From Tahibacter aquaticus (lineage in GTDB: Bacteria > Pseudomonadota > Gammaproteobacteria > Xanthomonadales > Rhodanobacteraceae): a DNA stretch of 64,000 bases. The position numbers were made by a program, and so were the translations under genes. Below are positions 1 through 64,000 of this stretch, in pieces. The DNA lies in NCBI RefSeq assembly GCF_004363655.1, contig NZ_SNZH01000007.1, positions 1 through 64,000 of the forward strand, given 5' to 3'. Below the pieces are notes generated by a model. It ran no database searches. It was not told the DNA's origin and saw nothing but the letters and a program-made list of their open reading frames with translations. Each line of letters begins with the position of its first letter. Positions within the stretch are counted from its first letter, which is position 1.

Positions 1-44
1 GCACGCTCGCGCACTTCCTTCGGAAAATTTGCTGACTTGCTCAT
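1..44 (-). CDS. IS3-family transposase OrfA, N-terminal 14 residues (partial)
   Basis: Minus-strand ATG at 44 preceded by GGAG at good spacing. The visible peptide is MSKSANFPKEVRER, matching the usual start of IS3-family OrfA helix-turn-helix proteins (MSKS-x-F-x-x-EVRERAVRMV). OrfA normally binds the element ends and is joined to the DDE-domain OrfB by programmed frameshifting; only the first residues are inside the window, so integrity cannot be judged. Confidence 0.55.
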   Translation of the reverse strand, partial: MSKSANFPKEVRER

Positions 45-94
45 TGCTCCATCCTCTCAAGAGATGGAGTCTCCGGGGAAGCCGGGGCGGTTCA
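1..94 (-). mobile_element. End of an IS3-family insertion sequence (rest off-window)
   Basis: The minus strand from 94 reads TGAACCGCCCCGG and onward to about 66, which looks like the terminal inverted repeat of IS3-type elements. It is followed about 20 bases later by GGATGGAGCA and an ATG at 44 that opens the transposase frame running off the left edge. Sequence similarity to the paralogous gene at 940-1218 starts just after position 94, so the element end coincides with a gene break. The terminus assignment rests on recall of the family's ends; the other end and any target duplication lie outside the window. Confidence 0.6.
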
Positions 95-210
95 CGATGC
101 ACATTGAGCCCCGCGTTGCGCACACGCATGCGCCGTTTGCGGAGGCCATTGCCGTTCTTTCGCGCGACGCGGCACAGTTGATGGGGATTGCGCGGCTTAT
201 CGTGAAGTAG
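95..210 (+). pseudogene. 3' remnant of a small gene cut by the IS element
   Basis: The frame ending at the TAG at 208-210 encodes HIEPRVAHTHAPFAEAIAVL and further residues. This is clearly paralogous to the last 37 codons of the intact gene at 940-1218 (QIEPHGARTHAPFAEAIAIL). Similarity begins immediately after the IS3-type end at 94, so the first 55 or so codons were removed or displaced by the insertion. The ATG at 64 lies inside the IS terminus and an ORF from it would be an artefact. Function unknown. Confidence 0.6.
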
Positions 211-301
211 CGGGCGAGGCGTGGTGCCACGGGGCCTTGAAGGTTGGTCGGGCGACGAACGGGTTCAGTACCAGCTGTTGGATAACAGAGGAAGCGAACG
301 C

Positions 302-736
302 ATGAATTCATCCCATGACGCGGCGCTACAGAAGCTGCTGGGGGAAATGGCTGCCGCTGTTGCTTGCCTGGATCGGGAAGCCGCCGAGCAGGTGCTGGAA
401 TCGGTTCAGACGGTGGAGCCTGAATCGGTCAGGGTCGACGTCCTCAATCAGCTGCTTCTGATGACGGGCCATGAGCTCCACCAGAAAGTGGCATGGGAGA
501 TACAGCAGCTCGGTAGCCCTTCCAGTGTTCCGTTCATCCGCCAGGTGTTGGAGCGGGGTTTTGAGCCGTTCGACTACACGTTCTCGGAGTCGGGTGTCAT
601 CGCCAAATGGTTCAGCCACGCGTTGGCGGCTATCAACACGCCGGAATCCATTGCGCTGATCCGGGAATTTACGCGTTCGGAGGATAAGGAAGTGGCGGAA
701 GAGATGGCGTATCGGCTTGAGCGATTGAGTCTGTAG
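302..736 (+). CDS. HEAT-repeat-like small protein
   Basis: 144-residue, all-helical looking soluble protein. The start at 302 is chosen because GAGGAA sits 8 bases upstream; an upstream GTG at 221 has no such site. Residues 40-140 show paired amphipathic helices (LLLMTGHELHQKVAWEI, SVPFIRQVL, ALIREFTRSEDKEVAEEM) in the style of HEAT/PBS-lyase-like repeats. Stand-alone proteins of this size and pattern often lie beside toxin or IS-rich loci and include immunity proteins, but nothing here proves such a role. No signal peptide or membrane segment. Confidence 0.6.
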   Translation: MNSSHDAALQKLLGEMAAAVACLDREAAEQVLESVQTVEPESVRVDVLNQLLLMTGHELHQKVAWEIQQLGSPSSVPFIRQVLERGFEPFDYTFSESGVIAKWFSHALAAINTPESIALIREFTRSEDKEVAEEMAYRLERLSL

Positions 737-754
737 GGCGGGTCTTGACCCGCC
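737..754. repeat. Short intergenic palindrome abutting a stop codon
   Basis: GGCGGGTC-TT-GACCCGCC is a perfect 8-bp stem with a 2-base loop that starts right after the TAG of the HEAT-like gene. The form TAGGGCGGGTC...GACCCGCC is a common REP-like intergenic palindrome in GC-rich proteobacteria. It could act as a transcript 3' end stabiliser; there is no U-tract, so it is not a classical terminator. Confidence 0.5.
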
Positions 755-939
755 GTGCCGGTCTTTGCGGATTTCGTGGGCGGGGCGGACGATCTCGTCG
801 TCGTGAATTTTCAGAGTGGGCTAGAAGCAGTTCGTAACGTGGCAGATGGCGAATTGCAGCAGCGCGATGCATGGCGTAAGTCCCTCGCCAGAAGACCTCT
901 GGCTGGTTCAAAACCTCTCGCCAGCGGCAGGAGCGCACC

Positions 940-1218
940 ATGAGCCACCAATCCTTCTACCCCCTCGCCGGCGACAACAGCGAAACGCAGCCCGTCCTGT
1001 TCGCGCTCGCCCTCGACAATCCGCAACAGCGCAACGCGCTGCTCGACGAAGCGATGGTCCGCCTCAACGCCGCCACCGCGATGAGCGATGCGCTGGTCAC
1101 TGCGCAGATCGAGCCGCATGGCGCACGCACGCATGCGCCGTTTGCCGAGGCCATCGCCATCCTGTCGCGCGACGCGGCACAGCTGATGCAGATTGCGCGC
1201 GGGGTGTCCGCACGCTGA
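940..1218 (+). CDS. Small hypothetical protein (intact paralogue of the IS-cut remnant)
   Basis: 92-residue soluble protein with AGGAG about 7 bases before the ATG. The N-terminal half (MSHQSFYPLAGDNSETQPVL) precedes a helical segment (NPQQRNALLDEAMVRLNAAT) and a C-terminal helix (AEAIAILSRDAAQLMQIAR). I do not recognise the family. A truncated copy of its 3' third lies at 95-210, so the gene has been duplicated locally. No signal peptide. Function unknown. Confidence 0.6.
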   Translation: MSHQSFYPLAGDNSETQPVLFALALDNPQQRNALLDEAMVRLNAATAMSDALVTAQIEPHGARTHAPFAEAIAILSRDAAQLMQIARGVSAR

Positions 1219-1548
1219 GGCAGCTTGCCCGTCGCGAAGAGGGGCTGCCCAGCGGTCGCACTCGTTGGGTGATAGGCCAGGCTTGTACCTGACCTGCGTG
1301 TCTTCCGCGCATTAGTGCTATTCCCTATGTTTCTACGTGCTGGCATTGTCGCCCTTGCTGCGTAGTGCGCCGACGGCGGGGTAGTCATGGACGAAGTCTC
1401 CGACAGGGGAGGCAGAGCTTCGTTTCGATGCGCCGGTGTCTGGTCATTCGTTGAGGAGTTCGTCATGCGCGCCGCCCCTTCGTCGATGGTCGATCCCCAG
1501 CACAACCTCGAAGGCCGGATACTGGTTGAGTCGCGTGAAATTTGAATT
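1219..1548. other. Non-coding stretch holding an orphan copy of the subtilase leader
   Basis: About 330 bases without a convincing gene. The second part, 1340-1464, is the first of three copies of a leader that precedes the two subtilase genes downstream, ending like them in a short purine-rich site and an ATG (1465). Here the ATG opens only a 26-codon frame closed by TGA at 1543-1545, with no similarity to the subtilase signal peptides. The first 120 bases show nothing recognisable. Confidence 0.5.
1340..1464 (+). repeat. Leader repeat, copy 1 of 3 (orphan)
   Basis: Shares TGGCATTGT, GACAGGGGAG, CTTCGTTTCGATGCGCCGGT and GGAGTT-x-x-TCATG in the same order with 2021-2146 and, more diverged, with 3881-4006. 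In the other two copies the repeat ends at the start codon of a subtilase. Here the subtilase is absent, suggesting deletion or replacement of a third tandem gene. Confidence 0.65.
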
Positions 1549-1938
1549 TTGGACAGATTCTTTTCTCGGCCGGCATGGACGCTGCAGCCGGCGAAGTCCT
1601 GCGACTTTCCCGGCTACGACTGGCCGCTGATGCAGATACGCCGCTGTATGAACCAGATGGAGCGGCGCTATGGCCTGGTGTTCGTATTGTTCGACAATCC
1701 CGGACCGGGCGATCATCCCTGTGAGCAGGCCCCGGCGTACATAGAGGGCTTCGGTTCGCTCTGCTTCGAGCACCTGCCGCAGCTGGAAAGCCCCTGGCTG
1801 ACGATCTACGTCGACGGTGGGCATCCGTTGGCCCACGCCGTTGAAGTGCTGAAGGCGGCTCTGGATCTCGACGACGACGAAATCGAATGGGTGCAGACCG
1901 GCGTTTCGCCGCTGCCTAAACGGCTACCGCGCGTCTGA
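1549..1938 (+). CDS. Small hypothetical protein, 5' end uncertain
   Basis: 129 codons from a TTG with no good ribosome site. The frame continues upstream to the ATG at 1465 next to the leader repeat, but a TGA at 1543-1545 interrupts it, so the gene may be broken or the start misplaced. Residues 30-125 resemble the intact gene at 5850-6167: RRYGL/ERFGL, then YIEGFGSLCF/ELEGFGCVLF, then LTIYVD/VVIYVD, then a terminal helix. That defines a small two-member family of soluble proteins of about 105 residues. Function unknown; immunity proteins often have this size and acidity, but that is only a guess. Confidence 0.45.
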   Translation: MDRFFSRPAWTLQPAKSCDFPGYDWPLMQIRRCMNQMERRYGLVFVLFDNPGPGDHPCEQAPAYIEGFGSLCFEHLPQLESPWLTIYVDGGHPLAHAVEVLKAALDLDDDEIEWVQTGVSPLPKRLPRV

Positions 1939-1992
1939 CGCGGCGGCATTGGGTGTTTCTCATCGTTTGTACGCATGTGGGCATCCGTTCGC

Positions 1993-2146
1993 CGGCTTAG
2001 CTTCCATCCGCCCTGCAGGGCTGGCATTGTTGCCGTTCCTGCGTATAGCGCCGACGGCCGGATAGCCGTGGATGAAGTCCCCGACAGGGGAGTCAGGGCT
2101 TCGTTTCGATGCGCCGGTGTCTGATCACTTATTTGGGGAGTTAGTC
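1993..2146 (+). repeat. Leader repeat, copy 2 of 3 (before first subtilase)
   Basis: About 150 bases immediately upstream of the first subtilase. Copies 2 and 3 also share an upstream extension (CGGCT-x-AGCTTCCAT) missing from copy 1. Contains TCCCC-GACA-GGGGA, a small potential hairpin, and ends in TTGGGGAGTTAGTC before the ATG, giving a strong GGGGAG ribosome site. Promoter and untranslated leader probably lie within it. Confidence 0.65.
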
Positions 2147-3664
2147 ATGCGTGTTGCCAATCGTCCACTCCGTACCTTGCCCTGCCAGATCGCGCTCGCC
2201 CTGGCGATGGCGTGTTCCGCTTCCGCCATCCAGGCCGCCCAGGTCGACAGCGCCGTGACGGCCGAAGCCGCGCGCAGTGGCAGCGTCGATACGCTGATCG
2301 TGCTGCAGACCAAGGCCTCGAAGGAGATGCTGCGCAGCGACGGCAATTACCTCGAACGCCGCCGCGCGCTGGTCGATCTGCTGCGCACCACGGCCGAGGT
2401 GTCGCAGGCCGATCTGCGCCGCTGGCTGGACGAGGAAGGCGTGGCCTACCGGCCGTACTGGATCGTCAACACCATCCAGGCGCGCCTGACCCCGGCGCAG
2501 CTGCAGGCTTTGTCGGCCCGCAGCGATATCGCCCGCATCGCCAGCAATGCACCGGTGCAGATGCGCCTGCCGGAACACACCGAAGCGCTGCAGCCACAGC
2601 CGTTGGCACCGTTCGCGATCGAGTGGGGCGTGAACAAGATCAAGGCGCCGCAGGTGTGGGCGCTGGGCATCACCGGTGCGGGTGTTGTCATTGCGGGCCA
2701 GGACACCGGCATCCGCTGGACCCACGCCGCCATCAAGGGCAAGTACCGCGGCTGGGACGGGGTTGCCGCCAACCACAATTACAACTGGCATGACGCCATC
2801 CACGCGGCCAATGCCAGCTGTCCGGCCGATTCGCCGCAGCCCTGCGATGACAATTCGCACGGCTCGCATACCGTCGGCACGGTCGTCGGCGATGACGGCA
2901 CGACCAACCAGGTCGGCGTGGCGCCCGGCGCGAAATGGATCGGCTGCCGCAACATGAATGCCGGTGCCGGTACGCCGGCAACGTACAACGAATGCGCGCA
3001 GTGGCTGCTGGCGCCGACCGACCTGGCCGGCCTGAACCCGAATCCCGACCTGGCTCCGGACGTGATCAACAACTCCTGGGGCTGCGTGGTGGAAGAGGGC
3101 TGCACCACCGGCCAGGAAGTGCGCGAGGCGATCGAGAACCTGGTCAGCGGCGGCATCATGTTCGTGGCCTCGGCGGGTAACGACGGCGGCGGCTGCAGCA
3201 CGATCGGCAGCCCGCCGGGCACGCTGGACCAGGTCTTCACCATCGGCGGCTCGGCGTCCAACGACACCATGTACGCTTCGTCCAGCCGCGGCCCTGTTCC
3301 GGTCGGCGGCGGCACCGGCGCCAACAACAAGCCCGACGTGATCGCACCGGCCGTCACGGTGCGTTCGGTCACCATCGGCAGCGATACCAGCTACGGCAAC
3401 AAGACCGGTACCAGCATGGCGTCGCCGCATGTGGTCGGCGCCGTTGCGCTGCTGATGCAGGCCAATCCCAGCCTGCGCGGCAATCCGGCCGCCGTGGCCG
3501 AGCTGCTGCGTTCCACTGCCGTGCCGCTGACGACTACCACGCAGAGCTGCGGCGGTATTCCGTCGACGACCTTTCCCAATCCGGTGCAGGGCACTGGCCA
3601 GATCGACGTGCTGGCCGCGTTCAACAAGACCGAGAAGATCTTCGCCGACGATATGGAGCTGTAA
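2147..3664 (+). CDS. Secreted subtilisin-like serine protease (S8), tandem copy 1
   Basis: 505 residues from the ATG at 2147, chosen for its GGGGAG site and the signal peptide that follows (hydrophobic 12-27, cleavage near IQA-AQ). Residues 30-140 form an inhibitor I9-like propeptide (VDTLIVLQ, SRSDIARI type ending). The catalytic triad is Asp186 (GQDTGIRWTH), His238 (SHGSHTVGT) and Ser423 (GTSMASPH), with oxyanion Asn345 (SAGND). The core resembles the bacillopeptidase F-like branch of S8. Exported, probably an extracellular or periplasmic general protease. It ends in EKIFADDMEL, a tail shared with other secreted proteins in this window. A near-identical tandem gene follows behind its own leader copy. 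Confidence 0.93.
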   Translation: MRVANRPLRTLPCQIALALAMACSASAIQAAQVDSAVTAEAARSGSVDTLIVLQTKASKEMLRSDGNYLERRRALVDLLRTTAEVSQADLRRWLDEEGVAYRPYWIVNTIQARLTPAQLQALSARSDIARIASNAPVQMRLPEHTEALQPQPLAPFAIEWGVNKIKAPQVWALGITGAGVVIAGQDTGIRWTHAAIKGKYRGWDGVAANHNYNWHDAIHAANASCPADSPQPCDDNSHGSHTVGTVVGDDGTTNQVGVAPGAKWIGCRNMNAGAGTPATYNECAQWLLAPTDLAGLNPNPDLAPDVINNSWGCVVEEGCTTGQEVREAIENLVSGGIMFVASAGNDGGGCSTIGSPPGTLDQVFTIGGSASNDTMYASSSRGPVPVGGGTGANNKPDVIAPAVTVRSVTIGSDTSYGNKTGTSMASPHVVGAVALLMQANPSLRGNPAAVAELLRSTAVPLTTTTQSCGGIPSTTFPNPVQGTGQIDVLAAFNKTEKIFADDMEL

Positions 3665-3688
3665 GTCTCGGCGTAGTGCGCATTGCCA

Positions 3689-3728
3689 GGCCACGAAAAA
3701 GGGACCGCGAGGTCCCTTTTTCGTGGCC
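3689..3728 (+). terminator. Intrinsic terminator after subtilase 1
   Basis: GGCCACGAAAAAGGGACC-GCGA-GGTCCCTTTTTCGTGGCC: an 18-bp perfect stem with a four-base loop and an internal T-run, 25 bases past the stop codon. It separates the two subtilase genes, so they are likely separate transcription units. Confidence 0.85.
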
Positions 3729-3852
3729 GCTGCAGGGCTGACAGGCGGAGTCTTCCGGCGGAAACCGGGCCGCTGCGGAAAACGTCCTGCAGGCGCAGTG
3801 CCGCGCCATCGACGCAGCTGTGCCACGCCTGCAAAGGCGCCGCCCCATTCGG

Positions 3853-4006
3853 CGGCTCAGCTTCCATACGCTCGCCCACGGTGGCATTGTTGCCGTTCCT
3901 GCGCGTTGCGCTGACGGCTTGGTGGCCGTGGACGAGGATCTCTGACAGGGGAGTCGGAAGTTCGTTTCGACGCGCGGGCGTCCGACTACTTTTTGGGGAG
4001 TTACCG
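3853..4006 (+). repeat. Leader repeat, copy 3 of 3 (before second subtilase)
   Basis: Most diverged copy: GTGGCATTGTTGCCGTTCCT, then GACAGGGGAGTCGGAAG, TTCGTTTCGA and TTTTTGGGGAGTTACCG before the ATG at 4007. It retains the ribosome site and spacing of copy 2. Together with the terminator at 3689-3728 it fills the 342 bases between the two subtilase genes. Confidence 0.65.
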
Positions 4007-5512
4007 ATGCATCTTGCCAATCGTCCATTGCGTTCCTTGTCCTGCCATATCGCGTTCGCCCTGGCGGCCGCGTGTTCCGCGTCTGTCATCCAGGCCGCTC
4101 AGATCGATAGCGCTGTCACCGCCGAAGCCGCGCGCAGCGGCAGCGTCGATACGCTGATCGTGCTGCAGGCGAAAGCATCCAAGGATTTGCTGCGCACCGA
4201 CGGAAACTATCTGGAGCGCCGCCGTGCCCTGGTCGATCTGCTGCGTACCACGGCGGACGTGTCGCAGGCCGACCTGCGCCGTTGGCTCGATGCGGAAGGC
4301 GTGGCCTACCGGCCGTACTGGATCGTCAACACCATCCAGGCGCGCCTGACGGCCGCGCAGGTGAACGAGCTGGCCGCGCGCAGCGATATCGCCCGCATCG
4401 CCAGCAACGCGCCGATCCAGTTGCGCATGCCGCAGCAGAGCGAAGCGCTGCAACCGCAGCCGCAAGCGCCCAACGCGATCGAGTGGGGCGTGAACAAGAT
4501 CAAGGCGCCGCAGGTGTGGGCGCTGGGCATCACCGGCGCGGGCATCGTCGTCGCCGGCCAGGACACCGGCATCCGCTGGACCCACAACGCGATCAAGGCC
4601 AAATACCGCGGCTGGGACGGCGCCGTCGCCAATCACAACTACAACTGGCATGACGCCATCCACGCGGTCAACAGCAGTTGTCCGGCCGATTCGCCGCAGC
4701 CCTGCGACGACAATGGCCATGGCTCGCACACCGTCGGCACCATGCTCGGCGACGACGGCGTCACCAATCAGGTGGGCGTCGCGCCCGGCGCGAAGTGGGT
4801 GGGTTGCCGCAACATGAATGCCGGTGCCGGCACGCCGGCCACCTACAACGAATGCGCGCAGTGGCTGCTGGCACCGACCGACCTGACGGGTGCGAACCCG
4901 AATCCTGACCTGGCGCCCGATGTGATCGGCAATTCCTGGGGCTGTCCCGACAGCGAGGGCTGCACCACCGGCCAGGAAGCGCGCGAGGCGATCGAGAACC
5001 TGATCAGCGGCGGCATCATGTTTGTCGCGGCCGCCGGCAACGACGGTTCCGCCTGCGGCACCATCGGTGATGCACCCGGCACCTACGACAATGTCTTCAC
5101 CATCGGCTCGACCACGCAGAGCGATGCCATGTCCGGCTTCTCCGGCCGCGGCCCGGTTACTGGTGCTAACCAGGTCAAGCCCGACGTGATCGCCCCCGGC
5201 TCCAGCGTGCGGTCGATCACGCGCAGCAGCGACACGGCCTACACCAGCCTCAGCGGCACCAGCATGGCAACGCCGCACGTGGCCGGCGCTGTAGCGCTGG
5301 TGATGCAGGCCAATCCGGGGCTGCGCGGCAATCCGGCTGCCGTGGCCGCATTGCTCCGTTCCACGGCGGTGCCTCTGACGTCGAGCACCCAGGTTTGCGG
5401 CGGTATTCCGGCGACCACTTTTCCCAATCCGGTGCAGGGGTATGGCCAGATCGATGTGTTGGCGGCGGTGAACAAGGCGGAGAAGATTTTCGCTGACGAT
5501 ATCGAACCGTAG
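4007..5512 (+). CDS. Secreted subtilisin-like serine protease (S8), tandem copy 2
   Basis: 501 residues; ATG at 4007 with GGGGAG 7 bases upstream. Signal peptide MHLANRPLRSLSCHIAFALA..., cleaved near IQA-AQ, then an I9-like propeptide and a bacillopeptidase F-like S8 core with Asp (GQDTGIRWTH), His (GHGSHTVGT) and Ser (GTSMATPH). It is highly similar to copy 1 over its whole length. Differences cluster in surface loops after the active-site Asn region, where copy 1 has GGGTGANNKPDV and copy 2 is shorter. Ends in EKIFADDIEP. Tandem duplication with its leader; the pair may differ in substrate range. Confidence 0.93.
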   Translation: MHLANRPLRSLSCHIAFALAAACSASVIQAAQIDSAVTAEAARSGSVDTLIVLQAKASKDLLRTDGNYLERRRALVDLLRTTADVSQADLRRWLDAEGVAYRPYWIVNTIQARLTAAQVNELAARSDIARIASNAPIQLRMPQQSEALQPQPQAPNAIEWGVNKIKAPQVWALGITGAGIVVAGQDTGIRWTHNAIKAKYRGWDGAVANHNYNWHDAIHAVNSSCPADSPQPCDDNGHGSHTVGTMLGDDGVTNQVGVAPGAKWVGCRNMNAGAGTPATYNECAQWLLAPTDLTGANPNPDLAPDVIGNSWGCPDSEGCTTGQEAREAIENLISGGIMFVAAAGNDGSACGTIGDAPGTYDNVFTIGSTTQSDAMSGFSGRGPVTGANQVKPDVIAPGSSVRSITRSSDTAYTSLSGTSMATPHVAGAVALVMQANPGLRGNPAAVAALLRSTAVPLTSSTQVCGGIPATTFPNPVQGYGQIDVLAAVNKAEKIFADDIEP

Positions 5513-5542
5513 TCATCGTTGTTGCATCGAATGAAGCGATGT

Positions 5543-5573
5543 GAAAAAAGGGGCGAAGCGGCCCCTTTTTTCT
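5543..5573 (+). terminator. Intrinsic terminator after subtilase 2
   Basis: AAAAAAGGGGC-GAAGC-GGCCCCTTTTTT, a GC stem flanked by A- and T-runs about 30 bases after the stop codon. Likely works on the plus strand and possibly in both directions. Confidence 0.8.
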
Positions 5574-5622
5574 TGGCGCCGCTGCATTCGTGCACCGCCA
5601 GGCCAGGCCAAACGGGTCCTCT

Positions 5623-5772
5623 ATGAACGTTCCTGCCAAAGCGGTTGAAAACTACACCCTCGATGACCGCCTCTTTGTCGCGATTTCCTCGCGTGCGCTG
5701 GTCGGTCACAGCCAACGCCATGTCCGGTTCGCTCTACGGTCCATTTTTTTCGAATGCCCACAGACAGTATGA
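5623..5772 (+). pseudogene. 5' fragment of a 5'-nucleotidase gene
   Basis: From the ATG at 5623 the frame reads MNVPAKAVENYTLDDRLFVA then ISSRALVGHSQRHVRF. This aligns with the start of the intact 5'-nucleotidase at 6423 (TDDRLVVAISSRALFDLSDSHALF). Similarity is lost by about 5735 and the frame closes at 5772, so only about the first 35 codons of a 310-codon gene remain. The 77 bases between here and the next gene show nothing. With the other duplications nearby, this marks a rearrangement joint. Confidence 0.65.
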
Positions 5773-5849
5773 AAATCAATAACTGGTTGCATCCAACGAA
5801 GAAGATTGGCGCAAATTCCTTGCGTTCTGGCAACGGTTGTTTGTGAGCT

Positions 5850-6167
5850 ATGAAACTGACTCAGGTCGACATGCCCTACTGGCCAAGCGGGATGTTTCGA
5901 GGTCTGTGTGAGCTGTCGCTAAGTGTGGATGAGGTCGAGGAGCGCTTCGGTCTGAAATTTCGGTCCGATCGCGATGATCTTGGGCCGTACGAGTGGGCGG
6001 CGGCTGAGCTGGAAGGGTTTGGCTGCGTGCTCTTTATGATCTACACGGAGAGCCTGGAAAAACTTGTAGTCATCTATGTTGACCTCGCGGAAGAGCCGTC
6101 TTCTGCACTCCGGACTGTCGTAGCTCGGCTGCAGCTGCGAGGGTCGGAAATTCTTAAGTCGGGCTAA
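5850..6167 (+). CDS. Small hypothetical protein (paralogue of 1549-1938)
   Basis: 105-residue soluble, acidic protein (MKLTQVDMPYWPSGMF start). Pattern: N-terminal helix ending VEERFGL, strand, ELEGFGCVLF, then LEKLVVIYVDLAEEPSSAL and a C-terminal helix. It aligns along its length with the gene at 1549-1938. No signal peptide, no membrane segment, family not recognised. The ribosome site is poor. Its GC content and codon use look slightly lower than the flanking metabolic genes, compatible with accessory origin. Confidence 0.55.
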   Translation: MKLTQVDMPYWPSGMFRGLCELSLSVDEVEERFGLKFRSDRDDLGPYEWAAAELEGFGCVLFMIYTESLEKLVVIYVDLAEEPSSALRTVVARLQLRGSEILKSG

Positions 6168-6193
6168 TCGGAGGGCGGCGAGTTTTCCCGGCA

Positions 6194-6313
6194 ATGGTGC
6201 TGAGTAGCGCGACGACACTGGCGCCGCGTAAACAGATGACGATTCCCGCACACGGCGCGCTTGCGCTGCGGCAGGTGCTGGATTTCCAGAAGCCACTGGC
6301 GTCGACGCGTTGA
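6194..6313 (+). other. 39-codon ORF, possible 3' gene remnant
   Basis: ATG at 6194 to TGA at 6311-6313 encodes MVLSSATTLAPRKQMTIPAH then GALALRQVLDFQKPLASTR. The peptide looks like protein sequence rather than noise (GC-rich third positions) and may be the tail of a deleted gene. No ribosome site, no recognised family. Left as unassigned. Confidence 0.25.
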
Positions 6314-6422
6314 TGCAGCGTTGAAGGGAACGGTCGGACGCTCCCTCGTGGGCGTCCGGCTCTAGATATCAGCCCTCCCGGCAGCCTCTCGGCTGTCGGG
6401 GCAACCCGTTACACTCCGGGGC

Positions 6423-7355
6423 ATGAACACCCCCTCCGACATCGTCGCAACCGATACCACCGACGACCGCCTCGTCGTCGCCATCTCTTCACGCGCGCTG
6501 TTCGACCTCAGCGACAGCCATGCCCTGTTCGAACGCGAAGGGCTGGATGCCTACCGCCGGTACCAGATGCAGCACGAAGACGAGCTGCTGCCGCCGGGTA
6601 TCGCGTTTCCGCTGGTGCAGAAGCTGCTGCGACTGAACGAGGCGGGTGGCAGTGCGCCGCGGGTCGAGGTGATTCTGCTGTCGCGCAATTCGGCCGATAC
6701 CGGCCTGCGCATCTTCAATGCGATCGAGCATTACGGCCTGGCCATCGAGCGCGCGGCCTTCACTAACGGTGCGCCGACGCATGCCTATGTGCAGCCGTTT
6801 GCGGCGGACGTGTTCCTGTCGGCGCATCCGGAAGATGTCGCGCATGCGCTGGCGGCCGGCGTGGCGGCGGCGACGATATTGCCGTCCAAGGCGCCGAGCC
6901 AGGCGTCGGAACAGTTGCGCATCGCTTTCGATGGCGACGCGGTGCTGTTCGGCGACGAGTCCGAGCGCGTGTCGCAGGAACAAGGGCTGGATGCGTTTCA
7001 CCGGCACGAAAGCGAGAACGCGGCGCTGCCGCTGCCGGGTGGTCCGTTCCGTGGTTTCCTCGATGCCTTGCATCGCATCCAGAGTGCGTTTCCGCTGGAG
7101 AATTCGCCGATTCGCACGGCGCTGGTCACGGCGCGTTCGGCGCCGGCACATAAGCGCGTGATTCTTACCTTGCGCGCCTGGGGCGTGCGTATCGACGAGG
7201 CGCTGTTTCTCGGCGGGCGCGACAAGGGGCCGTTCCTCGAAGCGTTCGGCGCGGATATTTTCTTCGACGATTCGCGCAAGAACGTGGAATCGGCGCGGCG
7301 CCATGTCGCCACCGGCCATGTGCCGCACGGTGTGTCCAACGAGGTGCGGCGCTGA
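6423..7355 (+). CDS. 5'-nucleotidase (PF06189 family)
   Basis: 310 residues, full length for the bacterial 5-nucleotidase family related to cytosolic 5'-nucleotidase I, which dephosphorylates nucleoside monophosphates. Features seen: DDRLVVAISSRALFDLSDSH near residue 14-33, an RVEVILLSRNSADTGLRIFNAI segment (SRN-x-x-D typical of the family), an internal repeat-like IAFDGDAVLFGDESE (residues about 169-183) carrying the HAD-like DxD, and FGADIFFDDS near the C-terminus. Cytoplasmic. A 5' fragment of a paralogue sits 650 bases upstream. Confidence 0.85.
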   Translation: MNTPSDIVATDTTDDRLVVAISSRALFDLSDSHALFEREGLDAYRRYQMQHEDELLPPGIAFPLVQKLLRLNEAGGSAPRVEVILLSRNSADTGLRIFNAIEHYGLAIERAAFTNGAPTHAYVQPFAADVFLSAHPEDVAHALAAGVAAATILPSKAPSQASEQLRIAFDGDAVLFGDESERVSQEQGLDAFHRHESENAALPLPGGPFRGFLDALHRIQSAFPLENSPIRTALVTARSAPAHKRVILTLRAWGVRIDEALFLGGRDKGPFLEAFGADIFFDDSRKNVESARRHVATGHVPHGVSNEVRR

Positions 7356-7402
7356 AGCGCGGCGGCGGCTGGCGTGGGCATCTGCTGTGGCTGCTGCTGG
7401 TC

Positions 7403-8317
7403 GTGGCGGCACTGCTGGCGCTCGCCTGGTTTGCTGCCGACCGGCCTGCGCCGCCCGCGCAGGCGCTGGCAAAGCCGGTACCGGCGTTCACCTTGCCGGC
7501 GGTCAGGCCGCCGGCAGTAGCGGCTACTGAGGCCAAGGCGCCGGCATCCAGGACGCGTGCTGCTGTGCCCGCCGAGGCCACTGCCACCGCCGTGGCTTTC
7601 GCGCAGCGGCGCAGCGAGCTGGAACGCAGTGCCCGCGCTGGCGATGCCATCGCCGCGGCAGAGCTGGGCGGCGTGCTGGCCACCTGTGTGAATTACCACG
7701 GCGGCACGGTCGAGGAGATCGAAGACTTGGTCGTCAATGGCCTGGCTACCGGCGTGGAAGTGCCGGTGCTCGGCGGCAGGCCGATTTCGCCCGAGCTGCT
7801 GGTGCTGGTGCTGCAGGATACGCAGCGCGAACTGGAAAGCCGCTGCCACGGACTGGCGGGTGCGGTGACGTTCGATGACCAGCCTGCTGCCATCGCCTGG
7901 CTGCAGCAGGCCGCCGATGCGGGGCGTATCGAGGCCATGCTCGACTACGTGCGGTTCACTTATCAGGATTTCGACGACGGCAAGGCGATGCTGGTCCATG
8001 CCGATGAGGTGCTGCAGCGCAAGCGCCGCGCCGTGACGTATCTGGCCCAGGCGATTGCGGCAGGCAATGCCGATGCTTTGCAGCTGCGGGCGGAGATTCA
8101 ATCGGAGGGCGGCGTGCTGCCGCGCAATTCGCCGGCCGCCTATACCGACGCTTACGCCTACAGTCTCACCGCGCAGGGCAGGCAGTGGCCGGCGCGGCAG
8201 CGCGAGCTGTATCTCGATGCGCTGGCCCAGCCGCTGGATGCGGCACAGCGCGAACAGGCGCGGCAGCAAGGCCTGGCCTTGTGGCAGCGTTGCTGCAGCC
8301 AAGGAGCTGGACGATGA
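7403..8317 (+). CDS. Membrane-anchored SEL1/TPR-like hypothetical protein, pair member 1
   Basis: 304 codons from the GTG at 7403. The frame is open from 7352 (CTG AAG CGC, overlapping the TGA of the nucleotidase gene); starting there would complete an N-terminal membrane helix (HLLWLLLVVAALLALAWFAA), so a non-standard CTG start is possible. After a Pro/Ala linker, residues 70-300 are helical with SEL1-like units (AARAGDAIAAAELGGVLATC, AIAWLQQAADAGRIEAMLDY). The periplasmic side is likely. ATGA overlap with the next gene, which has the same layout, so the two are co-translated paralogues. Function unknown. Confidence 0.6.
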   Translation: MAALLALAWFAADRPAPPAQALAKPVPAFTLPAVRPPAVAATEAKAPASRTRAAVPAEATATAVAFAQRRSELERSARAGDAIAAAELGGVLATCVNYHGGTVEEIEDLVVNGLATGVEVPVLGGRPISPELLVLVLQDTQRELESRCHGLAGAVTFDDQPAAIAWLQQAADAGRIEAMLDYVRFTYQDFDDGKAMLVHADEVLQRKRRAVTYLAQAIAAGNADALQLRAEIQSEGGVLPRNSPAAYTDAYAYSLTAQGRQWPARQRELYLDALAQPLDAAQREQARQQGLALWQRCCSQGAGR

Positions 8318-9240
8318 AGCCGCGCCACTACGCGTTGCTGTTGGCCGTCGTTGTGCTGGCCGCGCTGGTAATGTGGCGTTGGCGCGCCGGGCAGACAGCG
8401 CCGCCCGTTGCGATAGCGCCGACGCCTGCCGTTGTTGCGCCGCCTGCCGTGGCGGCAGCGCCGCCGGTGCCTGTTGCGCTCAGTCAGCCCCCGCCACTGT
8501 TGCCGTCGAGTCTGCCGGCTGCGTTACGCACGCGGCACGCGCCGCTGACACAGGTCTATGCAGAGCTGGTGAAGTTGGCGCAGTCCGGCAATGTCGAGGC
8601 GATGCACGAGCTGGCTTCACGTTTGTATTTTTGTACCGCGGAGCGCCGGCAGGCATTGCAGTTGTCGATCGAACTGGAGCAGGGGCGCGAGTTGCCGCTG
8701 AATGCGGATGAGGGCTACCGCAAGATACGCGCCGACTATGTCGCGCAGCAGCAGGCCCGGCTGGACGAGTGCGCCATCGTGCCCGCGGGCGCGCCCAGTG
8801 CGCTGGACTGGCTGCAGCGTGCCGGCGAAATGGGCTATGGGCCGGCGCAGCTGGACTATGTGCAGCAGGCCATGGGTGACTATGGCGTGGCCGAGCCGAA
8901 CGCAGTGGCCGAGCAGATCGAGGAAATTCTGCGCCGGCGCGAACTGGCGCGGCGTTTCATGGCCGAGGCCATGACGCATTGCGTGCCCGGCGCCTTGCGC
9001 TACCAGGCAGGCAACAGCGAAATCCTGTTTGATGCGGGCAATGCGCAGGCATACGCTATTTCCCGCGCGGCTGCCGCCGATGCCCTGTGGCGCGAGACAG
9101 CCGCGACGAACGAGCATGGCGAATTGGCTGCCCGCCTGCGCGAGGATTTCGATTTCCTGGCGCGCGAACTGGACGAGGTATCCCGCGCTGCCGCGCAGCG
9201 CCAGGGCGAGGCCATGTACAACACCTGCGCGCCGCGCTGA
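8314..9240 (+). CDS. Membrane-anchored SEL1/TPR-like hypothetical protein, pair member 2
   Basis: 308 residues from the ATG at 8314 (AAGGAG site), overlapping the previous stop by four bases. N-terminal helix HYALLLAVVVLAALVMWRW, then a Pro/Ala-rich linker to about 75, then helices including LAQSGNVEAMHELASRLYFC and ALDWLQRAGEMGYGPAQLDY, the SEL1-like A-x-x-G-x-x-x-A pattern. It matches its upstream neighbour in layout, including conserved cysteines after the first unit. Probably a periplasm-facing scaffold; function unknown. Confidence 0.65.
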   Translation: MKPRHYALLLAVVVLAALVMWRWRAGQTAPPVAIAPTPAVVAPPAVAAAPPVPVALSQPPPLLPSSLPAALRTRHAPLTQVYAELVKLAQSGNVEAMHELASRLYFCTAERRQALQLSIELEQGRELPLNADEGYRKIRADYVAQQQARLDECAIVPAGAPSALDWLQRAGEMGYGPAQLDYVQQAMGDYGVAEPNAVAEQIEEILRRRELARRFMAEAMTHCVPGALRYQAGNSEILFDAGNAQAYAISRAAAADALWRETAATNEHGELAARLREDFDFLARELDEVSRAAAQRQGEAMYNTCAPR

Positions 9241-9304
9241 GCCGGCCGGTTGAGCTGGCGCGGCGGCAATGCGACCATCGCGCGCTGTGCTTCCGGGCTT
9301 TGCC

Positions 9305-9799
9305 ATGAATCTAGCGTCGCAGTTCCACGTTACCGAGGTCGACCAGGGGCCGCCGTTCGCCGAGGCGCTGTTCCAGCGTAACTACAAGGCGTCGGCGCCG
9401 GATTTTCCGCATCACGTCGTGGCCTTCCTGCGCCGTGACGACGGCAGTTTCGTACCGGCCAGCTATGTGCACTTCACCGACTGCGCCGATATTTTCCTGG
9501 CCGGTGGCGCCGCTACCGACGGCGACCTGCTGCGCAGCCTGCCTGACGACACGCGCGCACAGTTGCAGGAATACGGGGGCCTGATGCTGGCCACACTGCG
9601 CTACGGTTTCGAGCGCTGGGGCCCGCGCTGCGAGGCCATCTTTACCTGCTGCGGCGATGCGCGCGCGCTGCAGACCACGCCCAAGCTCGGCTTTGTCGAA
9701 ACCGGTGTGCCGTATCTGCTGGTGTGCTGGCAGCGCGAGCTTTCGCCACGGCGCCAGCGCGAGCTGATCGCCAAGGCCAAGAGCTTCATGCCGTTTTGA
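9305..9799 (+). CDS. Conserved hypothetical, GNAT-like tail, pair member 1
   Basis: 164 residues from the ATG at 9305. Shares with the next gene the blocks PDFPHHVVAFLR, FTDCADIFLAGGAATDGD, CCGDARALQTTPKLGFVET and a terminal AKAKSF. The arrangement (strand, long helix, G-x-x-x-A-L-x-x-x-x-x-GF near the end) recalls the acyl-CoA N-acyltransferase fold, but no firm acetyl-CoA loop is visible, so this is only a suggestion. Cytoplasmic. Confidence 0.6.
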   Translation: MNLASQFHVTEVDQGPPFAEALFQRNYKASAPDFPHHVVAFLRRDDGSFVPASYVHFTDCADIFLAGGAATDGDLLRSLPDDTRAQLQEYGGLMLATLRYGFERWGPRCEAIFTCCGDARALQTTPKLGFVETGVPYLLVCWQRELSPRRQRELIAKAKSFMPF

Positions 9800-9826
9800 C
9801 AGTGAATTGCACCAAGGAGATGGCGC

Positions 9827-10363
9827 ATGCGCAGCGGTGAACACTTCGATCCACGCGAAATCCTGCCGGCGGAACTGCAGGGCTTCATTACCATCACCGA
9901 ACTCGATCACGCCGACTTCCTGGTCGGCGACCTGTTCCGGCGCAAGTTCGGGCATCCGCCGCCGGATATTCCGCGCCATGTGGTCGGCCTGTACCGCGCA
10001 CCGGTTGGCAGCCTGCACCTGGCGGGCTTTTCCCACATGATGCCGTTCGGCGATGTATACCTTTCTGGCGGATCGTGCACCGACGGCGACACGGCGCGCC
10101 TGATGCTGCCCGAACAGCGCGAAGCGCTGCGTGCGGCAGGTGGGCTGTGGTTCTACTTGTTGAAATATGCATTTCGCAAATATGCGGATTGCTGCGACGC
10201 GTTCTTTGGCCATTGCGGCGACAAGCGGGCGCTGGAAGTGGCGCTTGCCGCGGGCTTTGTCCAGACGCCGCACGAGCATGTGATCGTGAACTGGCACAAG
10301 CCGCTGCATGACAATCACAAGCGCGCGCTGGTCGCCAAGGTGCATGCGCTGGGGGCGTTCTGA
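9827..10363 (+). CDS. Conserved hypothetical, GNAT-like tail, pair member 2
   Basis: 178 residues; AAGGAG ends 7 bases before the ATG. Paralogue of the gene 27 bases upstream: PDIPRHVVGLYR, FGDVYLSGGSCTDGD, HCGDKRALEVALAAGFVQT and AKVHALGAF line up block by block. Tandem duplication, probably one operon. Fold possibly N-acyltransferase-like; function unknown. Followed by a hairpin shared with the convergent deacetylase gene. Confidence 0.65.
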   Translation: MRSGEHFDPREILPAELQGFITITELDHADFLVGDLFRRKFGHPPPDIPRHVVGLYRAPVGSLHLAGFSHMMPFGDVYLSGGSCTDGDTARLMLPEQREALRAAGGLWFYLLKYAFRKYADCCDAFFGHCGDKRALEVALAAGFVQTPHEHVIVNWHKPLHDNHKRALVAKVHALGAF

Positions 10364-10446
10364 GGCGAAAAGCGCTGGCGACAATACGGCAAATGGCGCA
10401 TTCGTCGGGGTGGGCATCGGCGCATGCCGGCCGTTGAGGTGTTCTC

Positions 10447-10489
10447 GCAATAAAAGCCGAGGCCGGAGAAGTCTCGCCGCTTTTATTGC
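10447..10489. terminator. Hairpin between convergent genes
   Basis: GCAATAAAAGC and GCTTTTATTGC form an 11-bp stem, with a secondary CGAG/CTCG pairing inside the 21-base loop. It lies between the converging ends of 9827-10363 (+) and 10557-11387 (-) and has A/T runs on both arms, so it could end transcription from either side. Confidence 0.6.
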
Positions 10490-10556
10490 CCGGCAAGGCG
10501 AAACCGTCGGTGTGCGTCCTTGCGAAAAAACCGCGACGTTCGGGATGCCTCGCGGC

Positions 10557-11387
10557 TTACCCCAGGGTTGCCGCCAGGATCTCCCGCAGCGCATCCGGCG
10601 TCTTCCAATGCCAGCCGCAGATGTAGCGCGGCACGTTCCAGCGTTCGCTGTGCAGGCTGGCCGGCACGGCGCCGTCGCCGAAGGCCGCATCCAGGCCGAC
10701 CTGCTCGCCGCGCCGCGGCAGCCAGTCGTCCTTGAGGAAACTGTTCACATGTCCAAACGGATAGCAGAACAGGCGCGGCACCTGCGGCGAGATCTGTGCG
10801 GCGATGTAACGCTGTGCCTGTTCGATCTCGAATTCCGCCTGGGCTTCGTTGGCCACGGCGAAGAAATCGCCGCGGGCCAGGTCGTGCGGGCCGGGGCTGT
10901 CCAGGCAGGGGTGGTTGTGGTCCCAGCTGTGGTTCTCGATGCCGATCAGGCCGCTGGCCTGGGCCGGGCGCCACCATTCCTGCTGCATCCAGTTGCGGCC
11001 GACCAGGCAGGCCGTGTCCATGCGTGCGCGCGCGGCCGGGTCGGCGATGACGAAGGCGGTCAGGTGCAGGTCGGGCTGGGCGTCGCGGCCGTGGCGGCGG
11101 CGGAAGTCGAGCAGGGCGCTGAAAAACCCCTGTTGCAGGCCGTGGACCGGGTGGTCGAGGTCGTAATAGTCGAAATTGCTGCCGTCGTCGCAGGTCAGGG
11201 CGACGCAGCCGTTGAGGTCGCGCTCGCTGCGGCCGAGCAGGCGGTCGATCACCCATTGCACCGGCACGATGCGCAGGCCCAGCTGGTGGATCAGTTCCAG
11301 ATCGGCGGCAAAGGCGACATGGTCGTTGCCGTCGTAATCGTTGCCGGCGATGTTGACGCCGTGGTAAGTGAGTATGGGTACCTGCAT
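10557..11387 (-). CDS. Polysaccharide deacetylase family protein (NodB domain)
   Basis: 276 residues from the ATG at 11387 (MQVPILTYHGVNI), where family similarity begins; the frame extends upstream without it. Carbohydrate esterase 4 motifs: YHGV at 8-11, the TCDDG metal-binding motif near 80 (family form TFDDG), and ENHSWDHNH near 160 carrying the two zinc-ligand histidines (H-x(3)-H). These enzymes remove N- or O-acetyl groups from glycans. No signal peptide, so a cytoplasmic or non-classical substrate is likely. Divergent from the downstream acyl-CoA dehydrogenase. Confidence 0.82.
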   Translation of the reverse strand: MQVPILTYHGVNIAGNDYDGNDHVAFAADLELIHQLGLRIVPVQWVIDRLLGRSERDLNGCVALTCDDGSNFDYYDLDHPVHGLQQGFFSALLDFRRRHGRDAQPDLHLTAFVIADPAARARMDTACLVGRNWMQQEWWRPAQASGLIGIENHSWDHNHPCLDSPGPHDLARGDFFAVANEAQAEFEIEQAQRYIAAQISPQVPRLFCYPFGHVNSFLKDDWLPRRGEQVGLDAAFGDGAVPASLHSERWNVPRYICGWHWKTPDALREILAATLG

Positions 11388-11631
11388 TGCTTTCGACACG
11401 AATGGCGCAGCCGGCATCATACGCAGGCATCGCGGCCAGGGCACGGCCGGCGCCGGCAAGCGCGGAGCGTGGTGCCAACAAGGCGCCACTATTGCGCGTA
11501 TCGATGGGGCCAATGCCTGCGCGGGTGAAGTTTGCCGGAGGCGTCGCTAGAATGCCGGGCCGCTCGAAAATGGCGCTGCGTTACGCGCTGTCCGAGTCAC
11601 CTTTTGTCCCGCCTCGACTCCCGGAACTCCC

Positions 11632-12804
11632 ATGGCCGCCAGCACGCTCAATCCCTACGATCTCTACGATATCCGCTCGATGCTGTCCGAAGAGGAAGTC
11701 ATGGTGCAGGACGCCGTGGCCCGCTTCACCGACGAGCGCGTGCTGCCGATCATCGGCGATTGCTTCGACAAGGGCGTGTTTCCCCTCGACCTGATTCCGG
11801 AAATGGCCGAACTGGGCCTGCTCGGTTCCTCGCTGCCGACCGAATACGGCTGCGCCGGCATGAACGCGGTCAGCTACGGCCTGATCTGCCAGGAACTGGA
11901 ACGCGGCGACTCGGGCATCCGCAGCTTCGCCTCGGTGCAGTCCTCGCTGTGCATGTACCCGATCTACGCCTACGGCAGCGAAGAGCAGCGCCAGCGCTGG
12001 CTGCCGCAGATGGCGGCGGGCAAGGTCATCGGCTGCTTCGGCCTGACCGAACCGCACGGCGGTTCCGACCCGGCCAACATGAAGACCCACGCCAAGCGCG
12101 ACGGCGGCGACTGGGTCATCAACGGCGCCAAGATGTGGATCACCAACGGCAATCTGGCGCATATCGCCATTGTCTGGGCGCAGACCGAGGAAGGCATCCA
12201 GGGCTTCATTGTGGAAAAAGGCACGCCGGGCTTCGTCGCCCAGGAAGTGCACAAGAAGATGAGCCTGCGCGCGTCGGTTACCTCGGGCCTGTTCTTCGAC
12301 AACGTGCGGGTGCCGGATTCCAGCCGCCTGCCCAATGTGAAAGGCCTGAAGGGTCCGCTGGGCTGCCTGACCCAGGCGCGCTACGGCATCACCTGGGGCC
12401 CGATCGGCGCGGCCATCGCCTGCCTGCAGGAGGCGACCGAGTATTCCAAGACGCGCATCCTGTTCAACAAGCCGATCGCGGCGACCCAGGCCGTGCAGCT
12501 GAAGCTGGCCGACATGGCCCGCCGCATTACCCTGGCGCAGCTGCTGTCGCTGCAGCTGGGCCGTCTCAAGGATGCCGGCAAGATGCAGCCGACCCAGGTC
12601 TCGCTGGCCAAGTGGAACAACGTGCGCATGGCGCTGGATATCGCCCGCGAAGCGCGCGACATCCTCGGCGGCGCCGGCATCACCACCGAGTACTGCCCGA
12701 TCCGCCATGCGCTGAACCTGGAATCGGTCATCACCTACGAAGGCACCGAGACGGTGCATCAGCTGGTGGTGGGCCGCGAGCTGACCGGCATCAACGCGTT
12801 CTGA
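11632..12804 (+). CDS. gcdH: Glutaryl-CoA dehydrogenase
   Basis: 390 residues, the usual size. FAD-dependent oxidative decarboxylation of glutaryl-CoA to crotonyl-CoA in lysine, hydroxylysine and tryptophan breakdown. Acyl-CoA dehydrogenase blocks: GCFGLTEPHGGSDP (about 135-148), WITNG, and the catalytic base Glu370 in VITYEGTETVHQLV. The TQARYGITWGPIGAA segment and YEGT distinguish glutaryl-CoA dehydrogenases from other family members. Cytoplasmic homotetramer by family. No pathway neighbours are adjacent. Confidence 0.93.
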   Translation: MAASTLNPYDLYDIRSMLSEEEVMVQDAVARFTDERVLPIIGDCFDKGVFPLDLIPEMAELGLLGSSLPTEYGCAGMNAVSYGLICQELERGDSGIRSFASVQSSLCMYPIYAYGSEEQRQRWLPQMAAGKVIGCFGLTEPHGGSDPANMKTHAKRDGGDWVINGAKMWITNGNLAHIAIVWAQTEEGIQGFIVEKGTPGFVAQEVHKKMSLRASVTSGLFFDNVRVPDSSRLPNVKGLKGPLGCLTQARYGITWGPIGAAIACLQEATEYSKTRILFNKPIAATQAVQLKLADMARRITLAQLLSLQLGRLKDAGKMQPTQVSLAKWNNVRMALDIAREARDILGGAGITTEYCPIRHALNLESVITYEGTETVHQLVVGRELTGINAF

Positions 12805-12923
12805 TGGCTGCATCGAAGGCACTCCGCCGCGCCTGCTGCGCGGTGGAGTAGCGCCCGGCCACGATGCGTGCGCCGGAACTCGGGCGCGCGCTGTTTTCCG
12901 GTGAAAACATGGGGAGAGATGCC

Positions 12924-13478
12924 GTGAGCGAGGCCAAGCAGGATCATCGCGTGATCGAAACCGAACGGTTGCTGCTGCGCCCGCCGCAGCGCGAAGACCT
13001 CGACGGCTGGGCCGAATTTGCCGCCGATCCCGACTGCATGCGCTTTCTCGGCGGTGCGCAGGGCCGCTCCGCCGCCTGGCGCGCGATGATGTGCATGGCG
13101 GGTTCCTGGCAGCTGCAGGGCTTTGCCATGTTCTCGGTGATCGAGAAATCCAGCGGCCGCTGGATGGGCCGCATCGGCCCGTGGATGCCGGCGGACTGGC
13201 CGGGCACCGAGGTCGGCTGGGGCCTGTCGGCCGCGGCCCAGGGCAAGGGCTATGCGGTGGAGGCCGCCACTGCGGCGATCGACTGGGCTTTCGCCAACCT
13301 CGGCTGGAGCGAAGTGATCCACTGCATCGATCCGGACAACACGCCGTCGATACGGGTGGCGGAAAAACTCGGCGCACGTCTTCTGCGGCGGGTCACGCTG
13401 CCGGCACCGTACGACACGATGATCATCGACGCCTGGGGCCAGAGCCGCGAAGAATGGCAGGCGCGCCCGCGCGCCTGA
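12924..13478 (+). CDS. GNAT family N-acetyltransferase (RimJ/RimL type)
   Basis: 184 residues from a GTG at 12924, selected because GGGGAGAG lies just upstream; an ATG at 12909 overlaps that site. ETERLLLRPPQREDLDGWAEF at the start is the RimJ/L-type opening. The acetyl-CoA loop is AAAQGKGYAVEAA (family Q/R-x-x-G-x-G/A), followed by NTPSIRVAEKLGARL, the classic motif B end. Acetyl-CoA dependent transfer to an unknown amine or N-terminus; cytoplasmic. Confidence 0.85.
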   Translation: MSEAKQDHRVIETERLLLRPPQREDLDGWAEFAADPDCMRFLGGAQGRSAAWRAMMCMAGSWQLQGFAMFSVIEKSSGRWMGRIGPWMPADWPGTEVGWGLSAAAQGKGYAVEAATAAIDWAFANLGWSEVIHCIDPDNTPSIRVAEKLGARLLRRVTLPAPYDTMIIDAWGQSREEWQARPRA

Positions 13479-13514
13479 TCCGGCCGCAGCTGCTGGTTTG
13501 CACGGAGTTGATTT

Positions 13515-14117
13515 ATGTTGACCGTCTACGGAATGAAATCGTCGGGCAATTGCTACAAGGTGCAATTGTTGCTGGAACAGCTGGGCCGGCCTTACCGCTG
13601 GGTCGAGGTGAACAGCGCCGCCGGCGAGACACGCACGCCGCAGTACCTGGCGATGAACGCGAACGGCAAGGTGCCGCTGCTGGAACGGGAGCCCGGCCGC
13701 TGGCTGGCCGAGTCGAATGCGATCCTGTGCTACCTGGCCGAAGGCTCGGCGCTGTGGCCGGCCGATGCCTGGACGCGGGCGCAGATGCTGCAGTGGCTGT
13801 TCTTCGAACAGTACAGTCACGAACCCTGCGTTGCCGTGGCGCGTTTCATCTGCGTCTATCTGCCGCCCGATCACGCCCGCCGCGCGGAACTGCCGCGGCT
13901 GCGCGAACGCGCTGCACAGGCGCTGGCGGTGATGGAACAGCATCTGCAGAGTCACGCGTTCTTTGCCGGCGACGACTATTCCATCGCCGACATCGCCCTG
14001 TTCGCCTATACCGACAAGGCGGCCGACGGCGGCATCGACCTGTCGCCGTACCCACAGGTATTGGCATGGCTGGCACGCGTCCGCCAGCAGCCGGGCCACG
14101 TTGCGCAGCAGGTCTGA
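13515..14117 (+). CDS. Glutathione S-transferase family protein
   Basis: 200 residues. N-terminal thioredoxin-like domain (1-78): MLTVYGMKSSGNCYKVQLLL with the beginning-of-fold Ser/Cys pattern, GKVPLLE with the cis-Pro, and LAESNAILCYLAE that binds the glutathione glutamyl group. C-terminal helical domain (about 85-195) contains FFAGDDYSIADIALF, the N-capping box typical of the family. Close to the bacterial GstB/YfcG-like groups; substrate unknown. GGAG ribosome site 9 bases upstream. Confidence 0.88.
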   Translation: MLTVYGMKSSGNCYKVQLLLEQLGRPYRWVEVNSAAGETRTPQYLAMNANGKVPLLEREPGRWLAESNAILCYLAEGSALWPADAWTRAQMLQWLFFEQYSHEPCVAVARFICVYLPPDHARRAELPRLRERAAQALAVMEQHLQSHAFFAGDDYSIADIALFAYTDKAADGGIDLSPYPQVLAWLARVRQQPGHVAQQV

Positions 14118-14243
14118 GCCGCGCACGTCAGCGCGGTCCGGCGCGTTTCCAGTACAGTCCAGTATCGCTATTCTTGTATTCCCACACGTTCCGCCCGCCG
14201 TCGCGGCCTTGCCGTCGGCGGGCGTTTGCCAATCAGGTCTCCC

Positions 14244-16508
14244 ATGTCTGCCGTTGCTCCGATTCCCGCGCGCCACAAGAGCCTCAACCGTGCCGAAGTC
14301 TGCGATCAGAATTTCATCGAATTCGTCCGCGACTGGAGCGGCCATACGCACAAGCGTCCGGCCCAGGACGAACCGGTGCTGCCGGGCAGCCTGTGTACCG
14401 CGGCCGATTTCATCGCGCTGTTCGAATCGCAGCTGATCAGCCGCCATCTCGACCTGATGGCGCGCGTGCTGCGCGTTAAACAAAAGGTTTTCTATACGAT
14501 TGGATCGTCCGGCCACGAAGGCAACGCGATGGTCGCGCGCCTGACCCGGCATACCGATCCGGCCTTCCTGCACTACCGCTCCGGCGGTTTCATGGCCGAG
14601 CGCTTCCGCAAGATTCCCGGCATGGATCCGATCATGGATTCGGCGCTGTCGTTTGCCGCCAGCAAGGACGATCCGGCGTCCGGCGGCCGCCATAAGGTGT
14701 GGGGTTCCAAGCCCTTGTGGGTGCTGCCGCAGACCTCGACCATCGCCTCGCACCTGCCCAAGGCGCTGGGCACGGCGGTCGCGATCGAGCAGGCGCGGCG
14801 CATCGGCCACAAGCTGCCGATACCGGACGACTCCATCGCCATCTGCTCGTTTGGCGACGCCTCGGCCAACCATGCCACGGCGCAGACCGCATTCAACACC
14901 GCGCAGTGGACGGCTTACCAGAAACTGCCTGCGCCGGTGCTGTACGTCTGCGAAGACAACGGCATCGGCATTTCGGTGAAGACGCCGACCGACTGGATCT
15001 CGGCCAGTTTCAGCGGCCGGCGCGACCTCGACTATTTCGCGGCCAACGGCCTGGACCTGGCCGAGGGCTACGAGCAGGTGGCGCGGGCGGTGTATCACTG
15101 CCGTACCACGCGCCGGCCGACCTTCCTGCACCTGCGCACCACGCGCATCATGGGCCACGCCGGCACCGATTTCGAAATCGAATGGCGCAGCGTGGAAGAA
15201 CTGATGGCCGTGGAGGCGACCGATCCGCTGCTGCGCTCGGCCGCCATCGCGCTGGAGTCGGGCCTGTATTCCAAGGACACCTTGCTGTCGCGCTATGAAG
15301 CGGTGCGGCAGAAATGCTTTGCCGCGGCCGACGAGGCCGACCGCCGGCCCAAGCTGACCGATCTGGCCGAGGTGCTGGCGCCGCTGGCGCCGTATCACCC
15401 CAATCAGGTCAACCTCGAAGCCAAGCGCGCCGACTACGCGGAAAAGCGCCTCGCCGTGTTCGGCGGCGAGGAGAAGCTGCCGGAAAAGCTGGCGCCGCGG
15501 CACATGGCCATCCAGATTAACAACGCCCTGCACGACCTGTTCTGCAAATACCCGGAAAGCCTGCTGTTCGGCGAGGACGTGGCGCAGAAGGGCGGCGTGT
15601 ATACGGTGACCAAGGGCCTGCACAAGGCGTTCAAGGGCAACCGTGTGTTCAACACGCTGCTGGATGAAACCATGATCCTGGGGCTGGCCCAGGGCTATGC
15701 CAACATGGGCATGCTGCCGCTGCCGGAAATCCAGTACCTGGCCTATTTCCACAATGCCTGCGACCAGATCCGCGGCGAAGCCTGTTCGCTGCAGTTTTTC
15801 TCCAACGGCCAGTTCCGCAATCCGATGGTGATGCGCATCGCCTCGCTCGGGTATCAGAAGGGATTCGGCGGCCATTTCCACAACGATACATCGATCACCG
15901 CGCTGCGCGACATTCCCGGCTTGGTGGTCGGCTGCCCCAGCCGTGGCGACGACGCGGCGATGATGCTGCGCACGCTGACCGCGCTGGCCAAGGTCGACGG
16001 GCGCGTCTGCGCCTTCCTCGAACCGATCGCGCTGTACATGACCAAGGATCTGTACGAGCCCGGCGACAGCCAGTGGCTGACCGCCTATCCCGCGCCCGAC
16101 CAGCATATTCCGCTGGGCGAGGAGCGCGTCTATTCGCCCGGCGCGAAAGACCTGGTCATCTTCTGCTACGGCAATACCGTGCCGATGAGCCTGCGCGCGG
16201 CCAAGGCGCTGGAGGCATCGCGTGGCTGGAAAACCCGCGTGGTCGACCTGCGCTGGCTGCAGCCGCTGAACGAAGCCGCCATCGCGCGCCATGCCGGTGA
16301 CTGTGCGCGCATCGTCGTCGCCGACGAGGGCCGCCGCAGCGCCGGCGTGGGCGAGGGCATCGTCACTGCGGTGGTGGAATCGGGCAACGGCGCCAAGCCG
16401 CTCAAGCGCGTGGTCGGCGTCGATACTTATACGCCGCTGGCCGGCGCGGCCTTCCTGGTCTTGCCCTCGGACGACGACATCGCGGCGGCGGCGGCCAGCC
16501 TGGCCTGA
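14244..16508 (+). CDS. Branched-chain 2-oxo acid dehydrogenase E1, alpha and beta domains fused
   Basis: 754 residues. Residues 1-400 are an E1 alpha domain: FYTIGSSGHEGNAM, HYRSGGFM, then the thiamine diphosphate loop ICSFGDASANHATAQ (GD...N) and RRPTFLHLRTTR. Residues about 410-754 are E1 beta: LFGEDVAQKGGVYTVTKGL, LDETMILGLAQGYA, EIQYLAYFHNACDQ and a C-terminal transketolase domain (RVVDLRWLQPLNE). It would decarboxylate branched-chain 2-oxo acids and acylate an E2 lipoyl domain. No E2 or E3 gene is next to it, so partners must be elsewhere. The start at 14244 gives MSAVAPIPARHK; an upstream ATG at 14226 is possible. Confidence 0.88.
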   Translation: MSAVAPIPARHKSLNRAEVCDQNFIEFVRDWSGHTHKRPAQDEPVLPGSLCTAADFIALFESQLISRHLDLMARVLRVKQKVFYTIGSSGHEGNAMVARLTRHTDPAFLHYRSGGFMAERFRKIPGMDPIMDSALSFAASKDDPASGGRHKVWGSKPLWVLPQTSTIASHLPKALGTAVAIEQARRIGHKLPIPDDSIAICSFGDASANHATAQTAFNTAQWTAYQKLPAPVLYVCEDNGIGISVKTPTDWISASFSGRRDLDYFAANGLDLAEGYEQVARAVYHCRTTRRPTFLHLRTTRIMGHAGTDFEIEWRSVEELMAVEATDPLLRSAAIALESGLYSKDTLLSRYEAVRQKCFAAADEADRRPKLTDLAEVLAPLAPYHPNQVNLEAKRADYAEKRLAVFGGEEKLPEKLAPRHMAIQINNALHDLFCKYPESLLFGEDVAQKGGVYTVTKGLHKAFKGNRVFNTLLDETMILGLAQGYANMGMLPLPEIQYLAYFHNACDQIRGEACSLQFFSNGQFRNPMVMRIASLGYQKGFGGHFHNDTSITALRDIPGLVVGCPSRGDDAAMMLRTLTALAKVDGRVCAFLEPIALYMTKDLYEPGDSQWLTAYPAPDQHIPLGEERVYSPGAKDLVIFCYGNTVPMSLRAAKALEASRGWKTRVVDLRWLQPLNEAAIARHAGDCARIVVADEGRRSAGVGEGIVTAVVESGNGAKPLKRVVGVDTYTPLAGAAFLVLPSDDDIAAAAASLA

Positions 16509-16530
16509 ATCGCGGCGCCGCAGGGCCAGC

Positions 16531-17592
16531 CTAGGGGCTGGCCCAGGCCGACTGCAGCGCCGGGCCGGTGACGTACCTGCGGAACAGCGCATTGCGCACC
16601 GGCGAATCGCCGGCAAATCGCCGGCGCCAGTCGTCCAGCGTGATTTCCTTGCGTGCCGCGGCGAGGTCCAGCCCGCGGCGCCGGGCATCGGCAACCTTGG
16701 CCTTGATGTCGGCGAACAGGTCGCGCAGCTGCCTGAGGTAGGCATCGTCGCGCTGCACCGGGCCGTGGCCGGGCAGTGTCATGGCCGGCTGCAGCGCCAG
16801 CAATTGCTGCAGGGCCAGATCCCAGCCGGCGACGTGGGACTGCTCGCCGCCGACCAGCGGCACCGGCCAGACCACCAGGTCGCCGCTGGCCAGGATGCGT
16901 TCCTGCGGCAGCCAGACGACCAGGTCGGATTCGGTATGGCCGCGGCCGGCGCGGCGTACCTCGATGCGGCGTGTACCGCGTTGCAGTACCAGGTCGGCCG
17001 AGGGGGACAGATCGGGCAGCACGTCGGCAGTGCCTGGCACCACCTTCATGTAGTTCGCCACCAGGGCAATATCGCTGGTGTAGCTCTGCCGTTCCTCTTC
17101 GCTGATGGGCTGGCCGGCCAGGTTCTTGCCCTGGTCTATGAGCTGCTGCATCTGGGCTGCGGCCTGTGGCGCACCGTCGATCATGCCGGCCCGGTTCTTC
17201 GCACCCGTGCCGGGCAGGTAGTCGCGCAGCGTGCCGTGGGCAATGAACTGGATGCCGGGATAGGCCTCGCGCCAGCGCGCATTGCCAATGACGTGGTCAT
17301 CGTGCCAATGGGTATTGACCAGGTAGCGCACCGGTTTGTCGGTGATGCGTTTCAGCGAGGCGATCAGCTCGGTCGAGGCCTCGGGCGCATCCACGACGAC
17401 AACATCGCTGTCGTTGACGATGAACAGGCAGTTGGCATCGACCATCAGTCCGGGTGGATCGGTACGTACCGCGGCATGTACGCCGGGCGCCAGGGTTTCG
17501 AGGCGGAAGCCCGGTTCTGCGGCGGCGGTCCTGGCGAACAGGCCGGCGATGCAAAGTGCCGCGGTTGTGCAGACGGGGCGAAACAGCGACAT
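16531..17592 (-). CDS. Exported metallo-beta-lactamase fold hydrolase
   Basis: 353 residues from the ATG at 17592, which starts a clear signal peptide (hydrophobic TTAALCIAGLFA, cleavage near AAA-EP). Zinc-binding H95-W-H97-D-D99-H100 (THWHDDH), a GRGHTESDLVVW segment with the third-histidine region, ASGDLV with the bridging Asp, and LPGHGPV at the end. The overall arrangement is like the 'quinoprotein relay system' and other periplasmic MBL-fold hydrolases rather than a true antibiotic beta-lactamase. Substrate unknown. It converges with the E1 gene and diverges from the cyclase gene. Confidence 0.85.
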   Translation of the reverse strand: MSLFRPVCTTAALCIAGLFARTAAAEPGFRLETLAPGVHAAVRTDPPGLMVDANCLFIVNDSDVVVVDAPEASTELIASLKRITDKPVRYLVNTHWHDDHVIGNARWREAYPGIQFIAHGTLRDYLPGTGAKNRAGMIDGAPQAAAQMQQLIDQGKNLAGQPISEEERQSYTSDIALVANYMKVVPGTADVLPDLSPSADLVLQRGTRRIEVRRAGRGHTESDLVVWLPQERILASGDLVVWPVPLVGGEQSHVAGWDLALQQLLALQPAMTLPGHGPVQRDDAYLRQLRDLFADIKAKVADARRRGLDLAAARKEITLDDWRRRFAGDSPVRNALFRRYVTGPALQSAWASP

Positions 17593-17808
17593 GGCGGGCT
17601 CCGCAGGCAGGCTTGGGACAGCTGCACGATGGCGCGCCGGCGCGGGGCTGGGCAAGGTCGTCTCGTCGCAGTGCCTGCGCGTTCGGCTAGGCCGCAAGCC
17701 AGGGTGAGGAATGGCAGGGTAGCGGCGGCGGCAATCGGCAGGTTGGCGAACTGTGCGGAGGTCGTCGGTTATGGAGCCGCCTTCGTGAATCGCCTATGAT
17801 CCGGCCAG

Positions 17809-18714
17809 ATGAGTCAGCGCCAGCCCCTCACCATACTTTTCGCCGACGTCTCGGGCAGCACCAAGCTGTTCGAGACCCTGGGCGACGAATCCGCCCGCCG
17901 TATCGTATCCGGCGTGCTGCAGGCGTTGGCCGAGATCACCCGGCACCATGGCGGCAAGTTGATCAAGACCATCGGCGACGAGGTCATGTGCACCTTCCCC
18001 GGCGCGCTCAACGGCCTGCTCGCGGCGACCGACATGCAGAAGCGCGTCTCGTCCGACCCGGCCTTCATTCGCGACAACCTGGCCATTCGCATCGGCCTGC
18101 ACCACGGCGAAACCCTGGTCGAGGAAACCGATGTGTATGGCGATGCGGTCAACACCGCTGCGCGCATGGCTTCGCTGGCCAAGCGCGAGCAGATCGTCAC
18201 CACCGCGTCCACCGTCACCGGCGTGACCAATACCGGTCCGCTGCGCACGCGCTCGCTCGGTACGGCGCGCGTCTCTGGCAAGCTGCAGCCGATCGAGATC
18301 GTCGACGTGATGTGGCAGGACGACATCTCCAACGTCACCACGGTGCAGCGCGTGGTCAAGCTGGTCGAGGCGCAGCAGCGCAAGGCGCGCCTGCTGTTGC
18401 GCTACCGCGGCCAGGCCATTGAGCTGGACGAACTCGCGCCGTCGTATTCGATCGGCCGCGAAGCCAGCAACAATCTGATGGTCGACGCGGAATGGGTGTC
18501 GCGCACGCATGCCACGATCGAATACAAGCGCGGCTACTGGGTGCTCGGCGACCGCTCCACCAACGGCACCTGGGTGCGCCTGGGCGAGGCCGAGGAGTTG
18601 CGCCTGCACCGCGACGAAATCCAGCTGCGCAGCCGTTCCGGCACGATCAGCCTGGGACAGGAAACCGGACTCAATCCGGACTACGTGCTGCAGTTCCAGT
18701 GCATTGAAGCGTGA
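17809..18714 (+). CDS. Class III adenylate/guanylate cyclase with C-terminal FHA domain
   Basis: 301 residues. Residues 5-170: class III cyclase homology domain with metal-binding Asp13 (FADVSGST) and Asp57 (IGDEVM), and the transition-state Asn/Arg segment VYGDAVNTAARM. Residues about 205-295: FHA phosphothreonine-binding domain (YSIGREASNNLMVD, SRTHATIEY, LGDRSTNGTWV). A cyclase with an FHA module suggests cyclic nucleotide synthesis linked to Ser/Thr phosphorylation. No signal peptide or membrane segment, so cytosolic. An Hanks-type kinase is encoded in the same window at 50517-53060, but no link is shown by the sequence. Confidence 0.9.
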   Translation: MSQRQPLTILFADVSGSTKLFETLGDESARRIVSGVLQALAEITRHHGGKLIKTIGDEVMCTFPGALNGLLAATDMQKRVSSDPAFIRDNLAIRIGLHHGETLVEETDVYGDAVNTAARMASLAKREQIVTTASTVTGVTNTGPLRTRSLGTARVSGKLQPIEIVDVMWQDDISNVTTVQRVVKLVEAQQRKARLLLRYRGQAIELDELAPSYSIGREASNNLMVDAEWVSRTHATIEYKRGYWVLGDRSTNGTWVRLGEAEELRLHRDEIQLRSRSGTISLGQETGLNPDYVLQFQCIEA

Positions 18715-19001
18715 GGCCGGGGCGGTTAGGCGCGGCTTTTGCTTATGCCCGCGACGATAGTGCAATTCTGTCCTGTCTTGTCAGCCGCTTGTCCACCAGC
18801 ACCATCTGTACTGGATCGCAGCACGGCGGCCCGGTGACCGGCGCTGCGCGGTTCGCGCGGCCTGGCCCAGCCGTTTTGCGCCACTACACCATGACGGCCA
18901 GCAGTTGACGCCTTCGTCACGTTCACGACAATGATTGCAACATTTTCGCCATTCCGCCCGGGCCTCAGAGGGACCGCGGCAAGCTCAGGGGGAGCATAGC
19001 C

Positions 19002-20090
19002 ATGGCCTACAAGATCGCGCTGGTCGGCGCGAGTCCGGCTGAAGAAACCGAATTCCGCGGCCTGCTCAGCACGGCCGCACAGCGTTTGCGCCAATCCTGG
19101 GAAGTCGGCAACGAACGCGACGCCGACCTCGTCGTCGTCGATGTCGACTCGGTGTTCGGCCATATGGCCTGGCTCAAGGCCAACGGCGCGGGCAAGCGCA
19201 CAGCGGCGTTCACCGAACGCGATTCGGCACGCGAGTCCGACCTGTTGCTGGGCCGGCCGCTGAGCCTGGAGGGCCTGGTCAAGCTGCTGCTGATGTACAA
19301 CCTGCCGTCCGGTGCTGCCGTACCGGCCAGTGCTGCCAGCGCTGCCAGCGCAGAGCGCGAAACCTATGCCAGCGAATTCTCGCCCAGCGAGATGGTGCGT
19401 CCGCAACGCGCCGCGCCGCCGCCGCGTGCGGAAGCTGCGCCAGTGGAGGCGCCGCGTCCACTGCCGCCGCGTCCCGCACCGCCGCCGGTGCCGGTGGCTG
19501 TACCGCAACCGCCGCCGCCTGCACCGCTGCCGCCGCGGGAACTGAGCCTGGCCGATTTCCTCACCAACTCGCCCTTGCCCGGTCCGGCCCGGCTGAGCAG
19601 CGAAGGTGCGCCCGATCTGATCGTCGATCCGGCCAGCCAGAGCTGGGTCAGCAGCGCCAGCGGCCTGCGTGCGCTGGCACCGCATTGCGCGCGCGGCCTG
19701 ACCATGGCCGACTGGCAGCTGCTCAACGCGGCCGAGTTCGCCGCGGCCAAGGGCAGCGCAGCTGTGCAGCCGTATTCGCGCCTGCTGTGGTTCTTCACCT
19801 TGAACCGCTCGCAGGGCGAGCTGCTGCCGGGACTGGAGCGCGGCGCACGCTACAAGCTGGCGCGTTATCCGCAGAGCGAGCGCGAATTCGCCAAGCACTT
19901 CCGCATCGGCACGTTCATGATGAAGGACTACGCCAGTCTGGAAGACATCGCCGAAGCCAGTGGCGCAGCCCTCAACGACGTGATCGATTACGTCAACGCG
20001 TACACCGCGGTGGGCTACGTCGAGAACGACCGCAGCAAATACGACGCGACCGACCCGCGCGGCCGTCCGCGCAATCCGTTCGCACGCTGA
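19002..20090 (+). CDS. Receiver-like/Pro-rich hypothetical protein
   Basis: 362 residues; GGGGGAG lies upstream of the ATG. Residues 1-105 look like a degenerate receiver-type alpha/beta domain (YKIALVGASP, DADLVVVDVDSV, then LLLGRPLSLEGLVKLLLMY). Residues 110-185 are a long Pro/Ala linker. Residues 190-362 form a conserved-looking C-terminal domain (LTMADWQLLNAAEFAAAKG, RLLWFFTLNRSQGELLPGL, DYASLEDIAEASGAALNDVI, winged-helix-like end). I do not recognise a named family. Possibly a signalling output or polarity protein next to the cyclase-FHA gene. Confidence 0.6.
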   Translation: MAYKIALVGASPAEETEFRGLLSTAAQRLRQSWEVGNERDADLVVVDVDSVFGHMAWLKANGAGKRTAAFTERDSARESDLLLGRPLSLEGLVKLLLMYNLPSGAAVPASAASAASAERETYASEFSPSEMVRPQRAAPPPRAEAAPVEAPRPLPPRPAPPPVPVAVPQPPPPAPLPPRELSLADFLTNSPLPGPARLSSEGAPDLIVDPASQSWVSSASGLRALAPHCARGLTMADWQLLNAAEFAAAKGSAAVQPYSRLLWFFTLNRSQGELLPGLERGARYKLARYPQSEREFAKHFRIGTFMMKDYASLEDIAEASGAALNDVIDYVNAYTAVGYVENDRSKYDATDPRGRPRNPFAR

Positions 20091-20142
20091 AGTCGTACAC
20101 CGGGCCGCTGGCGGCGATTGTCCGGCGCCAGGCTCACGCACG

Positions 20143-20228
20143 ACGGCGCAATTCGCCTTCGGTTCATCGCGCCCTACGAGTTGCGCTTTCGTAGGGTGCG
20201 ATAAGCGCAGCGAATTGCACTGCGCACG
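20143..20228. repeat. REP-like imperfect inverted repeat
   Basis: Two arms of about 30 bases: CGCAATTCGCC...ATCGCGCCCTACG and CGTAGGGTGCGAT...GCGAATTGCA, separated by AGTTGCGCTTT. The pattern is a widespread intergenic palindrome class in beta- and gammaproteobacteria. It lies between the converging genes at 20090 (+) and 20239 (-), where it could insulate their transcripts. Confidence 0.6.
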
Positions 20229-20238
20229 GGCACCGGCC

Positions 20239-22020
20239 TCAGGCCGCTACCGGCACCGCCTCGCGCTGCTGCATGGCCCATAGCGCCGCATAGCGGCCGC
20301 CGGCCGCGAGCAGGGCGGCGTGGTGGCCGCGTTCGACGATGCAGCCCTGGTCCAGCACGATGATCTCGTCCGCATCGACGATGGTGGACAGTCGATGGGC
20401 GATCACCAGCGTGGTGCGCTCGCGCGCAATGTCTTCCAGTTCCGCCTGGATGATCTTCTCGGTGCGCGTATCCAGCGCGCTGGTCGCCTCGTCGAAGACG
20501 AGCAGGGCCGGGTTCTTCAGCAGGGTACGGGCGATCGCGACGCGCTGCTTCTCGCCGCCGGACAGTTTCAGGCCGCGTTCGCCCACGGCGCTGTCGTAGC
20601 CCTGCGGCAGCGATTCGATGAAGTCGTGGATATGCGCCGAACGTGCCGCGGCGATCACTTCCTCGCGGCTGGCCGAGGGCTTGCCGTAGGCGATGTTGTA
20701 GTAGATCGAATCGTTGAACAGCACCGTGTCCTGCGGCACGATGCCGATCGCCGCGCGCAGCGAATCCTGCGTCACGCTGCGAATATCCTGGCCGTCGATG
20801 AGAATGCGCCCGGCGCTGACGTCGTAGAAGCGGTACAGCAGCCGTGCCAGCGTCGACTTGCCCGCGCCGGTGGTGCCGACCACTGCAACGGTCTTGCCGG
20901 CAGGAATGGAGAAATCCACATCGCGTAAAATGGCGCGGGCCGGGTCGTAATGGAAATCGACATGTTCGAAGCGCAGTTCCGCGCCGCGTACGGCCAGTGC
21001 CGGCGCGCCGGGGCTGTCGGCCACTTCCTGGGCTTCGTCGAGCAGGTCGTACATGCGCTGGATGTTCGACAGCGCCTGCTTCACCTCGCGATAGACCATG
21101 CCCAGGTAATTCAGCGGAATCGACAGCTGGATCAGGAAGGCGTTGACCAGCACCAGGTCGCCCAGGGCCATGCGCCCCTCGGCCACGCCGGCGGTGGCGC
21201 GCCACAGCAGCAGGGTCAGGCCCAGGGCGACGATGCTGGCCTGGCCGATGTTCAGCACGGCCAGCGTCTTCAGGCTTTTCACGGTGGCCTCTTCCAGCCG
21301 TACCAGGCTGCCGTCGAAGCGGCGCTGTTCGTGTTCTTCGTTGTTGAAATACTTGACTGTCTCGTAGTTCAGCAGCGCATCTACGTTGCGCGCATTGGCC
21401 TCGGTGTCGGCTTCGTTGGCGGCGCGGTAGTAGCGCAGGCGCCACTCGGTCACGGCAAAGGTGAAGACGATGTAGCTGACCAGCGTGCCGAGAGTGATGA
21501 CAGTGAAGGTCCAGTCGTAGCGCCAGATCAGGATGGCGCTGACCACGACCACCTCGAACAGGGTCGGCAGAATCGTATACAGCGTCCAGTCGAGCAGGTC
21601 GGCGATGGCGCTCATGCCGCGTTCCACGTCGCGGGCGACGCCGCCGGTCTTGCGGTCCAGGTGAAAGCGCAGGCTCAGCGCGTGCAGGTGGCGGAACACT
21701 TTCAGCGTGACCATGCGCGAGGTGCGTGCCAGCACCCGGGCGAACACGATGGTGCGCAGTTCCTGGAACAGCGACGATGCCAGCCGCAGTGCGCCATAGG
21801 CCACCAGCGGAATCAACGGCAGCAGCAACAGGCTGGGTGCTACGTCGAGGCGGTCGATCAATTCCTTCAGCGTCAGCGGCACCGCGATGGTGGCGAGCTT
21901 GGCGGCGACCAGAAACAGCAGCGCCGCCAGCACGCGGCCGCGATACGGCCAGACCTGCGGCAGCATCAGGCGCAGGGTGGCGAAGACGGAGCGATCAGGT
22001 TTGCTGGGAGTCGGCTTCAT
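20239..22020 (-). CDS. ABC exporter, Atm1/HMT-type half transporter
   Basis: 593 residues from the ATG at 22020. Residues 20-310: six-helix type I exporter domain with family segments FHLDRKTGGVARDVERG, VDALLNYETVKYFNNEEHE and GQASIVALGLTLLLW. Residues 340-585: nucleotide-binding domain with Walker A GTTGAGKST, signature LSGGEKQRVAIAR and Walker B LLVFDEATSALD. The ETVKYFNNE-x-x-E block is the hallmark of the mitochondrial Atm1/bacterial exporter group that handles glutathione-linked metal or sulfur compounds. Acts as an inner membrane homodimer. Confidence 0.9.
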   Translation of the reverse strand: MKPTPSKPDRSVFATLRLMLPQVWPYRGRVLAALLFLVAAKLATIAVPLTLKELIDRLDVAPSLLLLPLIPLVAYGALRLASSLFQELRTIVFARVLARTSRMVTLKVFRHLHALSLRFHLDRKTGGVARDVERGMSAIADLLDWTLYTILPTLFEVVVVSAILIWRYDWTFTVITLGTLVSYIVFTFAVTEWRLRYYRAANEADTEANARNVDALLNYETVKYFNNEEHEQRRFDGSLVRLEEATVKSLKTLAVLNIGQASIVALGLTLLLWRATAGVAEGRMALGDLVLVNAFLIQLSIPLNYLGMVYREVKQALSNIQRMYDLLDEAQEVADSPGAPALAVRGAELRFEHVDFHYDPARAILRDVDFSIPAGKTVAVVGTTGAGKSTLARLLYRFYDVSAGRILIDGQDIRSVTQDSLRAAIGIVPQDTVLFNDSIYYNIAYGKPSASREEVIAAARSAHIHDFIESLPQGYDSAVGERGLKLSGGEKQRVAIARTLLKNPALLVFDEATSALDTRTEKIIQAELEDIARERTTLVIAHRLSTIVDADEIIVLDQGCIVERGHHAALLAAGGRYAALWAMQQREAVPVAA

Positions 22021-22158
22021 GGCGGGGGCTTGATGGCAACCGGCGACAGATGGGGGCGCGACCGCGGCGATCAACCGCGGCGGTCGGGGCTGCATCTTGC
22101 GCTGCCCCTAACGACGGCGGGCGTATGATCCGGTTTTTCTCCCTGACGAGGTGCCGCG

Positions 22159-22614
22159 ATGAAACGTGTACATGTACTGCTGGCCGGCGTGTTCCTTGCT
22201 GCTGCTGCCCAGGCCCAGGATGCTGCCAAGGCACCTGCTGCCGCGCCGGGGCTGCCGCGCACTGCGGCCACGGCCGGGGCCGAGCTGTATTTCATTGCGC
22301 CGGCCGACGGCGCCACCGTCGGCAAGGAATTCACCGTGCGCTTCGGCCTCAAGGGCATGGGCGTGGCGCCAGCCGGCGTCACTACCGACAAGACCGGCCA
22401 CCATCATCTGCTGATCGACGTGGCTGAGCTGCCGCCGATGAACCTGCCGCTGCCCAATGACGCCACGCACAAGCATTTCGGCGGCGGCCAGACCGAGACC
22501 ACGCTGACCCTGACGCCGGGCCAGCACACCTTGCAGCTGGTGCTCGGCGACGCGCTGCATATCCCGTTCGATCCGCCGATCCTGTCCAAGAAGATCACCA
22601 TCACCGTCAAGTAA
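22159..22614 (+). CDS. DUF4399 family secreted protein
   Basis: 151 residues with a signal peptide (VHVLLAGVFLAAAAQA, cleaved near AQA-QD). The body matches DUF4399: YFIAPADGATVGKEFTVRFGL, then the histidine-rich DKTGHHHLLID, then KHFGGGQTE and LVLGDALHIPFDPPI. The HHH cluster and an Ig-like fold suggest metal binding in the periplasm, but no role is established that I can state. Divergent from the ABC exporter gene (139 bases apart), so they may share a control region. Confidence 0.85.
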   Translation: MKRVHVLLAGVFLAAAAQAQDAAKAPAAAPGLPRTAATAGAELYFIAPADGATVGKEFTVRFGLKGMGVAPAGVTTDKTGHHHLLIDVAELPPMNLPLPNDATHKHFGGGQTETTLTLTPGQHTLQLVLGDALHIPFDPPILSKKITITVK

Positions 22615-23022
22615 GCACTCCGCCGCTGCGGTGCCGGTGCGAGCGCGTACCGGCGCCTGTGCGCTGACGCGCGGCGCGTGGCAGGCCGTTCCGTCCGCTC
22701 TGCTGGGTGTTGTCCTGTGCCGTACCTGTCGCGGCGGCCAAGATTGCCGCGGCCCCGCCGCGCTTTGTCCAAGCCCGCGCCCCGCCTGCGTATTGCCAAG
22801 CCAGGGGCATACAGCCGGAATGCGCCATCGCAGGTCCTGCGACAGCCCGCTGCCACACTGCGGTGGCGTTCGTTCCTGCTGTCTTGCCGCAACCCCTGAG
22901 GCGGCAAAGGCGGTGGCGTTACGGATGCGCCGGCACAAGGAGGTGCACGCGGCGCCAGGGATGGCGCCGCGGTCCTGGTTCTCCTGGCCGGATCGTCCAT
23001 TCCGTCCCACAGGAGCGTCGCG
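22615..23022. other. 408-base intergenic stretch
   Basis: No convincing gene: open frames here lack ribosome sites and protein-like composition. A GCCGGT/ACCGGC hairpin at 22633-22654 lies just past DUF4399 but has no U-run. The promoter and leader of the trypsin-like gene, ending in CAGGAG before its ATG, should be within this stretch; I could not place a clear promoter. Confidence 0.4.
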
Positions 23023-24339
23023 ATGAGTGCAGTGCTGAAGGAAGTAGCGCCGGCCCAGCTGGGCCAGGATCCTCGCTACGGTTGTGTATTGAATCTGCTG
23101 GCAACGAATGCAGGCGGCGCGCTGGAATGCGGCCATGCGGTGCTGGTCGCGCCCGACCTCGCGCTGACCGCGGCGCATTGCGTCATGCAGTGGCAGCAGC
23201 GACTGCAGGTTCGTTCGGTGCAGGGCGGTGCGCCTGTCGACGTGGCCAGCGTGTACTGGGCCGGCGGTGCGCATCATGTCTACGGCAGCCCGGCGCAGCA
23301 ATTTCCCCATGTTCCCCTTGATACGTTTTCCGACGACATCGTCGCACTGAAGCTGGCTGCGCCGCTGCCCGTGCTGTGCGCCACGCTGGCGTCGGCCCCG
23401 CAGGGCGAGCCGTATGCGGTACGGCTCACCTGTGCCGACCGCCGCCACCGCAGCGGCGTGCGCCGGGTGGCATTGCAGGTGGCGACCGAGTTGCGCGGTC
23501 TGGCCTTGGCGGTCGATCCGGCCGACGGTGCGCTGCCCAGTGCGAGCGGCGCGCCTGCTTTTCTCGACGACTACGGCGATGCGCCGCCGCGTCTGGTCGG
23601 CCTGCAGGCTTGCGTCGGCGCCTTGCCGGAAGGCGTGCCGCTGTCGCTGGCGATGCGCTACGCCGGACTGGTGCCGCTGACCCCTGCGCGCCTGGCATGG
23701 ATAGAACGCCTGCGCCGCGCGCCGCTTGACGATCTGCTCGCTGAAGGCGGCATTGAAACCGCGTTGCTGCGTGGGCCGCGGCGCTTCGTTATCCGCCGCG
23801 ACGACGGCAGTCTGCACAGCGGCGGCGATACGCTGATCGAGATCGACGACCTGGATTATTTCCATCTGATGCCCTGGCGTCTGCTGGCCACGGGCACGCT
23901 GGAACTGCTGACCAGCGAAGGCGCGCTATGGACGACGCGGGTGGGCAACAGCACGCAGCTGCGCCTGCAGATCGTCACGCATCCGGAGCGCGAGGTGATC
24001 GACCTGATCCTGCATGCTGGCGGCAGTGCCGCAGCACCCTGGCCCTGGCTCGCAGGCAGTGTCTGGTTCAAGCAGCATTGGGTACACGTATATCTGTACC
24101 GTCGTAGCGAAGATGCGCCGCCGGGACAGTGCTGCAACCGGGGCCGCGTGCGCATCGAAGCCTATATCGACGGCGGCGCGCACGCGGCGGACCGGCCCGA
24201 CGCGCATGAACGGGTCTATGACGACGGCAGCATCGTGGCCGGGCAACCGCTGCCGCCGACCCGGCGCGATCCGGCATCCAGCTGGGGTTTTGCCCAGGAC
24301 GAGGTCGGCAGCGGCCAGGAAGGGCATAGACGGCGCTGA
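23023..24339 (+). CDS. Trypsin-fold serine protease-like protein without signal peptide
   Basis: 438 residues; CAGGAG site 7 bases upstream. Residues 18-215 follow the S1 fold: GHAVLVAPDLALTAAHCV with His52, SDDIVALKL with Asp105 and SASGAPAF with a Ser175 in place of the usual GDSGGP. All three triad residues are therefore present but the serine motif is atypical. Residues about 235-438 (RRFVIRRDDGSLHSGGDTLI, WVHVYLYRR) belong to no domain I recognise. No signal peptide or membrane helix. It could be a cytoplasmic protease or part of a defence or effector pathway (trypsin-like domains with extra modules occur there); this is inference. Confidence 0.65.
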   Translation: MSAVLKEVAPAQLGQDPRYGCVLNLLATNAGGALECGHAVLVAPDLALTAAHCVMQWQQRLQVRSVQGGAPVDVASVYWAGGAHHVYGSPAQQFPHVPLDTFSDDIVALKLAAPLPVLCATLASAPQGEPYAVRLTCADRRHRSGVRRVALQVATELRGLALAVDPADGALPSASGAPAFLDDYGDAPPRLVGLQACVGALPEGVPLSLAMRYAGLVPLTPARLAWIERLRRAPLDDLLAEGGIETALLRGPRRFVIRRDDGSLHSGGDTLIEIDDLDYFHLMPWRLLATGTLELLTSEGALWTTRVGNSTQLRLQIVTHPEREVIDLILHAGGSAAAPWPWLAGSVWFKQHWVHVYLYRRSEDAPPGQCCNRGRVRIEAYIDGGAHAADRPDAHERVYDDGSIVAGQPLPPTRRDPASSWGFAQDEVGSGQEGHRRR

Positions 24340-24404
24340 GGCGGCAAGGATTGGTCCGCGCCGTACAGGGTTCGGCCCGTCAACGCGGGCTGCAGCCGTG
24401 CCGG

Positions 24405-24911
24405 TCAGGCCACCGGCAGGCCGCGCTGCAGCAGCCACTGCTGCGCATCGTCGGCGTCGTGCTCGAACCAGGCCCGGGTCGAGCCCAGCCGGTAGGTATA
24501 GCCCCAGCTATCCATGTCCTGCATCAGGCGCGTGCTGCCCACGCCGGGCAGGGCGTCGGCCAGCACAATCTGCAGATAGCAGGTGGCGTCTTCCTCGGCG
24601 ACCGAGTCGGTCGCATCGGTATGCACGAGTACGCGGCGTTCCGGCGGCTGCACGATCAGGTGACAGGCCTCGTGCAAGGCGGAATGTACCGGCGTGTCGC
24701 CGCGCACATAGACCGTACAGCCGATCAGGCCGGCTTCGGGTTCGCCCCAGTAGCTGCCGGGAATCGGTGCGCCGTCGTCCACGCGCTGCAACGCCAGCCC
24801 GTGTTCTGCCAGCAATGCCTGCAGCGGCGCCCAGCCGATCTGCGCCACGGTCAGCACTTCGCCACTGGCGGGCAGGCTGGGATGCGCAGGATGCAAGGGA
24901 GCGGTAGCCAT
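24405..24911 (-). CDS. HExxH-containing hypothetical protein (putative zinc peptidase fold)
   Basis: 168 residues. Residues 76-90 read HSALHEACHLIVQPP: His80-Glu81-x-x-His84 is the gluzincin/zincin consensus, and a downstream acidic stretch (VAEEDATCYLQIVLAD, about 106-121) could supply the third ligand. N-terminal part GAPIPGSYWGEPEAGLIGCT is strand-rich. No signal peptide. It lies 51 bases after minE on the same strand and may be cotranscribed with the min operon. The HExxH assignment comes from the motif alone. Confidence 0.6.
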   Translation of the reverse strand: MATAPLHPAHPSLPASGEVLTVAQIGWAPLQALLAEHGLALQRVDDGAPIPGSYWGEPEAGLIGCTVYVRGDTPVHSALHEACHLIVQPPERRVLVHTDATDSVAEEDATCYLQIVLADALPGVGSTRLMQDMDSWGYTYRLGSTRAWFEHDADDAQQWLLQRGLPVA

Positions 24912-24962
24912 GCGGACCGGGTGGCGTCGATCGCTGTAGACGGTGGCGAACGCGAAGCGGCC

Positions 24963-25250
24963 TCAGGCCTCGCGTGCGGCCGCCGTGGCCGCGGCGCTGG
25001 CTTTGTCGGGCAGCGTCACGGTGAGGTCGAGCACCTCGTGATCGCCGTCGCGCTTGACCTGGATGTCGACTGCGTCGGAATCCACGTTGACGTACTTGCG
25101 GATCACTTCCAGCAGCTCGCGCCGCAGCAGCGGCAGGTAGTCGGGGCTGCCGCGGGCGCTGCGTTCCTGGGCCACGATGATACGCAGGCGCTCCTTGGCG
25201 ATGCTCGCGGTTTGCTTGGGTCCGCCGCGCAGGAAATCGAACAGGCCCAT
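24963..25250 (-). CDS. minE: Cell division topological specificity factor MinE
   Basis: 95 residues. Residues 1-35 carry the MinD-contacting, membrane-targeting segment (MGLFDFLRG..., then [20 protein letters not shown], the anti-MinCD domain), and 36-85 the topological domain ([18 protein letters not shown]). It stimulates MinD ATPase and drives pole-to-pole oscillation of MinCD. Two bases separate it from minD, so translation is coupled. An Ala-rich tail is added after residue 83. Confidence 0.95.
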
Positions 25251-25252
25251 GC

Positions 25253-26065
25253 TCAGCTCCCGAACAGTCGCGACAGGATGCCTTTCTTAGGCGCGTCGAG
25301 AAAACGCATCGGCCGTTCCTCGCCGAGCAGGCGTGCGACCGCGTCTTCGTAGGCATGGCCGGCGTGGGAGTTCTCGTCCAGGATCACCGGCACGCCGGCA
25401 TTGGACGCAGCCAGCACGCCTTCGGATTCCGGAATCACGCCCAGCACTTCGATGCCGAGGATTTCCTTGACGTCGTCGATGCTCATCATGTCGCCCGCGG
25501 CAACCCGGGTGGGGTTGTAGCGCGTCAGCAGCAGGTGCTGTGCCACCGGATCGCCGCCGTTTTCCGCGCGCTTCGTCTTCGACGACAACAGGCCGAGGAT
25601 GCGGTCAGAGTCGCGTACCGACGACACTTCCGGATTGACCACGACGATGGCACGGTCGGCGAAATACATGGCCAGGAACGCGCCCTTCTCGATGCCCGCC
25701 GGGGAATCGCACAGCACGTAGTCGAAGCCTTCTTCCTTCAGATCGTTGAGCACGCGCTCCACGCCTTCCTTGGTCAGCGCGTCCTTGTCGCGCGTCTGCG
25801 AGGCGGCCAGCACGTGCAGGTTGTCGTAGCGCTTGTCCTTGATCAGCGCCTGTTTCAACGTGCATTCCTGGTGGATCACGTTGACGAAGTCGTACACGAC
25901 CCGGCGTTCGCAGCCCATGATCAGGTCGAGGTTGCGCAGGCCGACGTCGAAGTCGATGACCGCGACCTTCTTGCCTCGCTTGGCAAGGCCCACCGCAACC
26001 GAGGCGCTGGACGTGGTCTTGCCGACTCCGCCCTTGCCGGAGGTGACGACGATGAATTCTGTCAA
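25253..26065 (-). CDS. minD: Septum site-determining ATPase MinD
   Basis: 270 residues, full length. Deviant Walker A KGGVGKTT at residues 11-18, [11 protein letters not shown], and switch [12 protein letters not shown]. The C-terminal [15 protein letters not shown] holds the amphipathic membrane-targeting helix. It binds the membrane as an ATP dimer, recruits MinC to block FtsZ assembly and is released by MinE. Middle gene of the minC-minD-minE operon, 38 bases after minC. Confidence 0.97.
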
Positions 26066-26103
26066 GTTACTCTCTCCACAATTGGCTCTTGTCGCTTTCT
26101 ACG

Positions 26104-26874
26104 CTACGGACCGAGCCTGGCCAGCAGCAGCTTCTCCCCCTCCAGCCATACTTGCACGGGTTTACCGCGCAGGTCAGCCGGTATGTCTTCGAATACGCGG
26201 TAATGGCCGGCGATGGAAACCAGCTCCGCCTGGAAATCCTGGCAATAGATGCGCGCGCTGGCGTCGCCCTGGGCGCCGGCAACGGCCTTGCCGCGCAGCG
26301 CCGCATAGACGTGCACCGAACCGTCGGCGATCACTTCGGCGCCGTTTCCGACGACGGCAGTGATGACCAGATCGGTGCCGCGCGCATACACCTGCTGGCC
26401 CGAACGCACCGGCTGTGTCTGCAGCTGGCTGGCCGGTCCGCGGCTGCCTGCGCTTGGTGGCGGCGGGGTAGCACGGGCAGGCGCGGGCGCTGGGGCAGCG
26501 GTGGCCGGCACGCTTTCGGCGCTGCCGCCGTTTTCGTAGGCGGCACGGAATTTGGCAAAAAGCGGCAGATCCAGCGCGCGCGCCAGCGCCTCGTTTTCGC
26601 TGGTGCCGTAGGCCAGGCCCACCGGCAGCATGCCGCTGTCACGGATGGTCTGCAGCAGGCCGCGCACGCGTTCCGCGTCGGGCAGCTGCGCCAGGTGGCT
26701 GAGGTCGAGCACCACCGGTGTGCGCTGGAACAGTTGCGGTGCGGTATCGAGCTTGGCCTTCAGTTCCTGCGCCAGACTGGCGTCGTCGAGCGTCTTCAGG
26801 CGCAGGTTGGCAATGCCTACCTGGCCGAACTTCAGCTCGCCGACCGGCTCGTAATTGGGCAGGGTCCGCGCCAT
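26104..26874 (-). CDS. minC: Septum site-determining protein MinC
   Basis: 256 residues. N-terminal FtsZ-antagonist domain (1-105: LDTAPQLFQRTPVVLDLSHL), an Ala/Pro linker (about 118-150), and the C-terminal beta-helix that binds MinD (VRSGQQVYARGTDLVITAVV, GAEVIADGSVHVYAALRGKA, then YCQDFQAELVSIAGHYRV). Inhibits Z-ring formation away from midcell. Only 4 bases separate it from the upstream GNAT gene, so that gene probably heads the operon. Confidence 0.95.
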   Translation of the reverse strand: MARTLPNYEPVGELKFGQVGIANLRLKTLDDASLAQELKAKLDTAPQLFQRTPVVLDLSHLAQLPDAERVRGLLQTIRDSGMLPVGLAYGTSENEALARALDLPLFAKFRAAYENGGSAESVPATAAPAPAPARATPPPPSAGSRGPASQLQTQPVRSGQQVYARGTDLVITAVVGNGAEVIADGSVHVYAALRGKAVAGAQGDASARIYCQDFQAELVSIAGHYRVFEDIPADLRGKPVQVWLEGEKLLLARLGP

Positions 26875-26878
26875 CGGC

Positions 26879-27493
26879 TCAAAGCCCGCCGGCGGCGCGG
26901 CGCGGGGCGGCGCTGCCCTGGCGCTTGCGCTGGGCCAGCCAGGGCTGGTTCGGCAGTTGCCCGGTCGGGCCGTCCAGATAGGTGCTGCGGACGAAGTCGA
27001 AGCTGGGCAGGTCTTTCGCCAGCAGGCTTACGCGCTTGCCCAGGCCGGGCATGATCTGCTGGCCGACTTCATTGAAACCGTAGGTGCCGTGGAACAGCAC
27101 CGACACGTCGTCGCGGGGTTCGAGGAAGACTTCGCAGGACAGTACCGGCACGCGCACTTCGGAAAAGCTGGTCGCGTCGGCATAGAAGATGCGGCCCAGC
27201 CCCAGGCCGCGATAAGGCTTGGCGATGACGATGCGGTCGATATAGGCAAAAGCCGCATAGCGCTCGCAAAACCAGCGGTAGTTCGGACTGTCGTAGTCGC
27301 TGCCTTCGCGCATGGCCATGAGGAAGCCGGCGATATGGCCTTCCACTTCGGCGACGCGGAAATAGTCCGCATTGTCAAAAAACCAGCGGATTCGGTTCGA
27401 ATCCAGGATGAGAATGGTCGGGCCGGCGGCGTTGTTCAGTGCAAGGACGGAATCCAGCTCGTGCTCGCGCACGTCGCGGATGGCGATGGCCAT
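26879..27493 (-). CDS. GNAT family N-acetyltransferase upstream of minC
   Basis: 204 residues from the ATG at 27493 (GGAG at good spacing; the frame extends upstream without support). MAIAIRDVREHELDSVLALN opening, IDRIVIAKPYRGLGLGRIFY as the acetyl-CoA loop (R-G-L-G-x-G), and FHGTYGFNEVGQQ as the closing motif. This GNAT subgroup often ends in a DUF-like basic tail, here PNQPWLAQRKRQG. It directly precedes minC with a 4-base gap, which suggests cotranscription; a role in division is possible but unproven. Confidence 0.82.
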   Translation of the reverse strand: MAIAIRDVREHELDSVLALNNAAGPTILILDSNRIRWFFDNADYFRVAEVEGHIAGFLMAMREGSDYDSPNYRWFCERYAAFAYIDRIVIAKPYRGLGLGRIFYADATSFSEVRVPVLSCEVFLEPRDDVSVLFHGTYGFNEVGQQIMPGLGKRVSLLAKDLPSFDFVRSTYLDGPTGQLPNQPWLAQRKRQGSAAPRRAAGGL

Positions 27494-27804
27494 TCGTTGC
27501 TCCAGCGGTATTGCGGGGCGGCCTACCGACGGCGCCCACGGACTGCGGAAGTATCGCATGCGGCTGGGGCGGTAGCCATGAGGCGGCGCGCCGGCGCCCG
27601 GCCGGGAATGTTAAGGAATGGTAGGCAGTTGCCGGCCAGTGGCGCAGATCGGCTGCCCCAGGCTGCTGCGCCGGTCGCTGCGACCGGTCCCGCCCGCCGC
27701 AAACCGGCCGCCGGTTGCGCATTTTTGCCACGCGGCACGGCGTCTGGCTGGCCAGATGACTTAGGACAGGTACGGCAACCCCCTGTCGCGCCTATCATTC
27801 GCCC

Positions 27805-28971
27805 ATGCAGATCGCCCAGATCAACCATATCCGCCTGTTGCGCTACGCCGGTCTGTTTACCTATGTATCCGTGGGCACGCCGCTGGTGCGCTATCACGAT
27901 CTGGTGATCGAGCTGACCCAGGAAGGCCGGCCGCTGTGGCATCTGAGCGCCTGGGTGCTGTGCTATCTGCTGTTCGGACTGCTGTTCTGGCTGCTGCTGC
28001 TGAAACTCGGCAGCCGCCGCTTCGCACCGCTGAAGATCGGTCTGCTGGTGGTGCTGATCGGGCTGGCCATGGCCATAGGCTGGTTCAGCAAAAGCGGGCT
28101 CAGCGCGATGTTGCTGGTCGGACTGTCGATGGTCCTGCCCTGGCTGATGCCGTTGCGCATCGCCCTGGTCAGCATGGTGCTGCAGAACTACGCCCTGGTA
28201 CCGGTTTTCGCCACGCTGCCGGACTACACGCTGGGCCTGGCCGTGCTGCAATCGAGCTTCTACCTGGGCTTTTCCGCGCTGGTGTTCTTCACCTCGCTGA
28301 TTGCGCGGCAGCAGTCCGAGGCGCGCGACGAACAGCGCCGGCTCAATTCCGAATTGCGCGCGACGCGCGCGCTGCTGGCCGAATCCAGCCGCATTGCCGA
28401 ACGCCTGCGCATTGCGCGCGAGCTGCACGATCTGGTCGGCCACCACCTGACCGCACTCAGCCTCAATCTCGAAGTGGCCAGCCACCTGGTACAGCAGCCG
28501 GCGCAGGAACATGTGCGCAAGGCCCAGTCGGTGGCCAAGCTGCTGCTGGCCGACGTTCGCGAAGTGGTCAGCCAGATGCGCGACGACGATCGCATCGACC
28601 TGAGCCAGGCACTGAGCAACCTGATCGAAGGCGTGCCGCAGCTGGACATACAGCTGGAGCTGCCGCCGCGCTTCGGCGTCGACGATCCGCACCGCGCCCA
28701 CGTGCTGTTGCGTTGTGCCCAGGAAATCATCACCAATACCGTGCGCCATGCCGGCGCGCGTACGCTGTGGCTGAGTTTCGAGCAGGTCGGCGACGAACTC
28801 GTCATCCATGCCCGCGACGACGGCCGCGGCAGCGACAAACTCACGCCGGGCAACGGCCTGGCCGGCATGCGCGAACGCCTGGCCCAGTTCGGCGGACGCT
28901 TGAACATCACTACGGCGCGGGACCGGGGTTTTGCCCTGGATGCCTGGCTGCCCTTGGAGACAACTGCATGA
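27805..28971 (+). CDS. Sensor histidine kinase, HisKA_3 (DesK/NarX-type)
   Basis: 388 residues. Residues 45-165 hold five or six membrane helices (VLCYLLFGLLFWLLLLKL, IGLLVVLIGLAMAIGW, SMVLPWLMPLRIALVS). A coiled linker (170-200) leads to the HisKA_3 dimerisation helix with the phospho-acceptor His208 in ARELHDLVGHHLTAL. The HATPase domain carries NTVRHAGA (N box) and DDGRGSDKLTPGNGLAGM (G boxes). The signal is probably membrane-linked. ATGA overlap with the response regulator gene downstream. Confidence 0.9.
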   Translation: MQIAQINHIRLLRYAGLFTYVSVGTPLVRYHDLVIELTQEGRPLWHLSAWVLCYLLFGLLFWLLLLKLGSRRFAPLKIGLLVVLIGLAMAIGWFSKSGLSAMLLVGLSMVLPWLMPLRIALVSMVLQNYALVPVFATLPDYTLGLAVLQSSFYLGFSALVFFTSLIARQQSEARDEQRRLNSELRATRALLAESSRIAERLRIARELHDLVGHHLTALSLNLEVASHLVQQPAQEHVRKAQSVAKLLLADVREVVSQMRDDDRIDLSQALSNLIEGVPQLDIQLELPPRFGVDDPHRAHVLLRCAQEIITNTVRHAGARTLWLSFEQVGDELVIHARDDGRGSDKLTPGNGLAGMRERLAQFGGRLNITTARDRGFALDAWLPLETTA

Positions 28972-29609
28972 TTTCAGTCTTGCTGGTGGACGATCAGACC
29001 CTGGTGCGCCAGGGCATTCGCAGCCTGCTGGAGCTTTCCGACGATATCCGCGTCATTGCCGAGGCCGCCGACGGCGCGCAGGCAGTGGAGATGATTCCGC
29101 AGAAAAAACCCGATGTGGTTCTGCTGGATCTGCGCATGCCTGGCATGAGCGGTATCGACGTACTGAACCATCTGGCCCAGGCCAACCAGCTGCCGGCGAC
29201 CATCATCCTGACCACCTTCGACGACGACCAGCTGGTGCTGGCCGGCCTGAAGGCCGGTGCGCGCGGCTATCTGCTCAAGGACGTGTCACTGGAACAACTG
29301 GTCGATGCGGTCAAGACGGTTGCCGCCGGCGGTTCGCTGGTCGCGCCGGTCGTCACCCAGCGTCTGCTGCTGGGCCTGGAACGCATGCACAACGAATTCG
29401 TCAGCCTCGACCGGCCCGATCCGCTGACCGAGCGCGAAACCGAAATCCTGCGCCTGATGGCCGGCGGCTACAGCAACAAGGAAATCGCCAATTCGCTCGG
29501 CGTGGCCGAGGGCACGGTGAAGAACCACGTGTCGAATATTCTTTCCAAGCTCGGCGTGCGCGACCGCACGCGTGCCGTACTCAAGGCGTTCGAGCTGGGC
29601 ATAGTCTGA
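28968..29609 (+). CDS. Response regulator, NarL/FixJ family
   Basis: 213 residues from the ATG at 28968, four bases before the kinase stop codon ends. Receiver domain 1-120 with acidic pocket (VDDQ, residues 8-9), phospho-acceptor Asp54 (VLLDLRMPG) and conserved Lys in YLLKDVS. LuxR-type helix-turn-helix at about 150-210 (LTERETEILRLMAGGYSNKE, VKNHVSNILSKLGVRDR). It is the cognate partner of the kinase encoded just upstream; target genes are not evident. Confidence 0.93.
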   Translation: MISVLLVDDQTLVRQGIRSLLELSDDIRVIAEAADGAQAVEMIPQKKPDVVLLDLRMPGMSGIDVLNHLAQANQLPATIILTTFDDDQLVLAGLKAGARGYLLKDVSLEQLVDAVKTVAAGGSLVAPVVTQRLLLGLERMHNEFVSLDRPDPLTERETEILRLMAGGYSNKEIANSLGVAEGTVKNHVSNILSKLGVRDRTRAVLKAFELGIV

Positions 29610-29949
29610 ACCGCGCGGCGCGGGCGGCGTTGCCGCGCTTGCGGGACCGCGCCGGCTGTGCCGCCGGCAATTTTTGCCGTTGGCCCGAACGGTCTGCGCA
29701 ATCTGCTTTTGTTACAAGGAATTACAGTCTTGCGACGGGGCATCCGCGGCCGCGTCAAGGCCTGCTGGCGGAGCGATTCAGGTAATAGCCATCGTGATCC
29801 GGAGCAAGTACCATGCGCGACTCGGCGATTCCGGTCTGCGTCGTCTAACGGCGTGCCAGCGTCACCGCTTTTGGTGGATATTTCGATCGTTGTGATAAGG
29901 CAGTGGCGGTCACAGGCCGCCCGGCAGATTAGTCCTGGAGACATCTGGA
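29610..29949. other. 340-base intergenic stretch
   Basis: No gene is supported. The first 60 bases are GC-rich and could fold past the regulator gene; the rest includes an AT-richer patch (TTTTGTTACAAGGAATTACAG near 29708). The last part must hold the promoter and ribosome site (CCTGGAGAC) of the SRPBCC gene. No clear promoter or conserved element was seen. Confidence 0.4.
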
Positions 29950-31182
29950 ATGACGCGTATTCTTGAGTTCATTGTGGCCGCGGTCATCGTGTTCGCGCTG
30001 GCCGTGATCATTGGGGTGGCGCTGCCATCCTCCGGTCACATCGAACGCAGCGTGGACATCAGTCACAACACGCGCCACATCGGCGACATGCTGAGCAACT
30101 ACCGCCGCTACGCCGATTGGGGCGTGGTGCGCATGCTCGACAACAAGGCCCAGTTCGCCCTGGAAGGTCCGGACTTCGGCAAGGGCGCCAAGGTCGTCTG
30201 GACCAGCACCAAGCCCAACCCGGGCAACGGCAGCTACGAAGTGACCGAGAAGGACGGCGACAAGAGCATCGTCTGGAAGGTCGACAACCTGTGGAACGGC
30301 ACGAACAAGCACTACACGATCACCCTGGAGCCGCAGAAGAACGGCCGCATCACCAAGGTGACCTGGGCCTATGACGTCGACTACGGCTGGGACCTGATCG
30401 CGCGCTATTCGGGCCTGTACATCAACGGCGACCCGGCCACCCAGATCCAGCTGCACCTGGCCAGCCTGCAGCAGCAGATGGCGGCGATCCCGAACGTGGA
30501 CTACACCACGACCGAAATCTTCGTCGCCGACGTGCAGGGCCAGCCGCAATTGGTGGTGCCGACCCAGGCGCCGCGCAGCCTCGACGAAGTCGCTGCCGCG
30601 ACCGACACGGCGATGAAGGAAATCGCCGCCGTCATGAAGATCCAGAAGATCAATCCCGCCGGCCCGCGCCATACCACGACCGTGGAGTGGGGCGATGAGA
30701 ACTACGTATTCGACGTCGGCCAGCCGGTCGACAGCGCCAACCTGAAGATCGACGGCAAGGACTACGTCATTGGCCCGGCCATGCCGCAGGCCGTGCAGAC
30801 TGCCGAAGAAAGCGAAGCCGCTGCGCCGCTGCCGGGCAACATGGATCGCAAGGGCAACCTCGTCGTCACCGACAAGGTCGTCGCACGCACCGGCTACAAC
30901 GGCAAGGCCCTGGTCACCACCTGGGTGGGCAGCCCCGCCGGCCTGCCGCTGATGCGCCTGTCGCTGAAGGCGTATGCCATGGCCATGGGCTATCGCTTCA
31001 ACGAGAACGCCAATCGCTATTTCGACGTGATGCTGACCGATCCGGCTACCGTTGCCGACGACGAGCAGCAGTTCAAGGTGTACCTGCCCATCCTCGACAA
31101 CGCCGTGGCGAACGAGCCGGCAGCAGCTCCGCCTGCACCGGCAGCTCCGCCCGCGCCGGCCGCCGCGGGTGGCCAGCACTGA
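29950..31182 (+). CDS. SRPBCC/START-like membrane-anchored protein
   Basis: 410 residues. One N-terminal membrane helix (ILEFIVAAVIVFALAVIIGV), then a polyketide cyclase/START-like domain at about 30-190 (HIERSVDISHNTRHIGDMLS, YRRYADWG, GSYEVTEKDGDKSIVWKV), then a second alpha/beta region from 230 with a GyrI-like appearance (GKALVTTWVGSP, FNENANRYFDVML). A Pro/Ala-rich tail closes it. Such proteins bind hydrophobic ligands; function here is unknown. Good terminator downstream. Confidence 0.7.
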   Translation: MTRILEFIVAAVIVFALAVIIGVALPSSGHIERSVDISHNTRHIGDMLSNYRRYADWGVVRMLDNKAQFALEGPDFGKGAKVVWTSTKPNPGNGSYEVTEKDGDKSIVWKVDNLWNGTNKHYTITLEPQKNGRITKVTWAYDVDYGWDLIARYSGLYINGDPATQIQLHLASLQQQMAAIPNVDYTTTEIFVADVQGQPQLVVPTQAPRSLDEVAAATDTAMKEIAAVMKIQKINPAGPRHTTTVEWGDENYVFDVGQPVDSANLKIDGKDYVIGPAMPQAVQTAEESEAAAPLPGNMDRKGNLVVTDKVVARTGYNGKALVTTWVGSPAGLPLMRLSLKAYAMAMGYRFNENANRYFDVMLTDPATVADDEQQFKVYLPILDNAVANEPAAAPPAPAAPPAPAAAGGQH

Positions 31183-31209
31183 TCGCAGCGCGGCAGCGTT
31201 GAAAGAAAG

Positions 31210-31234
31210 CCCCCGCCTCGCGGGGGTTTTTTTT
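31210..31234 (+). terminator. Intrinsic terminator after the SRPBCC gene
   Basis: CCCCCGC-CTC-GCGGGGG followed by eight T residues, 27 bases past the stop codon. Textbook Rho-independent terminator. The remaining part of the gap (31235-31580) holds no supported gene and should contain the promoter of the downstream ABC operon. Confidence 0.93.
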
Positions 31235-31580
31235 GCGCGTATTTCCACAATGGGGCGAGTCCGCCGGCTATCGCCGGGCCGGTCTGCACCATGCCTGGTG
31301 TGCTGGCCGGCCAACGCGCTGTGCCGACAGCGAAACCCCTGTGCCGCAGGGCCATTCGTCTCCGCCGCTGGCCGCGGGAACTTTTTTTCGGCTTTGCGGT
31401 ACATTGCCAGGCGCTCCGTCACCGATCCGCATCCTGGCATGGCCAGCTCCGCGAACGGTCTGGCCGGTATCGCGCGCCGGCCTGGGGACAGCGCCGGTAA
31501 AACCATCGTCGTTCCGCTCGTGCGTGCAGGTCTGCACGTCCGGGCAGCGGCTTGCACAGCAATTCATGGGTGACCTGACG

Positions 31581-32519
31581 ATGATTGAAACTTCCCAATT
31601 GACCAAGCGCTACGGCCAGTTCACCGCCGTCGACGGCATTTCGTTCAAGGTGCAACCGGGCGAGGTGCTGGGTTTTCTCGGCCCCAACGGCGCCGGCAAA
31701 TCCACCACCATGAAGATGATCGCGGGCTTTCTCGCGCCCACCGCGGGCAGCGCCAAGGTCTGCGGCTTCGATGTGGAATCCCAGCCCATCCAGGCCAAGC
31801 GCGCGCTGGGCTACCTGCCCGAAGGCGCGCCCAGCTACGGCGAAATGAAACCGCGTGCCTTTCTCGAATTCGTCGCCGACGTACGCGGCATGAGCGGCGA
31901 GCAGAAGAAAAAGCGCATCGACGACGTGATCGGACGGCTGCAGCTGGAGTCGGTACTGGCACAGTCCATCGACACCTTGTCCAAGGGCTTCAAGCGCCGC
32001 GTCGGCCTGGCCCAGGCCATCCTGCACGACCCGCCCGCGCTGATCCTGGACGAGCCGACCGACGGCCTCGATCCCAACCAGAAACACGAAGTACGCGCCC
32101 TGATCAACGCCATGGCGCACGACAAAATCATCGTCATCTCCACGCATATCCTCGAAGAGGTGCATGCGGTCTGCACGCGCGCCGTGGTCATTGCCGGCGG
32201 CAAGCTGCTGGCGGATGCGACGCCGGCGGAACTGGAAGCGCGTTCGCGCTATCACGGCGCGGTGTCGCTGACTGCAGTCAATACCGGCGCGGCGCGCCAG
32301 GCGCTGGCCCGCGTCGCCGACATCGAGAGCATCGAGATCGACCCGCAGGACCACCGCATCACTGCTTTTCCGAAGAAAGGCCGCGCGATCTTCATGCCGA
32401 TCAGCGACGTGCTGAAGTCGCAGAACATCGAGGTGAGCGAGCTGCAGCTGGAAAGCGGCCGCCTCGACGAAGTATTCCGCAGCATCACCCTGCCGGAAGC
32501 CAAGGAGGCCAGCGCATGA
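31581..32519 (+). CDS. ABC transporter ATP-binding protein (GldA-like)
   Basis: 312 residues from the ATG at 31581 (MIETSQLTKRYGQF); an in-frame ATG at 31566 adds five residues. Walker A GPNGAGKST at about 37-45, signature region LSKGFKRRVGLAQAI, Walker B LILDEPTDGLDPNQ and the switch His in ISTHILEEV. First gene of a four-gene ABC-2/GldG/DUF4340 operon widespread in Gram-negatives and related to the gliding GldAFG transporter. Overlaps the permease gene by four bases. Confidence 0.9.
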   Translation: MIETSQLTKRYGQFTAVDGISFKVQPGEVLGFLGPNGAGKSTTMKMIAGFLAPTAGSAKVCGFDVESQPIQAKRALGYLPEGAPSYGEMKPRAFLEFVADVRGMSGEQKKKRIDDVIGRLQLESVLAQSIDTLSKGFKRRVGLAQAILHDPPALILDEPTDGLDPNQKHEVRALINAMAHDKIIVISTHILEEVHAVCTRAVVIAGGKLLADATPAELEARSRYHGAVSLTAVNTGAARQALARVADIESIEIDPQDHRITAFPKKGRAIFMPISDVLKSQNIEVSELQLESGRLDEVFRSITLPEAKEASA

Positions 32520-33250
32520 ATCCCGTCGTCACTGTCTTCCGGCGCGAACTGGCCAGTTATTTCGCCACGCCGGTCGCTTATGTCTTCATCGTCATTTTCC
32601 TGCTGCTGGCCGGCGCGTTGACCTTCTACTACGGCGGCTTCTTCGAGCGCGGCCAGGCTGACCTGCAGCCGTTCTTCATCTATCACCCGTGGCTGTACCT
32701 GTTCCTGGTGCCGGCCATCGGCATGCGCCTGTGGGCCGAGGAGCGCAAGAGCGGCACCATCGAGCTGCTGCTGACCCTGCCCATCACCATGTGGCAGGCG
32801 GTGCTGGCCAAGTTCCTCGCCGCCTGGGCCTTCGTCGGCATCGCGCTGGCGCTGACCTTCCCGATCTGGATCACAGTCAACTACCTGGGCGAACCCGACA
32901 ACGGCGTCATCGTCGCCAGCTATCTCGGCAGCCTGCTGATGGCCGGCGCGTTCCTCGCCATCGGCTCCTGCCTGTCGGCGGCGACACGCAACCAGGTGGT
33001 CGCTTTCATCCTGACGGTCGTTATCTGTTTTCTGCTGCTGATGGCCGGATTCCCGCTGGTACAGGGTTTTTTCCAGTCGCTGCTGCCGCAGGGTGCGGTC
33101 GATGCGATCGCAGGGCTCAGCCTCTATACCCATTTCATTGCCATTGCCAAAGGCGTGGTCGATCTGCGCGACCTGATCTATTTCGCGCTGACCATCGGCG
33201 TGTGGCTGTACGCCACCGCCATCGTCATCGATCTGAAAAAGGCCGACTGA
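32516..33250 (+). CDS. ABC-2 type permease (GldF-like)
   Basis: 244 residues with six membrane helices (FATPVAYVFIVIFLLLAGA, WLYLFLVPAIGMRLWAEERK, FLAAWAFVGIALALTFPIW and three more). The WAEERKSGTIELLLTLPI segment is the cytoplasmic coupling region conserved in GldF/ABC-2 permeases. Its start overlaps the ATPase stop codon. Forms the membrane channel with the ATPase encoded upstream. Confidence 0.9.
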   Translation: MNPVVTVFRRELASYFATPVAYVFIVIFLLLAGALTFYYGGFFERGQADLQPFFIYHPWLYLFLVPAIGMRLWAEERKSGTIELLLTLPITMWQAVLAKFLAAWAFVGIALALTFPIWITVNYLGEPDNGVIVASYLGSLLMAGAFLAIGSCLSAATRNQVVAFILTVVICFLLLMAGFPLVQGFFQSLLPQGAVDAIAGLSLYTHFIAIAKGVVDLRDLIYFALTIGVWLYATAIVIDLKKAD

Positions 33251-33263
33251 GGAAGCAACCGCC

Positions 33264-35138
33264 ATGGCATTCAATCGCAAAACCCTGACCGGCAGCGCGC
33301 TGCTGATCCTCGCCATCCTGTTCGTCGCCGTCGTGCTGATCAGCAACCTGCTGTTCCGCGGCGCCCGCATGGATCTGACCCAGAGCAACTTGTATACCTT
33401 GTCGGAAGGCACGCGCAACCAGCTGTCCAAGCTGGAAGAGCCTATCCAGCTCACCTTGTATTTCTCCGACAAGAGCACCGCCGAAGCCGCCAGCAACGAC
33501 GCCCGGGCGCTGCGCGGCTACTACCCGCGCGTGCGCGAACTGCTGGAGGAAATCGCTGCGCGTTCCGGCGGCAAGATCCACCTCAAGGTGATCGACCCGC
33601 TGCCCTTCTCCGAAGACGAGGACAACGCCGTTGCTGCCGGCATCCAGGGCCTGCCGTTCGGCCCGGCCGGCGAAAACGTCTTCCTCGGCCTGGTCGGCAG
33701 CAATTCCACCAGCGGCGAAGCGAAGATTCCGCTGTTCGATCCGGGCCGGGAAAACCTGGCCGAGTACGACATCGCCAAGCTCATTCACGATCTTTCCGTC
33801 AGCAAGAAGCCGGCGGTTGCCTTCATCAGCAGCCTGCCCATGACGATGGGCTTCGATCAGGCCACGCGCCAGATGCGCCAGCCCTGGGCGGTGTATACGG
33901 AACTGTCGCAGCTGTTCGATCTGCGCCAGATGAATGCAGCCGCGCTGAAGACCATCGACAAAGACATCAACGTCGTGGTGCTGGTACACCCCAAGGATCT
34001 CAGCGACGACGCCTTGTATGCCATCGACCAGTTCGTGCTGCGCGGCGGCCATCTGCTGGTATTCGTCGATCCGAACGCGGAACTGGACGAATCCGGCGCT
34101 GATCCGGAAAACCCGCAGGCCGCCATGCTGGCGGACAAGTCGTCCGACCTGGCCAAGCTGTTCAAGGCCTGGGGCGTGGACTATGCCCGCGACAAGGTAG
34201 TACTGGACAACGCGCACGCCTTGCAGATCCGTGTGGCCCAGGCCGCGCCGCCGGTGCGCCATCTCGGCATTCTCGGCTTCGCGCGCAAAGACCTCAGCAG
34301 CGACGACGTGATCACCGCCAACCTGGCCACGATCAACATGTCCACGGTGGGATATTTTGAATTGTCCAAGGATTCCACGGCCAAGCTGGTGCCGCTGATT
34401 CAGTCCAGCGACCAGTCCATGGCGGTGTCCGCCGACCGGGTCAAGTTCCTGCCCGATCCGGCCGGCCTGCTCGCCGGCTTCCAGCCGACGGGCCAGCCGT
34501 TCGTGCTGGCAGGGCGCCTGGAAGGCGAATTCAAGACCGCGTTTCCCGAACGCAGCGGCGCCGATCACCTGGCCCAGGCCAAGGGCAGGAACGCGATCGT
34601 GCTGTTCGCCGATACCGACATGCTCAGCGACCGGCTCTGGGTCGAAGTGCAGGATTTCTTCGGCCAGCGCGTGATGAATGCCTACGCCAACAACGGCGAC
34701 CTGGTCATCAATGCCGTGGACAACCTGGCCGGCGATTCCGACCTGATTTCCATCCGCGGCCGCGCCACCTCGCAGCGTCCCTTCACCCGCGTCGAGGCGC
34801 TCAAGCGCCAGGCCGACACGGCCTTCCGCAAGAAGGAACAGGACCTGCAGAAAGAACTGTCGGAAACCGAGCGCAAGTTGACTGAACTGCAAAGCGCCAA
34901 AAGCCAGGACCAGGCCATGGTGCTGTCGCCCGAACAAAAGGCAGAACTGGACAATTTCCTCAAGCGCAAAGTCGCCATCCGCAAGGAACTGCGCGATGTG
35001 CGGCGCCAGCTCGATGCCGACATCGAAGCGCTGGGCACGCGCCTTAAATTCCTCAATATCCTGCTGGTGCCGCTGCTGCTGGTGATTGCGGCGCTGGGTT
35101 TTGCCGGCTGGAGCGCCAAGCGGCGCCAGGCCCGCTGA
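33264..35138 (+). CDS. GldG family ABC auxiliary protein
   Basis: 624 residues. N-terminal membrane helix (SALLILAILFVAVVLISNLLF), large extracytoplasmic domain starting RMDLTQSNLYTLSEGTRNQL (the GldG/ABC_transp_aux hallmark), a coiled-coil near 510-590 (KKEQDLQKELSETERKLTEL), and a C-terminal membrane helix (ILLVPLLLVIAALGFAGW) with a basic end. Third gene of the export operon, 13 bases after the permease. Periplasmic partner of the transporter; substrate unknown. Confidence 0.9.
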   Translation: MAFNRKTLTGSALLILAILFVAVVLISNLLFRGARMDLTQSNLYTLSEGTRNQLSKLEEPIQLTLYFSDKSTAEAASNDARALRGYYPRVRELLEEIAARSGGKIHLKVIDPLPFSEDEDNAVAAGIQGLPFGPAGENVFLGLVGSNSTSGEAKIPLFDPGRENLAEYDIAKLIHDLSVSKKPAVAFISSLPMTMGFDQATRQMRQPWAVYTELSQLFDLRQMNAAALKTIDKDINVVVLVHPKDLSDDALYAIDQFVLRGGHLLVFVDPNAELDESGADPENPQAAMLADKSSDLAKLFKAWGVDYARDKVVLDNAHALQIRVAQAAPPVRHLGILGFARKDLSSDDVITANLATINMSTVGYFELSKDSTAKLVPLIQSSDQSMAVSADRVKFLPDPAGLLAGFQPTGQPFVLAGRLEGEFKTAFPERSGADHLAQAKGRNAIVLFADTDMLSDRLWVEVQDFFGQRVMNAYANNGDLVINAVDNLAGDSDLISIRGRATSQRPFTRVEALKRQADTAFRKKEQDLQKELSETERKLTELQSAKSQDQAMVLSPEQKAELDNFLKRKVAIRKELRDVRRQLDADIEALGTRLKFLNILLVPLLLVIAALGFAGWSAKRRQAR

Positions 35139-35149
35139 AGGAGACAGGC

Positions 35150-36352
35150 ATGAACCATGTCAACAACAAGACCGTGATCGGTCTGGCCGTCGCCGCCGGC
35201 ATCGCCCTGATTGCGGCGATCGCGCTGGGCACGGCGCGCAAGCCCGACGCCGAGCACGCTGGCCAGGTCGCCACCCTGGCACTGCCCGAGCTGGACAACC
35301 ACCTCAACGACGTAAAGAGTTTCAGCATCACCGGCCCCGGCCAGAAGCTGCTCGCGACGCTGGAAAAAGACGCCGGCGGCTGGACGCTGAAGGAAAAGGG
35401 CGGCTACCGCGCCGATGCGGGCAAGGTGCGCGAATACCTGCTCAAGCTCGGCCAGTCGCGCCTGCTCGAAGCCAAGACCACCAACGAGCAGCGCTACGCC
35501 GAGCTTGGCCTGGCCGACATCGGCGCGACCGGCAGCACTGGCGTGCTGCTCGCCCTCGACGGCCTGGGCAAGCCGGTGCAACTGCTGCTGGGCAATGTGA
35601 ACACGCGCGGCGATGCCACCTTCGTGCGCCGCGCCGGCGACAAGCAAAGCTGGCTGGCCAAGGGCAACCTGCTGCCGGACAAGACCGCGGCCAACTGGCT
35701 GGACAAGAGCATCGTCGACCTGCCCGCCACGCGCGTGCGCGAGGTCGTGCTGAACAAGCCCGAGGGCAAGCCGCTGCGCGTGTTCAAGCAGCAGCCAGCC
35801 GATACCAGCTACGCGGTCGCCGATCTGCCCCGTGGCCGCGAACTGGCCTCGGAGTTCGCTGCCAATTCGCTGGGCACTACCCTGGCCGGGCTCACCTTCG
35901 AAGACGTGCTGCCCGCCGCGCAAGCCGCGGCGCCGGCCGACAAGCTATACCGCAGCAGCTTTGCTGCCTTCGACGGACTGGTGGTCGAGGTGACGGCCTG
36001 GAAGAAGGACGACAAGTTCTACGCCCAGCTGCAGGCGCGCAAGGATGCCGCTGCGGCCGACAGCGGCATTGCCGCGGCGCAGGCCAGGGCCAAGGCCGAC
36101 TGGGACGCGCAGCAGGCGGCACCGGCGGCGGCCGAAGCCAAGCCGGCCGCGCAGCCACCGCTGTCCGTCAGCGATCCGGCCAAGGACAAGAGCGAGCGCC
36201 TGGCCGCGCTGGATGCGGAAGTGGCCAGGCTCAATCTGCATTTCAACGGCTGGACCTACCAGTTGCCGCAGTACAAATTCGCCAACCTGGAAAAATCGGT
36301 GGATGAGTACCTCAAGCCGCTGGAAGAAAAGAAAACCACTGGAAAGAAATAA
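35150..36352 (+). CDS. DUF4340 domain protein
   Basis: 400 residues with one N-terminal membrane helix (VIGLAVAAGIALIAAIALG). The periplasmic DUF4340 domain covers about 70-280: SFSITGPGQKLLATLEKDAG, GGWTLKEKGGYRADAGKVRE, RYAELGLADIGATGSTGVLL. After an Ala-rich charged stretch it ends in NGWTYQLPQYKFANLEKS. Always found after GldG-type genes in this kind of operon; probably part of the same envelope complex. AAGGAG lies upstream of the ATG. Confidence 0.88.
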   Translation: MNHVNNKTVIGLAVAAGIALIAAIALGTARKPDAEHAGQVATLALPELDNHLNDVKSFSITGPGQKLLATLEKDAGGWTLKEKGGYRADAGKVREYLLKLGQSRLLEAKTTNEQRYAELGLADIGATGSTGVLLALDGLGKPVQLLLGNVNTRGDATFVRRAGDKQSWLAKGNLLPDKTAANWLDKSIVDLPATRVREVVLNKPEGKPLRVFKQQPADTSYAVADLPRGRELASEFAANSLGTTLAGLTFEDVLPAAQAAAPADKLYRSSFAAFDGLVVEVTAWKKDDKFYAQLQARKDAAAADSGIAAAQARAKADWDAQQAAPAAAEAKPAAQPPLSVSDPAKDKSERLAALDAEVARLNLHFNGWTYQLPQYKFANLEKSVDEYLKPLEEKKTTGKK

Positions 36353-36460
36353 GCGCCACGCTTTTTTTCAATATGGCCGAAACCGTGGCTGCTGTGGCAA
36401 TCCGGCGCAAATCGACGTTGCTGAACACGTCCATACAAATCGGCGGATAGCCTTGTGCCA

Positions 36461-36490
36461 AGCCGGAAAGCGCACGCTTTCCGGCTTTTT
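36461..36490 (+). terminator. Intrinsic terminator after the ABC operon
   Basis: AGCCGGAAAGCG-CAC-GCTTTCCGGCTTTTT: a 10-12 bp stem, tight loop and T-run about 110 bases after the DUF4340 stop codon. Confidence 0.9.
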
Positions 36491-36539
36491 ACTTCTAAAC
36501 AAGTGCGCAACAGCAACGTATTGTGCGTTGCATCACGCG

Positions 36540-36806
36540 CCGTTAAGATGCGGGCCGTCCCGAAGCAATCGCCCGGGCGTATCGTCGTATCCCACCAGTC
36601 AGGCTTGACTCGTGAGTGCCGCGCACTCGCGCGGACGGCTGCGCCTGCGGCAAGACGATGTGCGCAAAGGCGACCTCGGGAATGCGATGTGCGGTACTAC
36701 CGCTCCCTGGAGGAGCGTCGGCCAGCTGGCCGCCGCGCTGTGCCCGCAAGGTGTGCAGCGCACGGCCCGGATGACTGTCCGGCAACGGTTCGACACTGGA
36801 GGAACC
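36540..36806 (+). promoter_or_regulatory. Long structured leader before a small gene
   Basis: About 265 bases between the terminator and the small gene at 36807 with many short inverted repeats: GAGTG-CCGC-GCACTC near 36610, GCTCCCTGGAGGAGC near 36700, GGCCAGCTGGCC near 36720, and GCCGCGCTG...CAGCGCACGGC. It ends in GGAGGAACC before the ATG. The density of hairpins suggests an RNA leader or regulator rather than plain spacer. It matches no riboswitch consensus that I can recall. Promoter not placed. Confidence 0.35.
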
Positions 36807-37049
36807 ATGAGGGAGCACCTTTTCATCGCCGCACCGCTCGCTGGCAAGACCTGCGCCGGCGACCTGCTGCCACCGAATGCCGCCGGCATGGCCGGTTTCG
36901 CCACGACTGCCGGCGCCCTGCACGCGCTGGGCGTGGACCACTCTGCCGGTAGCTGGCAGGTCGCACAGCAGGCCAGAGCCTTCCAGAACATTCCTTCCTA
37001 CCACGCGCACGGCCCGATCTTCACCGGCCGGCACGTTACCCACTTCTGA
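36807..37049 (+). CDS. 80-residue hypothetical protein
   Basis: ATG preceded by the near-perfect ribosome site GGAGGAA. The peptide MREHLFIAAPLAGKTCAGDL continues with Gly/Ala/His-rich sequence (GFATTAGALHALGVDHSAGS, SYHAHGPIFTGRHVTHF). Five histidines in the last 35 residues are notable. No signal peptide, no recognised family. It stands alone behind the structured leader, between two terminated or opposing units. Confidence 0.5.
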   Translation: MREHLFIAAPLAGKTCAGDLLPPNAAGMAGFATTAGALHALGVDHSAGSWQVAQQARAFQNIPSYHAHGPIFTGRHVTHF

Positions 37050-37257
37050 CCGTTCCGCCCCGGGGAGACCTGAGAATCCGCGGGGTGGCCAGTCTGAAGC
37101 CCCTGGAGCAAGGCAAGGCGCCAAGGATGGCGCAAACCTCCCGTCAGAGTCTGCCGCGGGACCGGCTGCAACTGGTCCTGCGGTTTCTGCGATTTTCGCA
37201 GCGGGCCAGTACTTGCGATTAGCCTTGTTGCTTAATGCAACAGGGGAATATTAGTAC

Positions 37258-37635
37258 CTATTTCTGTCGCCAGGCCGCCACTGCCAGCGCCAGCCATCCG
37301 GCGATCAGCGCCAGGCCGCCCAGCGGCGTAATCGCACCGAACCAGCGCGGGCCACCCAGGGCCAGTGCGAACAGCGTGCCCGAGAACACCAGCGTTCCGG
37401 CCAGAAAAAGCGCCACGGCCACTAGCGCCGGCCTGCCGCCGCCGCTGTCGGCCCAGCGCGCCGCGAACAGCGCGGCGAGCACATGCCAGAACAGGTAGTT
37501 GACGCCGGTTTGCCAGATGGCCAGCTGTGATGGGTCGAGCCTGTTGCGCAGGGCGTGGGCGCCGAAGGCGCCGAACATCACGCCCAATGCACCTCCCAGG
37601 GCGGCAAGCAACAACAATTTTCGTGCAAATGCCAT
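37258..37635 (-). CDS. DUF423 family membrane protein (YgdD-like)
   Basis: 125 residues, four membrane helices. Family features: LAALGGALGVMFGAFGAHAL at the first helix with the conserved GAFGAH, WQTGVNYLFWHVLAALFAAR, FSGTLFALALGG and the closing TPLGGLALIAGWLALA. Inner membrane protein of unknown function, conserved across proteobacteria (E. coli YgdD). Confidence 0.92.
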   Translation of the reverse strand: MAFARKLLLLAALGGALGVMFGAFGAHALRNRLDPSQLAIWQTGVNYLFWHVLAALFAARWADSGGGRPALVAVALFLAGTLVFSGTLFALALGGPRWFGAITPLGGLALIAGWLALAVAAWRQK

Positions 37636-37757
37636 CGGACCGTCCTGTCTGCGGAAACCGTGAATTTGCCTGAGGGTTCCTCGTTACGATCGATCTTGAT
37701 AAGCATCGCATGTAGAAGAAGCCCCGCACACGGCGAGGCTTCTAGCCTAGCATCAAG

Positions 37758-37988
37758 CTATTTGGTGCGTTCCATTAGCTCGAAGTCGTGCTCTGAACCA
37801 GAGTAGTGAATGAGCCCGTACTTCGACGACTCCACTAGCGCGCCGATGGAGAGATAACTCCATTCATTCATCGGATAACGACTCGAGAACTTACCTTGAT
37901 CGATTACCGCAACGACACTACCTGTGTCTCCTCCACCAAGATCAACGGTGTCTCCTAGCAAAACAGGCCTGCCGCCGCAATATTTCAT
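37758..37988 (-). CDS. Small conserved protein, immunity-like
   Basis: 76 residues from the ATG at 37988, preceded by AGGAGG. Strand-rich pattern MKYCGGRPVLLGDTVDLGGG, then GSVVAVID, SYLSIGALVESSKYGLIHYS and a final acidic segment DFELMERTK. Proteins of this kind (MKY-x-x-G-x-x-V-x-x-GD, then the GLIHY segment) are common, often next to polymorphic toxins or their remnants, and are thought to include immunity proteins. No toxin gene is adjacent here, so it is an orphan. Confidence 0.65.
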   Translation of the reverse strand: MKYCGGRPVLLGDTVDLGGGDTGSVVAVIDQGKFSSRYPMNEWSYLSIGALVESSKYGLIHYSGSEHDFELMERTK

Positions 37989-38236
37989 GGTTGCCTCCTG
38001 GGAACTCCCTTTACAGGCAGCCGCGCGTGCGCGAGCGAGCACTACGCGCGCAATGCCACGGCCGGTCCTTGCTGTCGGTGAAGTGCGAATGGGGTGTCGT
38101 GCAGGCGACGCGTCTATTGGACCGGATCGGCGTCGGCCCAGTCTTCAACTAGGCGTTAAGTGCCTTTGCCATTTTTTTAAAACGCGAATTCGCAGGCGGA
38201 CTGAGAAATGCACAGGCGGCCACAGTGGCGCGCTAT

Positions 38237-38743
38237 TCAGTAGTCGATGGCAAAGACGCTGGATCTGACGCCGTCGGCCGACTCCATCGAGCGCTCGAAG
38301 CGCAATCCCATCTTTTCCAGCAAACCGATCGACCGCACATTGTGCGGCGCGGCGATCGCCAGCACCCGTCGCAGCCCCAGCCCGTCCCGCGCATAGTCCA
38401 GCGTCGCCTGTGCCGCTTCGGCCGCATAGCCCTGGCCCCAGTAAGCGGGCAGCAGGGCATAGCCGATGTCGACGTGTTCCAGCGTGTCGCGCTTGATAAG
38501 GCCGCACATGCCGATGGCCTGGCCGGTGGATTTCAGGTCTACGCGATAGAGGCCGTGGCCGCAGCGCTGGTACATGGCGAGCGGACCGTTGATCAGGTAG
38601 TTGCGCGCATCGTCGAGGGTGCGCACGCCTTTGTCGCCGATGAACTCCAGCCAGGAAGGCTCGTTCACCAGTTGCAGAATAAATTCTGCGTCATCAGATA
38701 CAAAGTGTTCCAGGCGCAGGCGCGGGGTTTCGATCACGCTCAT
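38237..38743 (-). CDS. GNAT family N-acetyltransferase (RimJ/RimL type)
   Basis: 168 residues. IETPRLRLEHFVSDDAEFIL opening, IGMCGLIKRDTLEHVDIGYA, acetyl-CoA loop LPAYWGQGYAAEAAQ and NVRSIGLLEKMGLRFE. A complete RimJ/L-type acetyltransferase; substrate unknown. It is followed on the same strand, 14 bases upstream, by the dimethylargininase gene, so the two may be cotranscribed. Confidence 0.88.
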   Translation of the reverse strand: MSVIETPRLRLEHFVSDDAEFILQLVNEPSWLEFIGDKGVRTLDDARNYLINGPLAMYQRCGHGLYRVDLKSTGQAIGMCGLIKRDTLEHVDIGYALLPAYWGQGYAAEAAQATLDYARDGLGLRRVLAIAAPHNVRSIGLLEKMGLRFERSMESADGVRSSVFAIDY

Positions 38744-38757
38744 TGCGGCACGTCCGG

Positions 38758-39528
38758 TCAGTAGCGCAGCGAAAGGCAGCTCAGGCCGCCGTCCATCTTG
38801 CGGAATTCGCTCATGTCCAGCTCGATCAGGGCATAGCCCAGTTCGCGCAGGCGTGCAGCCGTGCGGCGATAGCCGGCGGCGATCAGCACATGGTCGTTCA
38901 CGCGTACCGCATTGGCTGCATACATTTCGTCGGACTCCACCAGCACGCGCTCGTAGGCGGCAAAAGCCGGATGCGCGGCCAGCGCCTCGATCAGCAGCAG
39001 GCGGCCGTCGCCGAGCCAGCTCATGCCGCTTTTCAGATGCAGGATGCCGTCGACGCCGTGAATATCGACCAGGCTGCTGCTGTAGCCCGCCTCGTGCAGC
39101 AGGGCGGCCAGCTGCTGCGCACCGGCTTCGTTGGTCCGTGCCGAGACACCGATGAACACATGTTCGCCGGCCTCGCAGATGTCGCCGCCGTCGACGCTGC
39201 CCGGCGCAGCGATCGCCTGCAGCGGCAAGCCCTGGTTTTCCAGGCAGATTCGTATGGCTTCGATCTCGCCGACGCGGCTGGCCGCACCGGGCAAGGTCAG
39301 CACGCGGCAGCGCGGCAGCAGTACCGCCGTGTCTTCGACGAAGGTGGCGTCGGGGTGGCGCGGGTCAGCGGGCAGCGCAGTCAGTTGCAGGCCGCAGCGC
39401 TGCAGTGCGGCGCAATACTGCGCGTGCTGTGCCAGGGCGAGGTTGAAGTCGGGCGGCCCCAGGTCTTCACGGGTAAGGCCGTCGGCGAAATTCTTGCTGG
39501 GCGGGCGAACGATCGCTTGCGTGAACAC
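38758..39528 (-). CDS. ddaH: Dimethylarginine dimethylaminohydrolase (dimethylargininase)
   Basis: 256 residues, usual for bacterial DDAH. Hydrolyses N-omega-methylated arginines to citrulline and methylamines. Pentein-fold motifs: DATFVEDTAVL (substrate-binding Asp/Glu), SVDGGDICEAGEHVFIG, LHLKSGMSWLG with the catalytic His, and the nucleophile Cys251 in GGLSCLSLRY at the extreme C-terminus. Cytoplasmic. Arginine deiminase cannot be excluded from fold alone, but length and motif spacing favour DDAH. Confidence 0.9.
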   Translation of the reverse strand: MFTQAIVRPPSKNFADGLTREDLGPPDFNLALAQHAQYCAALQRCGLQLTALPADPRHPDATFVEDTAVLLPRCRVLTLPGAASRVGEIEAIRICLENQGLPLQAIAAPGSVDGGDICEAGEHVFIGVSARTNEAGAQQLAALLHEAGYSSSLVDIHGVDGILHLKSGMSWLGDGRLLLIEALAAHPAFAAYERVLVESDEMYAANAVRVNDHVLIAAGYRRTAARLRELGYALIELDMSEFRKMDGGLSCLSLRY

Positions 39529-39623
39529 GGGCGGACTCGCGGCACTGGGTTGGGCACGTTAGCGGCTTCGTGGCCTCCTGTGAAGCGGTCTGGCTGCAGC
39601 GGCGGCGGCTTGTGCAGTAAGCC

Positions 39624-40055
39624 TCAGGCGCCAGTCGGCAGGGCGTTGGCGTCGTACTGCGCCGCAAACTGCGCGGTCGGCGGAATGGGCGTGATGATGT
39701 CGATCAGCACGCCGTTGGGATCGGCGGTGATGAAATGACGCTGGCCGAAGTCTTCGTCGCGCAGGCTGCGCAGTATCGGCAGCCCGGCAGCGACGAGGCG
39801 TTCGTGTACGCCATCCACATCGTCCACCTCGAAGTTCAGCAGCAGGCCGGCGGCCCGGCCGCGGCCTGTGGCGGGAATGGTGTCGTGCTGGCCGTCGAGT
39901 ACTGCCAGGTTCACCGCGGCATCGCCGTGCAGCTGCAGGTGTACGTACCAGTCGCTGCTGAACAGGGCGACGAAGCCGAAATGCCGCTGGTAGAAAGCCG
40001 CTGTGCCGGCCACGTCGCCGGTCATGATCACGGGGTAGTAGCTGCTGACTTTCAT
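39624..40055 (-). CDS. VOC (glyoxalase/bleomycin resistance) superfamily protein
   Basis: 143 residues, two beta-alpha-beta-beta-beta modules: [20 protein letters not shown] with the RHFGF turn, then [20 protein letters not shown] and the last strand [12 protein letters not shown]. The metal ligand positions are partly changed, so catalytic type is unclear. Divergent from a TetR regulator, with two palindromes in the 65-base gap, the first only 21 bases from this start codon: probably repressed by that regulator. Confidence 0.88.
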
Positions 40056-40075
40056 CTTGTGTCTCCGTGGTTCTG

Positions 40076-40120
40076 CATACAGACTGTATGTGGATTGAAA
40101 TTAACATACAGGCTGTATGT
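40076..40120. promoter_or_regulatory. Paired TetR operators between VOC and tetR genes
   Basis: Two palindromes with the same half-site: CATACAG-A-CTGTATG at 40076-40090 and ACATACAG-G-CTGTATGT at 40104-40120, centres 29 bases apart. The spacing is nearly three helical turns, which fits cooperative binding of two dimers on one face. The second abuts the proposed start codon of the regulator gene, so bound repressor would block both directions. Confidence 0.85.
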
Positions 40121-40795
40121 ATGCCAAGAAGCAAAGCCAAGCCACCGTTGCGCGCCCGCCCTGCCAAACCCGAGCCCGTCAAGCCAGCACCGCGCAGCAA
40201 CCGCGACCGCACCGACGCCACTCGACTGGCCCTGCTCGATGCGGCACGCGAGCTGTTCGTGCGCAAGGGTTATGGCGATACCTCCACGCCCGAGGTGTGC
40301 GTGGCCGCCGGCATCACCCGCGGCGCGCTGTATCACCACTTTGTGGACAAGCGCGATCTGTTCCGCCAGGTGCTGCTGCGCGAGGCGCAGGCGGCGCATG
40401 CGCAGATCGAAGCCGCCAGTCCGCCCGGACTCGATGCGCCGTCAGCGCTGCTGGCCGGCAGCGAAGCCTATCTGGATGCGATGCGCGTGGCCGGACGCAC
40501 GCGCCTGCTGTTGCTGGAAGGGCCGGCCGTGCTCGGCCTGAAGGAAGTGCTGGCGCTGGACGAGGCGCATGCGGCGGCGAGCCTGCGCCAGGGGCTTCGC
40601 GCCTGTGCGGTCGGCGCGGGCAGCGTATCGATCGCGGCGCTGGCGCCGCTGCTGGCAGCGGCGTTCGATCGTGCCGCGCTGGAAATCGACGCCGGCGCCG
40701 ACGCGCAGGCCACGCGGGCGGCGATGCTGTGGCTGGTGCGCAGCGTGGCCGGAATCGCTGCGCCGGCGGCGAAACCGGCGCGGCGCAAACACTGA
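40121..40795 (+). CDS. TetR family transcriptional regulator
   Basis: 224 residues from the ATG at 40121. A basic N-terminal arm (PRSKAKPPLRARPAKPEPVK) leads to the TetR helix-turn-helix at about 37-80 (LALLDAARELFVRKGYGDTS, VAAGITRGALYHHFVDKRDL). C-terminal ligand domain like TetR_C groups (LLEGPAVLGLKEVLALDEAH). The start directly follows the operator palindrome with no ribosome site, so the mRNA may be leaderless, or an upstream ATG at 40088 is used. Likely controls the divergent VOC gene and itself. Confidence 0.9.
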   Translation: MPRSKAKPPLRARPAKPEPVKPAPRSNRDRTDATRLALLDAARELFVRKGYGDTSTPEVCVAAGITRGALYHHFVDKRDLFRQVLLREAQAAHAQIEAASPPGLDAPSALLAGSEAYLDAMRVAGRTRLLLLEGPAVLGLKEVLALDEAHAAASLRQGLRACAVGAGSVSIAALAPLLAAAFDRAALEIDAGADAQATRAAMLWLVRSVAGIAAPAAKPARRKH

Positions 40796-40909
40796 GCCGT
40801 CTGCCGGCGGAAGCCAGCAGGGCGGCGGCGTGTTCTTATCGTGCGTCGCCGGTTGCGCTATCTGCCTGATGGCAGAAGGTGTTGCATCCATTGCTGTCAG
40901 GAGGGTTTC

Positions 40910-41470
40910 GTGGCCAGGAAGATTCTGTCGATGCGCAGCCTGTTGCCGATTTCGCTGTTGTTCCTCGCGGCCTGCGCGCAGACGCTGCCGCGTCCTGCCG
41001 CTGCTACGCCAGCGGCGCCGGCCAACCACGGCAAGGTGCAGGCAAGCCTGATCGACGCCCAGGCCGCCGATCGCCATGTCGCCGACGGCGACGTGCAATA
41101 CCAGTCGCCGCAGGCCTGGCCCGACAATGCCATGCCGGACTGTCCGCCTGCTTTGCTCGCGCAGCGCCTGCCGCCGCAGCGGGTCGCGGTGCGGCTGATC
41201 GTCGATACGCAAGGCCGGGTTGCCGACGTGCAGCGCCTGGCCGCGGCAGAGGCCCCGGCGCCGGACGCATTCTTTGCCAGCGTGCAGGCTGCCGTGCAGC
41301 AATGGCAGTTTTCTCCACTGGTGGAACTGCGTCCTGGCCCGCCTACCGAACTGGTCGTCGGCGATGTGTCGACGCGCTATAAAAGCAAGGCGACGCCGCT
41401 GCCGTTCCACCAGGACTACGCCTTCCGCTCCGAGCAGCACGAAGGCAAGCCTGCGGTAACGACGGATTGA
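40910..41470 (+). CDS. TonB-like lipoprotein
   Basis: 186 residues from a GTG at 40910, selected by CAGGAGGG and the lipoprotein signal ISLLFLAACAQ (lipobox LAAC). Residues 95-165 resemble a TonB C-terminal/energy transducer domain (QRVAVRLIVDTQGRVADVQR, AAVQQWQFSPL). Without a membrane-spanning TonB N-terminus and ExbBD neighbours, true energy transduction is unlikely. Probably an outer or inner membrane lipoprotein of unknown role. Confidence 0.72.
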   Translation: MARKILSMRSLLPISLLFLAACAQTLPRPAAATPAAPANHGKVQASLIDAQAADRHVADGDVQYQSPQAWPDNAMPDCPPALLAQRLPPQRVAVRLIVDTQGRVADVQRLAAAEAPAPDAFFASVQAAVQQWQFSPLVELRPGPPTELVVGDVSTRYKSKATPLPFHQDYAFRSEQHEGKPAVTTD

Positions 41471-41473
41471 TCT

Positions 41474-41505
41474 GCCGGCGACGCTGCCGGCACAGCGTCG
41501 CCGGC
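41474..41505. terminator. Hairpin between convergent genes
   Basis: GCCGGCGACGCTG-CCGGCA-CAGCGTCGCCGGC: perfect 13-bp stem exactly in the 45-base gap between the converging lipoprotein and OB-fold genes. No T-run, so the termination mechanism is uncertain. Confidence 0.55.
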
Positions 41506-41515
41506 GCCCAGCGGC

Positions 41516-42400
41516 TTAGAGCGCCTTGACGCAACCGTCCAGCCAGACCACGTGCTTGAACTGGTCGTAACGCGAGAACGTGCCGGTCAGCACAATCTTG
41601 TCGCGCTCGCGCAGGGTCAGCGCGTAGGCGGTCTGGTTTTTCGCCATGATGCAGCTGATGCTGACCTTGAACTGCGCGCCCATCGGGCCGGGCTTGATCA
41701 GCATGTCGCCGGGCTCGGGAATGTCGAAGCCGACGTTGTAGTCGTCGCCGTCTTCCATGATGAAGGCCGCGCGCCCGGTCAGGGTGTATTTCTTGCCTTT
41801 GTAGCGCGGGTTGATGGTCGACTGGTTTTCGTTGGCCTGGTTGGCCAGCTTGAGCGAGAACGCCAGCGCGTCGAGTTTTTCCGGCGCGGCGGTGGCGGTG
41901 CGTGCGGCCGCGTCCCTGGCGGCGCGCTCGCCGGCGGCGCCAGGCTTGAGCGTCGCCAGCATCTTGCAGATTTCCTCGCGCATGCTGTCGGCCTTGGTCA
42001 AGGCGCCACGGCCGAGTTTCACTTCCAGGCTCACGGTGGTGACGCTGTTTTCCTGCGCCGCGCTGACGATCATGGGAATGGGTTTGTGCTGGAAGGTTTC
42101 CGGCTCTTCGATCAGCAGGCTGCCGCCTTCCGCATCGGCGGCGAGCACGTTCATTTTCTTTTCCAGCGCAGTAGCCTGCATCTGGTTGATGGCGCTGGCG
42201 ACGCTGAGGTCGGCCAGCGCCACTGACGAGCGATAGCTGCTGCCGGTGAAGGCATTGCCCTGTTTGCTGAAATTGGATTCGCAATTGCCGGCGAACGATG
42301 GGGCCGAGCCGATCAGGCTGGCCAGGCACAGGGCGCTCGCCAGGCGCCGCGTCAACGCCGCCGCAGGCCGCATTCCCGTGCCGGTTTCTGTAGTACGCAT
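41516..42400 (-). CDS. Secreted protein with tRNA_anti-like OB domain
   Basis: 294 residues from the ATG at 42400 (GGAGTGGCT upstream; a TTG at 42421 is an alternative). Signal peptide with hydrophobic LASALCLASLIGSAPSFA. Middle region helical, 60-180. Residues about 190-294 resemble the tRNA_anti-like OB fold (INPRYKGKKYTLTGRAAFIM, then KIVLTGTFSRYD), which in exported proteins is a generic ligand-binding beta-barrel. Role unknown. Confidence 0.65.
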   Translation of the reverse strand: MRTTETGTGMRPAAALTRRLASALCLASLIGSAPSFAGNCESNFSKQGNAFTGSSYRSSVALADLSVASAINQMQATALEKKMNVLAADAEGGSLLIEEPETFQHKPIPMIVSAAQENSVTTVSLEVKLGRGALTKADSMREEICKMLATLKPGAAGERAARDAAARTATAAPEKLDALAFSLKLANQANENQSTINPRYKGKKYTLTGRAAFIMEDGDDYNVGFDIPEPGDMLIKPGPMGAQFKVSISCIMAKNQTAYALTLRERDKIVLTGTFSRYDQFKHVVWLDGCVKAL

Positions 42401-42523
42401 AGCCACTCCATTGCCGTTCAATGAGGTGGCACGCTAACCACGCGGTGCGCCGGGCTTGTTCGAAAAAAGTTAGGCGACACGGCGCGTTACCAATTCGTTA
42501 TCGATACCGCGCCGTCGTTTTGC

Positions 42524-43771
42524 TCAAAGCGCCTGTTCGAAGCCGTCGGCGAAGATCGTCTCGGACGCCCGCGCCACGAATACGCCGCTGCCCCATTCGA
42601 CCTGGTTGTCGCCGGCCGGGTGCAGCGCGGCGACAAAAGCAAGATCGCCGGTGTCGTTGAGGCTGGGCGCGCCGGCAAATACGGCGTCGGTGCTGTTGTT
42701 CTGGCCGATCTGCGCCTTGCCCAGGTCAGTCTGCAACACATCGCCCTTGCCGACGGCCCGCTGCAGCTGCGTGCCGTCGCTGACGAAGATGGCCTGGCCG
42801 TCCTCGTCCTTGCCGCGAAAGGCGACCAGGCCGGCATCGGTGATCGCGGGCGGGAACGCGTCGATCTCGCGCACCAGGCCGGCCGGGTCGACCACGGCGA
42901 TCTCGCTCAATGCGGCGCCGTCGACGCGGTACACCACGCGCCGGTTGTCGGCGAAGCGCGTGGCGACGAAGGCCACGCGGCCGCTGTCGCTCACGCCGAC
43001 CGAGTTGTCGAACTGGCGGATCGGCGAGGCGGCGTCGGTGCCGCGATTGGCCGCCAGCCGGGTCGAATTGCCGTCGCTGGCGAAGCGGCGGATTTCGGTC
43101 GCCGTGGTGAAGTCGGCCGAGGTGGCGACCTTGGCCACGATCGTGCGCGCATCGTCGAAGTTGGGCGTGTACAGGTAGGTATAGCTGCTGCCCGGATCGA
43201 CGCTGCGGTCGACCACGTGCAGCGCAGCGCCGCCCGCGGCGGCCCGCGAGGCATGGCCGCGGCCGCTGCCAAAACTGCCCTGGAAGCCGATGTCGCCGCT
43301 GTTGTTGATCGCCGCCGAGCTGTAGCTGCTCGGAAACACCGGTGCGGTGCCGATGCGCTCGGCGCTCTGCAGCGCATCGTCGTAGCGGTAGATGCCGTCG
43401 GCGCTGCCGGTCTCGACCAGGGTGAACACCACTTGGCCGGCGTCGTTCATGCGCACGGCGGAACTCACCAGCGCATCGACCGGGCCGCGGAACACGATGC
43501 TGCCGCTGCCGTTGCCGCCGAACCAGATGCCGGGTGTGCTGCTGGCGCCGTCGGGGACGACCTGTACCGCGAAGGCGACGCGGCCGGCGTCGTCGATGTC
43601 GGCCGTGATGCTGTTGAAGGACGAGCCCGGCGGCAGGTTGTAGCCGTTGTCGTTGACCAGCAGATTGCTGCGCGCCTGCAGTTGCGGCGGGGCGTAGCTG
43701 GGCAGTTCGGCTAGGGCGGGCAGAGCGCTGCCGGCGAGTACCAGCGCAAGAAGCAAGGTCGGGGTGTGCAT
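42524..43771 (-). CDS. Secreted repeat protein with DGFE tail
   Basis: 415 residues, signal peptide MHTPTLLLALVLAGSALPAL. The body has repeated units of the type [IV]-x-D-x-G-x-[VI]-[AV]-F (DDAGRVAFAV, NDAGQVVFTL, NNSGDIGFQG, SDSGRVAFVA, TDAGLVAFRG, NDTGDLAFVA), spaced 45-60 residues, consistent with a six- or seven-bladed beta-propeller. The C-terminus is ETIFADGFEQAL, sharing the [IL]F-x-x-G-FE tail with proteases in this window. Extracellular; function unknown. Confidence 0.75.
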   Translation of the reverse strand: MHTPTLLLALVLAGSALPALAELPSYAPPQLQARSNLLVNDNGYNLPPGSSFNSITADIDDAGRVAFAVQVVPDGASSTPGIWFGGNGSGSIVFRGPVDALVSSAVRMNDAGQVVFTLVETGSADGIYRYDDALQSAERIGTAPVFPSSYSSAAINNSGDIGFQGSFGSGRGHASRAAAGGAALHVVDRSVDPGSSYTYLYTPNFDDARTIVAKVATSADFTTATEIRRFASDGNSTRLAANRGTDAASPIRQFDNSVGVSDSGRVAFVATRFADNRRVVYRVDGAALSEIAVVDPAGLVREIDAFPPAITDAGLVAFRGKDEDGQAIFVSDGTQLQRAVGKGDVLQTDLGKAQIGQNNSTDAVFAGAPSLNDTGDLAFVAALHPAGDNQVEWGSGVFVARASETIFADGFEQAL

Positions 43772-43886
43772 ACGGCAAGTCCTCGGGCGAACGTTCGACC
43801 CCGCAGACTAGCCGCTGCGCTGCCGTATGTCGTGGCAGCGGTCACTGTTTGGCAGCGGCGCCGCGCGTCGCGGCCTGCCAACGAAA

Positions 43887-43910
43887 GCGGCGCTGCCGTA
43901 GCAGCGCCGC
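43887..43910 (-). terminator. Hairpin after the large subtilase
   Basis: GCGGCGCTGC-CGTA-GCAGCGCCGC, a 10-bp stem; read on the minus strand it is followed by TTTCGTT. It lies 22 bases after the stop codon of the S8 protease gene and is a plausible weak terminator. Confidence 0.6.
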
Positions 43911-43932
43911 CGGTACGCTTACCTCAAGGACT

Positions 43933-46900
43933 TCAGTTGCAGCTGCTGACCTGTCCGCTTTCGAAGCCGTTCTTGAACAGACGGTCGACGACCGTGCCGC
44001 CCAGATTGACGTCGTCGAGGAAGAAGCCCTGGAACTCCGCCGCCGAATCCGACGAGAAGCGCCAGCGCAGCTTGATCGACTGGCCGACATAGGCGCTCAG
44101 GTTACGCGTGAACGGCTTCCACACCGCCACCGCCGTGCCATTGCCCGGATCGGCATTGCTGGTGGCTGTGGTCACCCCGTTGAACGCGCCGCGCGTGTTC
44201 GGGAAACCGCAGCCGTTGCCCTGGGTATCGGCGAACGAGCTGGGATAGCCGCCGTCGGGCGGCAGGTCGGCCCAGGTCGTGCCGTTGTCGGTGGAGATTT
44301 CCATCACGGCGCCGTCCCAGCGGTGCTCGATGTCGTAGCGCGCGTTGAAGTTCAGCGTGCTCGCACCGGCCTGCACGGCGATGCTCGGCGTGGTGACCGA
44401 ACTGCACAGGTCGCCGCCGTAGGTGCCGGACTCGTTACCCATGAAGTAGTTGCGGCCGCCGCCCGGCGACGGGTTGAGCGTGCTCAGGTGCCAGGGCGAT
44501 TCGCTCAGCAGGTAGATGCTGCTGTCGCCGTTGTCGGCATAGTCGTCGCTGGAGACACCGTTGGGGCCGACCGGCGTAGTGCCTAGTACGGCGCTGAAGC
44601 CGCCGCTGTTGCCGGCTGCGTCGCGGCCTTCGACGCGATAGAAATACGCCGTGCCCGGATTCGGCGTGGTGTCGTCGAAGGTAATGCCCGGATTGGCCGC
44701 GGCCAGCGTGACCGGCGCGGCGAAGGCCAGGCTGGTATCGCGTTCCACTTTGTATTCCATCGACGAAGCCGGGCAGTTGCTGCTGCCGGCCTGCCAGCCC
44801 AGGGCGATGTGGCAGTTGCTGCCTTCGGTCGAGCCGATGGCGAAGCTGTCGGTGTCGAACTGCGGCTGCAAGGTGCAGGCGGCGGTCGAGGTGAGGTCGA
44901 TGCAGTTGGACACGTCGCCTTCGACATCGCCGGCCACGCCGCGGATCGTGTAGGCGTAGCTGTAGCCGCCCTGGGCGGTGGTGTCGATCAGCGGGCTGGC
45001 CGCACCGGTGCCGACCAGGTGGAAATTACCCGCAGCGGCGGTGGCACAGGTGCCGGTGGCGCGGTAGAGCTGGTAGCTCTGCGCACCCGCCGCACCGGTG
45101 AAGGCGACGCTGCTGGTATTGCCGACCGTGGTCGCGGTGGTGGCCGTCGGCGCCGGATGCGCGGCGGCGGCGGGCAGGCCGAAGTTGCCGCTGACCGCCA
45201 GCGCATAGCCCTGGCGCGTGCTGTTGGCACTGCCGTCGCCGGGCACGTTGGTGGCCTTGACGCGGAAGGTATAGCTGCCGGCCGTGGGCGCGCTCAGGCG
45301 TACCTGCTCGACGGTGTTGCGCACATCGGCTACGCCACCGGTGATGGACGCGCCAGCGGCCAGCACGTTGCCGAGGTAGGTGCCGCCGGGGCCGACCACT
45401 TCCAGGTCGAGGTTGTTGACCAGCGCAATCGCCGCGCCCGGCGTGCCGGGCACGTCGTACCAGGTCAGCGTGGCGCGCAGTTCCTGGCCGGCGGCGACAT
45501 TGGCAATGGTGTATTCCTGTACTTCGCCGGTGCGCATGCCGGCCAGCTGGGTGCGCTCGAACAGGCGCAGGCGGCGGCTGTCGTCGCCGCCGGCCAGCGT
45601 AGTGGAGAAGTACAGATTACCGTCCAGCCAGGCGCGGCCCCAGCCGGTGTCGTTGCCGCCGAAGCCGGCGGCGATCGGGTTGGTGCCGTTGAGCAGGGTC
45701 GCCTTCATCACCATGCCGCCCGGGATGAACTGGTCGGCGGCGGTCTTGGCGCCGCGCGGGTAGAAGCCTTCGGTGAAGAACTGGCGCATCAGTGCGGCGG
45801 AGCCCGACACCGTCGGCGCGGCCATCGAGGTGCCAGTCAGCGCCTTGGTCGCCGGCGCTTCGGGATTGGCCGTGGTGCTGGAATCGCCCGCGGCAGAAAC
45901 GATGGACGTGCCCGGCGCCGTGATGTCCGGCTTGATGCGGCCGTCGTCGGTGGGTCCGCGGCTGCTCTGGAAATTGATGGCCAGGCTGCCCGCATGGCCG
46001 AGCATGCCGACCGTCAGCGCGTTCTTGGCATTGCCCGGCGTGCCGGTACTGCCGACCGCGGGGCCGCTGTTGCCGGCGGAGACGACGAACAGCAGGCCTT
46101 CGTTGTCACGCAGGCCCTGGTCGGCGGAAACGTCGTTGGCCGAATAGGCGGCAGCCGTCGGCGCGCCCCAGCTGGAGCTGTGGATGAAGGCGCCGCCGCC
46201 GGTGGTCTGGGAGAACATGTCGTTGACTGCACCGCCGGCCAGGCAGCCGCTGGTGTCGTTGCCGATGTCCTGTACCAGCAGCTGCGCGTTCGGCGCCATG
46301 CCGTCGGCCAGTTCGTGGTTCAGCGCGGTGGGCGTCGAGGCGAGGTAGTTGCTCGCCCCGAAGGTGCCGGCCGCATCGCCGGCGATGGTGCCGGCGACAT
46401 GCGTGCCGTGCCAGCTCGTCGAAGAGGGCGATCCGGGACAGGTGTTGTTGTTGTCGTTGGCGGTGGCGCCCGGCTGGATCCAATAGTTGATGATCTTGTT
46501 GGTCGGGTTCGGCGGCAGCACGGCCGGCGGCAGCGGCGAGGCTGGCGTCGGGATGGCGGTGACCGGGCCGGCGCCCTTGTCCAGCGTGGTGAACCAGGCT
46601 TCGTTCGCATCGACGCCGGAATCGGACAAGGCCACGATCTGGCCCGAGCCGAACAGGTTGTGGTCGAACATCGGCGACGGCGCGGTCGGCGCGCCGCTGC
46701 CGGCACCGGCGTTGTTGGTGTTATTGCCCTGGACGGCACCGATGGAGGCGGAATTGTCGAGGTAAGGCTGCACGTACTGGCCGACGAAGGAGACGCCTTC
46801 CATCGCCGTCGCCGCGACTACCAGGCGCGACAGGTTCTGCTCTGCCACGCGCACGCGAACGGTGGGCAGGGAGTCATGTTCGCTGACCACGACCGGGCTC

Positions 46901-47457
46901 GCATCGGCGCTCTTGCGCAGGGTTTCGGCGATCTGCCGGGCCGACGTGCCGGCGAAGCCGAATACCTGGACTTCATAGCCGCCGTAGGGGCTCTTGGCCA
47001 GCTCGGCGCGGTTTTCCAGGAACAGGTTCGGATCGAGCTTCATGCCGGGCTGGAAAATGCCGGCCCAGCGCACCTGCGCACTGCTCTGCAGGCGTTCCAG
47101 CGTGCCTTGTGCTTTCAGTTCCACCACGTAGGCGCGGTTGGGAATGTAGGCGACGACGCGATAACCCTGTTTCTCCAGGCGCGCGCGCGCGGTGCGGTCG
47201 GCCGGATCGAACTGGGCGATGGCATAGCGGCTGGAGGCCACGTCGGCGGCGGCGCCGGTGGCGGAAAAGTCGATGCGCTGGCGTTGCGGATCGATGGCGC
47301 CGGACCGCAACAGCAGCAGGCCGGCGTCGGCGACGACGGCATCGGTAAGGGCTTCGGGCGTCGTGCGCTGCGGACGCACGGTTTCAAGAGTGGTGGCGGA
47401 AGCGAACTGCATGGCTACGGCGAGTGAAATTGCCGCGGCAAGTCGGTGACGGTTCAT
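43933..47457 (-). CDS. Large secreted subtilisin-like protease (S8, Kp43-like)
   Basis: 1174 residues from the ATG at 47457; an ATG at 47466 is possible. Signal peptide AAAISLAVAMQFASA. Residues 20-235 are a propeptide region (NRAYVVELKAQGTLERL). Catalytic Asp279 (VALSDSGVD), His350 (WHGTHVAG) and Ser544 (GTSMAAPT), oxyanion Asn463 (SAGNSG). Then a beta-sandwich domain (VNNLDLEVVGPGGTYLGNVL) as in Kp43-type proteases, fibronectin III-like modules (about 810-1020), and a final jelly-roll (WDGAVMEISTDNGTTWADLP). Ends DRLFKNGFESGQVSSCN. Extracellular protease with carbohydrate- or surface-binding extensions. Confidence 0.9.
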   Translation of the reverse strand: MNRHRLAAAISLAVAMQFASATTLETVRPQRTTPEALTDAVVADAGLLLLRSGAIDPQRQRIDFSATGAAADVASSRYAIAQFDPADRTARARLEKQGYRVVAYIPNRAYVVELKAQGTLERLQSSAQVRWAGIFQPGMKLDPNLFLENRAELAKSPYGGYEVQVFGFAGTSARQIAETLRKSADASPVVVSEHDSLPTVRVRVAEQNLSRLVVAATAMEGVSFVGQYVQPYLDNSASIGAVQGNNTNNAGAGSGAPTAPSPMFDHNLFGSGQIVALSDSGVDANEAWFTTLDKGAGPVTAIPTPASPLPPAVLPPNPTNKIINYWIQPGATANDNNNTCPGSPSSTSWHGTHVAGTIAGDAAGTFGASNYLASTPTALNHELADGMAPNAQLLVQDIGNDTSGCLAGGAVNDMFSQTTGGGAFIHSSSWGAPTAAAYSANDVSADQGLRDNEGLLFVVSAGNSGPAVGSTGTPGNAKNALTVGMLGHAGSLAINFQSSRGPTDDGRIKPDITAPGTSIVSAAGDSSTTANPEAPATKALTGTSMAAPTVSGSAALMRQFFTEGFYPRGAKTAADQFIPGGMVMKATLLNGTNPIAAGFGGNDTGWGRAWLDGNLYFSTTLAGGDDSRRLRLFERTQLAGMRTGEVQEYTIANVAAGQELRATLTWYDVPGTPGAAIALVNNLDLEVVGPGGTYLGNVLAAGASITGGVADVRNTVEQVRLSAPTAGSYTFRVKATNVPGDGSANSTRQGYALAVSGNFGLPAAAAHPAPTATTATTVGNTSSVAFTGAAGAQSYQLYRATGTCATAAAGNFHLVGTGAASPLIDTTAQGGYSYAYTIRGVAGDVEGDVSNCIDLTSTAACTLQPQFDTDSFAIGSTEGSNCHIALGWQAGSSNCPASSMEYKVERDTSLAFAAPVTLAAANPGITFDDTTPNPGTAYFYRVEGRDAAGNSGGFSAVLGTTPVGPNGVSSDDYADNGDSSIYLLSESPWHLSTLNPSPGGGRNYFMGNESGTYGGDLCSSVTTPSIAVQAGASTLNFNARYDIEHRWDGAVMEISTDNGTTWADLPPDGGYPSSFADTQGNGCGFPNTRGAFNGVTTATSNADPGNGTAVAVWKPFTRNLSAYVGQSIKLRWRFSSDSAAEFQGFFLDDVNLGGTVVDRLFKNGFESGQVSSCN

Positions 47458-47915
47458 TGCAAACATCCCCAGCGTGTCTAGTATAAATTTGCATTGTCCA
47501 TTAGGGAACAACGCTGTCAGTGACGGAACCATGCCGGGGCTGCAACAGACTTGCGGCATGGAGCCGCGCTTTGATCATCCGCAGCAACTGTGTCCATTCG
47601 CAATGGAATGGAAAGTCGGGGGCGACACTGTGACCGGTACAATTGCGCGCTGCGTACCAATTCCTGTAAGGATTTCAACGATTGATCAGGTCATCTTCGC
47701 AGCGGCTGGGCCGGGCCGGTAACGGCGGGCAGGTGCTCCGGCTTGGCTGCGGGTGTCTTCGCCGATGCGGTTCAAGCCGGGCGGCAGGCGGCGATCCGCG
47801 TCGTTCGCCCGCGCAGCGAACAGGGCTCTGCGGCGCTGTAGCAGGCGCATGCACCTCGGCGTGATTTTGAATTTCTGACGCCGATTTCAACGCGCCGGCG
47901 CGCGGCGCGGGCGTT
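47458..47915. other. 458-base intergenic stretch before the large subtilase
   Basis: No gene supported. On the minus strand a -10-like TATACT lies at 47485-47480, 23 bases before the protease start, with no convincing -35. The stretch near 47700-47850 is plain GC-rich spacer after the ECF gene. Short palindromes such as CGCGCCGGCGCG near 47889 are too small to interpret. Confidence 0.4.
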
Positions 47916-48503
47916 TCAGGCCAGCGGGCGCAGGCGATCGGCCAGCCAGACCTTGGCAAAGCGCCAGTGACGTACCACGCTGGCGCGGGAAATGCCGCTG
48001 GCGGCGGCGATTTCGTCGGTCGTCATGCCGGAAAAGAACTTCAGCTCGACCACCTGGGCGCAGGCGGCATCGATACGCTCCAGCGCATCCAGCGCGGCGT
48101 GTACCGCCAGCCAGTCGACCTGCAGGTCGATGCGGTCGTCGCCGGCTTCTTCGCCGGCCTGGTCCAGGCCGACGAAGCGCAGGCCGCCGCCGCGTTTGTC
48201 GCTGTCGCGCGAGCGCACATAGTCGATGACAAAATGGCGCGTCGCCCGCGCCGCCGCGGCGAAGAAATGGCCGCGGTCGCGGTATTCGATGGCGTTGTGC
48301 TGGCTCAGCCGCGCGTAGGTTTCGTTGGCCAGCTCAGTTGCGCTGAGGGTGAGGTGGTTGCGGCTGGCACGCAGGCGCGCATGGGCAATATCGTGCAGCA
48401 CCGGATAGACGGCTTCGGCCAGGTTTTCCCGCGCCGTGGCGTCGCCGTCGCGCCATTGCGCCAGCAGTGCGGTGATGTCGGTGGCGGTGGTGTTGTCGTT
48501 CAT
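47916..48503 (-). CDS. ECF sigma factor, kinase-associated type (paralogue 2)
   Basis: 195 residues from the ATG at 48503. Region 2: AVYPVLHDIAHARLRASRNH, SATELANETYARL, FFAAAARATRHFVIDYVRSR. Region 4: VVELKFFSGMTTDEIAAASG, ISRASVVRHWRFAKVWLADR. It belongs to the group of ECF factors with the TELANE-x-YARL core in place of the usual acidic motif of region 2, whose activity in Xanthomonas and Vibrio relatives depends on phosphorylation by a neighbouring Hanks kinase. Very similar to the sigma gene at 53126-53710. No kinase follows it directly; the pepsin-like gene precedes it. Confidence 0.88.
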   Translation of the reverse strand: MNDNTTATDITALLAQWRDGDATARENLAEAVYPVLHDIAHARLRASRNHLTLSATELANETYARLSQHNAIEYRDRGHFFAAAARATRHFVIDYVRSRDSDKRGGGLRFVGLDQAGEEAGDDRIDLQVDWLAVHAALDALERIDAACAQVVELKFFSGMTTDEIAAASGISRASVVRHWRFAKVWLADRLRPLA

Positions 48504-48590
48504 GCGCGGGCGTGGCGTGTCATCCGTAGTGGGCCACCTGGCCAATGCCGATGCCCGGGCCGATAGTACCGGGCCAAGCTGCAGTTCGGC

Positions 48591-49847
48591 TCAGCGTGCG
48601 GCAGCGACACGTACGCGGCCGGTAGCGTGGTCGCGCCGGTCGAAGATGCAGTAGCGGCCGCTGAGCAGGGGCAGGCCAAGAATGCTCTGGTTCGGCCACT
48701 GCGGCAGCTGCGGCAACAGCAGGAACAGGCTTTCGCCGGCGCGAAACGCATTGCGCTGCCAATAATGGCTGGGTTCGCAGCGCAGGCAGACCTCGCCACC
48801 GCTGCAGGATTCCAGGCGGAAATGCAGGGCCGGCCAGTCGGCTACATCGATGGCCGCATTGGCCAGGCCGTGTTCGTTCTGGAAGCGCTGGCGGAAGGCG
48901 TCGATCAGGCCGGGCAGGCGCGCATCGTGCGCGGCGATGCCGGCAACCACGGCCTGGTACAGCGCGTTTTCCAGCACGATGAAACTGCTGCCCGTATCGA
49001 TGATGGCGTTGCTGGCATAGCCGGCGACGTCCGCCGGCGCCAGGGCCGCTGCGGCAATCGGCGCCTGGTCGCCGACCTGTACCGAGATGAGGTTGGCGTT
49101 GTAGTACAGGTCGTGGACGATGCGAATGTCCTGCAGCGCGCCGTGGTACAGCGACTGGCATTCTTCGCCGCCGCCCACCACCAGCACGCCCTGGTTGAGC
49201 GGATCGCGCGCCAGGCTGCCGGCAGTCGCGGCATCGTCCAGCACATGGACGACGGCGCGCTGGATCTGCAGCGCAAAGACGTCGGCGACCAGGCCTTCCT
49301 GCGCCAGCGCCTGGAACAGCGGCGGCAAGGTGACACGGGGCTGCTGCAGCAGTTCCTGCTTGAAGGCGCTCTGCGCTGCGGCATCGCCCAGCGTATACGG
49401 CCAGGGCCAGGTCAGCGCCGGCTCGCGGCCTTGCCGGCGCAAGGGCGTACTCATGTCGTGCGCCGGGTTCAGATGCCGGTACGCCAGGCCGAGAATGCCA
49501 TCGGCGTCGCGGAAGAAACTGCGCGAATCGGTTTCGACGAAAGCAAATGCCGCGTCGTCGATGCGCCGTGCGTGCTCGCCCTGGCCGAAGCCGACCTGCG
49601 TCTGCAGTACCGGGCCTGCCCAGGCGCCCTTGCCGTAGGTTACCTGCTGCGCCAGGGCGGTGGCCTTGAGCCGGCTGTCCTGCTGCGGCGCGTAACGCCC
49701 CGGCGTGACCGCCAGCGTACTGCTGCCGGTATCCAGCAGTACGTTGAGCGGACATTCGCCGCTGCCCAGGCTCAGCGCGGTGCTGTAGCCGCCCTTGGCA
49801 TAGGCCAGCGTGGTGGCGAGCTGCAGGGAAGGGCGGGATGCGGTCAT
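48591..49847 (-). CDS. Pepsin-like aspartic protease (A1 family)
   Basis: 418 residues, no signal peptide. Two-lobed pepsin arrangement: first catalytic Asp39 in VLLDTGSSTLAV, flap Tyr71 in QVTYGKGAWAG (pepsin pattern Y-G-x-G-x-x-x-G), DADGILGLAY near 114-123, second catalytic Asp284 in AIIDTGSSFIVL, and the closing SILGLPLLSGRYCIFDRRDH with the usual ILG-x-x-x-L-x-x-x-Y-x-x-FD pattern. Bacterial A1 proteases are rare. It lacks a visible export signal and propeptide, so it is either intracellular or exported in another way. Set between a decayed kinase and an ECF sigma gene, same strand. Confidence 0.9.
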   Translation of the reverse strand: MTASRPSLQLATTLAYAKGGYSTALSLGSGECPLNVLLDTGSSTLAVTPGRYAPQQDSRLKATALAQQVTYGKGAWAGPVLQTQVGFGQGEHARRIDDAAFAFVETDSRSFFRDADGILGLAYRHLNPAHDMSTPLRRQGREPALTWPWPYTLGDAAAQSAFKQELLQQPRVTLPPLFQALAQEGLVADVFALQIQRAVVHVLDDAATAGSLARDPLNQGVLVVGGGEECQSLYHGALQDIRIVHDLYYNANLISVQVGDQAPIAAAALAPADVAGYASNAIIDTGSSFIVLENALYQAVVAGIAAHDARLPGLIDAFRQRFQNEHGLANAAIDVADWPALHFRLESCSGGEVCLRCEPSHYWQRNAFRAGESLFLLLPQLPQWPNQSILGLPLLSGRYCIFDRRDHATGRVRVAAAR

Positions 49848-49892
49848 TGCGGCATCGTATACCAGAGCCGGCAGTCGCGGTCGCGGCCTCTG

Positions 49893-50449
49893 TCAGCGCA
49901 GCCTGCCTACACCGCCGGACAGGGCTCCCGTGCCGGCTGGCGACAGCGCGCCAGGCCGCGGCGCCACTGCGGTCTGCTGCAGGCCGGCTGCGCCGGCGGC
50001 ATCCCGCCGCAACTCGGCGATGGCGACGTCGAGCAGTTTCGGCCGGCCGTTGCGATCGACCAGCACAGTGCCGGGCCTGATGTCGCCATGCACGATGCGC
50101 TGGCGATGGGCGTGTGCCACCGCATCGCACAGGGGCAGCCGCAGTCGCTCGCGCGGCGTCAGCGCCCGCCGCTGCTCGCGCACGTGCGGGTCGATGGGCA
50201 GGCCGTCGATGTATTCGGTCACCAGATAGCCGCTGCCATCGTCCGGTTCGCCCAGATCCAGCAGCGCGGCGACGGCCGGGTGCTGCAGCCGCGCCGGCAA
50301 CGGCCGTTCCCGCGGCGGGTGCGCGTGCACGGCCGCATTGCGTAGCGCGGACTGCAGCACTTTTATCGCTACGCGCTGCGTTCGCCCGGCGGCAGATCCA
50401 CCCGTTCGTCGAACAGGCGGCGTATGCGGCGAAAATGAGTTATGGACAT
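49893..50449 (-). pseudogene. Decayed Hanks-type Ser/Thr kinase
   Basis: From the ATG at 50449 the frame gives MSITHFRRIRRLFDERVDLP then PGERSA and a stop, matching the N-terminus of the intact kinase upstream (FHRIKQWFDLLVELPDAERE). In a shifted frame the beta-3 segment VAIKVLQ appears at once, so about 85 residues including the Gly-rich loop are deleted. The rest reads QHPAVAALLDLGEPDDGSGY, IVHGDIRPGTVLVD (HRDLKPGN degenerated) and LLDVAIAEL (DFG lost), then stops at 49893 without the C-lobe, membrane or sensor regions. Non-functional as a kinase. Confidence 0.85.
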
Positions 50450-50477
50450 GTTGCTAATTGGCTTTTGATATCGACAG

Positions 50478-50512
50478 CCACGCGCTGCCGGCGGTATGCC
50501 GGCAGCGCGTGG
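50478..50512 (-). terminator. Strong hairpin after the intact kinase gene
   Basis: CCACGCGCTGCCGGC-GGTAT-GCCGGCAGCGCGTGG: perfect 15-bp stem lying 5 bases after the kinase stop codon and before the decayed copy. No T-run follows, so it may act as a 3' stabiliser or a Rho-assisted end. Confidence 0.6.
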
Positions 50513-50516
50513 CGGC

Positions 50517-53060
50517 TCATGCGGCGGGCTCCACGCCCAGTGCGGCGGCGACGACGATCAGGCGCTGTGCCCAGGCCGCGGTATCCGCGTCGGCGGCACC
50601 GTCGCGGATTTCCTTCAGCGCCGCGGCCAGCGCCTGGCGCTGCATTTCGCTGCGGCCCAGGGCATAGCTGCTCAGCGCGTCCACCGCCAGGCCCAGCGAA
50701 AAGATGTCGAATTGCTTGATCGCCGGATAGGCCTCGATGTCGGCCAGGGCGCGCCGCACGATCGCCTGGGCCTCGGCATGCTTGCCGCGTTCGGCCAGGA
50801 AGCAGGCGGCGCTGATGCGAAACAGCGCGACATTGGTGTCCGACGGCAGCCAGACCCGTTCGGCCTGGTCCAGCGCATGGCGGAAATACGCTTCCGCCTG
50901 GTCGGCCTGATGGTCGCGGTCGTACAGATCGGCCAGGTTGAAATAGTTGCGCGCCAGGTGCGGGCTGCTTTCGCCGATCTGGTCGAGGTTGATCGCGATC
51001 ACCTGTTTTTCCAGCGCAATCGCCTTGGCCAGGTTGCCGCGTTCGCGTGCCAGCCCGCGCGCCAGCGACAGCGCCGGCGCATAGCGAAGCGAGGTCTTGC
51101 TGTACATCGCGTCGGCCAGTACGAACAGCTCGTTCATGGTTGCCTCAGCCTGGTCGATCGCACCGCTGCGCAACTGCAGGAAGGCCAGATTGGACAGCGA
51201 GTCGTAGACCGCCGGCGAGCGCTCGCCCAGGCGGACGCGCTGTATCGCGAGCAGTTCCACCTGCTCCTTGATCGCATCGTCGGAGCGGCCGAGTTGCACC
51301 AGGGTCCAGGAACGCAGCTCGCTGCGCTCCTCGCGCGTGTCCGGCAGCGCGCCGGCGAGGTCCATGGTGTCGAGGATCTCCAGCGTCTTGCGCGTGTCGC
51401 CGGCCTCGTAATGGGAAAACGCCTGGGCCAGGCGCCAGCGTGCGGCCAGGTCGGCGTCGGCCGTGGCGGCCAGCGGCCGGGCCAGCAGTTCGCGTGCGCG
51501 GTCGTAGTGGGCGAGGTAGAGCTGCGTGCGCGCCTGCAACAAATCCCATTCGCTGCGTTGTAGTGAATCCAGCGTCGTTGTGTCGACTTGGTCCAGCAGC
51601 GTCTCGGCCTGACGGTACTGGCCCAGTTCCAGGTCGATGCGCGCAATCGCCACCAGCACGCGGGCACGCGAGCGCGAGCTGAGCTGCGGGCTGGCCTGGG
51701 CCTGCGCAGCAACGCGTTCGAACACATCGCGAGCAGTAAGGTCTTTGGTGGAATTGCCGCCAGGGTCGGCCGAACGCAGCGCATCCATGATCAGATTGCT
51801 CATTTCGTCGGCGCGCAATTGCTGCTCCACCGTGGCCAGGTGCTGGCGCCACAGCAGCACGCTGCCGAGCAGGCCGCTGCCGAGCAGCAGTGCCGACAAG
51901 GTCACCGCCACCCGATGGCGCGCGACGAAACGGCCGACGCGGTAGAACAGATTGCCACGCCGCGCCAGCACCGGCTGGCCATCGAGAAAACGGCGCAGAT
52001 CGCCGGCCAGCTGATCGACCGAGGCGTAGCGGTCTTCCGGCCGCTTGCGCAGGCAGCGCAGCGCGATCAGGTCCAGGTCGCGCGGCACGGCGAAACGGGC
52101 ACCGCGCGCGTCGTTGTCGGCGCGCCGGCTCGGCGGCGGCGGATCGACATCGCAGATCTCGTATTCCAGCTGCGCTGGCGTGCGCTGCCCCAGCACGAAC
52201 GGCGGCGCACCGGCGAGCAGCTCGTACAGCAGCACGCCCAGGCCGTAGACATCGCAGGCTGCACCGATCGCACCGCCGCGCAACTGCTCCGGCGCCGCAT
52301 GGCTGAGCGAGACGAAACGCTGCGCCGCGACGGTCTGTTCCACATCGATGGCGCCGACCTGGCCCAGCAGCGGCTTGGCAATGCCGAAATCCAGCAGCTT
52401 GGGATGGCCCTCGGTATCCACCAGCACGTTGCCCGGCTTCAGATCGCGATGCACGATCATGTTGCGATGCGCGTAAGCCACCACCTCGCAGACCTGCAGC
52501 AGCAGGCGCAGGCGCGGCTCCAGCCCCAGCTTGTGCGCCACCGCATAGCGATCGATCGGATCGCCCGCAACGTATTCCATGATGGCGTAGGGACTGCCGT
52601 CGTCCAGCTCGCCCAGGTCGAGCATGGTCGGAATATCCGGATGCTGCAGCAGGGCCAGCAGCTGGCGCTCCAGGCGGAAGCGCGCCAGCGTGTTCGCATC
52701 CAGCACTTCCGGCCGTATCACCTTGATGGCGACCTGCTGTTCCACCTCGCCGTCGACGCGCTCGGCCAGCCAGACACTGCCCATGCCGCCCTGGCCCAGG
52801 GCGCGGCGAATCTCGAACGCGCCGATGCGCCGGCCCAGCAAGGCCTGGCCGCGCATCGGCTCGCGTGCCGTATCGCGTACCGCACTGCGCGCGGTCAGCG
52901 GGCCGGCGGCGCCGTCGGCGTGCAGCAGATCGCGCAATTGCCGGCGCGCGCTATCGTCCAGCCCCGGCTCGCTGGCCAGGAAAGCCTCGCGCTCGGCGTC
53001 GGGCAACTCGACCAGAAGGTCGAACCACTGCTTGATGCGATGAAAAGCGCGGCTGGGCAT
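50517..53060 (-). CDS. Membrane Ser/Thr protein kinase with TPR-like sensor region
   Basis: 847 residues. N-terminal helical segment 1-75 shared with the decayed copy. Kinase domain 80-360: Gly-loop GQGGMGSVWLAE, Lys113 in VAIKVI, Asp206 in HRDLKPGNVLVD, DFGIAK at 224-229. One membrane helix near 385-410 (AVTLSALLLGSGLLGSVLLW). The rest, on the outside, is TPR-like (ALDQAERVWLPSDTNVALFR, YFNLADLYDRDHQADQAEAY). Sixty-five bases after an ECF sigma gene on the same strand: the order sigma-kinase is that of the phospho-activated sigma systems (EcfK/PknS, EcfP/PknT). Probable function: sense an envelope cue and phosphorylate the sigma factor. Confidence 0.9.
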   Translation of the reverse strand: MPSRAFHRIKQWFDLLVELPDAEREAFLASEPGLDDSARRQLRDLLHADGAAGPLTARSAVRDTAREPMRGQALLGRRIGAFEIRRALGQGGMGSVWLAERVDGEVEQQVAIKVIRPEVLDANTLARFRLERQLLALLQHPDIPTMLDLGELDDGSPYAIMEYVAGDPIDRYAVAHKLGLEPRLRLLLQVCEVVAYAHRNMIVHRDLKPGNVLVDTEGHPKLLDFGIAKPLLGQVGAIDVEQTVAAQRFVSLSHAAPEQLRGGAIGAACDVYGLGVLLYELLAGAPPFVLGQRTPAQLEYEICDVDPPPPSRRADNDARGARFAVPRDLDLIALRCLRKRPEDRYASVDQLAGDLRRFLDGQPVLARRGNLFYRVGRFVARHRVAVTLSALLLGSGLLGSVLLWRQHLATVEQQLRADEMSNLIMDALRSADPGGNSTKDLTARDVFERVAAQAQASPQLSSRSRARVLVAIARIDLELGQYRQAETLLDQVDTTTLDSLQRSEWDLLQARTQLYLAHYDRARELLARPLAATADADLAARWRLAQAFSHYEAGDTRKTLEILDTMDLAGALPDTREERSELRSWTLVQLGRSDDAIKEQVELLAIQRVRLGERSPAVYDSLSNLAFLQLRSGAIDQAEATMNELFVLADAMYSKTSLRYAPALSLARGLARERGNLAKAIALEKQVIAINLDQIGESSPHLARNYFNLADLYDRDHQADQAEAYFRHALDQAERVWLPSDTNVALFRISAACFLAERGKHAEAQAIVRRALADIEAYPAIKQFDIFSLGLAVDALSSYALGRSEMQRQALAAALKEIRDGAADADTAAWAQRLIVVAAALGVEPAA

Positions 53061-53125
53061 GGAAGGACTTCAAGGCCGTCGGTGCAAGGCAAGCGACACA
53101 CTGTTGCCGGGGCAGCGGCGCGCAA

Positions 53126-53710
53126 TCAGCGCGAAGGCTGCAGCTGATCCATCAGCCAGGCCTTGGCGAAGCGCCAGTTGCGCACCACCGTCGCGCGCGA
53201 CACGCCGCTGGCTTCGGCGATCTCCTCGGTGGTCAGTCCGGAGAAGAACTTCAGCTCCACCAGCTGCGCACATTCGCCGTCGATCGCTTCCAGCCGGGTC
53301 AGGGCATCGTGCACAGCCAGCCAGTCGGTGCGCAGGTCGATCAGGTCTTCGCCGCCTTCCGCATCGACCTGTTCCAGGCCGACGAAGGGCAGGCCACCGC
53401 CGCGCTTCTCGCTGCTGCGGGCGCGCAGATGATCGACCACGAAATTGCGGATCGCCCGCGCCGCGACGGCATAGAAATGCGTACGGTCGTGGAAATCCAG
53501 GTAGTCGGCGCGGGCCAGGCGCGCATACGCCTCGTTCGCCAGCTCCGTCGCACTGAAGGTGAAATCGCCGATGCAGCGCCGCAGCCGCGCCTGCGCCAGA
53601 TCGCGCAGCACCGGGTAGACGGCATTCATCAATTGACTTTCCGCGGCGCGATCACCTTCGCGCCACTTGACCAGCAAGGCGGTGATATCGGGGGCTGGAA
53701 TGGCAGGCAT
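53126..53710 (-). CDS. ECF sigma factor, kinase-associated type (paralogue 1)
   Basis: 194 residues from the ATG at 53710. Region 2 (AVYPVLRDLAQARLRRCIGD, SATELANEAYARLARADYLD, FYAVAARAIRNFVVDHLRAR) and region 4 (LVELKFFSGLTTEEIAEASG, VSRATVVRNWRFAKAWLMDQ). The acidic motif expected near region 2.1/2.2 for core binding is absent; the Thr in SATELANE is a candidate phospho-site by analogy with kinase-activated ECFs. Heads a sigma-kinase unit with 50517-53060. No anti-sigma gene is present, as expected for this type. Confidence 0.9.
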   Translation of the reverse strand: MPAIPAPDITALLVKWREGDRAAESQLMNAVYPVLRDLAQARLRRCIGDFTFSATELANEAYARLARADYLDFHDRTHFYAVAARAIRNFVVDHLRARSSEKRGGGLPFVGLEQVDAEGGEDLIDLRTDWLAVHDALTRLEAIDGECAQLVELKFFSGLTTEEIAEASGVSRATVVRNWRFAKAWLMDQLQPSR

Positions 53711-54204
53711 GGGGCGGACAGTAGCGAGGGAGAGGAGGGGTTACAAAGAACTTTCCCGGTGTCGCGACAACAGCATTCCTCGCAGCCGGGAGGCAACAGG
53801 GCAAGATTTACAGACTTAAGCGTATTTCAGTGGGGTAAGTTGGCACATGGGGAGGATGTGTGCGCAGCGCGGCTGACGCTGAGGATGCCGGGGGAGTGAG
53901 AGGCAAGTGTTTGAAAGATGTTAAGGGCAGGGGAATCGAACCGGACGTACGGAACGGTATAGTTCTGCCATGCTTGCTTGTTTCCTGCCGCTGCAGTGTC
54001 TGGGCAGTCCTTAGTCGTTGCTGAAAAACATCGCCTGTTTAGCTAGCCGCACCTCTTCCCGCACGACACGTCTGCTGGGACGGAAGAAGTGCGGCGGTGT
54101 ATGCCATCGCGATGGCAAAGTTTTGTTCTTAGGCATGACGGTGCTACCGAAAAAGCGTGCCGCCGATGATCACATCGGCCGACGCCGGGGCCGGCGCGGA
54201 TGGT
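53711..54204. other. 494-base intergenic stretch
   Basis: No supported gene. The right part has an imperfect inverted repeat at 54046-54094 (GCCGCAC...GTGCGGC with CTCTTCC/GGAAGAA inside), which may be the transcript end of the minus-strand GNAT gene. The left part must carry the promoter of the sigma-kinase unit; a minus-strand TTTGTAAC at about 53757-53750 is a possible ECF-type -35 but no fitting -10 was found. Confidence 0.4.
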
Positions 54205-54702
54205 CTACGCCGCGGTGAAATCTGCCGCCGTTTCGCCCGGCCTATGGCACAGCACCAGCCCCACCGCCGCAAACGCCTCGTTCCCCGCCAGGTGGCCTTC
54301 CACCCGCCGCTCCAGGCGAAAGCCTTCGGCCAGATAAAAGTGCAGCGCCGCGTCGTTGCCTTCGAGCACTTCCAGCGTCAACGGTGCGCGCGCACTGGCG
54401 ACCGCGTGCCGCAGCAGTGCCCGGCCCACGCCGCGCCGGTACAACGCGGGATCGACATACAGCCAGGTCAACTCGTCGTCCTTGAACGCGACGAAGCCGG
54501 CAACCTGGCCATCGCGTTCTGCTACGCAGACCTGCGCATCGAACAGCCCTTCGCTGGCTGCGGCCTGCGCCAATGGCAGAAACGCGGCGGTGCCGGCGCT
54601 TTGGCGCAGTTCGTCCAGCCGCGCCGCATCGTGGATGGTGCAGAGGCGGGCCCAGTCGCTATCGCGATAGGCGCGTACAAGCAGTGTCGAGGTGTTGTTC
54701 AT
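54205..54702 (-). CDS. GNAT family N-acetyltransferase
   Basis: 165 residues from the ATG at 54702; an in-frame ATG at 54744 adds 14 and sits just past a hairpin. LVRAYRDSDWARLCTIHDAA opening, DGQVAGFVAFKDDELTWLYV, acetyl-CoA loop PALYRRGVGRALLRHAV, and GNDAALHFYLAEGFRLER. Typical single-domain acetyltransferase, substrate unknown. Confidence 0.85.
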   Translation of the reverse strand: MNNTSTLLVRAYRDSDWARLCTIHDAARLDELRQSAGTAAFLPLAQAAASEGLFDAQVCVAERDGQVAGFVAFKDDELTWLYVDPALYRRGVGRALLRHAVASARAPLTLEVLEGNDAALHFYLAEGFRLERRVEGHLAGNEAFAAVGLVLCHRPGETAADFTAA

Positions 54703-54755
54703 GGCCGTACCTGCCGCTGCGGGCGTCGAAGCGGTGTTGTCCATCAACGTTGCCT

Positions 54756-54804
54756 GATTTTTCCTCTCCGTTGCGCAAAAACGAGTCGACGGAGAGGAAA
54801 AATC
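54756..54804. terminator. Long hairpin between GNAT and lactonase-like genes
   Basis: GATTTTTCCTCTCCGT and ACGGAGAGGAAAAATC: 16-bp perfect stem with a 17-base loop, about 180 bases past the stop of the minus-strand hydrolase at 54986. A/T-rich stem base suits termination. The stretch 54805-54985 has no gene. Confidence 0.65.
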
Positions 54805-54985
54805 GGGCTCTGTGCGATGCCAGGCGCATTCCGGCGCCGAGGCCTCACTATGCCGAAAAGACGCTGCCGAAGCATGTTTCCGATTGCATCCCGGAGTGGC
54901 AGTTATTCCTTCGGCAGGGGGGCGATGGCCTGCCGCCGCGATGTTGGCGCGCGCCTGGCGGCTTGCCCCACCCTGCGTTCTGGGG

Positions 54986-55894
54986 TCATTCCAACGCTGC
55001 CGGAAAGACCGGCAGCGTGTCGAAATCTTCGGGTACGTGCTGCCGGACAATTGTCGCGCCGGTCTTCTGCGCCAACGCTTCCGCATAGGCCATCGACTGC
55101 AGGGTCTGTTCGCGGCTGCTGTTATAGATAGGCACAAGGCGGCGTTCCTGCGATTCTTTCAAGATCCACAAATCGCCTGTCAACAACACCGCGCCGCTGC
55201 GCGCCGTGCGCACCAGCAGCATCGAGTGGCCGGCCGTATGCCCCGGCGCGCGATGGATGACCACGCTGCCGTCGCCGAAGACATCGTACGGGCTGTTATC
55301 GCCGATCACGATCTTCCTGGCTGCTTTCAGTTTGTCGTAGTGTGGGCTTTCGCCGCGTTCCTTGGCCGTCACCGAGAACGCGTTCTGCAATTCCTGCCGG
55401 TCGACGATCCAGGTGGCGCCGGCGAACAGATTGCCGTTGCCTGCGTGGTCGAAGTGAAGGTGCGAGAACGACACGTACTTGAATGACGACGGCGTCAAGC
55501 CAATCGTTTTCAGCGTTTCGCCCAGCGTCTGTTTCAGCGAAAACCGGAATGCGGCATCGGGTTCCGGCGTTTTCTTCGCCGTCTCGTCCGGCAAGCCCGT
55601 ATCCCAGATCAGATCGCCGCGCGGATGCCGGATGACGAAGCAGGGCACTACGGATTTGCCCGGCACACCCTTGAGCGATCCGTCGTCGGCGAGAAAGCCG
55701 GTGTCGGCCATTTCCACGCGGCCGCAGTCGAGGGCATAGAGCTTTGCTATGGCTGCGCCCGTGGTCGCAGCAACGGTTGTGGACTGGCTGGCGGCGCGGT
55801 TGCCGTTGTCCGGAACAGAGGCGGCCTGGCTGGCCTGCGTGAAGCAGTGCGCTGCCGCGAGGCTGGCGGACAGCAGCAGAGGAGTGGGTTTCAT
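54986..55894 (-). CDS. Exported metallo-beta-lactamase fold hydrolase, AHL-lactonase-like
   Basis: 302 residues from the ATG at 55894. Signal peptide LLLSASLAAAHCFTQASQAA. Zinc motif H145-L-H147-F-D149-H150 (FSHLHFDHAGN), APGHTAGHSMLLV with the third His, LLTGDLWIL with the bridging Asp, RQHVPEDFD at the end. The CGRVEM-x-DTG-x-x-x-DDG start and overall arrangement are those of the AiiA-like N-acyl homoserine lactonase family, but most family members with a signal peptide have unknown substrates. Quorum quenching is possible. Confidence 0.85.
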   Translation of the reverse strand: MKPTPLLLSASLAAAHCFTQASQAASVPDNGNRAASQSTTVAATTGAAIAKLYALDCGRVEMADTGFLADDGSLKGVPGKSVVPCFVIRHPRGDLIWDTGLPDETAKKTPEPDAAFRFSLKQTLGETLKTIGLTPSSFKYVSFSHLHFDHAGNGNLFAGATWIVDRQELQNAFSVTAKERGESPHYDKLKAARKIVIGDNSPYDVFGDGSVVIHRAPGHTAGHSMLLVRTARSGAVLLTGDLWILKESQERRLVPIYNSSREQTLQSMAYAEALAQKTGATIVRQHVPEDFDTLPVFPAALE

Positions 55895-56027
55895 GCAACG
55901 CGCGCTTTTCAAGGGCGAAGGCTTCGACGGTGGCGATTGCATCGCGCGTGGTCAAGTTTGGATAAGGCCGGCGGAGCCTGCACTGCGCCGAGCCGAAGCG
56001 CGGTGAAGCGACGAACCCATTGGATGT

Positions 56028-56068
56028 CCCCCCTCGAAACCCCGAATCGAAACCCCATCGAAAACCCC
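56028..56068 (-). other. Candidate G-quadruplex
   Basis: On the minus strand four runs of at least four G are separated by loops of 8, 9 and 6 bases, each containing TCGA (loops TTTTCGAT, TTTCGATTC, TTTCGA). Runs lie at 56068-56065, 56056-56053, 56043-56040 and 56033-56028. It sits between the stop of the hydrolase at 56092 and the start at 55894, on the transcribed-sense strand of both, so it could form in RNA as well as DNA. Confidence 0.6.
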
Positions 56069-56091
56069 GCCCAATCCCGGCCACTCATCCT

Positions 56092-57204
56092 TCAGTCCGC
56101 CGCAAACAGCTCAAGGAATTTCAGCGCAAGCGGATTCTTCTCCACTTCTGCCACCTGCAGCCGGCCAGGCCAGCTGAGGCCGTCGGTATTGCCCAGCGCT
56201 ACCAGGGTCAGCCCCTTGTCCGGCAGCTTGAGCAGCAGGCCGGCGTAGGCGTCGGGCCAGCGGCCCGCATGCCAGACCAGGCGCTGTCCGCGCCAGTGCT
56301 GGGTCCACCAGCCATAGGCATAGCTGGCCGGTTTGCCGTCGGCATCGGTCGGCGGCGTCCACATCTGCTGCAGCAGCGACGGCGGCAGAATGCGTCCCTG
56401 GTCAAGGGCCAGCGAGTATTCCGCCAGGCTGGTTGCGCTGGCGACGATGCCGCTGGAGGCATTCATCTCGGGATTGGGCAGCGGCGCAGGTTCGAGGCTA
56501 TCCGGCCCGTCCTTGGCATGGCGGAACGGCGGCGCGAGGTTGACCAGCGCCATCGCGCCCTTGGCGTCGCGCCAGCCGGCGGCGATGTTGCCGAGCTTCG
56601 CCTTGTCGATCACGTAGCGCCGCACCCACTGGTCGAACGGCTTGCCCGTTTTCTGTTCCACCCAGTTGGCAAGCCGGCCGAATACGATGGGGTTGTAGAG
56701 GAAGTTGCTGCCCGGTTTGCCGAGAACGCGCATCTGCAGCACCTGCCGCAGGCTGATGCGGGCGCTGCAGTCGATCTTCGGCGGCAGGTAGCCGTCGTCC
56801 AGCGCCTTGCCGCCGGCAAAAATGCTGCCGCTGCTCGCGAGCCCCTCGCAGCGCTGCTTCCAGTCCGACAGCGTGGTGAAATCGTCGTCGAGATCGATCA
56901 CGCCGTCTGCGTCCATCGCCAGCAGGGTGGCCGCAGTGAAGGTCTTCGTGATCGATGCCACCAGATAGCTGGTGTTTGGCGTCGTGGGTTCCTCGGCGTC
57001 GTGGTCCTGCCAGCCCATGCTTTCCGCGGCGACGATACGGCCGCCCTTGAGGATGGCGTACGAAAAACTGGGCAGCGAGCGCCCGGTGCGATAGTTCTGT
57101 GCAAACGTCTTGAATTCGGCCAGCTTGCCGGCGTCGTGTGCGGGCTGGGCCTGCAGCGGCGAGGCGAGGACGAATGCCGCGGACAGAAGGAATTTCCGCA
57201 CCAT
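56092..57204 (-). CDS. Serine hydrolase, beta-lactamase (class C-like) family, copy 1
   Basis: 370 residues from the ATG at 57204 (GGGGAGAAG site). Signal peptide MVRKFLLSAAFVLASPLQAQ. Active-site S84-x-x-K87 in VASITKTF, a YNP in NFLYNPIVF in place of Y-x-N, and WHAGRWPDAY near the position of the third motif. Exported penicillin-binding/beta-lactamase-fold hydrolase; peptidase or esterase activity is as likely as lactam hydrolysis. Starts one base after the stop of the next hydrolase gene, so both form one operon. Confidence 0.85.
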   Translation of the reverse strand: MVRKFLLSAAFVLASPLQAQPAHDAGKLAEFKTFAQNYRTGRSLPSFSYAILKGGRIVAAESMGWQDHDAEEPTTPNTSYLVASITKTFTAATLLAMDADGVIDLDDDFTTLSDWKQRCEGLASSGSIFAGGKALDDGYLPPKIDCSARISLRQVLQMRVLGKPGSNFLYNPIVFGRLANWVEQKTGKPFDQWVRRYVIDKAKLGNIAAGWRDAKGAMALVNLAPPFRHAKDGPDSLEPAPLPNPEMNASSGIVASATSLAEYSLALDQGRILPPSLLQQMWTPPTDADGKPASYAYGWWTQHWRGQRLVWHAGRWPDAYAGLLLKLPDKGLTLVALGNTDGLSWPGRLQVAEVEKNPLALKFLELFAAD

Positions 57205-57205
57205 T

Positions 57206-58426
57206 TCACTTCTCCCCTTGTTGACGCGGCGAAGGCGTCCAGAACGGCATATCGCCGTATTCCCAGCGCCACGGTGCGCCGGTCTCGCCGAGCACGAAAT
57301 GCACCAGCGCGGGAAAGGCGGCTTCCGCTCGCACATCATTGGCCAGAATCGCCACGCAGCGGCGGCGCTGTTCCAGGCAGACCAGGGTGTTGCCGGTCGA
57401 ATCGTTGTGGCCGCCCTTCATGAATCCACGGCCCTGTGGGCCGTCGAAGACGACGACACCGAGACCGGCGGCCAGCTGCGGGTAGCGTTGCGCCAGCGGC
57501 AGTTCGGCCTGCAGCGTGGGAAACTGGCTCGCCGTCGTGATCGGCAGTTGCGGCTTCACGAGTTCGGCGCGGCTGCGTGTCGACAGGCCGTCGCCTCGCA
57601 CGTAGGCCGCGGCGAAGTTCGCGAAGTCGGCAATCGTCGTATCCATCGAGCCGGACACACGCACCCTGCCACGTTCGTCGTGTGGCTCGACACTGCCGTC
57701 GGCACGCCAGCCATCGGCGAGATTGCGGGCGAAATCGGGGCGCCAGCGCAGGCCGGAGTTCGGCATCGCGAACCGGTCGAATACGCGGCGCTGCGTGGCT
57801 TCGCCCAGATCGATGCCAAGGCCGCGTTCGAGCACGAACTGCAGCAGGATCAGGCCTTCTCCCGAGTAGGCGTAGCGCGTGCCCGGTTCGAAGTGGATGC
57901 GCAAGCGGCCATCGGGCTCGAGGAAAGCGAAATTCGAAAAGCCGGCGCTGTGGGTCAGCAGCATGCGTGGCGTCAGTTGCCGCCAGCGCTCGTCGCCGGC
58001 AAGGCCCGACCAGGGCGCGTATTTTTCCTCGTCGGGATAGTCGGGCAACGGTTTCGCCAGCCGCTCGGCAATCGGCCGGTCGAGATCGAGCACGCCCTCG
58101 TCGACGAGGCGCATCACCGTATAGCCGAACACTGCCTTGGTCAGCGATGCGCCGTACATGACGGTGTCAGTCTGCAGCGGATCGCCGCGCTCGTTGCGCT
58201 GGCCATAGGCGCGCACCTGCTGCACGCGGCCGTCGTCGATGACGGCTATCGCAAGGCCACGCGCGCCAGTGGCCTCCATCGCGCGCGCCACTTCGGCATC
58301 GAGCGCTGCTGTCGTCGGCAGTGGCACGGCAGCGGCGGATGACGCGATGGCAAAGGCGGCAGTCGCGAGCAGGCGCAAGAACAGGGTGGTGCGGCGTGCG
58401 AAAGACGGCGAGTAGGGCAGTTGCAT
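57206..58426 (-). CDS. Serine hydrolase, beta-lactamase (class C-like) family, copy 2
   Basis: 406 residues from the ATG at 58426. Signal peptide (TTLFLRLLATAAFAIASSAA). S94-x-x-K97 in YGASLTKAVF, YAYSGEGLILL in place of Y-x-N, and MKGGHNDSTGN as the K-G/H-x-G-type motif near 350. First gene of a two-gene hydrolase operon, expressed from the ECF-type promoter at 58456-58486 and diverging from the sigma factor gene. Envelope or peptidoglycan-linked function is likely. Confidence 0.87.
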   Translation of the reverse strand: MQLPYSPSFARRTTLFLRLLATAAFAIASSAAAVPLPTTAALDAEVARAMEATGARGLAIAVIDDGRVQQVRAYGQRNERGDPLQTDTVMYGASLTKAVFGYTVMRLVDEGVLDLDRPIAERLAKPLPDYPDEEKYAPWSGLAGDERWRQLTPRMLLTHSAGFSNFAFLEPDGRLRIHFEPGTRYAYSGEGLILLQFVLERGLGIDLGEATQRRVFDRFAMPNSGLRWRPDFARNLADGWRADGSVEPHDERGRVRVSGSMDTTIADFANFAAAYVRGDGLSTRSRAELVKPQLPITTASQFPTLQAELPLAQRYPQLAAGLGVVVFDGPQGRGFMKGGHNDSTGNTLVCLEQRRRCVAILANDVRAEAAFPALVHFVLGETGAPWRWEYGDMPFWTPSPRQQGEK

Positions 58427-58455
58427 GGACGGTCTCCGGGGCGGGTTTGCCCGGA

Positions 58456-58486
58456 ATGACGTCCCTGCGCGGCGAAACTTACAGCG
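58456..58486 (-). promoter_or_regulatory. ECF-type promoter of the hydrolase operon
   Basis: Minus strand: -35 CGCTGTAAGTTTC (58486-58474), 16 bases between TGTAAG and CGTCAT, -10 ACGTCAT (58462-58456), about 30 bases before the start codon. The CGTC core -10 is characteristic of ECF sigma factors. Identical -35 and -10 blocks and spacing occur in the opposite direction at 58558-58588. Confidence 0.8.
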
Positions 58487-58557
58487 ACACGTATTGCCAG
58501 GCACGGGGCCGGACCTGGTCGGCCGTGATCCCCGGGGAATGCCCCGCCTTGCCGGAC

Positions 58558-58588
58558 CGCTGTAAGTTTCCCCGTCCTCGCACGTCAT
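58558..58588 (+). promoter_or_regulatory. ECF-type promoter of the sigma factor operon
   Basis: Plus strand: CGCTGTAAGTTTC (58558-58570), 16-base spacer between TGTAAG and CGTCAT, ACGTCAT (58582-58588), followed by ACCGG as in the partner promoter. It lies 32 bases before the sigma factor start codon. Identity with the divergent promoter strongly implies autoregulation. Confidence 0.82.
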
Positions 58589-58620
58589 ACCGGCCGACCC
58601 GCTGCGCAGGAGCGCCCGAT

Positions 58621-59172
58621 ATGCTTGCGATAGCAGTACTGGAGACTGGCGTGACCGAACACCCCGGGACCGATGCTCCCGCTGCGCTGGCGCGCCACTA
58701 CGGCGCGCTGGTATTCCGTGCCGCGTTCCGCATCCTCGGCGATGCGGCGCTGGCGGAAGACGTGCAGCAGGACGTTTTCCTGCGCCTGCTCGAACAGCCG
58801 CCAAGCGATGTTGCCTCCTGGCCTGCTTACCTGACTGCCGCCGCCGTGCGCCGCGCCATCGACCGCCAGCGCCAGCAGCGCCGCTGGTGGCGCGTCCTGC
58901 CGGTCTGGCGCGCACAGGCGCCGCAGTCTGCGGCCTCGGCCGAAGATGCGGGCCTGAGCGACGAACGCGCGCGGCGCCTGCGTGCAGCGATGGCAGAACT
59001 GTCGCCGCGCGAGGCGCAGTGCTTCAGCCTGCGCTACCTCGAAGGCATGGCGATCGACGACATCGCCCGCGTTCTCGCCATCACCAGCAATACCACCCAC
59101 GTCACTCTGCATCGCGCGCGCCGGCGGCTCGAAGCGCGGCTGGGCGACGCCGTCACGGAGGCTATGCCATGA
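58621..59172 (+). CDS. ECF RNA polymerase sigma factor
   Basis: 183 residues from the ATG at 58621 (GGAG site); a GTG at 58651 would trim ten. Region 2: YGALVFRAAFRILGDAALAE, DVQQDVFLRLLEQP with the usual acidic residues. Region 4: MAELSPREAQCFSLRYLEGM, DDIARVLAITSNTTHVTLHR. Short basic linker with RRWWRVLPVW. It overlaps the next gene by four bases (ATGA), which encodes its probable membrane anti-sigma partner. Predicted to use the twin promoters at 58456-58486 and 58558-58588. Confidence 0.92.
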   Translation: MLAIAVLETGVTEHPGTDAPAALARHYGALVFRAAFRILGDAALAEDVQQDVFLRLLEQPPSDVASWPAYLTAAAVRRAIDRQRQQRRWWRVLPVWRAQAPQSAASAEDAGLSDERARRLRAAMAELSPREAQCFSLRYLEGMAIDDIARVLAITSNTTHVTLHRARRRLEARLGDAVTEAMP

Positions 59173-59939
59173 CCATCCCGACCGAAGAAAAACTCTCGCC
59201 CGCACTGGCCGAGGCCGTGCAGGCGGCGCAGGAAGTCCCCACTGCCGCTGTCGATGCCGCGCAACTGCGCCTGACCGCGGCATTGCAGGCCCGTCCGCAA
59301 CGCCAGCGGCCGGCGGCGCGCCGCTGGGCAATGGCCGGGCTTACCGCCATGGCCGCACTCGTGCTCGCGATCGGCCTGCCGTTCCTGTCGGGACAAGGCG
59401 ATGCATTTGCCGCGGTGCAGGCGCATTTCCGCCAGTTCCGCACGCTGCAGATGGACGTGGTGCAGCGCCATGGCGGCGACGTGATGCAGACCTCGCGCAC
59501 GCGCGTCGATGCGGCCGGTGCGACGCGGACCGATATCGGGGAGTCGCTCAGCATCGTTGTCGATCCGGCGCGCGGTCGCGTGCTGACATTGCTGCATGAG
59601 GAAAAGCAGGCCGTCGTCGCCACGATTGCGCCGCATGTGGCGGCGACCGGGAGCGACATCGCCTGGCTGGACAAGCTGCGGCGCTATAGCGGCAAGGCGA
59701 CGCCGCTGACTGAAAAGCGCGCGATTGCCGGGCAGTCGGCGCAGGGATGGTTGCTCGATCTCGGCGGCAGCGCTACCGAGCTATGGGCCGATGCGGACGG
59801 GTTGCCGCTGGAGATGCGGGTGCTGGGTGGCCGTGTGCAGATCGACTATCGATTTGCGTTCGATGTCGAATTTGCGCCGGGCGTGTTTGATAGCGAGGTG
59901 CCGGTTGGGTATATGCAGGTGGCGGCGGACGGAAATTGA
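59169..59939 (+). CDS. Putative anti-sigma factor with LolA-like periplasmic domain
   Basis: 256 residues. Cytoplasmic N-terminus of about 55 residues (EEKLSPALAEAVQAAQEVPT), one membrane helix (AMAGLTAMAALVLAIGLPFL), then a periplasmic domain (80-256) with a LolA/MucB-like beta pattern (FAAVQAHFRQFRTLQMDVVQ, GGSATELWADADGLPLEMRV, YRFAFDVEFAPGVFDSEVP). Gene order and ATGA overlap with the sigma factor, plus the single-pass topology, support an anti-sigma role; no zinc-binding anti-sigma motif is seen. A decayed IS element follows directly. Confidence 0.75.
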   Translation: MTIPTEEKLSPALAEAVQAAQEVPTAAVDAAQLRLTAALQARPQRQRPAARRWAMAGLTAMAALVLAIGLPFLSGQGDAFAAVQAHFRQFRTLQMDVVQRHGGDVMQTSRTRVDAAGATRTDIGESLSIVVDPARGRVLTLLHEEKQAVVATIAPHVAATGSDIAWLDKLRRYSGKATPLTEKRAIAGQSAQGWLLDLGGSATELWADADGLPLEMRVLGGRVQIDYRFAFDVEFAPGVFDSEVPVGYMQVAADGN

Positions 59940-60888
59940 AGCAATGCTGGCCAATTACGCGAGTAAGCGAACCATCACGTAGCCGAACTGGCGCTTCACC
60001 ACACGAAATGGATGCTCCCCAATCGCCCGGATGCTGGCCTTCTGCTTTTCCGCTTGCTCGATCAACCGTTTTTCACGCCCTTCCGGCATGGCCTTCACGC
60101 TGTCGCGCTTGCGCGCAATCTTCCACTCCAGGCCTTGCGCGCAGCGCTCTTGTCCGCACCGGTATAGCCTGCGTCCGCGTAGGCCACTTGCTCTTTACCG
60201 TGCAGCAGGTATTCCGCTTCAGTGATGTCTGCCTCGTTGGCCGCCGTCGTCGTTACCGTGTGCACCAGACCCGAATCCACATCAACACCGATGTGCGCTT
60301 TCATGCCGAAATATCACTGCTAGCCTTTCTTCGTCTGATGCATCTCCGGATCACGCTCTCCCTCGGCATTCTTGGTCGAACTCGGCGCCGAGATGATCGT
60401 TGCATCCACGATCGTTCCCCGCTTGAGCAGAAGACCTTTCCGCGACAGATACCCGTTCACCCGCGCCAGGATCTCCGGCGCCAGCTCGAACGTCTCCAGT
60501 AATCGACGGAAGTTCAGAATCGTCGTCTCGTCCGGAATCGGCTTGGTCAGCGAAAAACCAGCGAACTGGCGCATCGATGCGATCTCGTACAGCGCTTCTT
60601 CCATCGCCGGATCGCTCAGCCCGAACCAGTTCTGCATCAGATGAACCTTCAGCATCGCCTTAAGCGGATACGGCGGCCGACCGTTACCCGCCTTCGGATA
60701 CACAGGCTCAATCAGGTTCAGCAGAATCGTCCACGGAATGATCTGCTCCACCTCCGCCAGGAACGTCTCACGGCGCGTCCGCTTGCGCTTGCTCGCGTAC
60801 TCCGAATCACCGAGCTCATCTGCGACATCGACCGGTTCCTGCTGGCGGGTTGACGCTATTTCAGCATAAGGACTTGTTCAGAGGTTCC
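59940..60888 (-). mobile_element. Decayed IS5-family element, truncated at its left end
   Basis: The right end carries GGACTTGTTCAGAGGTTCC (60870-60888), which looks like the terminal repeat of IS5-type elements; no matching copy is found at the left, where element sequence abuts the anti-sigma stop codon. Between them lies one broken transposase gene. The right end cuts an Rhs-type gene. So the element inserted in an Rhs locus and later lost its 3' end in a deletion reaching the sigma operon. Confidence 0.7.
59955..60828 (-). pseudogene. IS5-family transposase, multiply broken
   Basis: Reading from the ATG at 60828: MSQMS then a frame loss of one base (normal [18 protein letters not shown] continues in another frame), then [20 protein letters not shown] through [20 protein letters not shown] and HQTKKG. 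Two nonsense codons follow (TAG and TGA near 60320-60314), then [20 protein letters not shown] with the DDE-domain segment [11 protein letters not shown], another frameshift, and HPFRVVKRQFGYVMVR before the sequence leaves the family at 59955. At least four lesions; inactive. Confidence 0.85.
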
Positions 60889-61092
60889 ATAGGTAAATAG
60901 CTGAGCAGCCTGGCCGGCGAACTGTTTGAAAAGGCGATCGCCGGTCTTGTTGTAGCCATAGTCTTCGCGCATGGCATTTGAGCCATCGTCAACCCGGCCG
61001 AGACGGTATAGCCGGTCGTAGATATATTTACGCGTGGGGGATGCAGCACCTACGCTATCGCTTGCCGCTACGATACTAGTGCCATCCGACAA
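60889..61092 (-). pseudogene. Rhs/YD-repeat gene fragment
   Basis: The minus frame reads KYIYDRLYRLGRVDDGSNAM, then REDYGYNKTGDRLFKQFAGQ and AQLFTYGT, the YD-repeat pattern (Y-x-YD-x-x-x-RL, YGY-x-x-x-GDRL). It is cut on its 3' side by the IS5-type end at 60888 and on its 5' side by a stop upstream of repeat copy A at about 61092. Remains of a polymorphic toxin locus. Confidence 0.75.
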
Positions 61093-61115
61093 CCAGAATT
61101 CTCGCTACCAACGGT
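61078..61115 (-). repeat. Dispersed repeat, copy A
   Basis: Plus-strand sequence GTGCCATCCGACAACCAGAA then TTCTCGCTACCAACGG. Shares CATCC-x-A-x-AACC-x-GAATT with copies B (62573), C (62657) and D (63606). The 5' third (GGTTCC-TTGA-) is absent here. Confidence 0.5.
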
Positions 61116-61461
61116 TTCTGAAGTAAGTGATGATTCGTGGCATCACAATGATCCACTGTAAAAATCCCGCCAACATAGTAACCAGGCCGCCCACCAATAT
61201 TCTTGCGGTAATTGACATCCATGGCTCTGGGAGAAATTTCAGGAAAATGTCTACAAGGGAGTAAGCGGCAATCGAGCTAGGAAAGCCGATAATTCCGAAA
61301 ATTATTATCGACGAAACAAGTACTTCGTTCTCCAGCCCTGGCGATCTGATGGCTGCACTATATCTGTCGACTGTGATCAGGCCGCAAACTACTGCCCAAA
61401 GCAACGTTGCCGCTAGTCGTAGTGAACATTTGGCGAGTGGTGCTCTCGATTTAATATTCAT
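61105..61461 (-). CDS. Small membrane protein beside the Rhs remnant
   Basis: 118 residues with four predicted membrane helices (LAATLLWAVVCGLITV, VLVSSIIIFGIIGFPSS, ILVGGLVTMLAGFLQWIIV). Codon use is AT-richer than the chromosomal average here, typical of Rhs-linked cargo. Position just upstream of an Rhs fragment suggests an immunity or cargo gene, but no family is recognised. Overlaps repeat copy A at its 3' end. Confidence 0.55.
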   Translation of the reverse strand: MNIKSRAPLAKCSLRLAATLLWAVVCGLITVDRYSAAIRSPGLENEVLVSSIIIFGIIGFPSSIAAYSLVDIFLKFLPEPWMSITARILVGGLVTMLAGFLQWIIVMPRIITYFRNRW

Positions 61462-61848
61462 AAATATATAAATCTAAAGAAGTGCTAATTTGAAGATTTT
61501 CAGAACAGCAGTGAGGGAGTTGATCGTAGAGCCTATTCGTCGGTAGCGCTGGTCGCAATACTTGCTTCAAACAGCGCGAATTGGTGGATGGCCCCATTCG
61601 CCAGGCCATTCGCCGGGGCGGATGCTTGCCACTAAACTGAGGCATCCCCTATAGCGGTAGCTGTCGGTGGGAAGAAGCAAGACTGGGTTCGAATCGAACG
61701 GCAGTCTTGCTCGGTTTTCATCCGATTTAGTGGACGCCCCCAGTCATCATCAAGCCTAATCGCGTCAAAAAGGCCTGCGGTTCAAATTGAACCGCGGGCC
61801 GGCTTCTGGCTTCAGCCGCTCGATTTTTTGTGGATGTCCTCAATTGCA
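61462..61848. other. 387-base stretch with two hairpins
   Basis: AT-richer, no convincing gene. Two strong inverted repeats: AGCAAGACTG...CAGTCTTGCT at 61677-61711 and the terminator at 61768-61800. The first, with inner GGTTCGAATCGAACGG, resembles a tRNA T-arm only by chance and has no tRNA around it. Confidence 0.4.
61768..61800 (-). terminator. Intrinsic terminator of 61849-62250
   Basis: On the minus strand GGCCCGCGGTTCAA-T-TTGAACCGCAGGCC followed by TTTTT, about 50 bases after the stop codon of the preceding minus-strand gene. GCGGTTCAA/TTGAACCGC pair perfectly. It supports real transcription of that gene. Confidence 0.85.
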
Positions 61849-62250
61849 TTATGGCCCTATGGCCTGCGCCGCTTGAGCGTTGCCAGCCAGACTGAAGGCC
61901 GCCTCATGCCCCGCCTGCATGCCTTCCGAAAATCCTTCTGAAGTCGCCGCGCTCTTCACGCAGTCATCGTTCGCCGAGCTGGCGATGCTGTCAGTCGTGT
62001 ACTCGTTGTCACAGGTGGCTGAGGGCGTTCGGCCACTGCTGAAAGGCAGCATGTTGAGCGGGGTGGCCGGGTAATGCATGGCGCTGATGGCCAGATAGCC
62101 AGGTACGGTGCCGGCGTTGCTATTCCATGCGAGGCTAGCGGTGCGGCTTGCACTATCACGAGCATAGGTCGCAACCCCGCGCCGCTCGGCGGGCAGGGTG
62201 GGCAACTGGTCGAACCGCCGCTTTTTCACATGGATGGAAGAAGTGCTCAT
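61849..62250 (-). CDS. Hypothetical protein in the accessory region
   Basis: 133 residues from the ATG at 62250. MSTSSIHVKKRRFDQLPTLP, then TYARDSASRTASLAWNSNAG and a C-terminal half rich in Ala, Ser and acidic residues (ANDDCVKSAATSEGFSEGMQ). No family recognised, no signal peptide or membrane segment. A classical terminator lies just after it, which favours a real gene. Possibly part of a toxin cassette. Confidence 0.45.
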   Translation of the reverse strand: MSTSSIHVKKRRFDQLPTLPAERRGVATYARDSASRTASLAWNSNAGTVPGYLAISAMHYPATPLNMLPFSSGRTPSATCDNEYTTDSIASSANDDCVKSAATSEGFSEGMQAGHEAAFSLAGNAQAAQAIGP

Positions 62251-62572
62251 GCCGTCTGTTCCGCAAAAGGGCAGCGGCGATGATCAGGTGGCGCGACGTG
62301 TCGGGCAAGAGAGCATCCGCCGGGTTTGCATTGACTGGCACATCTTTCACTGGCGTGGCAGGCTCAGAAGCCGGCCAGGTCAGGCCAGGGCTTTCTGCCG
62401 CCAGACGCGGGCCCGCATCCGGTCGCGCTGTACGCTGCGTAGCGAGCTGTCCATGGTCTGGGAGGTTTCTTCCTCGGAAATTCCCGAGCGAAGAAGCGGA
62501 ATTCCACTACCTGGCCCGGACGCGCATCGAACGCGGCCAGGTTGATTAGGCTCGCGTCGACCGAGGTTCCGA

Positions 62573-62618
62573 GGTTCCTTGAATCGTGCTATCCAGCAAC
62601 CCGAATTTTCCGAACCGT
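62573..62618 (-). repeat. Dispersed repeat, copy B
   Basis: Plus strand: GGTTCCTTGAATCGTGCTAT then CCAGCAACCCGAATTTTCCGAACCG. On the minus strand one frame reads NSGCWIARFKEP, matching NSGYWMTPLREP from copy C and NSGCWVAPFKET from copy D. Confidence 0.6.
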
Positions 62619-62656
62619 TTTGCCGTGCTGCCAATGTTGGCGCTGCTGGACGAACA

Positions 62657-62702
62657 GGTTCCCTGAGGGGTGTCATCCAATAACCAGAGTTCGGCCAGCG
62701 GT
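62657..62702 (-). repeat. Dispersed repeat, copy C
   Basis: Plus strand: GGTTCCCTGAGGGGTGTCAT then CCAATAACCAGAGTTCGGCCAGCGG. Same order of blocks as copies B and D; lies 28 bases before the AAC(3) stop codon. Confidence 0.6.
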
Positions 62703-62729
62703 TCCCTAGCTCGCTCTTTGGATGGTTAG

Positions 62730-63551
62730 CTAGCGCTGCCTCGCCGCCCATCGCTCCAGCCACTCGATAGCAAACGCCAGCATCGATGCGGCATCCACCC
62801 GAAGCGACGGTGCCCTGCCGATCGACGCCTGCGTGCCGCCGCCTTGCTGTACAAACGCCGTCACGATCTGCTCGATATAGTTTTCCGGCATGCCCTCGAC
62901 GATGGGTTCCGTCGTGTCGTATTCCTCGATGAAACGCCATTCCTTCGCGCTGTCGACGGCGAAAGGGACTTCGTAGCGGCGCTGCAACTTGTCGGGGATA
63001 CGCGCCAGGTGATCGGCGTGATGGACCAAGGTCATCGTGTCCCAGGGCGCACCGACCATCAGCACCTGGCCGCCTGCCGCCACCAGCTTCGCGAGCGGCG
63101 ATCCTTCGCCATAGCCGTAGTCTTGCGGATGATCGGCGGTGATCCATTCGGCCAGCCTGCCGACGGCAGCGACCGAGGCGCCGGGGTTCGCGCTGCGACG
63201 GGCACCGGGTGCTGTGCGCAGGAATTCGGCGAGGATGCCGTTCATGCGGACGGCACGCGACGTCGCCGCGTCGAAGCCCGGCACAGGGTCTCGCCATTCC
63301 GGCAGCACGCGGCCATCGTCGTCGAGCAGATCCTCGTGGACGCTATCCCAGCTCGTATAAGCCAGCAGCGTGCCTTGTGGGCCGACGACATCGAGCAGGG
63401 CGCCAATCAGCGCATCCGGTCCGTTCAACAGCGGCCCAACTTTGCTCATGGCCGCATGGACCATCACCACGTCGCCGGACTTCAGGCCGATGCGGGTCAG
63501 GTCGCTGTGCAGGGCGGTGCGGGTGAGGAAGGGGGGCTGGGCAGTGGGCAT
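62730..63551 (-). CDS. Aminoglycoside N3-acetyltransferase (AAC(3) family)
   Basis: 273 residues, normal for the antibiotic N-acetyltransferase family (PF02522). Family blocks: LKSGDVVMVHAAMSKVG at about 23-39, GPDALIGALLDVVGPQGTLL, RMNGILAEFLRTAPGARRS and the GAPWDTMTLVHHADHLA block (about 167-183) with the active-site His/Asp region. Transfers acetyl from acetyl-CoA to the 3-amino group of 2-deoxystreptamine drugs in known resistance members; many chromosomal homologues have unknown natural substrates. Set in a repeat-rich accessory region flanked by repeat copies C and D. Confidence 0.9.
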   Translation of the reverse strand: MPTAQPPFLTRTALHSDLTRIGLKSGDVVMVHAAMSKVGPLLNGPDALIGALLDVVGPQGTLLAYTSWDSVHEDLLDDDGRVLPEWRDPVPGFDAATSRAVRMNGILAEFLRTAPGARRSANPGASVAAVGRLAEWITADHPQDYGYGEGSPLAKLVAAGGQVLMVGAPWDTMTLVHHADHLARIPDKLQRRYEVPFAVDSAKEWRFIEEYDTTEPIVEGMPENYIEQIVTAFVQQGGGTQASIGRAPSLRVDAASMLAFAIEWLERWAARQR

Positions 63552-63605
63552 GGTGCGATGGTGGTGGCTGAGATGGGGAGGTCAAGGACCGTGTCGCGCT
63601 CGAAT

Positions 63606-63650
63606 GGTTTCCTTGAAGGGGGCCACCCAACAACCGGAATTCCACGGCAT
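63606..63650 (-). repeat. Dispersed repeat, copy D
   Basis: Plus strand: GGTTTCCTTGAAGGGGGCCA then CCCAACAACCGGAATTCC. About 55 bases before the AAC(3) start codon on the minus-strand side. Most complete match to copy B. Confidence 0.6.
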
Positions 63651-63931
63651 TTAGAGAATTCAACAATTTCGCCACTGAAATCGCCTATTACGACTTCCAG
63701 GAACAACAGTACACGCGATATGCTGACGACATACGCAAGCGTCTTGAAATTCGGTGTGGTTTCTGCTTGACGCGCTGGTAAGCGCCTATAAAACTGCACA
63801 TGTTGCCGCCTATTCGGCAACCGGGTTTGGCGACCCGATTCAAGGCGCACCTGCGCCGACCAACGTATCGGCGTTTTTTATGCCCGATGCTTGGTCGGCG
63901 CGCAATCCGCTTTACGGCGGCGGTGCGTGGG

Positions 63932-63945
63932 GAGCCGAAAGGCTC
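63932..63945 (+). other. Small GAAA-tetraloop hairpin
   Basis: GAGCC-GAAA-GGCTC: five-bp GC stem closed by a GNRA tetraloop, a stable RNA element. It may belong to a structured leader of a gene past the right edge. Confidence 0.4.
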
Positions 63946-64000
63946 GCCGGGTTTCCTTGACCGGTTCGCCAACCTGCGCACCGTCCGCCACCTTCTCGAT

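Follow-up and report, generated by a model that had tools for sequence, protein, structure and literature searches.

Mirror-image predicted promoters between an ECF sigma factor gene and a divergent hydrolase operon in Tahibacter aquaticus

The described sigma factor circuits closest to the one reported here are ECF41 and RpoE7-EcfR7. For ECF41, in Bacillus licheniformis and Rhodobacter sphaeroides, the published account describes a neighbouring target gene, often together with the sigma gene itself, under one conserved promoter with a TGTCACA -35 box, a CGTC -10 box and a spacer of 16 +/- 1 bp; the regulon is given as essentially one target, and the sigma factor carries a large C-terminal regulatory extension (PMC3426412). 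In Sinorhizobium meliloti, RpoE7-EcfR7 (ECF16) is reported to combine self-activation with control of a divergent operon (PMC6180224). On the membrane side, RseB and MucB are described as periplasmic brakes on RpoE and AlgU and have been proposed to sense lipids (PMC7400510, PMC8103513), and sigma-P/RsiP of Bacillus thuringiensis is associated with beta-lactam resistance (PMC6686233, PMC8092216, PMC8844934).

Here we analyse a 64,000-nucleotide stretch of DNA from Tahibacter aquaticus (the window) in which an ECF sigma gene and a putative membrane anti-sigma partner point away from an operon of beta-lactamase-family hydrolases. As ECF41 is described, the locus shares with it a predicted promoter common to the sigma gene and one neighbouring target, a CGTC -10 box and what looks like a tiny regulon, but its -35 box is TGTAAG, its 183-aa sigma factor has no extension, and a membrane partner gene overlaps the end of the sigma gene; membership of ECF41 was rejected on the -35 box (TGTAAG against TGTCACA) and the absent C-terminal extension. 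Both mapped promoters of RpoE7-EcfR7 have a TGTAAC-like -35 box, close to that found here, whereas its -10 box is CGAA and its targets are described as hypothetical proteins (DUF692, DUF2063), with no hydrolases among those given (PMC6180224). Membrane anti-sigma control and a LolA-like periplasmic domain recall RpoE-RseA-RseB and AlgU-MucA-MucB (PMC7400510, PMC8103513), although in those descriptions the sensor (RseB or MucB) and the anti-sigma factor (RseA or MucA) are separate, whereas here one protein would hold both and the regulon is seemingly tiny. Sigma-P/RsiP, as published, likewise joins an ECF sigma factor and a membrane partner to the beta-lactamase superfamily, but both hydrolases here score far below the cut-offs for true class C beta-lactamases. 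Kinship with the sigma-P of Stenotrophomonas was also considered and set aside: its neighbours, of 177 and 293 aa, do not fit, and the source, in the part that describes them, reports no anti-sigma likeness; the two systems are set apart by description only (PMC9769791). Among top-ranked open-licence titles and abstract beginnings we found no work on this module or on a fusion of anti-sigma factor and LolA-like domain, and open-licence papers yielded none on Tahibacter together with a sigma factor; PMC7406223 and PMC3817407, searched by term, contained nothing relevant. The comparison gives good support to the view that the system works like ECF41 and RpoE7 without belonging to ECF41, and that its kind is already known; it is probably a self-reinforcing switch of broadly familiar type.

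The original prediction for this DNA held that CGCTGTAAGTTTC-N11-ACGTCAT-W-CCGG occurs twice, back to back, 30-32 bases before the start codons of the hydrolase operon and of the sigma gene, TGTAAG and CGTC being 16 bases apart in each copy. We find exactly two matches in the whole window, inverted to each other, between the ECF sigma gene and the divergent hydrolase operon (Table 1), with -35 boxes 77 bp apart and a measured spacing of 16 bases in each. The ATG follows the end of CGTCAT after 32 bases at the sigma gene, as predicted, and after 29 at the hydrolase gene, just outside the predicted range. With 29/36 identical positions, the pair has the top score of 7,919,446 inverted 36-mer placements in the window (arm starts 36-159 bp apart); the runners-up elsewhere in the window reach 25/36.

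Table 1. Coordinates in the window of the predicted promoter sites and the genes beside them
Feature	Position	Strand	Remarks
Predicted ECF promoter, hydrolase operon	58451..58486	-	exact pattern match
Hydrolase-promoter boxes	-35 TGTAAG 58478-58483; -10 CGTC 58458-58461	-	16-bp spacer
Predicted ECF promoter, sigma/putative anti-sigma operon	58558..58593	+	exact pattern match
Sigma-promoter boxes	-35 TGTAAG 58561-58566; -10 CGTC 58583-58586	+	
ECF sigma factor, 183 aa	58621..59172	+	Sigma70_r2, Sigma70_r4_2, TIGR02937 above cut-off
Putative membrane anti-sigma factor, 256 aa	59169..59939	+	overlaps sigma stop by ATGA
Serine hydrolase, beta-lactamase family, 406 aa, predicted target	57206..58426	-	PF00144 E 3e-40
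Second PF00144 hydrolase	56092..57204	-	PF00144 E 1e-37

The sigma ATG is preceded by AGGAG, although translation could also begin at the in-frame GTG at 58651. The protein has the make-up of an ECF (group 4) sigma factor, with region 2 (PF04542) and region 4 (PF08281) only within its 183 aa. Its closest named relative is that of Tahibacter soli (L018), 87% identical, whose genome, G007, belongs to the same genus. Including its own genome, the sigma factor has matches at E<=1e-20 in 15 of 99 relatives and at E<=1e-30 in 17 of 398 genomes from the order; named genome contigs gave 13 loci, of which one was short and spurious. The searches of the 398 genomes scored 8 second-step candidates per genome for the sigma factor and 4 for the hydrolase, at which depth an orthologue could be missed. 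Before counting we dropped L030 (a 39-residue match in a Lachnospiraceae contig) and L001 and L002, which equal the window, and reduced same-genome duplicates (L007, L008, L010-L012 or their named twins, L018, L019, L063) to leave 26 distinct genomes. Containment was checked for L004/L018, L005/L019, L007/L022, L008/L023, L010/L026, L011/L028, L012/L027 and L063/L029.

Absence of the consensus from orthologous loci had been named as an outcome that would speak against the promoters; what we found is that in 26/26 genomes the 250 bp ahead of the matched sigma start contain TGTAAG-N16/17-CGTC with no fewer than 9 of its 10 core bases, complete in 19 and 9/10 in 7. By chance such a site is expected in 0.8% of regions (Markov resamples), and real control windows contained it in 7 of 884 cases. 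Every genome keeps at least nine of the ten core bases of the predicted consensus, but its fixed spacer of 16 gives way to 17 bp in 9 of them; this latitude was permitted after the data were seen, and the controls were given the same. Across 25 aligned sites with a 16-bp spacer, GTAAG and CGTC are the only invariant bases. An autoregulatory bipartite promoter with a CGT-type -10 box and a 16-17 bp spacer, as is usual for ECF sigma factors, is what the upstream sequences of all 26 genomes resemble.

Eight loci have the hydrolase divergent from and adjacent to the sigma gene (the window, T. soli, G003, the L020 MAG, G061, Lysobacter sp. Root690, G323 and G157; Root690 is L029 and contains the G305 locus), and all eight carry the mirrored site at 9/10 or better. 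In G061 it sits 318 bp before the sigma match, outside the 300-bp stretch, which gives 7 there. Where the locus has no match to the first hydrolase, or none beside the sigma gene, none of 18 loci has a reverse site above 8/10 within 300 bp. The -35 boxes are separated by 11 bp in T. soli, 34 bp in Root690 and 77 bp in the window, and this variability favours two independent promoters over one composite operator.

The association extends beyond adjacent genes. Orthologues of the hydrolase occur in 26 of 398 genomes of the order (E<=1e-120), seven of which also have the sigma factor; six of these seven have a site of at least 9/10 in front of the hydrolase, versus 1 of the 19 genomes lacking the sigma factor (Fisher p 2e-4, relatedness not corrected). 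The exception among the former is G137, whose hydrolase lies 25 kb from the sigma gene on the same contig and has TGTCAT-N16-CGTC (8/10) 28 bases before its start; among the latter it is G156, with a 9/10 hydrolase site (TGTAAC) and no sigma factor found. With all or nearly all candidates scored, the membrane partner was absent from 15 of the 19 sigma-lacking genomes and gave weak partial matches (E 1.6e-4 to 0.009) in four. Members of four families (f1, f2, f4, f11) retain the hydrolase site. In G068, hydrolase and sigma gene lie on different contigs and neither locus holds the other's module genes, and the only two exact TGTAAG-N16-CGTC matches of the genome precede these two genes; an open hydrolase frame of 382 aa begins 32 bases past its site. 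G068 is a draft of 210 contigs, 89% complete, in which a separate contig is no proof of great distance. As sequence evidence, this case is the strongest single piece, because the pattern was derived from the window alone, and it brings a target away from the sigma gene into the cross-genome comparison.

The genome scan proposed with the original prediction, for TGTAAG-N16-CGTCAT, returned only the sigma and hydrolase sites in the 7,269,264-bp assembly (82 contigs; reversed-pattern control 0). The shorter TGTAAG-N16-CGTC likewise matched only this pair (reversed control 12). With one mismatch permitted there were 209 matches, 207 of them beyond the pair, against 518 for the reversed control, and a wider site family is therefore not indicated. 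Across 19 relatives, 39 exact TGTAAG-N16-CGTC matches (reversed control 174) comprised 10 at sigma or hydrolase genes and 29 elsewhere. We also scanned with a 36-position sequence model, scoring 150 candidates per genome out of 1,189 to 10,446. It ranks the sigma and hydrolase promoters first in 5/5 genomes, a rank that arises by construction since the 25 training sites included the scored promoters. At this depth the next match falls to E 0.17 from 8e-6 in the window's genome, to 0.26 from 0.0014 in G003 and to 0.54 from 3.6e-4 in G007; the step is modest in G068 (second match E 0.023, third 0.56), and G061 gave no third match. By exact, one-mismatch and model scans, then, no wider regulon was found in the T. 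aquaticus genome. Genome comparison upholds the proposed autoregulated pairing of hydrolase and sigma factor, but the "regulon" shrinks: the sites found suggest two promoters and hardly anything beyond them.

An inverted repeat lying between divergent genes is a common form of operator, and the two copies could be half-sites for a dimeric repressor or activator of both operons, with no sigma promoters involved; the perfect 33-bp inverted repeat of the Root690 pair fits such an arrangement. Half-sites are harder to reconcile with a copy-to-copy distance that ranges from 11 to 77 bp, with the single directed copy that precedes the sigma gene in 18/18 loci without an adjacent hydrolase, and with sole invariant bases (GTAAG and CGTC) at a 16- or 17-bp spacer, as in ECF promoters. 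On the variable distance, the lone copies and the ECF-like boxes we set this explanation aside as highly unlikely. It is also very unlikely, given that the site accompanies this sigma gene in 26/26 genomes and that only 1 of 19 genomes without this sigma factor has the hydrolase site, that the sites are ECF promoters whose main reader is a different ECF sigma factor encoded in this genome, even though a first look finds 90 sigma-like candidate stretches there, a second ECF gene lies within the window, and ECF promoters resemble each other.

Least credible to us is that the second copy is a mere inverted duplicate of the sigma promoter and plays no part in regulating the hydrolase gene. Paired spacers are more alike within than between genomes (9.6 vs 8.2 of 16, p 0.01), as a duplication would leave them, but the hydrolase copy has been retained in four families and stands, in G068, on a separate contig 32 bases from the start codon. 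The reading we prefer is that the adjacent ECF sigma factor recognises both sites as divergent promoters, giving positive autoregulation and one output. We hold this to be very probable, on what can be read directly from the sequences: the sites with their strand and spacing, their conservation, their link to the presence of the sigma factor, and a genome with no further exact sites.

The gene that overlaps the end of the sigma gene would encode its regulator. It is presumed to be co-transcribed with the sigma gene and lies beside it in 24/26 loci examined (25 distinct genomes). Its product has a short cytoplasmic N-terminus followed by one hydrophobic segment (about residues 53-75, by hydropathy), and an adjoining, overlapping gene with a single transmembrane segment is what membrane anti-sigma factors have in common. 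The original prediction called it a putative anti-sigma gene. Neighbour position and membrane topology agree with this, but no recognised anti-sigma domain was found in Pfam, where 23 family members gave weak scattered matches only, none to an anti-sigma family. Position, topology and co-conservation are the grounds on which we infer that the partner is likely to be the anti-sigma factor of this sigma factor. Its family profile, searched against 369 genomes of the class, recovered only the window's own genome at E<=1e-10; the remaining members were found in its order or on named contigs.

The likeness of the partner to LolA emerged only from a predicted model, because its sequence profile gave none against solved structures (best E 1). 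The AlphaFold model places a LolA/RseB-like periplasmic domain at about residues 77-251, with pLDDT 88-95 over 81-250 except at 151-170 (66-73), and this half is predicted as one helix, 11 longer strands and a second helix, the half-barrel fold of LolA, RseB and LprG. The cytoplasmic part of ~50 residues, whose shortness counts against an anti-sigma role, is modelled as two helices with low to middling confidence. Foldseek returned LolA (E 2e-9), LprG (3e-7), RseB (1e-6) and MucB (1e-6), with rmsd 4.8-9.3 and identity 7-18%; by target length, and among the matches listed, TM is 0.47-0.62 for LolA and LprG, bar 3buu at 0.30, with RseB at 0.37 and MucB at 0.32. VioE, ependymin-related and PNGF-II chains are matched as well. 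The architecture, a LolA-like domain fused to a membrane segment, may be new.

Beyond the promoter sequences, we infer the following course of events. With RNA polymerase, the sigma factor would transcribe in both directions: rightwards its own operon, with the overlapping gene of the membrane partner, and leftwards the hydrolase operon. The partner would hold the sigma factor at the membrane through its short cytoplasmic N-terminus until a hydrophobic envelope signal acted on the LolA/RseB-like domain and released it; the released sigma factor would then drive both operons and so produce more of itself and of the partner. The hydrolases would work outside the cytoplasm, on the signal or on repairing its cause. 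We offer only tentatively the idea that release of the sigma factor follows the sensing of a hydrophobic envelope signal by the LolA/RseB-like domain. More speculative still is that the partner is RseA and RseB in one piece, its LolA-like domain binding a lipid-like envelope molecule that the hydrolases destroy or remodel.

Were this true, the locus would form a closed sensor-enzyme loop, with a sigma factor dedicated to about two promoters and an anti-sigma family without a Pfam name. If the partner is an anti-sigma factor, it would be a single-protein version of the two-protein lipid sensing of RpoE and AlgU systems. Sigma factor, promoter and targets are all defined by sequence, and the set is small enough for complete testing; the promoter, of which the genome holds no further exact copy, could also serve orthogonal gene switches.

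Both hydrolases have signal-peptide-like N-termini by eye, and the second starts 1 bp past the stop of the first, so the two presumably share one transcript. The second has an orthologue at the same position in T. soli (L018), 79% identical. Nine residues of the first are identical in 26/26 aligned orthologues (S94, T96, K97, Y187, S188, G189, K337, G339, H340). They include the serine of S94-x-x-K97 and the tyrosine Y187 expected in PF00144; we take S94-x-x-K97 and Y187-S-G189 to be the motifs SxxK and YxN, the N of the latter being replaced by G.

Downstream of the hydrolase operon and on the same strand, 54986-55942 (-) encodes a metallo-beta-lactamase-fold protein nearest AttM-type lactonases, far under the family cut-off (115 vs 390 bits). 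Farther along, 50517-53710 (-) contains the second ECF sigma gene of the window (PF07638, TIGR02999); its neighbour is a protein kinase gene with TPR repeats. A short way past the partner gene there is a piece of an IS5-family transposase (59940-60751, - strand), in which 60320-60751 matches NF033581 positions 5-148 of 285; the transposase appears incomplete or frameshifted. At 62730-63551 (-) is an aminoglycoside 3-N-acetyltransferase family gene (NF033082, 367 bits, cut-off 270). Three hydrolase-free relatives (L021, L023, L027) have an ORF after the sigma/partner pair that by eye resembles metF, and the ORF end before the pair in L021 and L023 resembles, again by eye, that of ahcY.

The spacers of paired sites average 9.6/16 alike within genomes and 8.2/16 between them (nine genomes, permutation test), a likeness that suggests inverted duplication or gene conversion. 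In Root690 (L029), at about 3795-3890, the 33-bp inverted repeat runs across both promoters, spacers included.
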